From Zanthoxylum bungeanum (lineage: Eukaryota > Streptophyta > Magnoliopsida > Sapindales > Rutaceae): a stretch of DNA of 64,000 nucleotides. The notes beneath the pieces are model-generated. The model was not told where the DNA came from and did no database searches. It was given only the letters and a program-made list of their open reading frames with translations. The DNA lies in contig SKCR01035557.1 in NCBI GenBank assembly GCA_019454045.1, positions 1-64,000 of the forward strand, given 5' to 3'. This document shows, one piece after another, positions 1 to 64,000 of the stretch. Numbering within the stretch: the stretch's first letter is position 1; every line of letters starts with the position of its first letter. A program made the position numbers and the translations under genes.

Positions 1-1300
1 TTTTTTTTTACAAAAAAAAATAAAAAATAAAAAAAAATCGGACCAAAAACCCGTAAGACTCGGATCGGGTGACCGATTCACTGGTTGAATTGCCCGAATC
101 GGCAGTTTTTTTGGCCGGTTCGCTGAAATCTGAATTTAGATGCTTCACCCAAACCGGATTTTTAATCGGATCCCTATCAATCGGTCCGATCCATCAATCC
201 GATACGAATTTTTAATCAATAATTTATACTCAGCCCTAAAAGTTTATTTCCACAAAAAAAAAAAAAAAATTATCATCTCTACTCCCTACTCACTAGTCAC
301 AGGTCAAAATCACTGTCACAAAAGATTAATTTGATTGTACAGTACAACACTAGCATCCGACAAACCAAACACCAACAGCATGTCACACGTCTCACGCGCC
401 TTTAAAGTTGAAAAACGACAAGACACACACATGAGAGGAACTTCTGATTTTTCCTGTTCCGTCTCGTTCCATTTTAACGGAATTCCATCTTATAGGATTG
501 AGTTGGATCGGATAATTAAATGAGACGAAATTTAATAAGATATAAAATAAAAATAAATTATTATTTTATTTTAAAAAATATAATACGATGAGATCGGAAT
601 ACATTTTCATCTCAATCCATGATCAGCAGGAGGACGAGTCTAGTGTTTGCAACGAGTCGAAATTGACAAATCTTATAATATCTCGGTCTCATTACCGACC
701 CTAAACCCGACTCTTCCTCCTGATTAGTTGGGTTTGGGTCTGGTCAGTTCTCAGTCGAATGGCTTTACCTACCTTAACTATGGTTAAGCTTTTCCTGCTA
801 TGCGGCATTTTATCGAGCAGGTCCTGTGCATGAAACTCGCGATATTTTAATTTGGCCAGCAACGAATAATTCCCTTGTTTAATAAACTAATCGCGTCCTT
901 TTTTTTTTGTCTGGTTTAAGATTTTGCTTTATTTGTTTTTCTTTTTGTTTTGATTGAGATCTGAATACAAAACAAAAGATTATAGAAAAATAAAAAATTA
1001 AGAGAATAAGAGTGATTTAAAAATCTCTGAACAGATGATGCATTTTTGGGCATATCTCCGCACCAGATACCATTCATCTGATCGGCGATAAAAAGTCTCT
1101 CTCGCTTGTGGCATTGAATGGGAAATTAAAAACAGAGAGACCCCTGTTTCAAAATCTGCAAGTTTAAATTTACATTTGAAGCTGGGTTTGAAGAGCTTTT
1201 ATGCTAAAATAGAGCAAATGGTAGAAGGGTTTTCTCTTTTTAGTGATAAATTTGCAAACTTTGAAAAAAAGAGAGGTTTTTGGAGAAATTGAAGTGTTGA
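1..1300. promoter_or_regulatory. upstream region of the ARF gene
   Basis: There is no convincing gene here. The first 230 bases are rich in short CCGAT/CGGATC-like words and A-runs, resembling the subterminal parts of plant hAT elements, but I see no paired ends. The rest is AT-rich and should contain the promoter and the start of the 5' UTR of the gene whose ATG is at 1512. I cannot place a transcription start from sequence alone. Confidence 0.4.
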
Positions 1301-1332
1301 AATTTGAAAGGTTTTGCTGTTATTAAAACAAG

Positions 1333-1426
1333 GTAAGAGATTTATATTGTTTGGACTCCTCAGTGTTTTTGTCAATGACCCTTTTGTTTAAATTTGTTTC
1401 TAATTCGACTGGTTGCTCATTTGCAG
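1333..1426 (+). other. probable 5' UTR intron of the ARF gene
   Basis: A good donor (AAG|GTAAGAG) at 1333 and a good acceptor (TTTGCAG) ending at 1426 bound a T-rich 94-bp stretch just upstream of the ATG at 1512. This would split the 5' untranslated region. It is a splice-site reading only, with no transcript support. Confidence 0.5.
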
Positions 1427-1511
1427 CATTACATAAAATCAAATCTTGAAGCAGTTTTATCTCTGAGAACTGAAAGAACCAATTTGATAAGAAAACAAAA
1501 GAAGCCACCAA

Positions 1512-4500
1512 ATGGAGGAGGTTGAGAAGATCGTTGATCCACAACTATGGCACGTGTGTGCAGGATCCATGGTTCAAATTCCTTCATTAAACTCCACAGT
1601 ATTTTACTTCCCTCAAGGCCATGCTGAGCACTCTCTTGGCTCTGTCAATTTCCCTTCTTCAACACCAATCCCACCTCTCATTCTTTGCCGGGTCACTTCA
1701 CTCAAGTTTTTAGCTGTTTCTGAAACTGATGAAGTGTATGCAAAGATAGGACTGGTTCCAATACTGGCTAATGAGATTGATTTTGAGGATAATAATTTGA
1801 GTGTAGATTATGTTGGGTCAGATAGTGAGTCCGAAAAGCCAGCATCTTTTGCTAAAACTTTGACACAATCTGATGCTAACAATGGGGGTGGGTTTTCTGT
1901 GCCTAGATATTGTGCTGAGACTATTTTTCCTAGGCTGGATTATACAGCTGATCCCCCAGTGCAGACTGTAGTGGCTAAAGATGTTCATGGAGAGATTTGG
2001 AAGTTTAGACATATTTATAGAGGGACACCGAGGAGGCATTTGTTGACCACTGGGTGGAGCGCCTTTGTTAATCAAAAGAAACTTGTTGCTGGTGATTCTA
2101 TTGTGTTCTTGAGAGCTCAAAATGGGGATCTTTGTGTAGGGATAAGGAGAGCAAAGAAAGGAATTGGAGGTGGAAATGACTCTCCATCTTCTGGGTGGAA
2201 TTCAAATCATGGTAGTTGTGTTACTGCTAATCCTTTTGGAGGGTTTTACTGTTTCCTGGGGGAAGAAGAGACCAAGATGGTGAGAAATGGGAATATGAAT
2301 CAGAATTCTTGTGGCAGAAATTTGAGGGATAATGGAGGAAGAGTGAATCCTGAGATGGTATTGGAGGCAGTGGCACTAGCTGCTAGCGGGAAGCCATTTG
2401 AGGTTGTTTATTATCCTCGTGCAAGCACACCGGAGTTTTGTGTCAAGGTCTCTTCAGTGAGGGCGGCAATGAGGGTCCATTGGCACTGTGGAATGAGGTT
2501 CAAGATGGCTTTTGAAACAGAGGATTCCTCGAGGATAAGTTGGTTCATGGGGACTATATCATCTGCTCAGGTCTCTGATCCCATCCGCTGGCCTAATTCA
2601 CCATGGCGGCTTCTCCAGGTATAATTTTCTAATTTAATAGTTGTTTCTTTGTATAAGATGTTGGATGTTGTTTCAAAATTAGCATCTCTTGTTTGATTTT
2701 CTTTTTCTTTGCTCCTTTTTGGATGTTGTTTTCTCCTCATTGAGCTTGTGAATCTGTTTGTTGGGTGAATTGAATTCCAGTAGTTTAGTATATTTAATGA
2801 TATGTTAGAGTTGATTATTCATTTATTTGTGACATTTTTTGCTCTGTACCCCTGATGTGCAAGGTTGGGTAAAGTAATAAGCTTATAGAGTGAAGTGAGT
2901 TTCAGCTAAGCAGCTTGCTTCGTTGCAACTTACAACATTAATGATCCTTAACACACCAATTTAACAATCATCATTTCATGACAGTAAATGAATTTAATTT
3001 TCTATGATTCAATTTATGTATCTTTTTTTTCTCTATTAATATGGTAATGCTATAACCTTTACCTGAAACATCAACTGATAGGTTCCTTTAAAACAGGTGT
3101 CTGGCATCCGTAGCTATTGTTTTCTTTTTGTAGTTCATGACAGAATTGCAAAGCAATATTGTTTCAGTTTTAGAATTTATTCTCTTTAATAGAAAATGCT
3201 GAATATCCTAAGTTGTTAAACTTCTTTCTGGTGTACCTGATCACTTTAGCTAAGGATTACTATTCCTCTTCTTGACTGACAAGAAGCACATGCATCACAT
3301 TCTACCTAGAGTTTTGTTTGGGTATCTTTGTTGTCAATAAATGGCTTGATTTAGGGCACTCAATATTATTATACATTCAATGCACTTTATTTTGCATGAC
3401 AGAAATTGGCCATTTGCTCTGTGGTTATAGACAAAATCTACATAAAAGCAGATATTACACGGAGCATTTATTCAATGGTCTACGAATTTTGTGGTCCATT
3501 ATATTCTTCATAGATTTGTTATAAAAGAAGAGCTTATTTGTATAGAAACTACATTATGTTTATAATGCATCATAGAAGAATCAAGAAACTCAATCATAGC
3601 AGAACTTCCTATGTATATTCACAAATCAAGATGCTTATATGCGCATGAATTATTATGCTTCACTTTGCTGAATTGCTTTTATAAGTGCTGAAATGGTTTG
3701 TAAATATCCTTTTCTTCCTTCAAAATTCAAGGTTCTTTTTTTTTTTTCGAGTTCCATTTATCAGATGGCTAATAATTACTAGACCTTACAGCTTATGTTA
3801 AAGGCATTTATTTTTTCCAATTTTTTTACTAACTGTATGCTTGTGATTTCATTTGAGGTTTCAGTTACGACATTTCATTGTTTGTAGCTTGGTAATTATT
3901 GAAACCAACATCCCTTGTGTTTTAAAACCTTAAGCAATGTGATTGTTCTCTTCCGACATTTTTCAAATCACTTTGCAGGTGACATGGGATGAGCCAGATT
4001 TGCTACAAAATGTGAAACGTGTCAGCCCATGGTTGGTTGAACTGGTATCAAACATGCCTGTAATCCACGTATCACCCTTTTCACCACCAAGAAAGAAGTT
4101 GCGGCTGCCGCAACAATTAGACTTTCCTCTCGACGGTCAATTCACATTGCCGTCATTTTCAGGCAACCCCCTTGGGCCCAGCAGCCCCTTGTGTTGTCTA
4201 TCTGACAACACTCCTGCAGGCATACAGGGAGCCAGGCATGCTCAATTTGGAATATCCTCATCAGATTTCCATCCTAACAACAAACTGCAGTCAGGGCTGT
4301 TTCTGTCCAGTTTTCAGCAGTTCACTCCAAATTCTGGAGTTTCTGATGGCATCCTGACAAGCCATGCAAACAGAAGTGAGGATTTATCTTGCTTACTGAC
4401 AATGGGGACTTCTACTAAGAATTTGGAGAAATGTAAGAATGTAAAAAAGCACCAGTTTTTACTCTTTGGTCAACCAATACTCACTGAGCAGCAGATCTCT

Positions 4501-6011
4501 TGTAGCTGTTCCAGTGATGTAGTTTCACAAGTTTTCGGGAAAAATTCTTCAGATGGTTCAGGATCCACTCATGAGCCAATTTCACCAGAAAAATCGTCCA
4601 GTTCTGAATTTTTATGGAACCGAGGTCTCCGAGTGACTGAACCTGCCCTTGATACTGGTCACTGCAAGGTTTTCTTGGAGTCAGAGGAAGTTGGACGGAC
4701 ACTGGACCTCTCAGTTCTGGGATCTTATGAAGAGCTGTATCAAAGGCTGGCCAACATGTTTGGAATAGAAAGATCATACATGTTAAGCCACTTGCTCTAC
4801 CAAGATGCCTCTGGTGCTGTTAAACGAACTGGTGACGAACCATTCAGGTATCACTTGTGAAATCTGTTTCTTTAGTATATATTATCCATTGGTCATTCCT
4901 ATTTTGCAATTCAGCTTCATGGAATATCCATGACTATATCAATTTGCAGAATGTGCAAGGTTAATTTCATTGATGTTAAATTTCTCTGATTTTTTGTTAC
5001 TTTTGGCTTTGCAGTGATTTTATGAAATCGGCAAAAAGACTGACTATTCTAATGGGTTCTGGCAGTGACAGTGTTCGAAGGTAAGAGAAAAATTATGTTT
5101 AAATCTTTCTGGGGGATCATGCTGCTCATTTCTCATGGAAGTTGTGTGAACCTTTATTGTCTTATGTCATGCCCCCACTGGTGTGAGCTTTAGGAGCACA
5201 CACAGCCCTATAAACATGGCCTGTGTACCCTTCAATAGGTGACTTCTTGTGGCAGTTTTGTGACCTGCCTACGTGGATAGAGTTGTAGTCAATTTCCTAG
5301 TTGCACTAGGGTTGGAGTTTCCTAAAAGGAACATGCACATAATTTTATTTTCCCTTTAAATAAGGATACTTCTTATTCCACAAGGATTCCTTGTTAGAGC
5401 AGTTTTTCTATTTACTTCTTGTATTTCTCAGATAGTATAAATATAAACCCTCATTGAAGCCAAGAGCATTCAAGCCCTAATATTCTCTCTCTTCTTCTCT
5501 CTCTTTGGCATGTAGTTCACTCTCAAGATAGGTTTCGTGTTTTAGGTTGACTTAGGCGCTAAAATATGCTATCAAAGGTGGTAGGCGGGGCAAGGCGCTT
5601 TGGTAGTTCAACCCGCTCAGGGTTAACTAGTCAAAACTCAAACATGCAAAATTTTATCTAATATGTAAAGAGTCACTTAAAATACCTAAGCGCCAGTTAA
5701 GCAGCGGCTTTAACAGCATTGGCGCTAAGGTTGGCTAGGTTTAGTGATTAAGGCCGCATGCTACATTAAGAGTGTGACACTTAGCATATGGGATACTTGA
5801 CTGGATTATTATTTTCATTTTTAAAAGAAAACTTCTACTCAGTTCAGAAGTTTATATTTGGAATTTGTTGGCTTTAATGAATTATGTTGACTTGTTGACT
5901 GATGAAAGTTAAATAATCTTGATTTGCAGGACATGGATCACAGGTATGCGGACTCCTGAGAATGGACTAGATGCTTCCAATAAGACCGGTCCTCTAAGCA
6001 TATTCGCATAG
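1512..6011 (+). CDS. ARF16: auxin response factor, ARF10/ARF16 clade
   Basis: Transcription factor that binds auxin response elements in the nucleus; this clade is generally regarded as repressing. I read five coding exons with GT-AG introns: 1512-2618, 3979-4847, 5015-5080, 5930-6011 and phase-consistent joins throughout, that is four coding exons in all, giving 707 codons plus stop. Domains in order: N-terminal dimerisation region with the PQLWHVCAG and FYFPQGHAEH motifs; B3 DNA-binding domain at about residues 112-214 (FAKTLTQSDANNGGGFSVPR to CVGIRRA); ARF/auxin-response domain at about 280-368; a Ser-rich middle region; and a PB1 domain at about 596-680 (CKVF lysine end, LYQDASGA acidic end). 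Length matches ARF10/16 proteins. The mRNA carries a miR160 site. The start is the first ATG in the open frame and opens with MEEVEKIVDPQLWH, as in relatives. ARF16 is chosen over ARF10 on remembered overall similarity only. Confidence 0.93.
4218..4238 (+). promoter_or_regulatory. miR160 target site in ARF coding sequence
   Basis: This 21-nt stretch (core CATACAGGGAGCCAGGCA) is complementary to plant miR160 as I remember it, with a mismatch only at the first target base (A instead of T). It encodes the conserved GIQGARHA peptide, the usual location of the site in ARF10, ARF16 and ARF17. It implies post-transcriptional cleavage of the mRNA. Confidence 0.92.
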
Positions 6012-7279
6012 TTATCTTAGGTGTTGAAATCATTAAATAATGTTAAGAATTTGTTAGTTATCCACTTGATATGATTTGCAAAAACAGGATTGAAACCACT
6101 CTTGTTAATGATGAAATCGGATTATGATTCCTTGTAGTTTTGCTTTCACATGTTTGGCTGGGTACTGATGCTTAATATTTACCCAAATATTGAATGTTTT
6201 ATTGTTGCCATGATTTTATTTCTCCAACTAGTAGACTCTTTTAGGTCTCTACTTATGTCTTTTAAGCTCCTAATTTTTACATACTATGAATTATGATCCT
6301 GAGATTTTCCTCTGTTTGACATTAGATAGGAGTTCTGATGGGTCATTTCAGGTTGTTTCTCTGAGAAGAAAAACTTAGGAAGGATGAGTATACGGATGAT
6401 GCGATATGTCCGTTACACTTTCATGTGTTATTGGTGATGTTCTAAAAAAACGTTAGGCGGTAGGCGTAGGCTAGGTTAGGCTAGATGGTTCTATTTTTTA
6501 TTCAAAACATTGGGGAAAATACAAAATAATCGCCTAGACCCGTCTGACCGCTTGACATCATCTAAGAATTGTTTTCATGCATAATCGGAACGGTCAGATA
6601 TCCGACTAGACCAACAACGTTATTGGATCTCAACAACCTACCCCACATTGTTATCATATTATATAAGTATTAAGAGACAAGCTACTTGAAAATAATTAGA
6701 TTCCAGCATGCAGATGCTGATGATAAGTTAGAAGCAAGAACAAGTTCTCACATGCAGAAGATTCCAATACTACTTACATGGACACACTCATTCAATTATT
6801 TTGTATGGTTGAAAGAGTGATGCCCCTCAATGCTATTTGCATCATGCATTAATAATTCACAAAGTTGCTGCCATGGGTTGGACTTGCACTATTTGGTGTG
6901 GTTTGTTGACTAGAGTGATCAAAGCTTTTGAGTTACCAAGGTTAGAACTCGTTTTTTAAAAACCGACTTGTAAGGAGAAGGAAGACATTTAAAGAGTTAA
7001 TAAACCGCAAACTAAGTCCATACTTAATCAATGTGAGAATTAATATTCGGAGTTATATCGATGTGATCCTTACTTCGTGTGAACAACTAATTAAAGCTTA
7101 GAGGCCAGTGTAGTTAAAAAAAAAAAAAAAAGACATTTTATCACCATGGGATATCAAAAGGGCTTGTCAAAAAAAGTGCTTAATTGGGATCTGAAAATCC
7201 GGAAAACATGAACGAGTGTTGAATTGTTCCAATGTTTTCTGAGGATTGAAATTTTCAGAGACAAAACAAGACCCTCTTT
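6012..7279. other. intergenic, ARF 3' flank
   Basis: This contains the ARF 3' UTR and intergenic sequence without a supported gene. At about 6436 a GATGTTCTAAAAAAACG sequence followed by AGGCGG-rich DNA resembles one end of the hAT MITE family at 13521 and 18370, but I do not find the partner end. A poly-A run lies near 7117. Confidence 0.4.
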
Positions 7280-8506
7280 TAGAGATGGCAATTTTACCCG
7301 CAAAAACCCGCCCGCAATGGGTAGGGTTTGGTAAATATATTAGTGGGTACGGTGCGGGTTTGGTATTTTAAAATAGAACCCGCTGCGGGTGCGGTGCGGG
7401 TTTGGTATTTTAGTAAAATATGCGGGTACCCGCAATGGGTACCCGCAAACCCGCAAAAATTAACAAAAAATAAATAAATGGGATGTGACTAGGGATGGCA
7501 GTGGGTAGGGTATGATGCAGGTTTTCCATTACCAAACCCGCACCCGCATATGTAAATAAATTACCAAACTCGTACCATACCCGTTGCGGGTTTTAATTTC
7601 CATTACCAAACCCGCACCGCATATAAAAATAAATTACCAAACCCGCATTGGTACCCAGCGGATTTTTTGCGGGTTTTTAAAATATTGAATTACTTTGTGT
7701 TCTTAATAATATATTTTTTTAATTAAATAATTTATTTTTAATTGTTAGCTGTAGTTTTCACATTTGTTTTTCATTTGACATATACAACATGCAATGTATG
7801 TATATACAGTACATAGATAACATAATGTATGAAATACTCAGTACCATATGCTTATTTTTTTTCATATAAACATAATTAAAACGAGTTCTTCCCTTCATAA
7901 TTATAATGATCTAAATTAGCCAACTCAATCGGAAATAAGCTAAAAAGTAATCACCAACCTTTGGTCATATATTTTTATGCTAAGTGTAATGAAAGTGATG
8001 CTTACAAGGCTCAAGTGGTGTAAGTGTAATGAAGAAGCAGGAAAGCTACTGAAGTTGCAGCAAACACTAGTTTATTTTGCTCTCTCCCGTTTCTGATTAT
8101 GTGAACTTAATCCAAATTTTTGCATTATAATTTTATTAACAAGTGTGATTAAAAAAAAAAACAATAGTAGTCATGCAAAAAATCTTCAGTTGGGCAGGTT
8201 GCAGGCTGCGGCTTAGTGGGAGTGTGTAACTATGTATTAGTGTTTTAGGTTTAGGTTTTGTTAGTTGTTTTTATATGAAAGTTTTTTTATATTGTCTTAA
8301 AAATATTAATTAATAAAAAATAATATTGCGGGTATGCGGATACCCGTATTTTTTTTCTTAAATACCAAACCCGCACCGCACCCGCATCGGGTTCTACTTT
8401 AAATTACCAAACCCGCACCACACCCACTAATATATTTACCAAATCCTACCAATTGCGGGCCGATTTTTACGGGTTTGCGGGTTTATGGGTAAAATTGCCA
8501 TCCCTA
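7280..8506. mobile_element. non-autonomous hAT-like element with long inverted ends
   Basis: The left end reads TAGAGATGGCAATTTTACCC and the right end is its complement, ending TGCCATCCCTA. The subterminal 200 bp or so on each side are also inverted copies, full of ACCCGC/GCGGGT words. A second, similar left end starts at 7490; the 8 bp before it (GATGTGAC) match the 8 bp after the right end (GATGTCTC) at six positions, so one element may be nested in or derived from the other. There is no transposase. The interior is AT-rich. Confidence 0.65.
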
Positions 8507-10106
8507 GATGTCTCCGTGAGTAACTGCCCATATAAAAATAAATAAGTAATTGTATCCACAATCACAAGTTGTGGGCCTATGGCCCGTGACCATGAGTCAC
8601 TGTCTCTGGACTCTGGCTCATTTAAATTTGAGATCATGTTTTGTGATCATGTTTTGCCTGTGCGTGCGGCGTGCCTCATTTAAATTTGACAAACAAAACC
8701 TAATTACCTAAACACTGACTGTCTCAAGTCTCAACTCCCAAGCCCTAGACGCAGCAACCTGCTCACTCCTCAGTCATCAGTCCTCACTCGACTCCTCAAC
8801 TCCTCATCTTTGATGCAGCAACCTGCTCACTGGTATATCATTTCATTTTTTTATTTTTTAATTTGACTGTATTTCCTCTTTGAATAATCAGTCCAAGCAT
8901 GTCTTTGTCTCTTTCTAGTCCTCTGTTTTTTTTTATTTATTTATTATTTGTTGATGGGTTGATGATGAATCAGCGACAATGAAGAAACCCATTGCTTTGT
9001 TGAGTAATTTTTGACCATCTGTGTATGAAAAAGAAACCCAGATGAAATTGCTTTGTTTAATTTATTAAACCGAATATTAATTACCACTGGTAGACTCAGT
9101 AATGCTTTCCACTTTTGAGCTAAGATATGAAACATCTAACTCGACACACCTAGGGGAAATTAATAAAGATTATATATCTACAGAATAGTATACTACACAT
9201 CAATGAATTTGAAAGGATAGTACTGTTTATAACAACAATTATAGTATTAAGAAATTACATGCAGTCACACCTATGTGATAAAATATCATTATGATAAGAG
9301 GTTTAATATGATCAAATGGCACTATGGCAGTAAGCTATGTACATTTTCACACCTGAGACTGGTAGTTCCAGATGCAAACAATTCTTGAATACAAACTCTT
9401 GGAATCTTGAGAGTAGGGCCCATCTAGGCATGGCAATCAGATCCGGATCCGGACGATCCGTAAAAAAATTACGGATCCGATTATGAATTTCCTAGACCCG
9501 TACTTTCCCGGGTCCGGATGCGGGTCTGGAAATTTCCGGATCCGGGTACCCGGTTTATTTATTTAAAAAAAAAATTTTGAAAGCAAAACCCTAAATCCCT
9601 AATTCCTCTGAACCTCAGTACCTCACCTCACGCATGCAGCCACCCCCTGCCACCAAGCCAAGCAACCACCATCTTCAAACTCACTCTTCCTAAACTAAAT
9701 CACGATTCACGAATCACGCAGCCAGCCAGCCACCATCTTTAGTCTTCACTCTTCACGCAATCACGCACGACGGCACGAGTCACGACTGCAGAAATCGGGT
9801 CTGGCAGTCAGCGATCAGCCACCATCTTCAGTCTTTAGTCTTCACTCTTTGAGCCGAGGTATGTTGCTTGCGGCTTGCCTTCTTGAATCCTTTTGGAAAC
9901 TTGAAAAAAAATTCATGCTTGCTTTCTGATTTCTTGTTTACGGCATACAGTAACAGTACTTGCTTTCTGATTTCTTGATCAATTTTTAAAAATTTTATTT
10001 ATTTAAATTTAAAAAATAATAAGTCACCCTTCCCTGTCATGTTGGTACTTGGTTCCCTGGATTATTAGGTTATTTCAACGTTCTTACCCCATCCAATTCT
10101 TGATTC
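8507..10106. other. intergenic repeats, one hAT-like end
   Basis: No gene is supported. From about 9427 (TAGGCATGGCAATCAGATCC) the DNA has GGATCCGG and CCGGGT words like another hAT subterminal region, followed by a Pro/His/Cys-rich leader-like stretch to about 9860. No matching right end was found. The 8690-8835 region has CTCACTCCTCA-type repeats of unknown origin. Confidence 0.35.
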
Positions 10107-11018
10107 TTACTTATTATATTATAGCAAACGTTCTTACCCCATCCAAGCAAATGGTGAAAGTCACAGCGTACCATAATTCTAATATTAAAATAATTTTTTT
10201 TAGGTTATTTCCAACCCAAAATGTTAATTTTGGAACAATATTTATACTAAAATGATGTTTATCATAATTAGTCATTGCCATGGTGTTGTAAATTTGTAAT
10301 TGAGCCTGAAATTGTACTATTACTACAGTATTGTATCAATTTTTTTTTAAAAAAAAAACCCTATTTTAGCACAATCGTTGGAGGGTAATTTTGCTCTATT
10401 TTATTACTTTTCGTCGATTTGAAGCCCCCGTTAGAAGTGCTCACTTCACCAGGGTCATTTTTTATTATTTGAAGTGGGTGGTAATGAGATTAATTGTCTG
10501 CAAGTGACGTGGTTGCGTGACTTGGCGGTGTATGGCTTAGGACATCACCTTGAGTTCCTAGCTTCGAATCCAGATGGTGCGTTTCTTATAAGAGTTTGAG
10601 ACAATTGGTGGTTTTACCCGCTCCGCTAAAGTAATAATGGGTGATTTGACGGTGAAGTTTCTAATGATTTCAAAAGAAAAAAAATAATGAGATTAATTAA
10701 AATATGGTAAGGTAAGTTAATAAAAGGTAAATTAATTTACCTTGTTTTGTTTGGGTTTTTTTTTTTTTTTTTTTTTTTAAAAATTGATACAATACTGTCA
10801 TAATAGTACAATTTCAGGCTCGATTACAAATTTACAACACCATGGCAATGACTAATTGTGATAAACATCATTTTAGTATAAATATTGTTCCAAAATTAAC
10901 ATTTTGGGTTGGAAATAACCTAAAAAAAAATTTATTTTAATATTAGAATTATGGTACGCTGCGACTTTCACCATTTGCTTGGATGAGGTAAGAACGTTTG
11001 CTATAATATAATAAGTAA
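10107..11018. repeat. large inverted repeat enclosing a SINE-bearing core
   Basis: The left arm (about 10107-10350) is repeated in inverse orientation at about 10775-11018 with only a few differences. The arms include matching stretches such as GGTTATTTCCAACCCAAAAT and its complement. The 425-bp core between the arms recurs at 23275-23690, and part of the left arm recurs at 26881-26968. Arm copies are joined differently at each place, so this is a rearrangement-prone unit. Confidence 0.75.
10496..10684 (+). mobile_element. SINE with 14-bp target site duplication
   Basis: A 189-bp insert is flanked by direct repeats TAATGAGATTAATT at 10482-10495 and 10685-10698. It ends in an A-rich tail. A box-B-like word (GCTTCGAATCC, 10561-10571) lies near the 5' part, with a weaker box-A-like region (TGGCTTAGGACA) about 28 bp upstream, as expected for tRNA-derived RNA polymerase III promoters. 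A second copy in the same context lies at 23443-23608. Confidence 0.7.
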
Positions 11019-11598
11019 CATATACCGTATATGTCCATATATCTATATTCTTATGGATAATAGGACTTGAGTCTGTGAATGCTCGAACTCATGTCTGTAG
11101 CTCCAGAGGCAACAAGAGAATATCTACCCTCTGCTATTATAGTATTAGTCTCATTTCCCCGCTAGTTCATCCCACCTAACATCACTTCTGGGTATATCAT
11201 TTGAAGTTATCAGGCTGAAACAGCCAAACTCTCAATTGCTTGTCCCTTGCCCCAGCAGACGGACTGTTCTGTAACTTCTGTTACTGTGACACAACAGCCA
11301 GCTATTTCCATGGCTTTACCTCTTCGTGTCTCTCAAAACTGAGGTGACCCTTGGTAGATTACTCAGCTGTTTACATCTATGCTTGAGCCTTGGCCCAAAT
11401 AAATTTCTGAAAAAACCATCTCAAATGAAGTGGAATTCATTATATTGGTAGAGTTATAGAGCTATAAATTGAAAATAGTGGATTCCACCTTATGAATATG
11501 CCACCTCATTTGAATGCTTGTAGCATTAATTATTATTATCACTATGAAATTATTGATGGTTTCACTGCTTGTATTTAACACAGTGACTTAGTGAGATC

Positions 11599-14500
11599 AT
11601 GAGTTCGATTGAGGCAATGGATGATGCTGCAGAAGTATACAAACCCACAGAAGAATATGAGGAAGAATTGAGAGACCCTCTTGTTGATATTTCTTTAACT
11701 GACTCCACTGAGCTTTGGCTCATTCAATGGCCTTATAAGCATGTGAGTATCTTGCTTTCTTGTTTTCTTTTTTATCACTGATTTAGCTTCTGTAAAAGAT
11801 GTAGAACACTGAATGGCGAATGCTATTATTATACATTCAATTATTGAGAACTGGGTGGAGTCTTTAATGTATGCAACTCAACTTTAAAAAATTTAGCAAC
11901 AGTCTTTCAGCTAGAATATTTTATTGTATCAGCTTAATCATTAATGGTGGTTGTTTGTGATGTCATCTCATTGGGATCTTAGTTTGCTGGTTGTTTTATT
12001 ATTTATCTTTTCAGATGCCTGATTTTGATGGAAAAGAATTGTCACTTGAGCTCTGTGGCAATGGACGGTTGGGCAGTTTTGAGGATTCATCTGGTATTTG
12101 TGAACTAATAAATAACTTTATATGCATATACACACTCAATTAATAATGTGCATGATAGTGCAACCCTTGCATCTTTTATAAATTCATTTGTGACTATTAT
12201 GTATTGCTGTTGTAGGAAAAGCATATGATGTACTCAGCAATGACTTTCAAGAGCCAGAGGAAATGGTTTTTCTTAGCTCTCCAGCAGAGCCAAAAATTGG
12301 TATGCATTTTAATGATCATTCTTTCTTTCCTTATATTCTTATATATGTTCTCTCTCTTTTTTTTTTTTTTGTTCCTTTCGATCTTTATTCTTACATCTGT
12401 CACGGTGATGGTTTATTGCTGTTCTTTTTAATCTTTATAAATGTTCACACAATTATATAAATTTTTTCACTGTCACATCAGTAAACCAAGCCTAGGTGTA
12501 GATTTACAACCATCTATTTGTCCTCAGATTAAGCCTTTGAGAGAAGTTTTAGTTTTGAAAGTGCTCTATAGTGTCCAGGCAAGTATGTTCACATACTTTT
12601 GTTACCTTGTCATGGCTAATTGGAGGTTTCATTACAATTTTATACATTGTCAATAGAGCATACTTTTATATTATATTATACTACTTGTTAAAATATATTC
12701 AACTAAAGAAAGGCTAAAGATAATATTTGAGAAAGCTCAGATCTCCTGAATCCAATCTAATCTGATACCGCATCAGGTCGGTTTTTCTTCGTCTTTTCAT
12801 TCTTCAGTTTCATCTAAACTAGAACTGACCCTCTTTTCTACTGTTTGTTCTGGCTGGCAAGACTGGATCAAGTTGTATCAGTGTTTAAAAATACGTTTCG
12901 AGGCGGCCGCCTCGGACCGCCTCGCACCGCCTCACGGCGTCGGCGCGTCGAGGCGGCCGCCTTATACGCCAACAACCGAGGCGGCCGCCTTTCACCGATG
13001 AGGCGGCCGCCTCACGCAGACTCGGCGTGAGGCGGTCCGAGGCGGCCGCCTCGCGTTCTTGTGCCATTTTTTTATTTTTTATTTTTTTTTTTACCATTGA
13101 AATGACGACGTTTTGGGGGTGCCAAAACGTCGTCGTTTTGACTTCTTATAAAAAAAAAAAATAAGCGTAAAATCATTTTACAAATTCATTCCATCATAAA
13201 ATCATGTGATTGTGTTTAATAGATATCTGGGTTTTAGATAATTGTGTTTAATAGACACTAATGATAGCTTATTTAGGGATTAGTTATCAATAATTTTTTG
13301 AACATACTATGAATTATGAAGAAGTTGATGTATTTTGGATTAGTTATCAATAGTTTTTTGAACATACTATGAATTATGAAGAAATGATGTATTTTAGATT
13401 ATTTTTCCGATTTACGATCGAGGCGCCCGCCTCACCGCCTCGAGGAGGTCCGCCTCACGCCTCAATGGCCGGCCGCCTCGAGGCGCCGCACCGTATTTTT
13501 AAACATTGAGTTGTATTAGTCAGTGTTCTAAAAAAGGGTCTAGGTGGCCATCTAGTCGGCGTCTAGGCATCAGGTCGGTTATATTTATTATGTCCATATA
13601 TATATTTTCTTTTTTTTTAAAGCTCTGTTATTTTTATTTCTTTTAAAAGAATATTATTTGTAGTTTAAAATCAAACTTGTTATATGTAATTATAAATTTG
13701 GGTGTGAATGAAATTTGAGCATTTTTTTTATGGGTAAGTGGTTAGTTATTTTCTTATTTACCTAATATGTTAGAGGAATGTTCTAAAAAATAGCCTAGGT
13801 TGCTAAAAATAATTTATTATAATTTTTTGAATAAAAAATTAAACCTCCTAACCTGTTCTTCTAGGTACCGCCTAACTCGTCCGTCTAGGTACTGCCTCGA
13901 AGGCCTAGGCGCTCCCCCATCGTACACTTACCGCCTACAGCCTGCCACCTAGCTTTTTTTAGAATCATGGTATTAGGGGTTTTCACGTGATAACTAACAT
14001 ACGTGAACTATTGACCAATATTTTCAGCGACTTTTAACAATTAATTTGTTCAACTTTGTTTAAGAGTGAGTATAAGAGTGAGTAAATTATTTCCTCTGAA
14101 TTCTCTGTGTTAATGGTGTCTATATAACTGTTAATTTGTTCAACCTTGTTTAAGAGTGACTAAATTATTTCCTCTGAATTCTCTGTGTTAATGGTGTCTA
14201 TATAACTACAGTTTGAAATAAGCTAAGATCCTATGGCTGATTCTGGGATGCGCAAGGTCGTCGTCGTCCTACGGTTAAGGGTGGCAACGGGCCGAGCCCG
14301 GGCTTTTAAAAAAATTTGTTAAAGTATAGAAATTATGTATATTTGTTATTTATACATCTTCGTTATTATTTTATATAGATCTTTAAAAGTAGAGAAGATA
14401 TGATAAATTGGGCGAAAAGAGTTGGTCTAGAAAATAATATTGTGATAGTGATTAAAAATTCTGCTAATTTGAAAGGCGGCAAGCTGTCAAAGTGTCATCT

Positions 14501-15719
14501 TATGTGTGAAAGAGGAGGAAAGTACAAACCACCGCAATATCTTGTTGAAGGTCAATCCATAGTAAAAAATAGTGGGACAAAAAAAATATGAATGCCCATT
14601 TGAGCTGCAAGGTATACCAAAACCTTCAAACGGTGTTATGTCGGGATTAAAGGTTACATGTAGTTTCCATAACTGTTAATTTGTTCAACCTTGTTTAAGA
14701 GTGACTAAGTTATTTCCTCTGAATTCTCTGTGTTAATGGTGTCTATATAACTACAGTTTGAAATAAGCTAAGATCCTATGGCTGATTCTGGGTTCCTGTG
14801 AATCCTTGCTGATAGAAAATAGTTGTCTTTGGGAAAGAGAAGGTAGCCAAATTCCCAAATCCTTACAGAGTGCATTAGATTCATTGTCTCATCTCTCTTA
14901 TGGATTCTATGGTTGCAAAGAAGCAACTGTATCTTTAATAAGAATAGAAATTATATGCGTCTTGTGGAGAGAATTCATCATTTAGCTTCATAATGGTTTC
15001 AAGAATTTTCAAGATCTATCTTTCATTTTTTTTTTTTAGATTGATATATTTTTGGATTAATGGAGGTTTTGAGATAGTTTTTTATAGATTTATATATTTT
15101 TGGGTTAATGGAGGGATGGATAGATTTATATTTTTAGTGTATTTTGTGTGTAAAATTGGTTCCCCTCCTTTATTTTTGGGTTTCTTTGCAGAAATCTAGT
15201 CCACCGTAATATATTCTTGTCTGATTTTGTATGTTTGATGCTTAGATATTGCATTTATATTCAGGCAAATTGATATGTTGCGAATGTGTGTATCTGTTTG
15301 TGCTGACATCATAGTTTACTTTGATGTTAGTTGGTAAGATTTCACGGCGGGTGTCCCTCGTTCATTACCCTGAACCTAAAGAACTAGAAGAACTCAACAC
15401 CAACAAATTCAGACAATTGTATTCGACATCCAGTGGAGCTTCAATGTCAAATTCAGCCCATCGTTTTGCGAGTCCTTCACAAAGTAGTTGGCGAAGAAAC
15501 TCACAGTCAACGAGGGAGCATTCATCCTACACTCGTAGTAGTGGATACAAAAGTATTTTGTCTGAAGGTGGGGAGCAATCAAAGCCTCCAAAACGTCGAC
15601 ATGCCCATGAACCCAGTCATTCAACAGACCATTCAGCAGGGCGTCACAGTGAAGTTACCTCTTTAAGGTCCTCAGAGCATCAACAGAAATCAAAGAGAAG
15701 AATAAAATCTGAGGAGTAA
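11599..15719 (+). CDS. Mediator-associated protein 2-like, copy 1
   Basis: Four coding exons: 11599-11742, 12015-12093, 12216-12299 and 15331-15719, with GT-AG junctions and matching phases, giving 231 residues. The N-terminus (KPTEEYEEEL, DSTELWLIQWP) and the GKISRRVSLVHYPEP motif at the start of exon 4 match plant proteins annotated as Mediator-associated protein 2, which have an RPA34-like fold. The C-terminal third is low-complexity Ser/Arg/His/Lys-rich (about residues 125-231) and ends in a basic KSKRRIKSEE tail, consistent with a nuclear protein. The presumed role is accessory to Mediator or RNA polymerase transcription; no enzyme activity is expected. Intron 3 is unusually long (3 kb) because of mobile insertions. 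Copy 2 differs at five residues. The family assignment rests on remembered sequence similarity. Confidence 0.82.
12879..13508. mobile_element. hAT MITE, GC-rich AGGCGGCC type
   Basis: The inverted ends are CAGTGTTTAAAAATACG on the left and CGTATTTTTAAACATTG on the right, flanked by a perfect 8-bp duplication AGTTGTAT (12871-12878 and 13509-13516). This is the hAT signature. The first and last 100-150 bp are very rich in GGCGGCC/CCGCCTC words; the centre is AT-rich. There is no transposase. It lies in intron 3 of the gene at 11599-15719. Confidence 0.85.
13521..13969. mobile_element. hAT MITE, second insertion adjacent to the first
   Basis: The ends CAGTGTTCTAAAAAAG and CTTTTTTTAGAATCATG are inverted copies. 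The flanking 8-mers GTATTAGT (13513-13520) and GTATTAGG (13970-13977) match at seven positions. Subterminal CCTAGGC/GTCTAGG words relate it to the elements at 12879 and 18370. Its left duplication overlaps the right duplication of the neighbouring MITE by four bases. Confidence 0.78.
14248..14670 (+). mobile_element. patch with MULE transposase fragment in intron 3
   Basis: Bases 14320-14673 are nearly identical to 31779-32131, covering the leader and first 90 or so codons of the MULE-type transposase there (MINWAKRVGLENN onward). An extra A breaks the frame after NSGTKK. Bases 14248-14319 are another filler piece with a GGGTGGCAACGGGCC hAT-like word. The insert is flanked by a 122-bp direct duplication (14126-14247 and 14671-14792) present only once in copy 2 of the gene. 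Confidence 0.8.
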
Positions 15720-16465
15720 GGTTGCTTTCCATCTTTTCTTCACATGCAACTTCTCTTCTTGACAGTATGCCAAATGTTTCTTGTACAATCTAATTTATAG
15801 AGCTATTTGTTTCGATCATTCACATAATTGGTAAAAAAACAAGAAAATATGGAAGCTGCTTTATTTTAGGTTATTTGTACTTCATTGCATCTTTTATATC
15901 ATATAATATTTAAACTTTTATCAGAAGTTATTGGTGGTTATGTTCTGTAGCATGCCTTATGAGTGGTTTTTAAAAATATTAAATTTTAATTTTTGATTTT
16001 AAAATAAAATAAAATAAAATAAAAATAAAGGATCGGTCCGGTCTGGTTTCGATGGTTTTGATTCTTCTTTTGAGATTTGGTTTTTGAGACTTGATTGGAT
16101 CAAACTCAAGGTTGATTTTTTGGATTAAACTCAACACCGATTTCTGACCGACCCGACCGATCAGATTTTTAAAACATAGTTTGTACCCATGGACGGGAAG
16201 GAAGAAAAGACAGACGGGGCTGTGGCTGACTGACTGATGCCATCATTGAAGGAAATTGTTGTATGTCAGACCAATTAGAAGTTGTGTCCTCAGATTAAAA
16301 TTGATCATCCCCTCACTCCTCGCTTGGCACCCGGCCACGCCCTCGTCTCCTTGTTTATTTACCACAATACATCTATCAATATGTAAAATGACTCATTCAA
16401 TTATTATATATATTACAAAATTTACATATTTATATATATTAATTTAAAAATAATTATATAAAAGA

Positions 16466-16525
16466 TAGTGCCTCCATTCGAGGCTCATCATCGGGACTTA
16501 CTTGCATTAAATGTAGTGCCTACAG
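16466..16525 (-). mobile_element. end of a Tat-type LTR, remnant
   Basis: About 60 bp match the outer end of element A's LTR (35318-35378), including the shared word CATTCGAGGCTCATCATCGG. It starts exactly where homology between the two segmental copies ends. No complete LTR remains. Confidence 0.6.
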
Positions 16526-16833
16526 CGGGTCCATCTCAAAGCACAGTTGGAGTCCCTTTGTACAACACTGAACATAGAGGTCGACCTATATGCAGAGATG
16601 AGCAAAGCAAACGTCGCATACCTTCTTTTGTATATGCTTATACTTCAGGATTTAGGGTCACTCAACCAACTGTACCGACTCTAGGGAGAGGGGGCCGTGA
16701 GAGGCGATCAACTCATAACCAGTCTCAACTTCCACCGATCTGTGATACCTATATTCAGAAATTACATGTGGCATATCAACGTTATATTTCTCAAATTAAA
16801 TATTATCTTAATCAAATTAAATATGATTCATGA
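16526..16833 (+). other. unrecognised open frame next to the LTR remnant
   Basis: An open frame of about 100 codons (RGRPICRDEQSKRRIPSF, then a Tyr/Ile/Lys-rich end) runs on from the LTR fragment. I do not recognise it. It may be internal retrotransposon sequence or a transposase tail. It has no clear start and is not present in copy 2 of the duplication, so I do not call it a gene. Confidence 0.25.
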
Positions 16834-17292
16834 TGTTAGGATTTGTTTAATAAACGAATCGAAAATGAATTCATCATATTTTAATTTAATTTATTTAGGA
16901 TTCGATATAAATTCGAATCATCAATTCATTTTGCCACTCTAATGACAGCTTTAGCTCATATACAACCAAAAACACACACAAACAATAAATGGCTTAATGG
17001 GCCGATAAAGGCCTCGTTAAGGAATAGAATATTTTTGGGCCGGCGAGTTAGTACGTCATCGTTTTCCTTATTGCCACCAGACCTAGACATGAGCGTACTT
17101 TGCTCTTCGCGATCATAACAATTAGGTTAGCGGCGACTACTCATCATTTCTTTTCCAAGAACTAAAATCGCAGCATTCAAAAATTTTGTCTATACAGAAG
17201 CTATTTATCCAGCTAAAAATTTCCACCTTATTTACTAACTCGCTGAGCAAGACTCACCAGGTTCGTTCATTTTGATAATTGCCTTTTCTAAT

Positions 17293-17312
17293 GGTTAGGG
17301 TTAGGGTTAGGG
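17293..17312 (+). repeat. short TTAGGG triplet (telobox-like)
   Basis: Three tandem TTAGGG units lie in a leader-like region. AACCCTAA-type teloboxes are common in plant 5' leaders, and three units are too few for an interstitial telomere. Confidence 0.5.
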
Positions 17313-18369
17313 CTCAAATTTCATCCTATAATTTTGACCGAATTCATATTTGGATAAGGTATATGTACTTACATATGTGTGCGTGTTTAATTTTATTTCA
17401 TGAGGTTTTTGATTTGTTTCTAATTTTTTCATAAAACTGTTGATTGAGAAATTTTTCTATCATGGTGTTTGTTAGATTAGATTTGAATGTGGAGATCCTT
17501 TCATTTTATTGTATTTCTTAGTTTGTGTGAAAAATAAAATAAAAAATTATCATAATTTTTTTTCCATATGAAGAAAATTCGAGCTGTCTTCTTAAGGAAA
17601 TTAAAGATTGGTGGAAAAAGGAAATTATGCACAAGTAAATTCAATATGTAAAAATTACTGCGAAAAAGTTTCCAGAAATCAGTTGGGGTGGGTGCATATG
17701 TGTTTTGGTGAAAGAGCTGACAAGTAGCTGTTATATTTGTATACACTGATGAGTTTCGTTTAGTTGAAAAAATTGCTTATCTAGATAGTCCTAGTATTGC
17801 CTATCTTTCTTTGCTTCAATGTGCACTGTTTTGTTTGAGAAAGTTCTAGGAATTTTCTATAATTTATGAACTTCAAGGGAAAAAAATCAATGTAACCCGT
17901 CTTTTCCGACAAAAATTGATAATTTAAGATTAATGGTAATGTGATTTTTTGCTTGATTTGAATGTCAAATTGAAGATTGAGTTGGTTGTGTGATTTTTTT
18001 TTTTTTTTGGAAATCCATTTCTTTGTGATTGAAAGAAGTTTTTTGTAGTGAGTGAAGAGATTTTAGTTATATAGGAAATTAAAGTGTCTGTCCCATGAAA
18101 GAAATTTCTATTTATGTAAAGGATTTAAAGACGGGTAGATTTTCTTAATGTGCCTATAAATGTTGCGATAATCTAAGCTACAAAGTCAAATATTGATGCG
18201 ACTTCATGGCTGCATTTGTAATCTGTGTTGCTCTATTCCTTAAAAGATAATTGATAAATGGTTATTTGTTGTTTTTGTTTGTGTTATAGCAAAAAGATAT
18301 GATATGCATGTATCTTATTGGAAGGGTTAATATATTTATATTATTCTGGATAAACTGTTTTCTCTCACC

Positions 18370-19068
18370 CAATGTTCTAAAACGCGTTAGGCGCTAGTCA
18401 GGCGGCAGCCTGACGCGTAGCACCTAGGGCGCCTACACGCCGCCAAGTCGGCGCAGAGGAAAATCCTTGCTAATAGAAATTATTGTGGTACATAACTGGT
18501 TTAGAGATGAACTTCCATTGCATTTTCTTCAGATACAGAATCAGTGTTGTGAATGAGGATTGGTTTTGGTGTTTGGTTATGTGAGGTTCATCGTTTTGGA
18601 GGTTCATGAAAGGAAGAATTTTGGGATTTCAAAAAATTAGGGTTCTCACTAATAACAGCGAGGGTAGGGGATGAAGTTAGAACCCCCAAAACGACGATGT
18701 TCCAACCCTTTTTAAAACTAAACCTACAAAATGACGTCGTTTTGGGGTTATATAAAACCCTCAAAAAATCGTCGTTTTGCCATTTTTTAAAAAATAAAAA
18801 AGAAAGCAAATGACGTCGTTTCGGGGTTATATAAAATCCTCAAAACGACGTTTTGAGTTAGGGTTTCAAAAAAAAATGCAGCGCCGTCGTCATCGTCGTT
18901 GTTTTTGTGATCTTAATCAGCCGATTAGCATCCAAATCGGTGCCTAGGCGTTGATTTCACGCCGATTGGCTAGCCGCGCGACTACCACCGCCAATTAGGT
19001 GGTAATCGGCGTGGCTAGCCTCCGCATAACGAAAACGCGCCGCCTAGGCGGTGCGTTTTAGAACATTG
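18370..19068. mobile_element. hAT MITE of the AGGCG family
   Basis: The ends CAATGTTCTAAAACGCG and GCGTTTTAGAACATTG are inverted copies, flanked by CTCTCACC (18362-18369) and CTCTCATC (19069-19076), seven of eight identical. Subterminal regions are rich in GGCGCC/CGCCTAGGCG; the centre has repeated ACGTCGTTTTGGGG words. There is no coding capacity. Confidence 0.82.
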
Positions 19069-19706
19069 CTCTCATCAAAACCATTGGATTGTGCCTTGTG
19101 TGATAAAATCCGACAGCTAAACTACGGTAATGCTCTGCTTCTGTTATGTCCGTATAAGTTAGTAGTTAGTACTTTTTAAATGACATGAGTGTGACTTTTA
19201 AATTAACTGCTTATCCCTAATGTGGATCTTTCGAATTCTAACGTAAATAATTTCTGAAATGGAATCCTATATGCCTAGTTTTGTTGGTATAATCTGCATT
19301 GGCTTCCTGCCTCTAACTTCAAGGAAATATGGTTTCTTTTCTATTTGCCTACAACATCATCATTGCTTTTTAGGATTGTGATATAGCAAATTTGTGAGAG
19401 ATAGACTTCTTAAACTTATCTTAAATGGTAAGATAGTCATACTCTAATTTATTTTTGTGCCTAACCAGCAACATGTTTTGTTTTCGCAATTGGCATCCAA
19501 AGTCATTGTCTGGAGAGTTAAGAACATGTCACCGACCAATATATGGCCCTTTTATCTTTTAGGATTTATTATTCATTCATTGCTTTGTATTATTGTTGTT
19601 GGATTGACATGTATGCCCGTCATGATTAGGACAACCCGATTAGTTTGCCTCATGCAGTGGAAACAAATGATACTGATTCAAATTTCCCTCTTACAAACCT
19701 CATACG

Positions 19707-22600
19707 CAGACATGGACAACGGTTCGCAGTTCCACAAACCAGTTCGGTTACGATTCCACAAGGATGTGGAACCGTGACCGGAACCGAATTGGACAGTTCC
19801 AGTTCGGTTTCAGTTCAACTTTTAATTAATTTATATTTTAAGAAAAATTAAATTTTAATTATAAAATAAATTGCAAATGAATTTTAAAAAACTAACCATG
19901 AGATGAGACATTACAAGTAAATATAATAAAAAAATTTATTAATTTGAATTTTCCACATCAACTTAAAAACTTAAATTAAAAATAAAATAAAGAGCTTCAA
20001 CTTAAATTTATAAAAAAATTAAGCTGCTTACGTATCCTCTTGGGGTGAGAGGAATCAAAACTCATGTAGTTTCATTACATTTATTAAATAGTTAATTGTT
20101 AACCCCTTATAATTTTACTCATCATCATTATATGTTCCCATTGATCCTTCAGTTCCCGTTCCGACATTTTCGCTTCCGTTACCATTGTTGTCGATCAAGT
20201 CTTCAAAATCATCTTAGACATCATGTTGTTGCTTCTAAGATGTTTGGATGTAAGGAAGATCGTCTCACTTCCAAAATATTGCCTCTTAAGCTGAAGGCTT
20301 GTTCAATCGCAACAGTGGTAACAGGTGCTGCCAACACTTTCTTAGCAATAATCGATAGAACATGATAGATATTTTGATGTCGTTGCCACCAGTCAAGTAC
20401 TTGAAAATTTTTAGCAACAGCTTTCAAAAGGAAACTCGAAATTAGCTGTTAAATAATTATCAAATTCGGAGTTGTTAGTAGTGTTTTCCCTAGGTTTTTT
20501 ATTTCGTTATAGTAACCAAGAATCACCTATGCTAAGTCTTAAAGATGGTACCGATTGGCTACTAGTAGATTGTCATATTGATTGCAAGTTGTATCTAACC
20601 ACATAATCGTAAAATAAATCTATTAAATCAATTTTTAGTCCATCTATTATATTTCTAACAAAAATTTCATGATATAGTCCTAAAAATTCATAGTAAGTTT
20701 GTAAGCCACCAAACAAACCATCTAATTTAAACTTGGGATAAAAACAGTAGCAATAAGATGAAGATAAAGTAATGAAATTTCTTTAAAATAAATCAATCAT
20801 TTTCTCTTCATTAAAGTAATAGATTCAAATAAAACAAGATCATTGTCATTTTCACTACCAGCATGCTCAGCTAAAGTATCAACAATATTTAAACATTCAA
20901 TAAGAAATAAAAATGTTGGATAATGAATACCACTTAAAATATTTGTTGCATCATTAAAACTTTTAAAATTTCCAAATTTTTCATAATCATCCCAATGATT
21001 TGGATAAAGTGTTATATGCTGAACATGTTAGGAAAAAACTACAAAACAAATCTTTGTAAATAAAATAATGATTTAGAAGAAAATAAGTAGAATTCCAATG
21101 ATTTAGAACTTCTCGTGGAAATATTTTTGGTTTAACACCATGTAATTTGCAAAACTTGGTTCATTCTCTCTTGATATGATAATATGACCAAATAAATTAA
21201 GTTCATTTTTAATAGGATCAATGTGAGATTGTAAAGATTGTAAACCATCTTGAACACGTAAATTAAGAATATGACATGTACAATGAACATGAAAAAATCG
21301 ATCCCCCAAATTTGGTTGGCATATTTCTTTTAAATATCTAATTGATGCAGTATTTGCAGATGCATTGTCAAAATCAATTATTAAAATTTTACCCAATAAA
21401 TCATATTCTTCAAAAATTACATTAATTATTCTGTATGTATCATGCGCAGTATGTTGCTTATCAAAAATTCTAAATGGAATTAGTCGTTTTTGCATGCTCC
21501 ATGATACATCAATCAATGACAAATGACACTCATGTATGAGTGTGTGCCCAATGATCACTCCAAATATTAGAATAAATAGAAACACAACCTTTAATATCTT
21601 TAAATAATTCATTTAACATAATTTTTCCATCTCTAAACAATTTTAAGATTTGTCGTTTCATAGAGTTTATAGGCATTTTACATGCATCAGAATTTAAAGC
21701 ATTTCGACAGTAATTGTTAAAAGCATTTTTTCACCAAAACTTAATGGAAGATATGTCATGCAAATAAATTTAGCAAGTTCTTTGTTATTTTTTGCATCAG
21801 AATTTTTAAATAAATCAATTGAACTTGCACCTCTAAGAAGTAGATGAAGCGTATCTCCCAATTTAGGTTTGTATTTGATCAAGTTCGATTTCAACGGCAT
21901 GGTGGCTATCCAAGTGTTTGATCGTATTGCCATAGCTGCCATTAAATTTGTATGATGCACTACAGTAGTTACATATTGCTCTTGAACCATCACTTTCATA
22001 TTCAACTAAATGAAAATAAATTTTTAATATATCAGAAGATCGATACTTAACTTCCCTTCATCGTGTAACACTTTGGCTCTCTTGGGTTGGGACATTAGTG
22101 TATTCAGAAGAGGTTTCCATTTTTATTCTAAATATTGGAGAATTTAAAATTATGAGAAATGAAGAATATTTGAGAGAATTAAGAGAATTGAGAGAATGAT
22201 AGAAAATATTGGTGTGTAGAAAAAATAAAATATAAGGGTATTTATAGATTTTTGGGTTATTTTCGTGATGTCTATACTGTCTCTAAAACTAGTCATTTTA
22301 TTAATGTTATTAAAGGTAGTTTAGGACTATTGAGTTAATTTTGTGATGCCTATATTGCCCCAAAACTAGCCGATTTATTAAGGGTAATTTAGGTTTTTTT
22401 GGTTAATTGTGTGATGCCTAAATTGTTTATAAAACTAGTCGTTTTATTAATGTTATAAAAGGTAATAGGATTTTTTTAAACAAAAAAATAAATAAATTTG
22501 AAGTTGTGAGGCAATCATTTCCAATCGGTTTCGGTTAGAACCGGTAGAATCTGTTGGTTCCTCCGGTTCCAATTTTGGAACCGGCACCTTGGCGAGTCTA
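19707..22600 (-). mobile_element. hAT transposon, decayed autonomous copy
   Basis: The left end starts CAGACATGGACAACGGTTC and the right end finishes GCACCTTGGCGAGTCTA, imperfect inverted ends of hAT type. The flanking 8-mers are CTCATACG (19699-19706) and CTCATAGG (22601-22608), seven of eight identical. Both subterminal regions carry GGAACCGG/CCGGTTCC words. The 2.9-kb length and internal minus-strand transposase remains fit an Ac-like plant element of the RICESLEEPER group. Confidence 0.87.
20221..22005 (-). pseudogene. hAT (RICESLEEPER-like) transposase, broken
   Basis: Minus-strand pieces give, in order, a degraded N-terminal zinc-finger region (21694-22005), the catalytic-core segment with DNASANTASIRYLKE and HVHCTCHILNLRVQDGL (21103-21612), and the C-terminal dimerisation domain with DWWQRHQNIYHVLSIIAKK and AAPVTTVAIEQAFS (20221-20427). 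These are hallmark motifs of plant hAT transposases. Stops, frameshifts and an AT-rich gap between 20427 and 21103 separate them, so no full protein can be made. It sits inside the element at 19707-22600. Confidence 0.88.
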
Positions 22601-22615
22601 CTCATAGGAAAGTGA

Positions 22616-23264
22616 TTTAGTTTGGGGTGGGATGGGGTGAGGTGCATGGTAACTAAAAACAGATTGACGTGGATAGCCAGTTTTTAGACATTTATGGTTT
22701 AGCTTTGTTGCAAGAGCAGCATGTGTTATTTTAAATGTATTATCATGATGTCTATTATTATTACAATGTCGGGGAAAATATGAATGGAATAATTTTTCTA
22801 TGCTTTTGTGGGAACAAATACATAAGTTGTAGCATATTTTACTTTTAAACATCAAAATTTTCCCCCAAACTTAGAAGACAACAATTTTTTCCTAATCTTG
22901 TATAGGGGTCAGACTTCCCAGTGCTAACTTCCGTTCTTTTTGTTCCTGAAAAATATTTGAAAGTCAAAATGCTGTGAAAGTTTATAGGCTCATTTCTCCC
23001 GATTGCCGATTTTCTATGGTGGTAGCTATAGCTTTGCATCTCATTTTCTCATGAAAACACGCCTTTCCAACTTTTGGTCCTCTGAACTTTACTATATTTG
23101 TGGTAAAAATCTAGGCTTTGACACGCACTTCAGTCTTGCTCACCAAAAACCCTAACTGTTGTGTCGCCACTGCCACGTTGTCGATCAAAACCAGCTGGAT
23201 CATACGCCGTCATCCGACAAACAACAGCGTGTCACTTTCACTATCCATGTTTCTCATCTTTTAA
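22616..23264. other. intergenic, no supported gene
   Basis: This is mixed AT-rich sequence. Near 23120-23260 it looks leader-like (ACCCTAACTG, then CA-rich), and it is cut off at about 23265 by a duplicated repeat segment. Nothing further can be assigned. Confidence 0.3.
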
Positions 23265-23690
23265 AAAAAAATGTACTATTACTACAGTATTGTATCAAAT
23301 TTTTTTTTTTTAAAAAAAAACCCTATTTTAGCACAATCGTTGGAGGGTAATTTTGCTCTATTTTATTACTTTTCGTCGATTTGAAGCCTCGTTAGAAATA
23401 CTCACTTCCATTTTTTATTATTTGAAGTGGGTGGTAATGAGAGTGACTTGGTGGTGTATGGTTTAGGATATCACCTTGAGTTCCTGGCTTCGAATCCAGA
23501 TGGTGCGTTTCTTATAAGAGTTTGAGACAATCGAAGTTTTACCTGCTCCGCTAAAGTAATAATGGGTGATTTGACGGTGAAGTTTCTAATGATTTCAAAA
23601 GAAAAAAATAATGAGATTAATTAAAATATGGTAAGGTAAGTTAATAAAAGGTAAATTAATTTACCTGGTTCTGTTTGAAAATATGATATG
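23265..23690 (+). repeat. second copy of the 10311-10745 segment
   Basis: This repeats the core of the inverted repeat at 10107-11018, with small deletions, beginning within the end of the left arm (ACTATTACTACAGTATTG). It carries the same SINE in the same place. Confidence 0.8.
23443..23608 (+). mobile_element. SINE, second copy, 5' end trimmed
   Basis: It matches the SINE at 10496-10684, with a box-B-like CTTCGAATCC and A-rich tail. The 3' target duplication TAATGAGATTAATT is intact, but the 5' duplication and SINE head are partly deleted (TAATGAGA joined to GTGACTTGG). Confidence 0.68.
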
Positions 23691-24295
23691 GTAAAAATGA
23701 CGGTTTTATAATATTATTGTGTTTAGGTGGAACATATTAAAAGGTAAAATTAAGATAAAGCTAAAAAAAATAATAACATGAAAAAACATGAAAACAATCT
23801 AAATTAGAGTGTAATAAACAGTACGGTAAAATGACCCATTAAATTACCTTCCATAACTATCTATTCAACCTTACGCACCTTTTTTTTTTATGAGTGATTT
23901 CATGAGTCTTATAACTTATATGATTTTTATACTTTCCTAATTTTTTTTTTTTATAACTTAATATTATTTCTAGTACGTTATCTTAAAGAATAACCAGTTT
24001 TTAATGATTTTTTAGTCTAATAAATTTTAAGATATCACAATCAAAATCTAAAAGGATTATTTATTTCGTTCTACTTCCAATAAAATGAAAGTTATAAAAT
24101 ATGATTTTTATAAGATTAAATTATAAATAAAAATTATTTAAATAGCTTATATTAGTGAAAGTTATAAAATATAAATAGTTGTGTTGCAAAACTGAAACCC
24201 TAAATTTTTGAACTGATTACACCCGACATCGCTCTTAATTCTGAAGTCTCGAGCACGCATGAGTCACCACTAGCCAGCTAGCCAGCCACTCTGCC

Positions 24296-24993
24296 GTCAT
24301 CGTCACACCAAGTCGCATTCGAATAAAGACGAAAACCAAAAGTCGTTGAAGCTAAACGAAAGCCTCTGGCATCGATATTGACCGAAGTCGCTGTTGCATT
24401 CTCTTTGGTTTGATTTTTGTAGGTTAGTGCAATCATTTTCGTGATTATATATTCTTCATTCATGGGATATCGGTGACTACTATTATTTTCTCGTTATTTT
24501 TAATTGATTAATTTATTTTTATATATTCGGAGAGTAAACCTATATTAACCTAAAAAAAATGTTGATTGTGTTAATAGTCTCTCAATAAATTATTCAAGCA
24601 TTTACGACGCAAAGTGCGTATTTTAAAACACTGCATATACCTCAAGAAACCATTTAAATTACAAAAGCACTTTTGCGTCGTAAATGCTTGAATAATTTAT
24701 TGAGAGACTATTAACACAATCAACATTTTTTTAGGTTAATATAGGTTTACTCTCCGAATGTATAAAAATAAATTAATCAATTAAAAATAACGAGAAAATA
24801 ATTGTAGTCACCGATATCCCATGAGTGAAGAATATAATCACGAAAATGATTGCACTAACCTACAAAAAATCAAACCAAAGAGAATGCAACGGCAACAACG
24901 ACTTTGGTCAATATCGATGCCAGGGGCTTTCGTTTAGCTTCAACGACTTTTGATTTTCGTCTTTATTTGACTGCGGCCTGGTGTGACGATGAC
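24296..24993. repeat. long near-perfect hairpin (about 322-bp arms)
   Basis: Bases 24296-24617 are repeated in inverse orientation at 24667-24993, around a loop of about 49 bp. Both arms contain, for example, CGATATTGACC or its complement, and CGGAGAGTAAACC. There are only scattered mismatches and a few short indels. If transcribed, it would fold into a very long double-stranded RNA. The arms match no gene I recognise. Confidence 0.9.
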
Positions 24994-25260
24994 TAGGGGT
25001 GAGCATCGGTTCCGGGTTTACCCGGAACCGATTGGAACCGGACCGAAAATCCGGGTTTGGAACCGGAACCGGTTGTAACCGGTCCGGTTCCGGTTCCAAA
25101 TTTAAGGAACCGATTATAACCGGTCCGGTTCCGGTTCCAGAATGATGGGAACCGAACCGGACCATTTAATCGGAACCGGAACCGTATTTGAGACCCGTTC
25201 TAAATACCCGAATTAGGAACAGGTTGTGGACCCGTTTATTTAACCGAATTTGGAACCGGT
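24994..25260. mobile_element. hAT-like terminal region (GGAACCGG-rich)
   Basis: Starting TAGGGGTGAGCATCGG right at the edge of the hairpin, this stretch is built of GGAACCGG/CCGGTTCC words like the subterminal parts of the hAT at 19707-22600. The opposite end was not found, so its extent is uncertain. Confidence 0.5.
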
Positions 25261-25607
25261 TTTAGACCAGATTTTATACCCATTACACCATTGAAACGTG
25301 TCGTTTTTTCTAATTATTAAAGTGACTAAAGACTTCCCCAACCCTAAATCTAAAACATTTCAGTATCTCTCTCATTCTCACTTCGGCGGCCAGCAACCAA
25401 TACCAACCCTAGATCTGTTCTTTTTCCTCTGACTTGATTCTATTCTGCACTCTGCAGTAGGTGCCAGGTACCCGCTCTTTTGCTTTTGTTGTCTCTTTCT
25501 TTTTCAACCTACTGTTTGTCGTTTGAGTGTTTGTTTTATGTTTTGAAATTGGTTTTGATTAATTGATTCGTTGTGAGTCTTGTGAAAATTATTTGTTTCT
25601 GTTTTAG

Positions 25608-25960
25608 GTTGGTGAAATCATTAGCAGATTTGAGAAGAAGGGTTTCTCTTTGAAGGGTAATTTTCAATCTTTAGTTCAAGTGTATGTTCTGTTAATTTTT
25701 GTTTGTATGGATTCAAATTATCGTATAGAAACACTCTACATGCTATTTTTCCGGCCACAATTTACTCAACAGCGAAATTTAGTTAAGATCTCATTTTCTG
25801 AATTTAGATTTGTTTGAGAATGATTGTTGTTGAATTTGATTGTTGTTGAATTTGTTGTGAATTTATTTGAGTAAAGGTTTGAAGCTTATGACTGTGGATC
25901 GCCCTTTTGCTGAGAAGCACTATGAGGACTTGTCAGCCAAGCCCTTCTTCGGTGCTCTAA
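25608..25960 (+). pseudogene. nucleoside diphosphate kinase fragment
   Basis: Two exon pieces remain: 25608-25656, preceded by a TTTTAG acceptor, encodes VGEIISRFEKKGFSLKG, and 25877-25960, preceded by a GTAAAG acceptor, encodes [20 protein letters not shown] and then AKPFFGAL. This is the N-terminal half of plant cytosolic-type NDPK, which transfers phosphate between nucleoside di- and triphosphates. The first exon (the MIKPDGVQRG region) and everything after FFGAL are missing, including the catalytic-histidine part. The intron between the pieces is kept, so this is a truncated gene copy rather than a processed one. Confidence 0.85.
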
Positions 25961-26880
25961 TTTTCACAAAATTCACAATATGTTCTCATGAGTCTGGCTT
26001 GCAAACCCATTTGTCTGGCTTTCAATTTGACCACCGAAAACTCCAACTGCTGTTTGCAAAGTTCTGTAACATCGTTAATAAAAACCACATAAGCTATGGG
26101 TAATTGGACTAATGAAACTTAATTCTGGGCTCTGATTTTGATGGTAAATGTTGTATACAAATAATTTCATCATGGAAAAATGATATGTCTTCTTCTACTG
26201 CTGTTTCAGTATTATAAACTGATACCGGAACCCAGAACATGTTCGAAAAACAATTTGTGGAACTTAATAGTTGGGCCATTTGCCCATTGCTGCTTATTTG
26301 ATGTTTTATGCTATTGTTGTATTCACAATTTATTGCAATATGAACAACCACTAATTTGTCAGGAATTTAAATATCAGTTTTGTGTCTAAATTTGTTTGAT
26401 GTTCATGTTTTATGCTACTGCTTGTTTGTCCTATATAGAAACAAAAGAAAAACAAAACTACAAAAGCAAAGAAGAGAAAAGAATGGCAACAAAAACATGA
26501 AATTATAAGCAGGCTTTGGCTTGTGTTGTGTGTGAATATTTATATATACATACATGATATGAGATTGGTGTATGACTTGAGCAAGGGGTATGGGCCGTAT
26601 GGCACAGCTGCAACATTATGTTTACTGCATTTGCTTCTCTGTCTTTCTTTGATTCTTTCTTTACCATCAATGCCAATGACATTTCCTCTTTCTATTTGTT
26701 GCAGCAAACTTGCCCCAGAAGCCCAAGATTTTTATTTACAAGCTAGATTTGCGCAAGCAATCTATGTCCTTTCCTTGTTTCTTTCTTTCTTTCATTCTTT
26801 ATTACCCTCTCTCTTTTCTAATTTTCTTTTCTTTAATTAGTTGGGATCCATCATCCATTTGAATAAATATCAATTATCAA
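25961..26880. other. intergenic, no supported gene
   Basis: AT-rich sequence. An exon-like word after a TTGCAG acceptor near 26705 and a T/C-rich tract at 26760-26830 were seen but cannot be assigned. Confidence 0.3.
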
Positions 26881-29800
26881 TTTTTTTTAGGTTATTTCCA
26901 ACCCAAAATGTTAATTTTGGAACAATATTTATACTAAAATGATGTTTATCATAATTAGTCATTGCCATGGGTATATCATTTGAAGTTATCAGGCTGAAAC
27001 AGCCAAACTCTCAATTGCTTGTCCCTTGCCCCAGCAGACTGACTGTTCTGTAACTTCTGTTACTGTGACACAACAGCCAGCTATTTCCATGGCTTTACCT
27101 CTTCGTGTCTCTCAAAACTGAGATGACCCTTGGTAGATTACTCAGCTGTTTACATCTATGCTTGAGCCTTGGCCCAAATAAATTTCTGAAAAAACCATCT
27201 CAAATGAAGTGGAATTCATTATATTGGTAGAGTTATAGAGCTATAAATTGAAAATAGTGGATTCCACCTTATGAATATGCCACCTCATTTGAATGCTTGT
27301 AGCATTAATTATTATTATCACTATGAAATTATTGATGATTTCACTGCTTGTATTTAACACAGTGACTTAGTGAGATCATGAGTTCGATTGAGGCAATGGA
27401 TGATGCTGCAGAAGTATACAAACCCACAGAAGAATATGTGGAAGAATTGAGAGACCCTCTTGTTGATATTTCTTTAACTGACTCCACTGAGCTTTGGCTC
27501 ATTCAATGGCCTTATAAGCATGTGAGTATCTTGCTTTCTTGTTTTCTTTTTTATCAATGATTTAGCTTCTGTAAAAGGTGTAGAACACTGAATGGCGAAT
27601 GCTATTTATTATACATTCATTTTCTGAGAATATTTTATTGTATCAGCTTAATCATTAATGGTGGTTGTTTGTGATGTCATCTCATTGGGATATTAGTTTG
27701 CTGGTTGTTTTATTATTTATCTTTTCAGATGCCTGATTTTGATGGAAAAGAATTGTCAATTGAGCTCTGTGGCAATGGACGGTTGGGCAGTTTTGAGGAT
27801 TCATCTGGTATTTGTGAACTAATAAATAACTTTATATGCATATACACACTCAATTAATAATGTGCATGATAGTGCAACCCTTGCATCTTTTATAAATTGA
27901 TTTGTGTTGATTCTTGGAAACTGTTATATAGATTCATCTGTGACTATTATGTATTGCTGTTGTAGGAAAAGCATATGATGTACTCAGCAATGACTTTCAA
28001 GAGCCAGATGAAATGGTTTTTCTTAGCTCTCCAGCAGAGCCAAAAATTGGTATGCATTTTAATGATCATTCTTTCTTTCCTTATATTCTTATATATGTTC
28101 TCTCTCTCTTCTTTTTTTTTGTTCCTTTCGATCTTTATTCTTACATCTGTCACGGTGATGGTTTATTGCTGTTCTTTTTAATCTTTATAAATGTTCACAC
28201 GATTATATAAATTTTTTCACTGTCACATCAGTAAACCAAGCCTAGGTGTAGATTTACAACCATCTATTTGTCCTCAGATTAAGCCTTTGAGAGAAGTTTT
28301 AGTTTTGAAAGTGCTCTATAGTGTCCAGGCAAGTATGTTCACATACTTTTGTTTAAGAGTGAGTATAAGAGTGAGTAAATTATTTCCTCTGAATTCTATG
28401 TGTTAATGGTGTCTATATAACTGTTAATTTGTTCAACCTTGTTTAAGAGTGACTAAATTATTTCCTCTGAATTCTCTTTGTTAATGGTGTCTATATAACT
28501 ACAGTTTGAAATAAGCTAAGATCCTATGGCTGATTCTGGGTTCCTGTGAATCCTTACAGATAGAAAATAGTTGTCTTTGGGAAAGAGAAGGTAGCCAAAT
28601 TCCCAAATCCTTACAGAGTGCATTAGATTCATTGTCTCATCTCTCTTATGGATTCTATGGTTGCAAAGAAGCAACTGTATCTTTAATAAGAATAGAAATT
28701 ATATGCGTCTTGTGGAGAGAATTCATCATTTAGCTTCATAATGGTTTCAAGAATTGTCAAGATCTATCTTTCATTTTTTTTTTAGATTGATATATTTTTG
28801 GATTAATGGAGGTTTTGAGATAGTTTTTTTTTTATAGATTTATATATTTTTGGGTTAATAGAGGGATGGATAGATTTATATTTTTAGTGTATTTTGTGTG
28901 TAAAATTGGTTCCCCTCCTTTATTTTTGGGTTTCTTTGCAGAAATCTAGTCCACCGTAATATATTCTTGTCTGATTTTGTATGTTTGATGCTTAGATATT
29001 GCATTTATATTCAGACTATTCTTTTATTTATGTATTGACTCGGTTAATCATCAACTTTGAACCTATTTTGATCGTTTAATCTTTACTGATTACAGTTATT
29101 ACCTTTGTTCTGCTGCTAATTTTTATAAAGATGCCTGAACTTTGTGAACCCAGAGATATGTTGCGAATGTGTGTATCTGTTTGTGCTGACATCATAGTTT
29201 ACTTTGATGTTAGTTGGTAAGATTTCACGGCGGGTGTCCCTCGTTCATTACCCTGAACCTAAAGAACTAGAAGAACTCAACACCAACAAATTCAGACAAT
29301 TGTATTCGACATCCAGTGGAGCTTCAATGTCAAATTCAGCCCATCGCTTTGCGAGTCCTTCACAAAGTAGTTGGCGAAGAAACTCAGAGTCAACGAGGGA
29401 GCATTCATCCTACACTCGTAGTAGTGGATACAAAAGTATTTTGTCTGAAGGTGGGGAGCAATCAAAGCCTCCAAAACGTCGACATGCCCATGAACCCAGT
29501 CATTCAACAGACCATTCAGCAGGGCGTCACAGTGAAGTTACCTCTTTAGGGTCCTCAGAGCATCAACAGAAATCAAAGAGAAGAATAAAATCTGAGGAGT
29601 AAGGTTGCTTTCCATCTTTTCTTCACATGCAACTTCTCTTCTTGACAGTATGCCAAATGTTTCTTGTACAATCTAATTTATAGAGCTATTTGTTTCGATC
29701 ATTCACATAATTGGTAAAAAACAAGAAAATATGGAAGCTGCTTTATTTTAGGTTATTTGTACTTCATTGCATCTTTTATATCATATAATATTTAAACTTT

Positions 29801-30342
29801 TATCAGAGGTTATTGGTGGTTATGTTCTGTAGCATGCCTTATGGGTGGTTTTTAAAAATATTAAATTTTAATTTTTGATTTTAAAATAAAATAAAATAAA
29901 ATAAAAATAAAGGATCGGTCGGTCTGGTTTCGATGGTTTTGATTCTTCTTTTGAGATTTGGTTTTTGAGACTTGATTGGATCAAACTCAAGGTTGATTTT
30001 TTGGATTAAACTCAACACCGATTTCTGACCGACCCGACCGATCAGATTTTTAAAACATAGTTTGTACCCATGGACGGGAAGGAAGAAAAGACAGACGGAG
30101 CTGTGGCTGACTGACTGATGCCATCATTGAAGGAAATTGTTGTCTGTCAGACCAATTAGAAGTTGTGTCCTCAGATTAAAATTGATCATCCCCTCACTCC
30201 TCGCTTGGCACCCGGCCACGCCCCCGTCTCCTTGTTTATTTACCACAATACCTCTATCAATATGTAAAATGACTCATTCAATTATTATATATATTACAAA
30301 ATTTATATATTTATATATATTAATTTAAAAATAATTATATAC
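26881..30342 (+). repeat. segmental duplication, copy 2
   Basis: Bases 26881-26968 match the left arm of the inverted repeat at about 10197-10284, then join directly to the sequence matching 11188 onward. The block then follows copy 1 to 30342, without the MITEs and the Mutator patch in intron 3. The join at 26968 shares a few bases (GG) with both parents, as in end-joining repair. Confidence 0.86.
27378..29602 (+). CDS. Mediator-associated protein 2-like, copy 2
   Basis: Exons 27378-27521, 27729-27807, 27966-28049 and 29214-29602 have the same splice sites and phases as copy 1 and encode 231 residues. Compared with copy 1, the changes are E21V, L59I, E89D, one Q-to-E and one R-to-G in the Ser/Arg-rich tail, and a single synonymous change in the coding sequence. 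Intron 3 is 1.16 kb, probably nearer the ancestral size. About 1 kb upstream of the ATG the sequence is still shared, so both copies may have similar promoters. Function is as for copy 1: an accessory nuclear transcription protein, inferred from family resemblance. Nothing in the sequence shows that this copy is inactive. Confidence 0.82.
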
Positions 30343-30735
30343 TAATTATAACTCTATTTGTCATTTTATTAATTATTTTTTTATTTTATAATTATTTTTT
30401 TGTTAATAAATATTACAGATTTCGTATCTATTCATTTATTTTTTTGATTCATTTTTAATTTAATTAATACTACTTATGTATTAAAAAAATATAATTTAAC
30501 CAAATAAAATAAATTTATAAAATAAATTTTTTGATAGTCTATTTGTTTAATAACTCTAATATATTTATTAAAAAAAACTTTCTTTAAAAAAAAAATTACT
30601 TTATTAAAAGTAGTGTTGATTCTGATTCTAATTTTATATATTATTTATTAAAATTTATTTGTCTTATTTAATTTCGTAAATCAGTATCAATATCTACTTT
30701 TACTTTTTTTTTTAAAAAAATATATATATATTTTA

Positions 30736-31390
30736 GGGTTATTTACGTTTCACTACTAAAGTTATGATCAAATAACAATGGGGTACTATGAATATTAACA
30801 TATTACATTTTACTACTAAACTTATAAAAATTAACATTTTACTACTTTTCCATCCAAACCGTTAGTTGACTATGACATCATATTGACATCCGAAGGATAA
30901 AAGAGTATTAACACATACATATTATAAATTATAAATATTCTAATCAACGGTGGTAATCGTACGGCTGAATATTGGAAATAATGATTTTTGAGTATATCTC
31001 TTTTATTGTTATACTTTAAAGTATTTTGGTTATTATGAGAATTTTATTATTAAATTATTTGGTAAATTAAATTCTTTATTTTATTGGGTTATATGGATAA
31101 TTTAGAGATTGAAGTATTTTTATAAATGTGATTGTTGATTGTATTTCTTTTATTGTTATATATAAGATTTAGATATGTTTTTTAAAGGGTATAATTATAA
31201 TTTTCACTTTTATTTTATTTTGAGGATAAAACAGTCTTTTTAAAGGTCAACTGACGGTCAACTAACGGTTTGGATGGAAAAGTAGTAAAATGTTAAATTT
31301 TTATAAGTTTAGTAGTAAAATGTAATATGTTAATATTCATAGTACCCATTGTTATTTGATCATAACTTTAGTAGTAAAACGTAAATAACC
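30736..31390. mobile_element. Mutator-type MITE, 10-bp TSD
   Basis: Inverted ends of about 150 bp (left starts GGGTTATTTACGTTT, right ends AAACGTAAATAACC) enclose a 655-bp AT-rich element with no coding capacity. The flanking direct repeats ATATATTTTA at 30726-30735 and 31391-31400 are identical, although they lie in TA-rich DNA. TIR length and TSD size fit Mutator-like elements. Confidence 0.75.
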
Positions 31391-31504
31391 ATATATTTTA
31401 TTAAAAGTTGTGTTGATTCTAATTCTGATTCTGATTTTATATATTTTTTATTAAAAGTTATTTGTCTTATTTAATTTCGTAAATCAGTATCCATATCTAC
31501 TTTT

Positions 31505-31508
<4 letters not shown>

Positions 31509-31542
<34 letters not shown>

Positions 31543-31555
31543 TATATATATATAT
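31509..31555. repeat. (TA)n microsatellite
   Basis: An almost pure TA run of about 45 bp, interrupted by one GA step. Confidence 0.9.
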
Positions 31556-31858
31556 CAAGTTGTGTTGATTCTGATTCTGATTTTATATTTTCTTTATTAA
31601 AAGTTATTTGTCTTATTTAATTTCGTAAATCAGTATCCATATCTACTTTTACTTTATTAAAATTTATTTGTTTTATTTGTGTTTACTTCTTATATAAAGA
31701 GGTAGCGATTATACAACTAAATTTACTACAGACCAGGTTATTTTTATCGTTGTATTATGTATATTCGTTATTTATTTTTAAAGTATAGAAATTATGTATA
31801 TTTGTTATTTATACATCTTCATTATTATTTTATATAGATCTTTGAAAGTATAGAAGAT

Positions 31859-32886
31859 ATGATAAATTGGGCGAAAAGAGTTGGTCTAGAAAATAATATT
31901 GTGATAGTGATTAAAAATTCTGCTAATTTGAAAGGCGGCAAGCTGTCAAAGTGTCATCTTATGTGTGAAAGAGGAGGAAAGTACAAACCACCGCAGTATC
32001 TTGTTGAAGGTCAATCCATAGTAAAAAATAGTGGGACAAAAAAATATGAATGCCCATTTGAGCTGCGAGGTATACCAAAACCTCCAAACGGTGTTATGTG
32101 GGGATTAAAGGTTACATGTAGTTTCCATAACCATCAAGTAGCAGAATATCTTGATGGTCATGAATATCCGTCTAGGCTAAAATCATTAGAGAAACAATTT
32201 GTGCTTGATATGACAAACAACACCGCACATCGTGAAATTCTTAGTGTTTTTAAAAAAAAGACCTGTCAAATAGTACGGGAATTAGAAACATTTACAATGC
32301 TATTTCCAGAAACAAAAAACAAAATGGGATGGTCTAACTTCTATTCAATATGTTTTGGATCAATTGATTAAGAAAAATTATCTTCATGATTACTTTACAA
32401 ATCCAGACACCAATGAAATTACAGATATTCTTTGGGTTCATCCTAAAAGCCTAGAGCTATCTGTTAACTTTCCTTCTGCATTGATCATCGATGCCACATA
32501 CAAGACCAACGAGTATCAGATACCACTATTGGAGGTTGTTTGTATCACATCCACAATGTAAACTTACTCACTTATGTTCGCATATCTTAGTAATGAGACG
32601 GCTGGGCAACTAACATAGGCATTATCAATCTTGAAGAAAATGATGGTTGAAAAAGGAGCATCATTGCCATCAGTTTTTGTTTCAGATCGGGATTTGGGGC
32701 TTATTAAAACCATTAAAACATGTTTTCCCATGGCTCAGGCTCGTCACATTCTTTGTATTTGGTACATAAATCAGTGCGTAATGAAGAAATGCAGTCCTAT
32801 GCTTGGTATGCAATGGAAACACTTTTATTCATCATGGCACTCCCTTATTAATTCATCAATACAGTGGTCTTACCAACAGAAATGAG
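31859..32886 (+). pseudogene. MULE transposase, truncated and frameshifted
   Basis: The first frame (31859-32371) holds the N-terminal DNA-binding-like region of MULE/FAR1-type proteins (CHLMCERGGKYK, KYECPFELRG, VTCSFHNH). The second (32355-32561) holds LIIDATYKTNEYQIPLLEVV with the first catalytic Asp. The third (from 32631) holds VFVSDRDLGLIKTI with the second Asp and QARHILCIWYI. A frameshift near 32350 and a stop near 32560 break the chain, and the 3' half, including the catalytic Glu, has been removed by insertion of LTR element A at 32887. The leader and first 90 codons also occur at 14320-14673. Confidence 0.87.
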
Positions 32887-35378
32887 TGGTGATACGCGAG
32901 AAGTTTAGACAATTCAATGGAGTTGAATAATGGAGTTGCCACCCGGTGTGAACCGGGAAAATGATTTAAGGCCGCACTCACCCCTCGCAAGGGAAGACCT
33001 CAAACTGTTGGGTTCGGAATGGTCCCTTACTTATGTCACTTGTAATGGTATGATTTGTGCAATAAGTTAACCGAATCTACTCAACAACATGCTCAAAAGT
33101 ATTCTATTAAACTCACATACATGAAAATAAATCCTATGACTAAGTTCGCATGCTTTAAAAGTAAGTCATCATAACGGCAAGCATACAATATCACACAATG
33201 AACATGCTGAGTCATCAAACATGAAAACTAAATAACAACCTAGGCATAAATGTAGATTAAACTCCTATTACGAAAGAAAATAACTATAACATACATAGGG
33301 AAATAACATACTAACGACCTAATCATGCTTAAGTAATAAATAACATATTGGGCCTAATCATGCTCGAATACAAGGTTGGGTGAAACGAAATACGTGTCTC
33401 TCAAGTGGTACGGGACATTGTATCCCGAGTGCAAACCGCAATACCGTCCATTCGGATTCGGCTACAGAATTTATGTCCGGGTTTCCATCCGATATACCGT
33501 AAGAGAGAACACATATTCCGTTCATTCGGAAATCACATCATGCACCAATCCACAATACTCATGCGAAATAGAATAATAAAATAACTAAAAATAAAAGGGG
33601 AATAAATAAAAGGGGTCCCCTCAGGTCTAACCTTTTTAGTCGCTTTTCGGGAGTGCGTTTCACGGTGTCGGAAGGGTAATCGTTTCCATTGTTTTCACTG
33701 GTCCGCTATTTCTACGATTTTGTCCATTTTTACTCGCGATTTCCACTCGCTATTTTCTCTGTTTCGTTCACCGTTTCCGCTCGCTGTTTTCTCTGTTTTT
33801 GTTCACTATTTTTCTGTGGTTTTGGTTTACTGTTTTGGGCAAACTTTCAATATTGTTTTAGGGTTATTTTGGGCTGGTTTTACGTATGCATGAGGCTGGT
33901 GTGACTTGGCTCACGCATGCATAGAGTTGTGATGAGTTAGGGTCTCGTTGCTGTTGGTTTTGAGGGGCAGTTTGGGCGTGTTATGGGGCTGGTTACATGG
34001 GGGAATATGCGTGTTTCAGAGGCTGGTTTCAGGGGTAGTTGGGCGTGTTTCAGAGGCTGGTTTCAGGGGTAGTTGAGGCGTGTTTCAGAGGCTGGTTTCG
34101 GGGGTAGTTATGCGTGTTTCAGAGGCTGGTTTCAGAGGCAGTTTGGACGTGTTTCAGAGGCTGGTTTCAGAGGCAGTTTGGGCGTGTTCAGGGGCTGGTT
34201 TCAGAGGCAGTTTGGGCGTGTTCAGGGGCTGGTTGGAGGGGCAGTTTGGGCGTGTTCAGGGGCTGGTTTCAGAGGCAGTTTAGGCGTGTTCAGGGGGAGT
34301 TGGGCGTGTTTCAGAGGCTGGTTGGAGGGGCTGTGTTGAAGGCAGTGCAGTTCTCGATTATTCTAGGTCAGTGACTAGTGGCGTGATATGGCATGAATAA
34401 GGGCAGTTTGAAGGGTGTTATTTGTGCGACAATGGAGGCTTGCTGGAGGCTTTGGTCGATGTGGGAGAGGTGAAAGAGGGAAGGGGATGATGAGGGAAGC
34501 TATGGGCGTAGTTGTTTGTTGCCGAGGATGATGTGTGGCTGGTGGAGCTGTGACGTAGCCGCTGAGTGTCTAGGGTTTGTATGTTTTTTGTGTTATTTTT
34601 GGTTCAGTGTCTTTGCCGTAGGAATGAGCCAGGGCTGTGCGTGAGTGTTATTAGGGTTTATATGGTTCTTTGAGAGAGTGAGGGACCGCATAGAGTATGG
34701 GTTATGCATGGAGGGTGGTTATGGGTGGTATGGGTTTGCATGGGTGCTTGTATGGAGGGTGCAGGGGAATAATGGTTTGGCAATTGGATGTGAGGTTATG
34801 GAGGGTGGTTGCATGGATTTGTTTTGCTAGTTTGTGTTTGTTCCTTTAGTTTTTGTGTTGTTTAGCATTTGGGTGGTGATGATTCACGTGAATGGGTTTT
34901 GACTTGGGGGGTTATTCCTTTGTTGTTTTAGTATTTGGTGAATGTGAGGGAATTATTTTTGTTGGTTAGTGTTTGGGAGGAAATTGTGATTGGTGGCTTT
35001 GTGAATTATTGTTTGGGTGATGTTTATCATTTGTTGATTGTTTCACGTGGGAGGTTTGTGAGATATAGGTTTTCTTTTTGTATTTTGTGTTTGTTTGCTT
35101 AATGTGATTGGTGGCTTTGTTATTTGGGTTATTTAATTGATTTATGTTTGGTGAAATTTGTTAGGCGTGGGCTTAGTGTTTTGGGCCGAGGGTAATTTTA
35201 AAACTGAGACCGAACGAGCGAACCCGAAGCTTGAACGAGCGAACCAAATCCAATAAAATGTCAATTCTTGACCTTTCCCTTCCGACGTCCGTTTCCCGCG
35301 ACTTCCGCAACTTAAAAGGTAGTGCCTCCATTCGAGGCTCATCATCGGGACTTACATGCAAAAAATTCAGTACCTACA
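32887..35378 (-). repeat. 3' LTR of element A
   Basis: The outer edge is the junction with the MULE gene (TGGTGATACGCGAG; the start could also be 32890). The inner edge is TACCTACA at 35378, so on the minus strand the LTR starts TGTAGGTACTG, right after a purine-rich tract. Length is about 2.5 kb. It contains a tandem array at 33960-34340. The partner LTR is not in the window, so the boundaries are inferred. Confidence 0.7.
33960..34340 (+). repeat. tandem repeat of about 35-45 bp in A's LTR
   Basis: About nine variant units of GGCTGGTTTCAGAGGCAG followed by TTTGGGCGTGTT. It is open in several frames, which only reflects the lack of stops in the unit. Confidence 0.88.
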
Positions 35379-35400
35379 GTCTCCCCTACTTTGAAGGGGC
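35379..35400 (-). other. polypurine tract of element A
   Basis: On the minus strand this reads as a purine-rich run (AAAGTAGGGGAGA) directly before the LTR start TGTAGG. This is the expected primer for plus-strand DNA synthesis. Confidence 0.65.
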
Positions 35401-35509
35401 TTGTGCAGTGTGTGACAGTGACAATCCTATCAAAGTCTATGCAATGCATTTTTACTTACCTGGCTCGCCAGCTGCCACCTGACTTGCCTGCTGCCTGGAA
35501 CTGAGTTGA

Positions 35510-36040
35510 TGCTGCAGTGGACGTCGATCCTGGGACGCATCCCGATAACTGCAACCGACAACGGGGGCCTCGACCCTGGGACGCATCCTAATACCGCTGA
35601 CAATAGGGGCCTCGCCCTCAAACTGATGATGTAGTGAGCCCTCGACCCTGGGACGCATCCCGGAACTACAACTGATAACAGTGGCACCTCGACCCTGGGA
35701 CGCATGCCAAAACTGCTGACAATGTGGGCCTCGCCCTCAAACTGATGATGTAGTGGGCCCTCGACCCTGGGACGCATCCCGGAACTACAACTGATAACAG
35801 GGGCACCTCGACCCTAGGACGCATCCCAAAACTGTTGACAATGTGGGCCTCGCCCTCTAACTGATATGGGCCTCGTCCTCAACTGATATGGGCCTCGCCC
35901 TCAAACTGGTATAGGCCTCGCCCTCAAACTGATACTGATGTGGGCCTCGCCCCCTAACTGATGTTGCTGTGGGCCTCGCCCTGGGCTGATATGGGCCTCG
36001 CCCTCGATCTGATGCTGATGTGGACCTCGCCCCCATTATG
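35510..36040 (-). repeat. tandem repeats in A's 3' spacer
   Basis: Six recurrences of CTCGACCCTGGGACGCATCC (two with one base changed) between about 35526 and 35825, followed by about eight recurrences of GGGCCTCGCCCTCAAACTG. Variable repeats between integrase and LTR are common in Tat-lineage elements. Confidence 0.85.
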
Positions 36041-37065
36041 CCATACTCGGCGGAACTGCTATTGATACTGATATTATATTTCAACACTGTATTGCCTCTC
36101 ACGAGATAATCTTGATAGCTAGACATATTTTCGTCCCCAACGAATGCTTCGCATCAAAACCAGAGAATCTTCAAAGTACTCGATACGCTCATCTCCGATC
36201 GTCTGAATAAGTGATCTGAACTAGACTCCTAGTGTGTGTGTGTGCCAAGGCTCATTTGCAGCTTAATCCTTAAGTAGGCTGAGTCAGTGATTTCATTTTG
36301 GAGAATTGGACCAGTGGGTCTAACCAACCTGGATGTCTTGATCACATTCTATAATTACTTCGTTGTACTCAACATGATATTGTCTTCTTCTTTTCTCTCT
36401 TCTTTCTTTCATTTTGAACTTTTTTTTTTCTTTGACACGTCTACCCTTTAAGGTAGCATTTCTCCCCATGGTGGTCCTAATACTCACCCATGGGTAGCTT
36501 CACGCTTATCGGTTATAGGCGGTCTATTTTCTTTTCTTTTCATTGCAGAGACTTTTCTTGCTTCCAACCATATCATATATCGTAGCCTTAGCAAACCAAG
36601 GTGGACATCCAGGCGAACAGTCATTCGCCGATCCGTCATCTCTTCAACTAGTCATCTCGCCAACCACTCAGGCTTCCACTGTTGAGATCCCATAATCAAG
36701 TATCTGTGAGTCTTGCCGAGATCGATCCCTTCAGAGTACCGGACAAGAGCGCGTCTCGCACTTATCATTTCTGAGGTTTTCCCTTTCAGCATACAATGTC
36801 ATCACCGAACATATGCTTAATTATCAAAGACTTATCTCTTACTCTCATAATTTTTTTTTCACTCATCACATTACAATTCCTCCTTCCAACTTCTCTGTTG
36901 TGGATTGGCTCGTCTTTGCCGCTTTCTCTACTCTTCTTCGAAACCTGTGAAAATAAATAAACACAAAAGGATGCAAAATGTGTTATGTGTATGCATGCAT
37001 GCATGGATATTTCCTATCCCGTCGGGCTAGGTCTTCCGCCAGCTCTCTTGATGACTTGCTCAGTT
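36041..37065 (-). other. non-coding 3' spacer of element A
   Basis: No open frame of interest. There are pyrimidine-rich runs at 36378-36440 and a short ATGCATGCATGC run near 36990. It connects the integrase stop to the repeat array. Confidence 0.5.
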
Positions 37066-38920
37066 TTAGGCAAAATACAGCTTCAGTCTGTCAACATTAA
37101 TCGGCTCGGTGAACTCATTCCCTTCCAAGTCTGACAGTTTCACTGCTCCATTTCCCGTTACTTTTTGGACGATATAGGGTCCCTCCCAGTTTGGTCTGAG
37201 TTTTCCTCTCGGGTCTATTGTCGACGACATTGACTGCTTAAGCACCAAATCACCATTTTTGATCTTGGTAGGACGCACCTTCTTATTGAATGCTCGAGCC
37301 AACATTTTCTGGTATATCTGCATGTGATGTAAGGACTTCATCCTTTTCTCATCCATCAGTGCTAACTGTTCAAATCTCTGCGCGGCCCATTCATGTTCTG
37401 GTAACTCTGCTTCTGCTAATACCCTCATGGACCGTATCTCAACCTCCACTGGCAGTACTGCTTCCATTCCATAGACCAAAGAGTAAGGTGTGGCCCCTGT
37501 CGCCGTTCTCACCGATATTCTGTACCCCCACAAGGTATACGGTAGCTTGTCGGCCCAATCCCCGCAGTTCTCTGTCATTTTAGCCAGTATCATCTTTATC
37601 GTTTTGTTGGCTGCCTCGACTGCCCCATTTACCTGTGACCTGTAAGGTGATGACTTGTGATGGCCTATCCCGTACTTCTGTAGCATTACCTTTGTCTCTC
37701 TCTGAAACTGAACTCCGTTGTCTGTAACCACATGGTGCGGCATACCATACCGACAAATGAGGTTCCGAGCTATAAACTTTGCCATCTGCTTTGCGATAAC
37801 ATTGCGGAATGATTCGACTTCCACCCATTTTGAGAAGTAATCCACTGCCACTACTATAAAGCGATGCCCATTCGACGCATTTGGTCGAATTTCTCCGATC
37901 ATGTCAATCCCCCATGTTGAGAAAGGCCATGGTTTAGATAGCCCGTGCAACTCTGTGTGTGGCAGATGATTCAAGTTACCATGTACCTGACAATCATGAC
38001 AGTGCTTTACCATCTTCGCGCAGTCTGTCTCCATGGTCGACCAGTAAAACCCCTGTCTCACTATCTTGCGGGACAAGTTCAACTCATTCATGTGTGTCCC
38101 ACATACCCCGGCATGTACTTCTTCCATTATCTTCTGAGCTTCTTCTTTTCTCAAACATTTCAGCTGAATACCATTTGCTTGCCTCTTGTACAGCTCCCCT
38201 TTCAAAATCACATATTGGGAAGCTAGTTTCTGAATGGCTACCCTGTCTTTTCTGCCTGCTTCCTCCGGGAGTTCCCCGTGTTCCAAATACCTTTGAATAT
38301 CATGATACCACAGTTTACCATCGTCGATTTCCACTTCCAGAACTCTTTCTGTCTCATAAACGGGTCTGTTTGCTGTTGTCAGTACCAACGGTCTCATCAC
38401 TAACTTCTCCGGATTTTCCCAAGTTGCTGCAAGTGTGGCCAATGCATCTGCCATCTGATTCTCTTCTCGCGGCAAATGCTGAAACTTACAATCGGGGATA
38501 GCCTGTGCTAACTTTCTGAGGTGAAAAAGATAAGGTTTCAACCGTTCCTCTTTCAATTCCCATTCTCCTTTCATCTGTCGGATCACCAGCATCGAATCTC
38601 CATAGACCTCCACACTCTCAGCCTTCAAAGCTATCAATGCAGTCAACCCAAAAGCACATGCTTCATACTCGGCCTTATTGTTTGTTACTCCGAACGTCAA
38701 CCTCTTGGCCATAGGCAAAGTTTCTCCCTCGAGGGTCACTATCACAATCCCGATCCCGACCCCTTTGTAATTTAATACTCCTTCGAAGTACATCTTCCAT
38801 CCCTGAACTGCTATAGCTCGAATTTCTTCATCTGGGAATTCAAACTTACACTGATCCCCCTCAATTGGTCGCAATGCCAGGAACTCTGCTACTGCTCGCC
38901 TTTGATTACCTTGGAAGTGA
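37066..38920 (-). CDS. element A: second RNase H and integrase
   Basis: An open frame of about 600 codons. The N-terminal part (YFEGVLNYKGVGIGIVIV, NNKAEYEACAFGL, VYGDSMLVIRQMKGEW, HLPREENQMADALATLA) is an RNase H domain of the archaeal-like type. It is followed by an integrase zinc-binding segment (CGTHMNEL... HCHDCQVHG) and a DDE core with D in TWGIDMIGEI, D in VVTDNGVQF and E in NGAVEAANK. The C-terminal part (GDLVLKQSMSS, KLRPNWEGPYIVQKV) is the usual integrase tail. The protein would be part of the polyprotein and acts in RNA removal and DNA insertion. It is cut off from the upstream RNase H by element B. A one-base deletion just downstream of the B insertion point also breaks the frame (GEQ-stop instead of G-AVAEFL). 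Confidence 0.92.
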
Positions 38921-38925
38921 GGTAC
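38921..38925. other. target duplication of B, left copy (GGTAC)
   Basis: GGTAC here is repeated at 46669-46673 on the far side of element B. Removing B and one copy restores continuous RNase H sequence of element A at this point. Confidence 0.88.
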
Positions 38926-39744
38926 TGACCGGCGTAATCACACGCGTATAACGCAAGTGCACGTATCGTTCAAGTAATATAAAAATATCGATCCCACGAG
39001 GACTTAATTCCTACTGTTGTTATTAATTGTTGATACTATTTATTTACATGTATCTAATTGTATGGAGAAAAAAATTGATTGCTTTGGTTGGTTGAATGTG
39101 GAATTGCTTAATTAAAATAAAAATAAAATAAACAAAAGAAAATACTAAGGAAAATTACAAAAGACTTAAAAGATCTAGGGTCGTGACTCCACACAATACT
39201 GTTAAAAAGATGAATTGATTCTCTTATTTATGTGTATTAATTCAGTTTGCTAACCTGGAACACGAAAATATGCAAAAGCCTCTTCCGATGGTCAGACGCA
39301 AATACCCAGTATAACCCAATTGAACCATATTCCTATGTCAACCACATCACCCTGGATTCATTAAGTTTAAGTTCCAATTATGGCTACCCACGCCCGACAT
39401 GTATATTCCTATCCTGTAAGGAAATCTATTAAATGATTATCTATCCTCAAGGAAGATCGTGAGCTATTAAGTCTAAGGCTGAAACCTAAAATCCCTATGT
39501 CTAGTTCATTTTAGATTTACCACATCAATCCTATTGGTGATCAGGCAACATGAAGCATTAAGACTAAGACTTAATAAACAACCTAAAGAATTACCCATAA
39601 AAAGAAAAATCAATTATTAAGTGTGGATATTGTGTTTTATCACTTCCCTAGAATGAAAATAAAATGCTGGGGTTAGGGGATCCACTTTTACTATTTATAA
39701 TTTAGAAATATCCCTTACTATAATATAAAATTTTACGGTGATAG

Positions 39745-39930
39745 CCAACCAGCCATGTAGGCGGTATTCCTTATTAAGTCAGATTTAAATTAAGTCCAAC
39801 CAGCCATAAATGTGGTATTATTATTTGTTCATAAACCAACCATATAGGCGGTAATTATCTGTCACCTAAAGACCAGCCATATAGGCGGTGCCACATTATG
39901 CCAAATAAATAAAACCAGCCATTAAGGCGG
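39745..39930 (-). repeat. five GGCGGTA/ACCAGCC repeats in LTR B
   Basis: Five copies of ACCAGCCATATAGGCGGTA-like words spaced 30-50 bp apart; the same motif appears in inverse orientation in element C's LTRs (51215-51415, 61615-61815). Conservation between otherwise diverged LTRs hints at a functional element. Confidence 0.8.
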
Positions 39931-40249
39931 TAATTCCTTTTAGTGAATAATAAATTTTATATTATAATTAAGAGAGATTAATCTAAATTAAAATATTAAA
40001 AGCTTCACCCTTCCCCAAGTGGAAAATTAACTACTGAACATAAAAAAAGAAAGGAGAAGAAGAAGAGAACTACTAATATTACTGAAAATAAAAATGCATA
40101 AATTAAATACTTAAAATAAATACAAACAAGATGCAATCCTTAAATTCCTTACAAAACCTAAGGAAAGCATGAGAATTACAAATGAAATGGCTTGGTATTT
40201 ATAGAAAAACCTAAAGGCTTCCACCAATCTCTCCACCGATTGCTCCACG

Positions 40250-40365
40250 AATTGCTCCACCAAACACTCCACCAAACATGCCACAAGACATGGCATCAAA
40301 CATGGCACCAAACATGGAACCAAACATGGCATCAAACATGGCACCAAACATGCAAGCATGTTTGG
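40250..40365 (-). repeat. CATGGCACCAAA tandem array in LTR B
   Basis: About eight 10-12-bp units (AACATGGCACCA, AACATGGCATCA) ending in an AACATGCAAGCATGTTT palindrome. It lies in the U3 part of the LTR, upstream in transcription sense. It is shorter in the other LTR (46130-46200). Confidence 0.82.
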
Positions 40366-40837
40366 TGGAAGTTTGACAATTTTTATTTTTTTTATTTTAT
40401 TAATTTTATTTTATATTTTGTAAATGACTATAGTAATTACACAAAATATACTGTATTGTTCATCAATTTCGGCCATGAAAAATTCAGAATTCGAAATTAT
40501 TTTGACTTTCAAAGTTGTAGATCTTCGAGTCTTCTTTAATCTGCAACTTGAATCAGCTCAATCGGACATCGGAAGAAAAAGTTATGGCCAAAATACGAAA
40601 ATTGCGCAAAATTGGAAATTTTGACTGCACTTCGTGACGCGTACAGTAAAATTTCATTTTTGACCATTTTTCCTCCGGATTTCATTGTTTTAGCCCCGAG
40701 TTGATTCCATTAAGTCCTAATATTATTTTTATCTACAAAATATACAAAAACACATCAAAACGTTCATAAAACTCGAGAAACTATACAAAATATTAGGTTA
40801 AATGAGTTGGAAATAATGATATAATTACCACTCATCA

Positions 40838-40850
40838 CACCCCCAAACCT
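40838..40850 (-). other. polypurine tract of element B
   Basis: On the minus strand this reads AGGTTTGGGGGTG directly before LTR start TGATGAG. Element C has the same tract at 60546-60558. Confidence 0.8.
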
Positions 40851-41394
40851 AACATTTTGCTAATCCTCGAGCAAAACAGAAAATAAAATAACAAAAATAA
40901 AATTAATTAAGCCACTTTCGTAGGGATCACGGTTGCATTTAGCGTATGCAACAAGCCTTTAAACCCCTAGGTGTCCCTAGTGGACGAGTTGTAGTCTCGT
41001 GAGGGTTTACAGTAATGATACCCACAAACATTTTACAAAAGTAAAAAGGTAGTGAAACTAATGCACACAAAATCAAAAAGTCAAGAGAAAATAGAATAAA
41101 GAAGTCAGTGACTAATCAAGTGAAATTTCTATTACAAGTTAGTAGTTGTTTTCTTTCTTTTTAAACTATCGAATAAGAAAATTCTCCATATATACAGCCA
41201 ACAAAATATTAATCAACTCATTTTTTTCCCACAACAGTCACAAGTGTAGTTGATAAGAGAGCAATATTTTTGTCCTAAAGTTTTATCAGATTTCACACCT
41301 TTTATAGCAATGGAATAATTTTTCTATTTTTTTGATTTTTTTTTATTTTTTCTTTCTTTTTCTGATTTTATTTTTTTTATTTATATACAATATC

Positions 41395-41640
41395 TTCCGT
41401 CTATGTAGCGAGCTTTGGGTCGGTGGCTCCCAAACCAGTTGGCTTTAGGGCACCGGGTGTTAAGACACCCATACAGACTTAATTACTCAGACTTCAGATA
41501 TATATATATTTTTTGCAACATCTTTGATCCATGTAGCGAGCTTTGGGCCAGTGACTCCCAAACCAGTTGGTTTTAGGGCACTAGGTGTTAAAACACCCCT
41601 ACGGACTTAATAACTCGGATCTCATATATTTTTTTTCACT
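41395..41640 (-). repeat. duplicated 3' block of element B
   Basis: Two copies of a unit of about 110 bp containing AACCAGTTGGTTTTAGGGCA and GTTAAGACACCC. The same pair is present at 59791-60020 in element C. The unit is non-coding and lies between the LOG-like cargo and the polypurine tract. Confidence 0.85.
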
Positions 41641-42197
41641 CTTTTTTTTTCTCTTTTTTTTAACTCCATTGCCATTTATAGATGCTTCCTCCAATTAAAC
41701 TATAACACTGAATATTACAAACTTTTCAATTACAACTCATGTCCGTATGTTACTATGCATATTGATAATACCTGCCAACTGAGTATATAAAGATTCATTT
41801 TAGTCAGTTTTATGGAGAATTCACAAATTAGATAATTTAAAAGGAAATAAACAAAAAGTAACTTATTTCAAAAAAGGGTTTGAGATAAGTATCAGGAGTG
41901 GAAACTCCTTGCACAACTATCTTTCACCAATTTTACCTTTTTAGTCAAAATAAAAACACAAAAACGTAAAATATTTTGTAATTTTTGAAAAAATTTCAAT
42001 TTTTTTTTTGTATTTTACGAAAAAAAATTGGACTAAAAATAAAATAAGAAAAACAAGATACGAATTAACTATTCCCCTCCCCCAAACCTAAATGAGACAT
42101 TGTCCCCAATGTCTTAAACAGTAAAAAAAGAGTTTAGAAAATCGTACCTGGTTAGTTGAAATACGGAAAACTAAAGGTTCAGATCCAGATTTATCTT

Positions 42198-42824
42198 TCA
42201 CTTTTTACCACGATCATCCTCAGACCATTTAATTTTAGAAAGGACAGGGTCAATTTGTGGTTCAAATGCCAAGATTTGGTTGAGTAAATCCCGGGCAGTT
42301 CTGGCTGTGAAGAGGAGTTCGTTCATAGGTTTTGTTACGAACCCATTTCTCCGGTTGTCATCAAGAAACACACAAAGAAAATCATAAAATCTCTCAACGT
42401 TAAACAATCCAAGCGTTTCTGGTGTATGTTCAGGTTCGCCCAAGATAGCGCTATAAAAATTTCCTCCAATGTGCCCAAGCCTCCTGGTAGAGCAATAAAA
42501 GCATCTGCATGGTTAATTCATTTCCACTAGTCGCTTTGACATTCCTGGCACGAGCAATTCCTCTCCGTTTGATGGTCCTATCAGATTCGCCTCCGCCAAA
42601 GGTTTTGGGATGATTCCCAAAACTGGACTGCCCCCGTCATGTACAGCCTTTGAAACAATTCCCATCAGTCCAAGATTGCCTCCGCCGTAGATCAAGTGCA
42701 TATTCCGTTCAGCAATGACTCGACCCAATTCATGTGCTGCCTCTATGTATTGTGGTTTAGTACCAACACTGGTACCGCAAAATACACAAATGGTTTCAAC
42801 TCATCTTCTTGAAGTGGCTTCCAT
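42198..42824 (-). pseudogene. LOG-like phosphoribohydrolase carried by element B
   Basis: Two frames together resemble LOG, the enzyme that releases active cytokinin bases from their riboside monophosphates. The first part contains RNMHLIYGGGNLGLMGIVSK and PVLGIIPKPLAEANL; the second contains [17 protein letters not shown] and ends WSEDDRGKK. The region between encodes a [13 protein letters not shown] signature in a shifted frame. A TGA at codon 8 (42801-42803, CGA in element C) and a one-base insertion near 42510 disable it. It has no introns. Family length is about 215 residues, which this matches. It lies in the same position relative to the LTR as in element C. Confidence 0.87.
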
Positions 42825-43059
42825 TTTTTTATGTATTTCTTTCTCAAATCTGGATGCCTTCATAAATGCAATGATGAGTTGAATTTATAGTACCTGAAAA
42901 TGGTGAGTAATAATAGCACTAGTATTTTCCACATGACGATTGTTAGCTAGACAACAAAAGAAATTATGAAATGTCAAAAATTTTGGATCCTGTCTACGAA
43001 AATAAAAGAAAATAACAAAAGAAAAGCAAATCAAAGCAATAATTAAGGCAACAGAATTG

Positions 43060-43322
43060 TGTACTCAATACTCCACTCGCTTGGTATAAATTCATTAGGA
43101 TGCGTCTCAAGAATTCATTCCTTACTCAGCCATCTCTAATGATTTAGCTATTCTCTTTGCGATCACCAAAACACCATTCATTCTATCTTAAAATGCTCCA
43201 TTTGTGCTTTTACCTGAAATACTAACACACAAAATTAAAAAGTTCATAAAAAATGTATACACAAAATATGAAAACATAAATTACAACAAATTGCATGGGT
43301 TGCCTCCCTGCTAGCGCTAAAT
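43060..43322 (-). pseudogene. vestige of the second cargo ORF in element B
   Basis: The minus strand keeps short matches to element C's ORF at 57799-58365, such as CATTAGAGATGGCT, GAGTAAGGA and TTGAGACGCATCC, in the right order. The rest has been deleted. The GGGAGGCAACCCATGCAA motif at 43293-43314 precedes it, as in C. Confidence 0.7.
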
Positions 43323-43359
43323 TTTCCGTCTTCAGCCAGATGTGATTGAAATCTTTCTG

Positions 43360-44652
43360 TCAAGGAGGTTTCAGCGTCATTTTGGATGTCTGATTAAAGA
43401 CAATCCTGTGAGCGTTGCTTTTGAAGGGTCTCTTCCAACGGTGAGGTGGCAAAAAGAATTTTTTCAAAGTCGGTACTTGTGCCACCTTCTTAAACTTTGT
43501 TGCTCCAGCAGTTCCTGAAAATAAAGAAAGAAAATCAGGAGGTCTCGTATGGTGCTTGACTTGGAACGGGATTTCCATTCTGTCAAGTTTCTGGGTGATG
43601 TCTTTGATTTGTATTCCCCAAAATAATGATGTTTCTCTTGAATGCACTGGATCTTCAATAAGTTCAGACATATGCTCCTCCATTTGCTCTGGTTCTTGCT
43701 CCACCTTTTCTTCACAGATGTATTCTAGGATTTTCGCGTTATGTTCTTCATCTGTCATCTGTGAAATGCATGCTCCATAATTATCTGCTTGAAGATGAAA
43801 AGATGTGTCTGACATTAGGTCTTCATCCTCTAATTCGACTGGAATGACTGGTTCAGGTAGACCTTCATCAAACATCATGGTAAAACATGCTCCAAGATCT
43901 TCATTTTGAGGATTGAAAGTTTGATCCTCCGTTGTTGGTGCAGTTGGTACAAATAGATCAGCTTCATCCTCGTCAGTATCTGAATAATAAAAATCAAATA
44001 GAGACTTTGCTGGTTTGTGCTCCTGAACTGATACCTCTGGTTGTTGATACTGCTCAGCCTCATCTTCTAAAGTGTCATTCTGAACTGATTGGTACTCGAA
44101 GGCTTCATCAATGTCATCTGAAAATGGTTCTTGAGGTATGTAGCTCTGATTTTCTGTTAATTGTCTTATTTGATCTGTCATTCTCTGTATGGATTCTGAT
44201 TGTCTCTGGATACTTTCAAGTTGGTTATGGTATGTTTCAAGCATTGTATCCAACTTCTCATCTCTTTTCTTGAACCAATCTTTGAGCATGTTCATCAATT
44301 GTTCTTCCTCTGATGGTTTTCTGGTTGTTGATGAAGATTATAGGTAGATGGTGGATAAGATGGAAAATGGCTCTGTGAAATGTGATGGCTCTTCATACCA
44401 TGAAGGATTTTGATAGCTCTGCCACCCTGAATTGTAGTTATACTCGCAATAATCGCTTGGGTGGTTACCATTACATATGTCACATCTCCACATTGTGTTC
44501 TGTTGAGCAAATGTAGTATTGCTTGGTTCTGGCATCCAGTGATAGTTATTGGGCTGTACAACAGGCCTCAGAAAACCGGACTGTTGCTCCCAAAATTGGG
44601 GTGTATCTTCTTGTAAGGCTCGTAATCTCTCAATCTCCCAGTAGTGTTCCAT
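43360..44652 (-). CDS. element B: gag-derived reading frames
   Basis: The upstream frame (44338-44652) holds a zinc knuckle-like CDICNGNHPSDYC and Trp/Tyr/Asn-rich sequence. The downstream frame (43360-44298) starts with a coiled-coil-like segment (about residues 1-50, LESIQRQSESIQRMTDQIRQ), then an acidic stretch with two ACI/ACF..M..E motifs, and a basic C-terminal tail. The second motif (YGACISQMTDEE) matches TLEACITNMTDSE in element C's gag-pol linker (54600-54640). The two frames are offset by a short frameshift near 44300-44340. The product would be a shortened gag-like protein with no enzymes. Whether it is made is unknown. Confidence 0.65.
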
Positions 44653-44764
44653 TGTTCAACCACCTGAAAATAAAAGAAAGAAATAAAAATTACAGATAAT
44701 AATAAAGAAAATTAGATACAAGTAAATTAGATAGCTTCAAAATTAATAACTCAAGAAATATAAG

Positions 44765-44782
44765 TCCCCGGCAACGGCGCCA
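44765..44782 (-). other. primer binding site of element B (tRNA-Asp)
   Basis: Plus-strand TCCCCGGCAACGGCGCCA is the 3' end of plant tRNA-Asp as I know it, so the minus-strand RNA is complementary to it over 18 bases. It lies six bases inside the 5' LTR. This primer is typical of Athila-lineage elements. Confidence 0.88.
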
Positions 44783-44788
44783 AAAACT

Positions 44789-46668
44789 TGACGGGCGTAA
44801 TCACACGCGTATAACGCAAGCGCACGTATCGTTCAAGTAGTATAAAAATATCGATCCCACGAGGACTTAATTCCTACTGTTGTTATTAATTGTTGATACT
44901 ATTTATTTACAAGTATCTAATTGTAGGGAGAAGGGAATTGATTGCTTTGGTTGGTTGAATGTGAAATTGCTTAATTAAAATAAAAATAAAATAAACAAAA
45001 GAAAATACTAAGGAAAATTACAAAAGACTCAAAAGATCTAGGGTCGTGACTCCACACAATACTGTTAAAAAGATGAATTGATTCTCTTATTTATGTGTAC
45101 TAATTCAGTTTGCTAACCTGGAACACGAAAATATGCAAAAGCCTCTTCCGATGGTCAGACGCAAATACCCAGTATAACCCAATTGAACCATATTCATATG
45201 TCAACCACATCACCCTGGATTCATTAAGTTTAAGTTCCAATTATGGCTACCCACGCCCGACAGGTATATTCATATCCTGTAAGGAAATCTATTAAATGGT
45301 TATCTATCCTCAAGGAAGATCGTGAGCTATTAAGTCTAAGGCTGAAACCTAAATCCCTATGTCTAGTTCATTTTAGATTTACCACATCAATCTTATTGGT
45401 GATCAGGCAACATGAAGCATTAAGACTAAGACTTAATAAACAACCTAAAGAATTACCCATAAAAAGAAAAATCAATTATTAAGTGTGGATATTGTGTTTT
45501 ATCACTTCCCTAGAATGAAAATAAAATGCTGGGGTTAGGGGATCCACTTTTACTATTTATAATTTAGAAATCTCCCTTACTATAATATAGAATTTTACGG
45601 TGATAGCCAACCAACCATGTAGGCAGTATTCCTTATTAAGTCAGATTTAAATTAAGTCCAACCAGCCATAAAGGCGGTATTATTATTTGTTCATAAACCA
45701 GCCATATAGGCGGTAATTATCTGTCACCTAAAGACCAGCCATATAGGCGGTGCCACATTATGCCAAATAAATAAAACCAGCCATTAAGGCGGTAATTCCT
45801 TTTAGTGAATAATAAATTTTATATTATAATTAAGGAAGATTAATCTAAATTAAAATATTAAAAGCTTCACCCTTCCCCCAGCGGAAAATTAACTACTGAA
45901 CATAAAAAAAGAAAGGAGAAGAAGAAGAGAACTACTACTATTACTGAAAATAAAAATGCATAAATTAAATACTTAAAATAAATACAAACAAGATGCAATC
46001 CTTAAATTCCTTACAAAAACCTAAGGAAAACATGAGAATTACAAATGAAATGGCTTGATATTTATAGAAAAACCTAAAGGCTTCCACCAATCTCTCCACC
46101 GATTGCTCCATGAATTGCTCCACAAAACACTCCACCAAACATGCCACAAGACATGGCATCAATCATGGCACCAAATATGGCACCAAACATGCAAGCATGT
46201 TTGGTGGAAGTTTGACAATTTTTATTTTTTTTATTTTATTAATTTTATTTTATATTTTGTAAATGACTATCGTAATTACACAAAATATACTGTATTGTTC
46301 ATCAATTTCGGCCATGAAAACTTCAGAATTCGAAATTATTTTGACTTTCAGATCTTCGAGTCTTCTTTAATCTGTAACTTGAATCAGCTCAATCAGACAT
46401 CGGAAGAAAAAGTTATGGCCAAAATACGAAAATTGCGCAAAATTGGAAATTTTGACTGCACTTCGTGACGCGTACAGTAAAATTTCATTTTTAACCATTT
46501 TTCCTCCAGATTTCATTGTTTTAGCCCCGAGTTGATTCCATTAAGTCCTAATATTATTTTTATCTGCAAAATATACAAAAACACATCAAAACGTTCATAA
46601 AACTCGAGAAACTATACAAAATATTAGGTTAAATGAGTGTGAAATAATGATATAATTACCACTCATCG
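44789..46668 (-). repeat. 5' LTR of element B
   Basis: 1880 bp, starting TGACGGGCGTAATC and ending CCACTCATCG, so the last base differs from the canonical CA end of the other copy. It differs from the 3' LTR by point changes, a shorter CATGGCACC array and a few small deletions. Confidence 0.92.
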
Positions 46669-46673
46669 GGTAC
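46669..46673. other. target duplication of B, right copy (GGTAC)
   Basis: Matches 38921-38925. It separates B's LTR from the RNase H sequence of element A. Confidence 0.88.
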
Positions 46674-48131
46674 TCAATGTCAAACTCTGTCAACAACACT
46701 AACCATCTGCCCGACTTTCCCACTAGCGAATGCACTGAATGCAGATATTTCAAGGGATTTTCTTTTGCCACTACCTGGATCTTGTAAGACTGGAAGTAAT
46801 GTCGTAGTTTTCTGGAAGCCCACACCAATGCTAGACAGATCTTTTCTACTTTTTGATAGCGAGTCTCATACGGGAGCATCTTCTTACTCAGATAGTAAAC
46901 TGCATGTTCCACCCCTGTCTCATCTGCATGTACCATCATTGCCCCCAGTGCTTCTAATTCTATGGCTAAATACAGTACCAAAGGTTTTCCCAGTCTCAGA
47001 GGTTTCAAAACATGAGGCTTCACCAAATAATCCCTGATCTTGTCGAAGGCTGTTTGACACTTCTCATTCCACTTCACTGGCTGGTCTTTTCTCAACAGCT
47101 TAAAGATGGGCTCATAAACTGACGTCAACTTGGCAATGAACCGACTGATCTACTGGATCTTCCCAAGGAATGCTCTGACTTCCTTTTCTGTATTCGGAGC
47201 AGGCATTTCGGTGATTGCTTTGATCTTCTCAGAGTCTACCTCTATTCCTCCCATCCCCACTGTATGGCCGAGCAACTTCCCCGATGTCACTCCGAAGACA
47301 CACTTCTTAGGATTCAACCGCAGGTTGTACTTGTCAACTCTCTGAAGGAACTTCTCCAATGCTTCAATATGCCCGACTCTTGTCTCTGATTTCACCATCA
47401 TGTCATCCACATACACTTCAATCTCTTTGTGCATCAAGTCATGGAATAAGGTAGTGGCCATCCGCTGATAAGTAGCTCCTGCATTCTTGAGCCCAAAGGG
47501 CATTACTTTGTAACAATAAGTACTCCACTCGGTGACAATGGCAGTTGTGCTTGTCTTCTTCTGCCATGAGAACTTGATTGTACCCTGAAAACCCGTCTGC
47601 AAATGAATACATAGCCGATAAAGCCGCACTATCAACCAATAAGTCTATATGTGGTAGAGGAAAGTCATCTTTCGGGCAAGCCTTATTAAAGTCTCTGTAG
47701 TCCACACACATTATGACCTTCCCATATTTCTTCGGCACCGGCACAATATTCACCAACCATTCAGGATACTTTACTACTTCCAGGAACCCCACGTCTATCT
47801 GTTTCTTAACCTCTTCTCTGACCTTCTCAGCCCACTCAGGTCTCATCCGTCGGAGTTTCTGTTTCACCGGCTTCATGTTCGGATAAGTCGGTAATATGTG
47901 CTGAGCAATGCTTCTATCTACCCCAGGCATGTCTTTGTAAGACCAAACAAACACTTTGGCATATCTGACCAAAACTTCTTCTAATTTCTCCCGCTCTTCG
48001 GCGGTAACCTCACTTGCAATCAAAATTTCCCTGGGATTCTCAGGTATACCAAGGTTAAATGCAGTAGTTCTAGCCGAACTGATATCAAATATGCTTGATT
48101 CGTGCAGAGCAAATGAAAATGACTCAGGCAA
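46674..48131 (-). pseudogene. element A: reverse transcriptase and RNase H
   Basis: The RT part contains VPVPKKYGKVIMCVDYRDFN, KACPKDDFPLPHID and FADGFSGYNQ in one frame (47439-48131). VMPFGLKNAGATYQRM and the active-site YVDDMMVKS follow in an overlapping frame (47150-47635), so there is a frameshift near 47550. The RNase H part (46674-47128) has FDKIRDYL, LYLAIELEALGAMM and FDIEY at its end, where element B is inserted. A TAG at about 47148-47150 separates RT from RNase H. The enzyme copies element RNA into DNA in the particle. This copy cannot. Confidence 0.9.
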
Positions 48132-49405
48132 GTAGCAAAATAAATGTCTTTATTATGGATAAAACGGAAGTACATTCAAACAAATCGGGAAGGTAAATCT
48201 CTTCGTCATCTGCAGACACTTCATCTTCCACAACCGGGATCTTTTCAGGCTTCTTGTCTTCCTCAAGGGTCAGGCCTTCTAATTTCATCAGTTCTTCCTC
48301 CCAATTCTCTTCTTCTTTCTTTACAGCTCCTTCCATCATCGGCTTCTTACCCAACATGTCCTGGAATATCTCAAACCCGGGCACCACAATCCTGTTGACT
48401 TCCACCGGTTCAGGCTCCCCTTGATACCCCGAAGCCTTCATAAAACACTCCATCAGTTTCAGACCCTTCTTCTTTAACCTTCGGCTTTTCTTCATCAGAC
48501 TTGTATCCTAAACCCCTTCGAGTAGTCTGTCCTCTGAAATCCAGCAGTTTTGAACCTTCACCCGGCTCGTACTTCATTTTTTCCATGATCCTAGCCACCT
48601 TAGGATCCACTCATTCCTCGAAAGTTGCCGATACATGGGCTGACACTTGGAACCTTGTAAAAGGTTGTATTTCCAATGTGGCCAAAACATTGTCCGCCTC
48701 AGCCCGAATGGCGACAATCTCTCCTCCATATGGGAACTTGATCATCTGATGCAGAGTGGAGGGCACTCCCCCAAGCTTATGAAACCACGACCTCCCTAAT
48801 AACAAAGCGAATGTGGCCGGGATGTCCAGAACAGTGAACTCAACTTCGTATTCAATTGGGCCTATTTTGACCATAGCCACAAAAGTACCCTCAACTCCGC
48901 GTTTGCTGTCATCATAAGCTTTGATGGTCATACTGGAGGGGTCCAAATCTGTTGCCTTCATACCCAGTCTTGCCAAAATTTTCAACGGGCACACATTGAT
49001 GGACGAGCCATCATCCACCATCACACTGGAAGTCCTCTTACCCCTTACTTCAGCTCTAATAAATAAGGGTCTGTTATGATTTCTCCCCTCAGCCGAGAGT
49101 TCTTCCTCAGAAAAAGATATCTGCAGAGCTTCTTTCTGCACTGACCCAACAAACATTGTGGGGTTGGCGTCTTCCAGTACCACAATCTTGCTTAAGACCT
49201 CAACCTTGGCCTGCTTATGCTCCCGAGATGTACACAACAATTCCCAGATGCTCACTTGTGCTTTGGTTTTCTTTAACTGATGTAGCACCGCACCTCCCTC
49301 AGTATTTTCTGCATTCTCAACCACTTCTCTGCCATCTGTCAAAGCTTGCTTACCCTTTTCTGCCATATCATTGTAAAAACGACCGCTGTGTGTCATTCTC
49401 CTCAC
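48124..49405 (-). pseudogene. element A: protease and linker
   Basis: The frame 48611-49405 contains SVMVDDGSSINVCPL, the aspartic protease active site as found in Tat elements, and FALLLGRSWFHKLG, the usual conserved region downstream. The linker (48124-48610) is acidic (EKIPVVEDEVSADDEE) and split over two frames. The protease would cut the gag-pol polyprotein. Confidence 0.82.
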
Positions 49406-50162
49406 CTATTCTTCATCACTAATAGAGAAATCTAGCCAAAAGTTCTTCCCTTGTTCGGTTTCATCTTCACTGTTACTATCCCCGATTCCCAGGCAAAATG
49501 CTTGAGGGTGAAAGGATTTGAGGATAAGGCTTTCGGGTAGGCCGAAATTTATCATATAGGTTAGTGGTGGTACGACACGGTAGTTGGGTAAGGGGTTTCT
49601 GTGTGTGTCAGGCTGTTCTGTTTCAAGGTCGGGTATCATTTTGGAGTCTATAAGGTCTTGGATTTCATGGCGAAGTCGGGGCGCAATTGTCGGTGTCATG
49701 GCCCTTTTGTTGGTGAAAGTGGCAGTAAAGGTTTAGGTTATAATGTGATGGCGGGGGATTGGGGAGTGGTTGGGCTTCCAAGGGTTTCAAAAGTCCCTGC
49801 CTCTTCAATTTCTCTAGCACCTTAGACAGAGGTCTCCCTAAGTTGGAAAATCTCTGATTCCGGATGGCAGCAATCTCCGCAGAAACAGGTTTAGTACCCG
49901 ATGTTCCCCCAATAGGCCTCATACTTAGGCCATGGAAACCTCTTATTTTCTGCTTCTTCTTCCTCAATATCCATGACAATTTCCCTCAACTGTCGAAAGT
50001 CAGTGATCATGGAAGTCATCCTCCTCAACTTACTATAGATGGAGGGCTTGGTGCCCTTGATAATCATTTTAATCTGGTCATTCTCCGAGGGCCTAGTCTG
50101 CATCTTTAAAAGCTGGCTCCTCCAGCGGTCTACATATTCCTTGAAGCTTTCTTCCGGCTTCT
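49406..50162 (-). pseudogene. element A: gag, C-terminal half
   Basis: The frame from the C insertion point (KPEESFKEYVDRWRSQLLKM) continues the gag capsid region. Downstream frames hold LGRPLSKVLEKLKRQGLL, a CHFHQQKGHDTDNC zinc knuckle and a variable linker. Frames shift twice between 49665 and 49979. The N-terminal half is at 62713-63310, beyond element C. Confidence 0.82.
50158..50162. other. target duplication of C, left copy (CTTCT)
   Basis: CTTCT here is repeated at 62708-62712. Joining the flanks with one copy restores element A's gag frame (TKQKPEESF). Confidence 0.9.
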
Positions 50163-50339
50163 TGATGAGTGGTAAATCTATCATTATTTCCCACTCATTT
50201 AACCTAATATTTTGTATAGTTTCTTGAGTTTTGTGAATATTTTGATGTGTTTTGTGTTATTTTGTAGATAAATAAAGTTTCATGACATTCTGGAGGTGAT
50301 TTGGGGCAAAACAGGAAAAATTGGCAAAAAGGGCATTTT

Positions 50340-50870
50340 GGTCATTTTGGGAGTCGCGACGCCCAATCCCTTGGCGTCGCGACGCCTAACGTGCGCCGTG
50401 GTCTGCTAATGTACACCGGGTCAACGGGTCAGAATTTGAGAAGTTTGACTTTGCTAACGTGCGCCGTGCCAAGTGTCACCATCACAGTCGATCTACTAAT
50501 GCGCGCCGTGCCACGTGTCATCATCCTACGGTGCCGAAAATAACTATTTCCACGTGTGCCACATGTCATCCTACGTGTCGCCACATCATCCGGTCAACGA
50601 GTCAACTCTGCCACGCGTCTTGCCACGTCATTATCCACGTCATCAGGTCAACCGAGTCAACATGCCACGTCAGCATCAGCCAATCACAGCGTGACACGTG
50701 TCGTAATCCTACGGTGCCGATAATTGATCTTAGCCGCCTTGCGACGTCAGTGCCACATCATCGCCATGTCAACATAATAATTGAGCTCTTAGTTGCCTCG
50801 CCACATGTCGCCTTATCTTCTTATCTGAATTGCCACGTGTCAAAATCAGAGCATGCCACGCCAACTGCAG
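50340..50870 (+). promoter_or_regulatory. U3 array of ACGT-core motifs in LTR C
   Basis: I count nine ACGT cores here (for example CCACGTGTCA, CACGTGTG, ACACGTGTC, GACGTCA) and about a dozen in the other LTR (60841-61240). CACGTG and ACGTGTC are binding cores for plant bZIP and bHLH factors (G-box, ABRE). Two perfect GGCGTCGCGACGCC-like palindromes flank the array. Element B's LTR lacks it. Confidence 0.6.
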
Positions 50871-50926
50871 CTGGCGTAGCGACGCCAAAGGCCTTGGCGT
50901 CGCGACGCTGAAACCCCACCGAGGCC

Positions 50927-50934
50927 TATAAATT
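50927..50934 (+). promoter_or_regulatory. TATA box of element C, 5' LTR
   Basis: TATAAATT follows the GC-rich U3 array, as in the other LTR (61323-61330), and is the best candidate core promoter for the element's RNA. Confidence 0.65.
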
Positions 50935-52312
50935 CAGCTCGAGATTTCAGATTTTGTTGTACCATTTTCTCCCATTTCTTTGATGTAAATAGGGAGTTCT
51001 TATCTCTCTAAGTTTATTTTAATTTTAGTTTTGTAATTAATTTTAATTACGTTCTGTAATAATAGTAATTTACTTTCTTTACTTTTTACAGTTTTTACTA
51101 TTCACCATGAGGTAACTTCCTCAGCTATGGTGAAAGGTAATTCTTTTACTATTGCTAGGTAGATTAATCTTCCTTAAAAATAATATATTCACTATTTAAA
51201 ATTTGACTTAAAAAGGATACCGCTATATTGGTCGGTTGGTAATTGAATTTTAATATGATTTAAACCTGACTAATCAAGGATACCGCTAGATTGGTCGGTT
51301 GGTAATTTAATTTTGGTTCCGCCTTTATGGCTGGTTTATGGACAAATATTACCGCCTTAATGGCTGGTTGGACTTAATTTGACTTAATCAGGATACCGCA
51401 GATTGGTCTGTTGGTAATATTATCACAAGTTTATATATTATTTTATGGGAGATATCTAAATTATTAGTAGTAAAAGTAATTCATTTTACCTTAGCATTTT
51501 ATTTTATTGTAATTTACTTTTCAGTATTTACTTTACCGTATTTTTACTTATATCTTTTATTAGCCCAAGTTATGTGTTGTAACTAAATTAGTTATCTGGG
51601 GTTGTGATGACTTTTAATATCACCGGTTTATAAGGGGTTAGATTATAGTTTGGGTATTATAAAGATTTATTTATTGAGTCTTAATCTTAATGTTTTTTCA
51701 TTAACTGACCATTAATAAAATTGATCTGGTAAATCTAAAATGAACTAGACATATGGATTTTAGGTTTCAGCCTTAGATTCAATAGCCCACGATCTTCCTT
51801 GAAGATAGATAACTCTTTAATAGATTTCCTTACAGGATAGGAATATACCTGTCGGGCGGGGATAGCCTTAATTGGAACTTAATCTTAATGAATCTAGGTA
51901 ATTTGGTTGACATAGACATATGGTTCAATTGGATTATACTAGGTATTTGTAATTGACCATCGACAGAGGCTTTCACATAATTTTGTGTTCCAGGTTAATA
52001 AATCAATATATTACCCAACTTTAAGATAACCACTTCATCTTTAAAATAATATTAAAAGAAATCACAACCCTAAATAGTTTTTAATATTGAATTTTCTTAA
52101 AACCTACTTTCGACAATTTTATTTACTTGCTTTTAAATTTAGAATCGTCACCATTTCAAATCAATCAATCAACCTGTTAGATACTAGTAAACATTTGACC
52201 TCATAAAATTAATAGTTTAGTTATTAAGTCCTCGTGGGATCGATACTTTTTATACTACTTGAATGATACGTACGCTTGCGTTATACGTGTGTGTTTACGC
52301 TGGTCAAGTTTT

Positions 52313-52330
52313 TGGCGCCGTTGCTGGGGA
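52313..52330 (+). other. primer binding site of element C (tRNA-Asp)
   Basis: TGGCGCCGTTGCTGGGGA is the complement of plant tRNA-Asp 3' end with one change (CT for CC). It lies six bases after the LTR. Confidence 0.87.
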
Positions 52331-52414
52331 CTTATTTATCTTTCACTATTAGTTTAGGGGTTAGATACGTTACTTGTATCTAATTTTCTTTTTACTTATT
52401 GTTTTCGTTTTATT

Positions 52415-53979
52415 GTGTTTCAGGTCATCACATTCTTAATGAGACGAACCGGAAGCTTTGAACTTCGACCGCTTGACCCAGAAATTGAAAGAACCATCAG
52501 ACAGTTGAGAATGGAAAGGCGAGAAGGCCAAGAAGCTTTAGTCAACATGGAACCTGAACCGTTGGAGGTTGCACTACCAATTCCCATTCGAGACAGAACC
52601 ATTCCGGTGATTGACAGACTCATTTCTTGCATTGTACTTCCTCCATTACCAGCAAATGCAGGTGACATCAAAACATGCATTCAGATGATTCAGCAGTCAG
52701 TTCAGTTTGGGGGGAATGCAACTGAAGATCCTAATGCCCACATCAGCAACTTCCTGAAAGTTTGTGGCACTTTTAATTACAACCGAGAAGCTGAAGAAGC
52801 AATGAGATTGCGTGTTTTCCCATACTCCTTGAAAGACAGAGCTAAAGCTTGGCTACATTCACTACCAGCAGGTTCTATCACAACTTGGAACACTTTAGCC
52901 ACCAAATTTCTTGCAAAGTATTTTCCACCAGCCAGAACTGGAAAACTGAGGAATGACATCACATCCTTTGTACAACAAGACTCTAAAACTCTCTACGAAG
53001 CTTGGGAAAGGTATAAAGATTTGCTCCGGAAATGTCCTCACCATGAGATTCCAAAATGACTTCAAGTCCAAACTTTCTATAATGGACTTTCTGGAATAAC
53101 GAGAACCACAATAGATGCTGTTGCTGGAGGAGCTTTAATGGCAAAAGGAGAAGATCAAGCCTGGGAACTAATCGAAGAAATGGCTAACAACAATTCCTTG
53201 TGGCCAACAGAAAGGAGCATGATCCAAAGAATTGCAGGAATTTATGAAAGTGGAGCCAATACAGCAGTCAACACCAAGCTAGATCATATATGCAAATTCA
53301 TGGAGACTCTTACCACTAGATCCACAAGTTCACCATATGGAGGAGCACCAGAGTCGAACCAACTTGAAGAGACGGTGAATTTTGTCAATAATTTCAACAG
53401 ACAGGTGAACAATCCATATTCCAACACCTACAACCCAGGGTGGAGGAATCATCCTAATTTTTCATGGAGCAACAATTCAGGCAACAGTGGAACTATCCAC
53501 CACCTGGATTCCAGCAATCGAACAAAGGCCAGGAGTAGAAAAATGAACCAGGAATAGCAGAAGTGCGGGCTCAATTAAAAAAGTACGATGCCATCTTTCA
53601 GAGCCAATCAGCTTCCATCAAAGCACTTGAGAATCAAATCGGAAAACTGGCCAATGCTCAGTGTTACAGACCACCAGGAAATCTTCCCACCAATACAGAA
53701 CTCAATCCAAAGAACCGGGGGAAGGAGCAATGTCAAGCCATTACTTTGAAAAGCGGTACTGAAATCAACAAAGATGTTGGAATCAAGATGTCCAAAGAAG
53801 AAGTTCCAGAAGAAGCTGAGAAACAAATGGAGGAAAAAGAAGCAAAGGAAAAAGAACCAGAAAGAATCATTCCACCTCCACCTTTTCCTCAGCGTCTTCA
53901 GAAAAACAAATTGGACAAGCAGTTTTGTCGATTCCTGGAGGTTTTCAAAAAGCTGCACATCAACATCCCATTTGCATAA
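52415..53979 (+). pseudogene. element C: gag
   Basis: Capsid motifs are clear: VCGTFNYNREAEEAMRLRVF, YSLKDRAKAWLHSLPAGSIT, TKFLAKYFPPARTGKLRND and WERYKDLLRKCPHHEIPK. A TGA at 53057-53059 (probably from TGG) ends the first frame. The next (53138-53557) has NNPYSNTYNPGWRNHPNFSW, an Athila hallmark, then a small frameshift leads to a frame (53563-53979) with a coiled-coil-like LKKYDAIFQSQSASIKALEN and a Lys/Glu-rich stretch. A TAA (from CAA) stops it at the edge of the protease. Gag would form the particle. Confidence 0.9.
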
Positions 53980-54992
53980 GCTTTGGAAGAAATGCCCAGT
54001 TATGTCAAATTCATGAAAGACATTCTTTCACGAAAACGGAGATTGGGAGACTACAAAACAGTAGCATTAACAGAAGAATGCAGCGCCATTATTCAGAGGA
54101 AACTTCCCCCGAAGTTGAAAGATCCTGGCAGTTTCACAGATCCCTGCACCATTGGAGAACATTATATCGGTAAGGCTTTATGTGATTTAGGTGCTAGTGT
54201 TAACTTGATGCATTTTCTATTTACAGGAAACTGCAGATTGGAGAAGCAATGCCTACCTCAGTTTCATTGCAACTTGTTGACCGAACACTTGCATTTCCAA
54301 GAGGTGTTGTTGAAGATGTGATGGTGAAAGTAGACAAACTAATTCTCCCAGCAGATTTCATCATCCTTGACATGGAAGAAGACAAATAAATACCTATCAT
54401 TCTTGGGAGACCATTCTTGGCTACAGGTAAAACTGTGATTGATGTGCAAAAAGGAGAACTGACCATGAAAGTGCATGACCAAGAAGTGACCTTTAATGTT
54501 TTCAAAGCAATGAAATTCCCGAGGGATGAAAAGGAAGAAGAATGCTTCAGAGTTGATGTTGTTGAAAGTATCGTTCAAAATACTGAGCCAAATCCCACAG
54601 ATACACTTGAAGCTTGCATCACCAACATGACTGACAGCGAGCTAGATGCTGAAATCCTGGAATGTATCAACTACCTTGACAAACCATTCCGATTCAAAGC
54701 AACACCACCAGTTGAAAGTTTGGAACTGCCAAAGAAAGATCGAATCAAGCCTTCAATTGAAGAACCACCACAGCTGGAACAAAAGTTACTTCCGAGCCAT
54801 CTCAGGTATGCATTTCTTGGAAACTCTTCTGAATTACCTGTTATTATTTCTTCTTCACTAACATTGGAGCAGGAAGAAAAGTTGCTGAGAATGTTACGAG
54901 AGCACAAGAAAGCCATTGGCTGGACTATAACAGACATTCGAGGCATTAGTCCATCATTTTGCATGCACAAGATCCCGATGAACGATGAGTAA
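53980..54992 (+). pseudogene. element C: protease and gag-pol linker
   Basis: Protease motif YIGKALCDLGASVNLMH (54168-54215) in the frame 53983-54321, then a frameshift and LATGKTVIDVQKGELTMKV in the next (54417-54992). The linker TLEACITNMTDSELDAEILE resembles a motif in element B's gag-derived ORF. The frame ends with a TAA after FCMHKIPMNDE at the start of RT. Confidence 0.87.
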
Positions 54993-55780
54993 AAACCTAC
55001 AGTGGAACATCAACGGAGACTCAATCCAATCATAAAGGAAGTCGTGAAGAAAGAAATCATCAAATGGTTAGATGCTGGCATCATTTACCCCATCTCATAC
55101 AGCAGTTGGGTGAGTCTTATGCAGTGTGTACCAAAGAAATGATGAATTACTGTGATTACCAATGAAAAGAATGAGCTAATCCCAACAAGAACAGTGACTG
55201 GATGGAGAGTATGCATGGACTACAGGAAACTGAACAAAGCCACGAGGAAGGACCATTTTCCGTTACCATTTATTGACCAGGTGTTATACAGACTGGCAGG
55301 ACATGAGTTCTATTTCTTTCTGGACGGATATTCAGGGTACAATCAGATTGCCATCGCACCAGAAGACCAGGAGAAAACTACATTTACTTATCCCTATGGT
55401 ACTTTTGCTTTCCGCAGGATGCCATTTGGATTATGTAATGCCTCTGCAATTCCATACTTCACATCAGCGTTGCATGATGGCCATTTTCTCAGACATGCTG
55501 GAGCAGAGTATGGAGGTTTTTATGGATGATTTTTCTGTGTTTGGAGATTCTTTTGACCATTGTTTGCAAAATTTGGAACATGTGTTACAAAGGTGCGAAG
55601 ATACAAAACTAGTACTCAACTGGGAAAAATGCCACTTTATGGTGCAAGAAGGAATTGTTCTTGGACACCGGATCTCACAAAAGGGGATTGAGGTAGACAA
55701 AGCAAAGATAGAGACAATTGAAAAACTCCCTCCACCAACATCAGTAAAAGGTATTCGAAGTTTTCTTGGACATGCAGGTT
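54993..55780 (+). pseudogene. element C: reverse transcriptase
   Basis: Contains GWRVCMDYRKLNKATRKDHF, FPLPFIDQVL, FFLDGYSGYNQIAIAPEDQE and RRMPFGLCNA in one frame (55152-55529), then MMAIFSDMLEQSMEVFMDDF with the active-site FMDD (YVDD position) in another. A one-base frameshift near 55460 and several stops before 55152 break it. Confidence 0.92.
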
Positions 55781-56400
55781 TTACAGGAGATTTATCAAAG
55801 ACTTTTCCAAAATTGCTAAACCTCTATGCAATCTTCTGGAGAAGGATGTGCCTTTCAACTTCACCAAAGAATGCCAGGAAGCTTTTGAATCTTAAAACAG
55901 AAGCTGGTATCTGCCCCCATCATTGTAGCACCAGACTGGACCCTTCCATTTGAAGTGATGTGCGATGCTAGTGATTTTGCTGTAGGTGCAGTTTTGGGAC
56001 AACGTAAAGCAAAAGATTTTCCACACACATTTACTACTCCAGCAGAACTCTGAATGAAGCTCAACTCAACTACACAAACCACTGAAAAGGAGTTGCTCGC
56101 AGTTGTGTACGCTTTTGACAAATTCGTTCCTATCTGCTAGGTCCCAAAGTGGTGGTCTACACAGATCATTCAGCAATCAAATATTTGATCACGAAGAAAG
56201 ATGCCAAACCCAGATTGATCCGTTGGATACTTCTTCTGCAAGAATTCGACGTGGAGATCGAGACAGGAAAGGACAGAGAATCAGGTGGCAGATCATCTAT
56301 CGAGGCTCGAGAATGGAGAAACAGCTGACAAAGATCTGTCAATCAAAGAAACTTTTCCAGATGAACAGCTGTTTGCCATGAAACAAACAGGAAGTCCCTT
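55781..56400 (+). pseudogene. element C: RNase H
   Basis: [17 protein letters not shown] and [16 protein letters not shown] are the RNase H core; the sequence shifts frame several times afterwards, with [13 protein letters not shown] marking the end. Multiple stops. Confidence 0.82.
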
Positions 56401-57680
56401 GGTATGCTGACTATGTCAACTACATTGTGTCAGGAAAATGGCCGTTGGAATGGACAACTCAGCAACAGAAGAAGTTCTTCAAAGAAGTCAAGCACTATGT
56501 CTGGGATGAACCGTACATGTTCAAACGATGTGCTGATCAATTATTGAGACGATGTGTTCCACATGAGGAATCAACAGTGTTTTGCAGCACTGTCATTCAT
56601 CACCATATGGCGGACACTTCAGCGGAAACAAAACTTTAGCCAAAGTCCTACAATCAGGTTTGTTCTGGCCCACTCTTTTTAAAGATGCTTATCTTTTTGC
56701 TTTTCAATGTGACAGGTGCCAGAGAATGGGAATATTTCGAGGAGAAAACGAATGACCGTTGCAAAACATTCTAGAAGTGGAAATATTCGATGTATGGGGT
56801 ATTGATTTCATGGGACCCTTTATTCCATCATTCGGAAACCTGTACATCCTGGTTGCTGTAGACTACGTCTCCAAATGGGTCGAAGCAATTGCACTATCAT
56901 CCAATGATTCAAAAGTGGTGATCAAATTCCTGAAAAAGAATATTTTCACTCGGTTTGGAACACCTCGGGCAATTATCAGCGATGGTGGCTCGCATTTCTG
57001 CAACAGATACTTTGATGCACTCCTATCCAAATACGGAGTTACTCACAAGGTTGCCACAGCTTACCATCCACAGTCAAATGGACAGGTGAGGTTTCAAACA
57101 TGGAAATCAAAAGAATCCTAGAAAGAACCGTTGGATCAACAAGGAGGGACTGGTCAACAATAGATGATGCATTATGGGCCACCGGACAGCTTACAAGACA
57201 CCCATTGGTATGTCCCCATATCGATTGGTGTTTGGGAAAGCGTGCCATCTACCAGTTGAGCTTGAGCACAAGGCGTACAGGGCACTGAAGAAGTTGAATC
57301 TTGATTCACAAGTTGCAGGAGAGAAAAGACTTCACCAACTCAACGAATTGGAGGAATTTCGCTTACAGGCTTATGAAAACGCCAAATTGTACAAGGAAAA
57401 GACCAAAAAATGGCATGACCGAAAAATAGTTCACAGATTGTTGGAACCAAGGCAACATGTGTTATTGTACAATTCGAGATTGAAACTTTTCCCTGGAAAG
57501 TTGAAATCTAGGTGGTCAGGTCCATTTGTGATCACTCAGGTTTTACCTTATGAAGCTGTTGAGTTACTGGATCCCAATACCAACAACACATTCAAAGTTA
57601 ATAGTCAGCGTGTCAAGCACTACTGGGGAGAATCATTTGAGCGACAAAAAGAAAGTGTCACACTTTCAGATCCAGCCTAA
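56401..57680 (+). pseudogene. element C: integrase
   Basis: A degraded zinc-binding region (56430-56720) precedes the catalytic core: D in [16 protein letters not shown] and D in [15 protein letters not shown], then YHPQSNGQV, where the frame breaks before the catalytic Glu. The last frame (57174-57680) has [20 protein letters not shown] and the C-terminal [19 protein letters not shown]. The intact enzyme would insert element DNA. Confidence 0.9.
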
Positions 57681-57798
57681 CGATCGAGAAGTAAAAGTCT
57701 AGCTGACGATTTTAAAACTTAGCGCTCGCAGGGAGGCAACCCATGCAAATCTTGTATATATTGTGATTTGGTGTGATTTAATTTTGTGTGTTTAGTTT
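57681..57798 (+). other. GGGAGGCAACCCA motif region after integrase
   Basis: AGCGCTCGCAGGGAGGCAACCC ends the pol region; the same motif is in element B at 43293-43322. Conserved in position in both members. It may act as a splice or translation signal for the downstream ORFs; that is inference. Confidence 0.6.
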
Positions 57799-58365
57799 TT
57801 GCATATTAAGACATTTCAAGAAGGAAGAAGCTCTCGCAAATCTTCACAAGCAATTTCCTTCTCTCCCTCAAAAATCTCTGATAAAAGTCTACAAAACTCG
57901 CTTGGAACGGATGAGGTTACTGACATCCATGGTATTCCTAATGATATTCGTTGGGTAATTGAAGCACGAGTCCGATTGGCAGGTGAGTCTTCTGACTCTT
58001 TTATTTCACATCTGCCTGGTTTTGGAAAGCACCTATCAAAGAAACGTAGAGCTAAGCAAATGGGTGTTTGTTATAAATGTGCACGCTGGAATTGCAATAC
58101 TCGTTGTCGTTCGTTAGGAATGGTGTCTGATAATCGAGAAGACAAAATTAAATTCATTAGAGATGGCTTGAGTAAGGAGTCTTTAGATGATATATCTTCG
58201 ACTCTTGAGACGCATCCCAGTGGATATGTTCACATAGTCTTTCGCAAATTACATACACAATTTCAAAAAGAAAGACAATTGTTAAGTCTCGGGAATCTGA
58301 CTCAAAAAGACCATGTTTGCCAATTTATAAGAAAATTGGATGGGAAGTTTGTCCCTGACGCATAG
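57799..58365 (+). CDS. element C: unrecognised cargo ORF with Cys cluster
   Basis: An intact 188-codon frame between integrase and the LOG-like gene. I do not recognise the protein. It is basic (many Lys/Arg), has a GVCYKCARWNCNTRC cluster (four Cys in 12 residues, about residues 91-105) that could bind zinc or nucleic acid, and ends KLDGKFVPDA. There is no transmembrane segment, so it is not a usual env-like protein. The ATG at 57799 lies after a T-rich stretch; FSLPG-type upstream codons are not open. A degraded counterpart exists in element B (43060-43322). It could be a captured host exon set or a retroelement accessory gene. Confidence 0.6.
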   Translation: MHIKTFQEGRSSRKSSQAISFSPSKISDKSLQNSLGTDEVTDIHGIPNDIRWVIEARVRLAGESSDSFISHLPGFGKHLSKKRRAKQMGVCYKCARWNCNTRCRSLGMVSDNREDKIKFIRDGLSKESLDDISSTLETHPSGYVHIVFRKLHTQFQKERQLLSLGNLTQKDHVCQFIRKLDGKFVPDA

Positions 58366-58609
58366 ACGTCGATCAAGCCGTTACTATTCTTGTAAATATT
58401 ATATCTCTTTGTCTTTTCCTAATAATTGTAATTTGTTTTGTTGTTTTCTTTTATTTTCTCCTACATGATCCGTAACTTTTTGACTATCACGATTTGTTTA
58501 ACTAATAATTGTCATTTGGCAGGTACTAGTGCTATTATTTTTACTCACCTCTTTCAGGTATTATAAATTCAACTAATCATTGCACTTTTGAAGACATCCA
58601 GAGTAAAAC
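58366..58609 (+). other. spacer before the LOG-like gene
   Basis: T-rich spacer ending in CTCACCTCTTTCAGGTATTAT, which fits a splice acceptor (CTTTCAG) about 50 bp ahead of the ATG. Element B has the same spacer with CACCATTTTCAGGTAC. Confidence 0.5.
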
Positions 58610-59265
58610 ATGGAAGCCACTTCAAGAAGACGAGTTGAAAACATCTGTGTGTTTTGCGGTAGTAGTGTTGGTACTAAACCACAATATGTAGAAGTAGCAC
58701 AGGAATTGGGTCGAGTCTTAGCTGCAAGGAATATGCACTTAATATATGGCGGAGGAGATCTTGGACTTATGGGGATCGTTTCAAAGGTCGTACATGAATG
58801 AGGCAGTCACGTTTTGGGAATCATTCCAAAACCCTTGGCAGCAGAGGCAATCTATTTGAACCATCAAACGGAGAGGAACTGATCATGCCAGGTATGTCTG
58901 AACGACTAGTGGAAATGATTAACCGTGCTGATGCTTTTATTGCTTTGCCAGGTGGCTTGGGCACATTGGAGGAAATTTTTATAGTACTATCTTGGGCGAA
59001 GCTGAACATACACCAGAAACCAATTGGACTACTCAACGTTGATGGATTTTATGATTTTCTTTGTGTGTTTCTTGATGATGCTCGGAGAAATGAGTTTGTG
59101 TCAAAACCTTTGAAAGAACTCATTTTCAGTGCCAGAACTGCTCCGGATCTAATAGACCAACTCATAGCCTATGAACCACGAGTTGACCCTATCCTTTCAA
59201 AGATAAATTGGTCCGAGGACGACCGTGGTAAGAGGCGTAGGATTAATCTGGATCTTAACATTTAA
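58610..59265 (+). pseudogene. LOG-like phosphoribohydrolase carried by element C
   Basis: Resembles LOG, the cytoplasmic and nuclear enzyme that converts cytokinin riboside 5'-monophosphates to active cytokinin bases. Motifs: ICVFCGSSVGTKPQYVEVA at about residues 12-30, NMHLIYGGGDLGLMGIVSK at 41-59, and the signature [13 protein letters not shown] with KPIGLLNVDGFYDFL in the second part. A TGA at 58799-58801 and a frameshift near 58850 split it into two frames (58610-58801 and 58798-59265). The total, about 218 codons, matches the family. There are no introns, whereas plant LOG genes usually have several, so capture through spliced RNA is likely. The C-terminus (WSEDDRGKRRRINLDLNI) has a basic tail. 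Element B carries a relative. Confidence 0.9.
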
Positions 59266-60545
59266 TTTTTTGTAGAATTTCAGCTAACCAGGTATCACCT
59301 TCTTAACTCTCCTTTTACTGTTTAAGACATTGGGGACAATGTCTCATTTAGGTTTGGGGGAGGGAATTAGTTGATTAGTACCTTGTTTTTAGTTTGTGTG
59401 TTGTTTTTATTTTTAGTCCAAAATTTTTCGAAAAAAAAAAATTGAAAAATTTTCAAAAAATTACAAAAATATTTTGCATTTTTGTGTTTTTATTTTGACT
59501 AAAAAGATGAAATTGGTAAGAGATAGCTGAGTAAGGAGTTTTACTCCTGAGATGTATCTCAAACCTATTTTGAAACAAGTTAATTTCTGTTAATTTCATT
59601 TTAAATTATTTAATTTGTGAATTCTCCATAATACTGACTAAAATGAATCTTCATATGCTCAGTTGACAGATATTATCAACATACATGGAAACATACAGAC
59701 ATGAGCTAAAATTGAAAAGTTTGTAATATTCAGTGCTCTAGTTTAATTGGAGGAAGCATCTCAAAAAGTGATGGAGTAAAAAAAAAAAACTGAGATCCGA
59801 GTTATTAAGTTCGTAGAGGTGTCTTAACACCTAGTGCCCTAAAACCAACTGGTTTGGGAGTCACTAGCCCAAAGCTCGTTACATGGATCAAAGATGCTGC
59901 AAAAATATATATATCTGAAGTCTGAGTAATTAAGTCTATAGGGGTGTCTTAACACCTGATGCCCTAAAGCCAACTGGTTTGGGAGCCACCGACCCAACAC
60001 TCGCTACATAGACGGAAGGTATTGTATATAAATAAAAAATAGAAAAAAGAAAAAATCAGAAAAAATTTCATTGACAAAAAATGTGAAATGAAATTGAAAT
60101 TCAGGAAAAAATAAATTACTTAACTCTTATCAACTCCCCACTTATGACTGTTGTGGGCAAAAATAAGTTGATTAATATCTTGTTGGCTGTGTAATAGAGA
60201 ATGTAAAAATAATCGGAGAATTTACTTATTCTGTAATTTAGAAAGAAAAACAAAACAAACTAGTAACTTGGAGTAGAAGTTTCACCTGATTAGTCACTAA
60301 CTTCTTTATTCTCTTTTCTCTCGTCTTTTTGCTTTTGTGTGCATTAGTTTTACTACCTTTTTACTTTTGTAAAATGTTTGTGGGTATCATTGTTGTAAAC
60401 CCTCACGAGACTACAACTCGTCCACTAGGGACACCTAGGGGTTTAAAGGCTTGTTGCATATGCTAAATGCAACCGTGATCCCTACGAAAGTGGCTTATTT
60501 ATTTATGTTATTTACTTATGTTTGCTCGATGACTAGCAAAATGTA
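59266..60545 (+). other. 3' non-coding region of element C
   Basis: Contains a duplicated unit of about 110 bp (59791-59900 and 59916-60020) with CCCTAAAACCAACTGGTTTG, matched in element B at 41395-41640, and A/T-rich DNA. The end (CAAAATGTAAGGTTTGGGGG) is the polypurine tract. No coding frame. Confidence 0.8.
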
Positions 60546-60558
60546 AGGTTTGGGGGTG
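60545..60558 (+). other. polypurine tract of element C
   Basis: AAGGTTTGGGGGTG directly before the 3' LTR; identical core in element B (40838-40850, minus strand). Confidence 0.8.
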
Positions 60559-62707
60559 TGATGAGTGGTAAATCTATCACTATTTCCCACTATTTAACCT
60601 AATATTTTGTATAGTTTCTTGAGTTTTGTGAATATTTTGATGTGTTTTGTGTTATTTTGTAGATAAATAAAGTTTCAGGACATTCTAGAGGTGATTTGGG
60701 GAAAAAACAGGAAAAATTGGCAAAAACAACATTTTGGTAATTTTGGGAGTCGCGACGCCCAATCCCTTGGCGTCGCGACGCCTAACGTGCACCGTGGTCT
60801 GCTAATGTGCACCGGGTCAACGGGTCAGAATTTGAGAAGTTTGACTTTGCTAACGTGCGCCGTGCCACGTGTCACCATCACAGCCGATCTGCTAACGCGC
60901 GCCGTGCCATGTGTCATCATCCTACGATGCCGAAAATTACTATTTCCACGTGTGCCACGTGTCATCCTACGTGTCGCCACGTCATCCGATCAACGAGTCA
61001 ACTCTGCCACGCGTCTTGCCACGTCATTATCCACGTCATCAGGTCAACCGAGTCAACATGCCACGTCAGCATCAGCCAATCACAGCGTGACACGTGTCGC
61101 AATCCTACGGTGCCGATAATTGATCTCAGCCGCCTTGCGACGTCAGCGCCACATCATCGCCACGTCAGCATAATAATTGAGCTCTTAGCCGCCTCGCCAC
61201 ATGTCGCCTTATCTTCTTATCCGAATTGCCACGTGTCAAAATCAGAGCATGCCACGCCAACTGCAGCTGGCGTAGCGACGCCAAAGGCCTTGGCGTCGCG
61301 ACGCTGGAACCCCACCGAGGCCTATAAATTCAGCTCGAGATTTTAGATTTTGTTGTACCATTCTCTCCCATTTCTTTGATGTAAATAGGGAGTTCTTATC
61401 TCTCTAAGTTTATTTTAATTTTAGTTTTGTAATTAATTTTAATTACGTTCTGTAATAATAGTAATTTACTTTCTTTACTTTTTACAGTTTTTACTATTCA
61501 CCATGAGGAGGTAACTTCCCCAGCTAGGGTGAAAGGTAATTCTTTTACTATTGCTAGGTAGATTAATCTCCCTTAAAAATAATATATTCACTATTTAAAA
61601 TTTGACTTAAAAAGGATACTGCTATATTGGTCGGTTGGTAATTTAATTTTAATCTGATTTAAACCTGACTAATCTCGGATACCGCCAGATTGGTCGGTTG
61701 GTAATTTAATTTTGGTTCCGCATTTATGGCTGGTTTATGGACAAATATTACCGCCTTAATGGCTGGTTGGACTTAATTTGACTTAATCAGGATACCGCCA
61801 GATTGGTCGGTTGGTAATATTATCACAAGTTTATATATTATTTTATGGGAGATATCTAAATTAGTAGTAGTAAAAGTAATTCATTTTACCTTAGCATTTT
61901 ATTTTATTGTAATTTACTTTTCAGTATTTACTTTACCGCATTTTTACTTTATGTCTTTTATTAGCCCAAGTTATGTGTTGTAACTAAATTAGTTATCTGG
62001 GGTTGTGATGACTTTTAATATCACCGGTTTATAAGGGGTTAGATTATAGTTTGGGTATTATAAAGATTTATTTATTGAGTCTTAATTTTAATGCTTTTTC
62101 ATTAACTGACCATTAATAAAATTGATCTGGTAAATCTAAAATGAACTAGACATAAGGATTTTAGGTTTCAGCCTTAGATTCAATAGCCCACGATCTTCCT
62201 TGAAGATAGATAACTCTTTAATAGATTTCCTTACAGGATAGGAATATACCTGTCGGGCGGGGGTAGCCTTAATTGGAACTTAATCTTAATGAATCTAGGT
62301 AATTTGGTTGACATAGACATATGGTTCAATTGGATTATACTAGGTATTTGTAATTGACCATCGACAGAGGCTTTCACATAATTTTGTGTTCTAGGTTAAT
62401 AAATCAATATATTACCCAACTTTAAGATAACCACTTCATCTTTAAAATAATATTAAAAGAAATCACAACCCTAGATAGTTTTTAATATTGAATTTTCTTA
62501 AAACCTACTTTCGACAATTTTATTTACTTGCTTTTAAATTTAGAATCGTCACCATTTCAAATCAATCAATTAACCTGTTAGATACTAGTAAACATTTGAC
62601 CTCATAAAATTAATAGTTTAGTTATTAAGTCATCGTGGGATCGATACTTTTCATACTACTTTAACGATACGTACGCTTGCGTTATACGTGTGTGTTTACG
62701 CTGGTCA
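60559..62707 (+). repeat. 3' LTR of element C
   Basis: 2149 bp, starts TGATGAGTGG and ends CTGGTCA. Matches 50163-52306 with point changes and small indels, including an extra AGG in the CCATGAGGAGG region near 61503. Confidence 0.94.
61323..61330 (+). promoter_or_regulatory. TATA box of element C, 3' LTR
   Basis: TATAAATT, as in the 5' LTR. From here it would read into element A's gag region on the plus strand (antisense to A). Confidence 0.6.
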
Positions 62708-62712
62708 CTTCT
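62708..62712. other. target duplication of C, right copy (CTTCT)
   Basis: Identical to 50158-50162 at the other side of element C. Confidence 0.9.
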
Positions 62713-63310
62713 GCTTAGTGTTTTCCAGATCCCGGAGTGACAAATCAATCTCCAAGTCCGTAACATATTGTTTCAGGAAGGCGTCTGCCAATTCCCTCCA
62801 ATCTTCTTTAAACTTTTTCTCAAGGCTATGGTATCATACTACCGGCGCCCCTTCAAGTGACATCCCGAATATTTTCTCAACTTGTCGCTTTGATAGACCC
62901 ACTGAACTCATAACTAAAACATTCTGGCGGAGATGGACCCTCAGATCCTCATTCCCATTGAACTTGGCCATATCCAGCATCTTGAACTGAGCAGGAAACT
63001 GTTCTTCGAATGTCATTGCTTCATAGTCTAGTAAGTCTTCGTCTTTACCCTTCATCTTACGGGTAACTGATTCTACCTGGTCACGGAGTTTCTGTATCTC
63101 AGCCTGAGACCCGGCTATCTTCCCAACAGCATATTCAGCCATGTCATCATCAAAAGCGGGGATGTCATCATTCAATCTATTCGGAGGCTCCTCGCGCCTC
63201 TCATTTTCAGAACTTCCCACAGCACGGGGCACAACTATATTAGACATGGCAGCAGTCAGAGCTTGCAGTTGTTCAATCATTTTGGCGAGATTAGCTTCAA
63301 TCTGGTCCAT
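62713..63310 (-). pseudogene. element A: gag, N-terminal half
   Basis: Starts MDQIEANLAKMIEQLQALTA at 63310, with a coiled-coil-like region and MLDMAKFNGNEDLRVHLRQN, typical of Tat gag. A TGA near 62832 (after EGAPVV, in place of TGG) interrupts it; the same frame continues to 62713 (SLRDLENTKQK), where element C is inserted. The rest is at 49406-50162. Confidence 0.88.
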
Positions 63311-64000
63311 TAATATGTATGCATGTAATACATGAAATATACAATTCCATCAAGATTTATATACAAGTTGGCCCGTTATCATTTTAAAGCATTCAATCAT
63401 ACTATTACGCGGTACAAACTTGTCCCAGTTGAAAAGGCCCAACAAATTTATACTTTTGCGATACATGGCTAAACAACTTCAAATGATAAAAAGCCCAAAC
63501 ACAAAATGGCTCATCGGCATTTTAGAAAATTTTGGCCTAATTGTCAAATGACATAAACTTGTCTCAGTTTAAATGACCCAACAAGTTCACATCTTTTGAC
63601 AAAAAGTTCAACCGAATCCAAATGACGATGGTCCGAAATATAAACATAAGGAAATAATTTTTGCTAGTCATACAACTACGGTTCATATGTAGGTTTCAGG
63701 AGTGTAAGCAAAGGCTCTCGTTGATGAAGGATTGCCCACAACTAGGACTCCCCACTCAAGGGTTCAAACAACCAAGTGAGCACACCTTTTTTATATCTTA
63801 CGGTACGTGCCAACGAGTTACGGTATGTGACTAACTGTCAAATGGATTTCCCATTGTAGATTCCCCAGAGAGAGGGTGGAGCGAACTCTCTTAAATACCC
63901 AAGTTTCTTAGGCTCTTATCGCCTTGGTGACAGGAATAAACAACAAGTCCTCCAAATTAGTCTATCACAATGAACTACAGGTAATGATTATCTAGATGCC
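63311..64000 (-). other. leader of element A
   Basis: Non-coding sequence upstream of A's gag. No LTR end or primer site is visible before the window stops, so the 5' LTR must lie further right. Confidence 0.5.

What the first reader, a model, noticed from the sequence alone, without database searches (positions are those of the whole stretch)
58610..59265. Athila-like retrotransposon carrying an intronless LOG (cytokinin-activating) gene
Between integrase and the 3' end of element C, and fully inside its LTRs, lies a full-length LOG-like coding region with the FCGSS, YGGGDLGLMG and PGGLGTLEE motifs. It has no introns, unlike typical plant LOG genes. A second, independently placed family member (B) carries the same gene in the same position. 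This means the capture predates both insertions and the gene spread with the element. A mobile element that delivers a cytokinin-activating enzyme from an LTR promoter would be a striking way to alter host growth or cell division. I do not know of a described case, but I cannot search.
Basis: partly seen in the sequence, partly recalled or inferred. Interest (0 to 1): 0.88.

Follow-up and report, generated by a model that had tools for sequence, protein, structure and literature searches.

The report
LOG-family gene inside plant retrotransposon
A family of plant jumping genes carries its own copy of a LOG-type enzyme gene, kept by selection even in copies that have lost their own copying machinery, but with pocket residues changed so that it may no longer make the plant hormone cytokinin as ordinary LOG enzymes do.

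Summary
The LOG-like sequence at 58610-59265 is real, intronless and lies between integrase and the 3' LTR of element C; element B carries a homologous copy. Both window copies are broken. Capture-and-spread holds in the 3.96-Gb host assembly: 150 of 150 scored Lysine_decarbox matches pass cut-off (147 with no stop inside the match), 30 of 30 fetched loci share the element flank downstream of LOG, 19 of 30 have a full-length frame. Intact copies show dN/dS 0.24, also in elements lacking the reverse transcriptase-integrase core (0.21, 0.25). Relatives from Populus, Reevesia, Paulownia and Xanthoceras join the window copies in one clade apart from the canonical LOGs sampled. Catalytic Arg and Glu are mostly kept, but in the 16 intact host copies three proposed prenyl-pocket residues, invariant in 109 canonical LOGs, are replaced, so ordinary cytokinin activation is doubtful. 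A second ORF beside LOG matches carlavirus-type nucleic-acid-binding models. LOG (YgdH) domains in Citrus and Populus Gypsy elements are already in print; retention without pol, the altered pocket and the NABP-like partner are what I add.

The parts
50163..52306 (+). 5' LTR of element C (TSD CTTCT at 50158-50162)
   Evidence: LTR pair K2P 0.027
52313..52330 (+). primer-binding site TGGCGCCGTTGC..., tRNA-Asp-like (assignment recalled, from no call)
   Evidence: read
52415..53979 (+). gag region (Retrotrans_gag in the first ORF), frame broken
55152..57680 (+). reverse transcriptase, RNase H region, integrase (RVT_1 and rve matched), frames broken
57799..58365 (+). ORFx: NABP-like accessory ORF (Viral_NABP / Carla_C4 above cut-off in intact relatives; 20.5 bits, below the cut-off of 23, in C itself)
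58543..58557 (+). branch-point-like ACTCAC, pyrimidine tract and CAG: candidate splice acceptor 52 nt before the LOG ATG (inference)
58610..59265 (+). LOG-like cargo gene of C, one stop and one frameshift
60559..62707 (+). 3' LTR of element C (TSD CTTCT at 62708-62712)
44789..46668 (-). 5' LTR of element B (TSD GTACC at 46669-46673)
43360..44652 (-). gag-like ORFs of B (zinc-knuckle-like CDICNGNHPSDYC in the 104-aa ORF; no Pfam match to the 312-aa ORF); no pol. Tentative
42171..42824 (-). LOG-like cargo gene of B, two stops and two frameshifts
38926..40837 (-). 3' LTR of element B (TSD GTACC at 38921-38925)

Best explanation
A Ty3/Gypsy-type (Athila-like) retrotransposon lineage of eudicots captured an intronless plant LOG gene between pol and the 3' LTR, the place that env-like genes hold in Athila, and has kept it as an accessory gene of its own. 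Shown: LOG is inside the element at many places of the host genome, its frame has been under purifying selection, and it persists in derivatives that lost the RT-integrase core and in some that also lost the neighbouring NABP-like ORF. Inferred: the protein is made from a spliced subgenomic RNA (conserved acceptor-like site before the ATG) and helps the element that encodes it in cis, since pol can be borrowed but LOG is kept. Inferred: it is an active nucleotide phosphoribohydrolase whose base/prenyl pocket has been remodelled, so its substrate is probably not the usual cytokinin ribotide.
For: Genome: 150 of 150 scored PF03641 hits over cut-off, 3 with a stop inside the match; 150 of 150 scored hits to canonical LOG3 span nearly the whole protein without introns, 133 with no stop inside (my count of rows). 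Linkage: 30 of 30 LOG loci align to C's region downstream of LOG and 23 of 30 reach the 3' LTR start within the fetched flank; 9 of 10 NABP-picked loci carry LOG. Selection: pooled omega 0.238 (0.172-0.334) over 16 distinct intact copies; B versus C 0.22 (0.14-0.34); shared variants N/S 77/96 against singletons 146/88, Fisher p 4e-4, 36 copies broken ones included. Retention without pol: of 20 upstream regions, 10 lack the RT-RNaseH-integrase core, 2 are B-type, 4 have RT, RNase H and integrase, 4 other; LOG omega 0.207 in 7 pol-deleted and 0.250 in 7 B-type intact copies; three pol-less elements have perfect TSDs and LTR K2P 0.019-0.026. Fold: AF2 model of the relative P0003, pLDDT 84, best match LOG3 2a33, TM 0.94 by target. 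Pocket: R99 141/165 and E122 161/165 kept; K100 not K in 163/165; E125 changed in at least 157/165 (roles from PMC4979012). Acceptor-like site: 26 of 29 strict, AG kept in the other three.
Against: LOG-picked loci are the best-scoring hits, biased to intact frames, and the omegas use intact copies only; in 10 loci picked by NABP, 0 of 8 near-complete LOG copies are intact. Both window copies are dead. Some loci on different contigs are identical or nearly so (L005/L006, L018/L019, L012/L013), so the assembly may hold both haplotypes and counts of places may be inflated. R99 is lost in 24 of 165 and K100 in 163 of 165 relatives; in CgLOG alanine at the AMP-binding and catalytic residues almost abolished activity (S19A excepted), so part or all of the clade could be inactive. 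No transcript data. Benefit in cis is inferred: recent loss of pol from once complete elements, or recombination among elements, could also leave a low omega.
Confidence: 0.6

Rival explanations
1. The retro-LOG is an ordinary cytokinin-activating LOG: it raises active cytokinin in the cells where the element is transcribed, favouring division or meristem identity and so germ-line entry of new copies.
For: LOG fold and family; catalytic Arg/Glu kept in 141 and 161 of 165 relatives, His97 kept in 46 of 165; Xanthoceras relatives keep all ten checked residues in 4 of 4.
Against: H97, K100 and E125 of the proposed prenyl site are S in 16, L in 15 (Q in 1) and I in 16 of 16 intact host copies, while 109 of 109 canonical LOGs scored keep H, K, E; K100 is also an adenine contact in CgLOG.
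Confidence: 0.2
2. LOG is kept for a non-enzymatic role (for example a structural or nucleotide-sensing partner of Gag), with the catalytic site drifting.
For: Pocket residues changed across the clade and R99 lost in 24 of 165 relatives, yet omega is low.
Against: E122 kept in 161 of 165 relatives; R99 and E122 kept in 16 of 16 own intact copies.
Confidence: 0.15
3. Neutral hitch-hiking: LOG is a passenger that was amplified with a successful element and has no role.
For: Both window copies and all 8 near-complete copies of the NABP-picked sample are broken.
Against: Omega 0.24 with bootstrap upper limit 0.33; shared variants more constrained than singletons in a set that includes broken copies; relatives 50-85% identical in the list, 217 aa long in 91 of the 205 listed.
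Confidence: 0.05

Closest known systems
YgdH/LOG-domain Gypsy elements of Citrus and Populus (Alvarado-Marchena et al. 2022, PMC9289625: abstract, passages and section 12 seen; it cites Steinbauerova et al. 2011, not held and not seen)
   Same: LOG-family domain inside plant Gypsy elements; Populus relatives fall in the same LOG clade here
   Different: In the section I read no frame, selection, pol-less derivatives, pocket or NABP partner is described; the host here is unnamed
Arabidopsis Athila elements with gag+env but no pol (PMC2410132, passages seen)
   Same: Extra gene after pol; pol-less derivatives keep gag and the extra gene; env omega about 0.20-0.30 in the table passage
   Different: The extra gene is LOG, with or without an NABP-like ORF, instead of env
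Phalaenopsis Gypsy elements with an AlkB-type m6A demethylase (PMC9289625, same parts seen)
   Same: Host-type enzyme adopted by a plant Gypsy lineage
   Different: Different enzyme; there activity was assayed in vitro, here nothing is assayed
Canonical plant LOG (At LOG3/2a33, At5g11950/1ydh)
   Same: Fold, similar length, catalytic Arg/Glu
   Different: About 40-50% identical, separate clade, prenyl-pocket residues replaced, mobile and intronless

Membership tests
LOG family (TIGR00730 / PF03641) | family profile and PGGxGTxxE motif | tested here: met
   L010 copy: PF03641 127.3 bits (cut-off 27), TIGR00730 169.1 (cut-off 96.35); motif
LOG family (TIGR00730 / PF03641) | catalytic Arg99 and Glu122 (CgLOG numbers) | tested here: met
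   16 of 16 own intact copies; 141 and 161 of 165 relatives
Cytokinin-activating LOG | proposed prenyl site Met96, His97, Lys100, Glu125, Trp129 | tested here: not met
   own intact copies: M 16, S 16, L 15 + Q 1, I 16, W 16 of 16
Cytokinin-activating LOG | NCBIfam equivalog NF058542 above cut-off 300 | tested here: inconclusive
   L010 119.4 bits, but canonical Arabidopsis LOG P0121 also only 132.4
Cytokinin-activating LOG | hydrolysis of cytokinin ribotides | not testable with these tools
   needs an enzyme assay
LTR retrotransposon, Ty3/Gypsy | two LTRs, TSD, PBS, PPT, gag, RT before integrase | tested here: met
Athila lineage | RT/RH/INT phylogenetic placement | not tested
   no reference domain set on hand
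Athila lineage | tRNA-Asp-like PBS, long LTRs, extra ORF after pol | tested here: inconclusive
   seen but not exclusive, PBS assignment recalled; PF03078 not hit in the gag ORFs scanned, a domain found in only 16% of Athila elements (PMC6317226, passage)
Viral_NABP / Carla_C4 (ORFx) | Pfam score at or above curated cut-off | tested here: met
   three intact copies 26.8, 24.7, 26.9 (cut-off 23) and 22.7, 20.9, 29.6 (cut-off 20.9); C itself 20.5, below 23; 150 of 150 scored genome hits over cut-off, best 40.5 bits
Viral_NABP / Carla_C4 (ORFx) | silencing suppression | not testable with these tools
   stated for some allexivirus NABPs (PMC12115993, passages)

The most novel reading that the evidence does not exclude
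A eudicot retrotransposon lineage has turned a captured LOG into a dedicated accessory enzyme with a new substrate and pairs it with a plant-virus-type nucleic-acid-binding protein. The two act as an accessory module (nucleotide chemistry plus possible silencing interference), of which LOG is the part needed in cis, so that pol-less elements keep gag and LOG.
Probability: 0.35. Interest if true: 0.85.

Novelty: new variant of a known kind. Interest (0 to 1): 0.62.

Why it matters
It is a tractable case for asking why selfish elements adopt host metabolic enzymes: the enzyme has solved relatives, a small set of changed pocket residues, many natural variants, and natural losses of pol showing what the element cannot do without. 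If the enzyme has a new nucleotide substrate, it would point to a nucleotide-based step in plant retrotransposon control. It also warns that intronless LOG-like gene models, such as those named LOGL10 in Populus, may be element genes and not host hormone genes.

Tried and rejected
LOG as a separate insertion with its own boundaries: rejected, since 30 of 30 LOG loci continue into the same element sequence downstream. Chance match: rejected. Bacterial origin: not favoured (stronger match to plant LOGs), but only two bacterial sequences were in the tree. Donor LOG clade: unresolved; only 21 LOG3-search sequences and At5g11950 stood for host genes, and the genome search with canonical LOG3 listed only near-full-length 47-50% matches, so the host's own LOG genes and their introns were not seen. 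Viral contigs: two scans, nothing. An integrase-picked sample, to ask how many elements lack LOG, could not be drawn because the genome service was busy. Copy numbers were not obtained; 47,331, 58,158 and 19,137 are loose first-look candidates. My regular expression for an NABP-like zinc-finger spacing matched 0 of 5 ORFx copies; the NABP assignment rests on Pfam scores alone. Most ORFx copies in the LOG-picked loci are broken: read in C's frame, 1 of 23 was open for 170 aa or more; in any frame, full-length ones were found in L005/L006/L031, L018/L019 and L026. My expression for the B-type gag zinc knuckle matched in 0 of 6 other B-type loci, so 'gag-like' is tentative.

Rows dropped or assigned: one search used 16 of 19 intact copies (two identical, one near-identical dropped); one search dropped four loci repeating a place or sequence; one search dropped three; one search used the first 150 alignment columns; one search scored 165 of 201 relatives and 109 of 120 canonical proteins (the rest lacked the motif or its flanks). 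The 205 'cargo-like' proteins are defined by search rank; 39 of them were put in the tree. In one search, L003, L007 and L023 were called B-type from a missing or relic ORFx, and L005 and L064 pol-deleted from an identical copy (L006) or a short flank, not from a seen gag-to-integrase junction. The 20 upstream regions were chosen by hand from the 150.

Full report
What is there. Window 58610-59265 is LOG-like over its whole length: its two frames match PF18306 and PF03641 (E 4.2e-29 for the second), the second part matches At LOG3 2a33, and the stretch aligns codon by codon to the intact relative P0003 with 181 of 216 residues identical. It lies 930 bp after the integrase ORFs and 1.3 kb before the 3' LTR of a 12.5-kb element C with 2.1-kb LTRs, a perfect 5-bp duplication and a PBS that looks like tRNA-Asp (recalled). 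The frame in C is broken by a TGA and a frameshift, B's copy by two stops and two frameshifts. B is a separate insertion with its own duplication and without RT, RNase H and integrase. LTR divergence is K2P 0.027 for C and 0.023 for B.

The genome. The window's assembly has 3.96 Gb in 51,709 contigs. With PF03641, 150 of 150 scored matches passed the cut-off, 3 with a stop inside the match; of the 30 fetched, 19 have a full-length frame of 212-222 aa. With canonical LOG3 as query, 150 of 150 scored matches cover nearly the full protein in one frame at 47-50% identity, 133 without a stop inside by my count. These lists hold only the best candidates and may hold both haplotypes of some places, so they say that intact intronless LOG frames are many, not how many copies exist.

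Linkage. All 30 loci fetched align to C's sequence downstream of LOG, and 23 of 30 reach the 3' LTR start within 1.5 kb of flank; 7 do not. Starting instead from the neighbouring ORFx, 9 of 10 loci carry LOG, two of them in one tandem array. In that second sample 0 of 8 near-complete LOG copies are intact: decay is common, and the intact copies of the first sample are a biased draw.

Selection. Sixteen distinct intact copies give a pooled omega of 0.238 (bootstrap 0.172-0.334; 120 pairs, median dS 0.18). B versus C gives 0.22 (dS 0.48). In 36 copies, broken ones included, variants shared by two or more copies are 77 nonsynonymous to 96 synonymous, singletons 146 to 88 (Fisher p 4e-4; site ratio 3.35): constraint acted in lineages that left descendants and relaxes after insertion.

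Architecture. I looked upstream of LOG at 20 places taken by hand from the 150. Ten join gag and the start of the following region directly to the integrase C-terminus (L031-L034, L038, L040, L041, L048-L050); two are B-type (L036, L039); four have RT, RNase H and integrase (L035, L042, L043, L045); four are truncated, nested or unrecognised (L037, L044, L046, L047). Of the 10 loci fetched, five show the B-type gag-like region. LOG omega is 0.207 (0.137-0.315) in seven pol-deleted and 0.250 (0.167-0.376) in seven B-type intact copies (five of these fourteen assigned indirectly, see Tried and rejected). Three pol-less insertions have perfect duplications (GTGAT, CTTGG, GGATT, read) and LTR K2P 0.019-0.026, and their LOG frames are open. 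This resembles Arabidopsis Athila, where pol-less elements keep gag and env, with env omega near 0.2-0.3 (PMC2410132, passages).

Relatives. The first search gave 2041 proteins at E <= 1e-10 (best 120 listed), the top one 84% identical; species-named entries in the list are all Populus. Another search added Xanthoceras, Paulownia and Reevesia, with many loci in the last. In a 72-row tree the 48 cargo-like rows are one side of a branch with 100/98 support, against 21 canonical rows. Retroelement context outside the host was not seen by me except in two indirect ways: the published Citrus/Populus report, and a stretch in two Xanthoceras gene models (P0241, P0242) that resembles C's gag-pol linker (33% identity, E 2.5e-4, tested with the P0241 stretch).

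Active site. With CgLOG numbering (PMC4979012, passages and section 6), the catalytic R99 and E122 are kept in 16 of 16 own intact copies and in 141 and 161 of 165 relatives. H97, K100 and E125, proposed prenyl contacts, are S (16), L (15; Q 1) and I (16) in the own copies; among relatives K100 is not K in 163 of 165, E125 is changed in at least 157, H97 is kept in 46. Canonical LOGs keep all in 109 of 109, and so do 4 of 4 Xanthoceras models. The simplest order is capture of a normal LOG and later change of the pocket; that order is inference.

Expression. ACTCAC, a pyrimidine tract and CAG end 52 nt before the ATG in C; 26 of 29 distinct copies fit a strict pattern and the other three keep AG. 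I read this as a splice acceptor for a subgenomic LOG mRNA; copies are related, so conservation is only suggestive, and no RNA data were available.

The neighbour. ORFx (about 183 aa when intact) lies between integrase and LOG. Three intact copies reach Pfam cut-offs for Viral_NABP and Carla_C4, C's own broken copy does not; 150 of 150 scored genome matches pass, best 40.5 bits, against 0 of 14 control genomes, which are prokaryotes. Omega is 0.25 in five copies chosen for long frames; most copies seen are broken, and B-type elements lack it. Cysteine-rich NABPs of allexiviruses and other plant viruses can suppress RNA silencing (PMC12115993, passages). A role of that kind here is a hypothesis only.

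What is in print. PMC9289625 (abstract, passages, section 12) reports YgdH domains in Gypsy consensus sequences of Citrus sinensis, C. clementina and, without its filter, Populus trichocarpa, and cites Steinbauerova 2011 (not held). PMC7264820 on additional ORFs has no occurrence of lysine decarboxylase or cytokinin. Searches (1 paper; 17; 7; 20 listed of 251; 20 listed of 11,697) showed no other paper on LOG inside retrotransposons in their listings; others (10 listed of 57; 0 papers) showed none on NABP-type ORFs in retrotransposons. The held library is partial and the listings capped.

Verdict. Retention without pol, the changed pocket and the NABP-like partner make it worth following.

Noticed in passing
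window 57799-58365; L005:539-1114, L018:2301-2849, L026:536-1081: ORF beside LOG whose intact copies reach Pfam cut-off for plant-virus nucleic-acid-binding proteins (Viral_NABP, Carla_C4); at least 150 matches over cut-off in the genome.
   Followed up: partly
G000:C23952:418412-429796 (parts in L054, L062): Seven listed NABP hits at about 1.86-kb spacing; the fetched units hold an integrase piece, the NABP-like ORF and LOG: a satellite-like tandem array made from the 3' part of the element.
   Followed up: partly
window 1512-2621: ORF with B3 and ARF_AD domains: part of an auxin response factor gene, apparently a host gene.
   Followed up: no
P0241, P0242 (Xanthoceras sorbifolium gene models): Predicted proteins with two LOG parts joined by a stretch resembling a retrotransposon gag-pol linker; the LOG parts keep the canonical pocket.
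   Followed up: partly
window 11189-16267 and 26968-30148: Another pair of long near-identical repeats (97-99% in most blocks, 90% in one), not part of B or C; no LOG match there.
   Followed up: no
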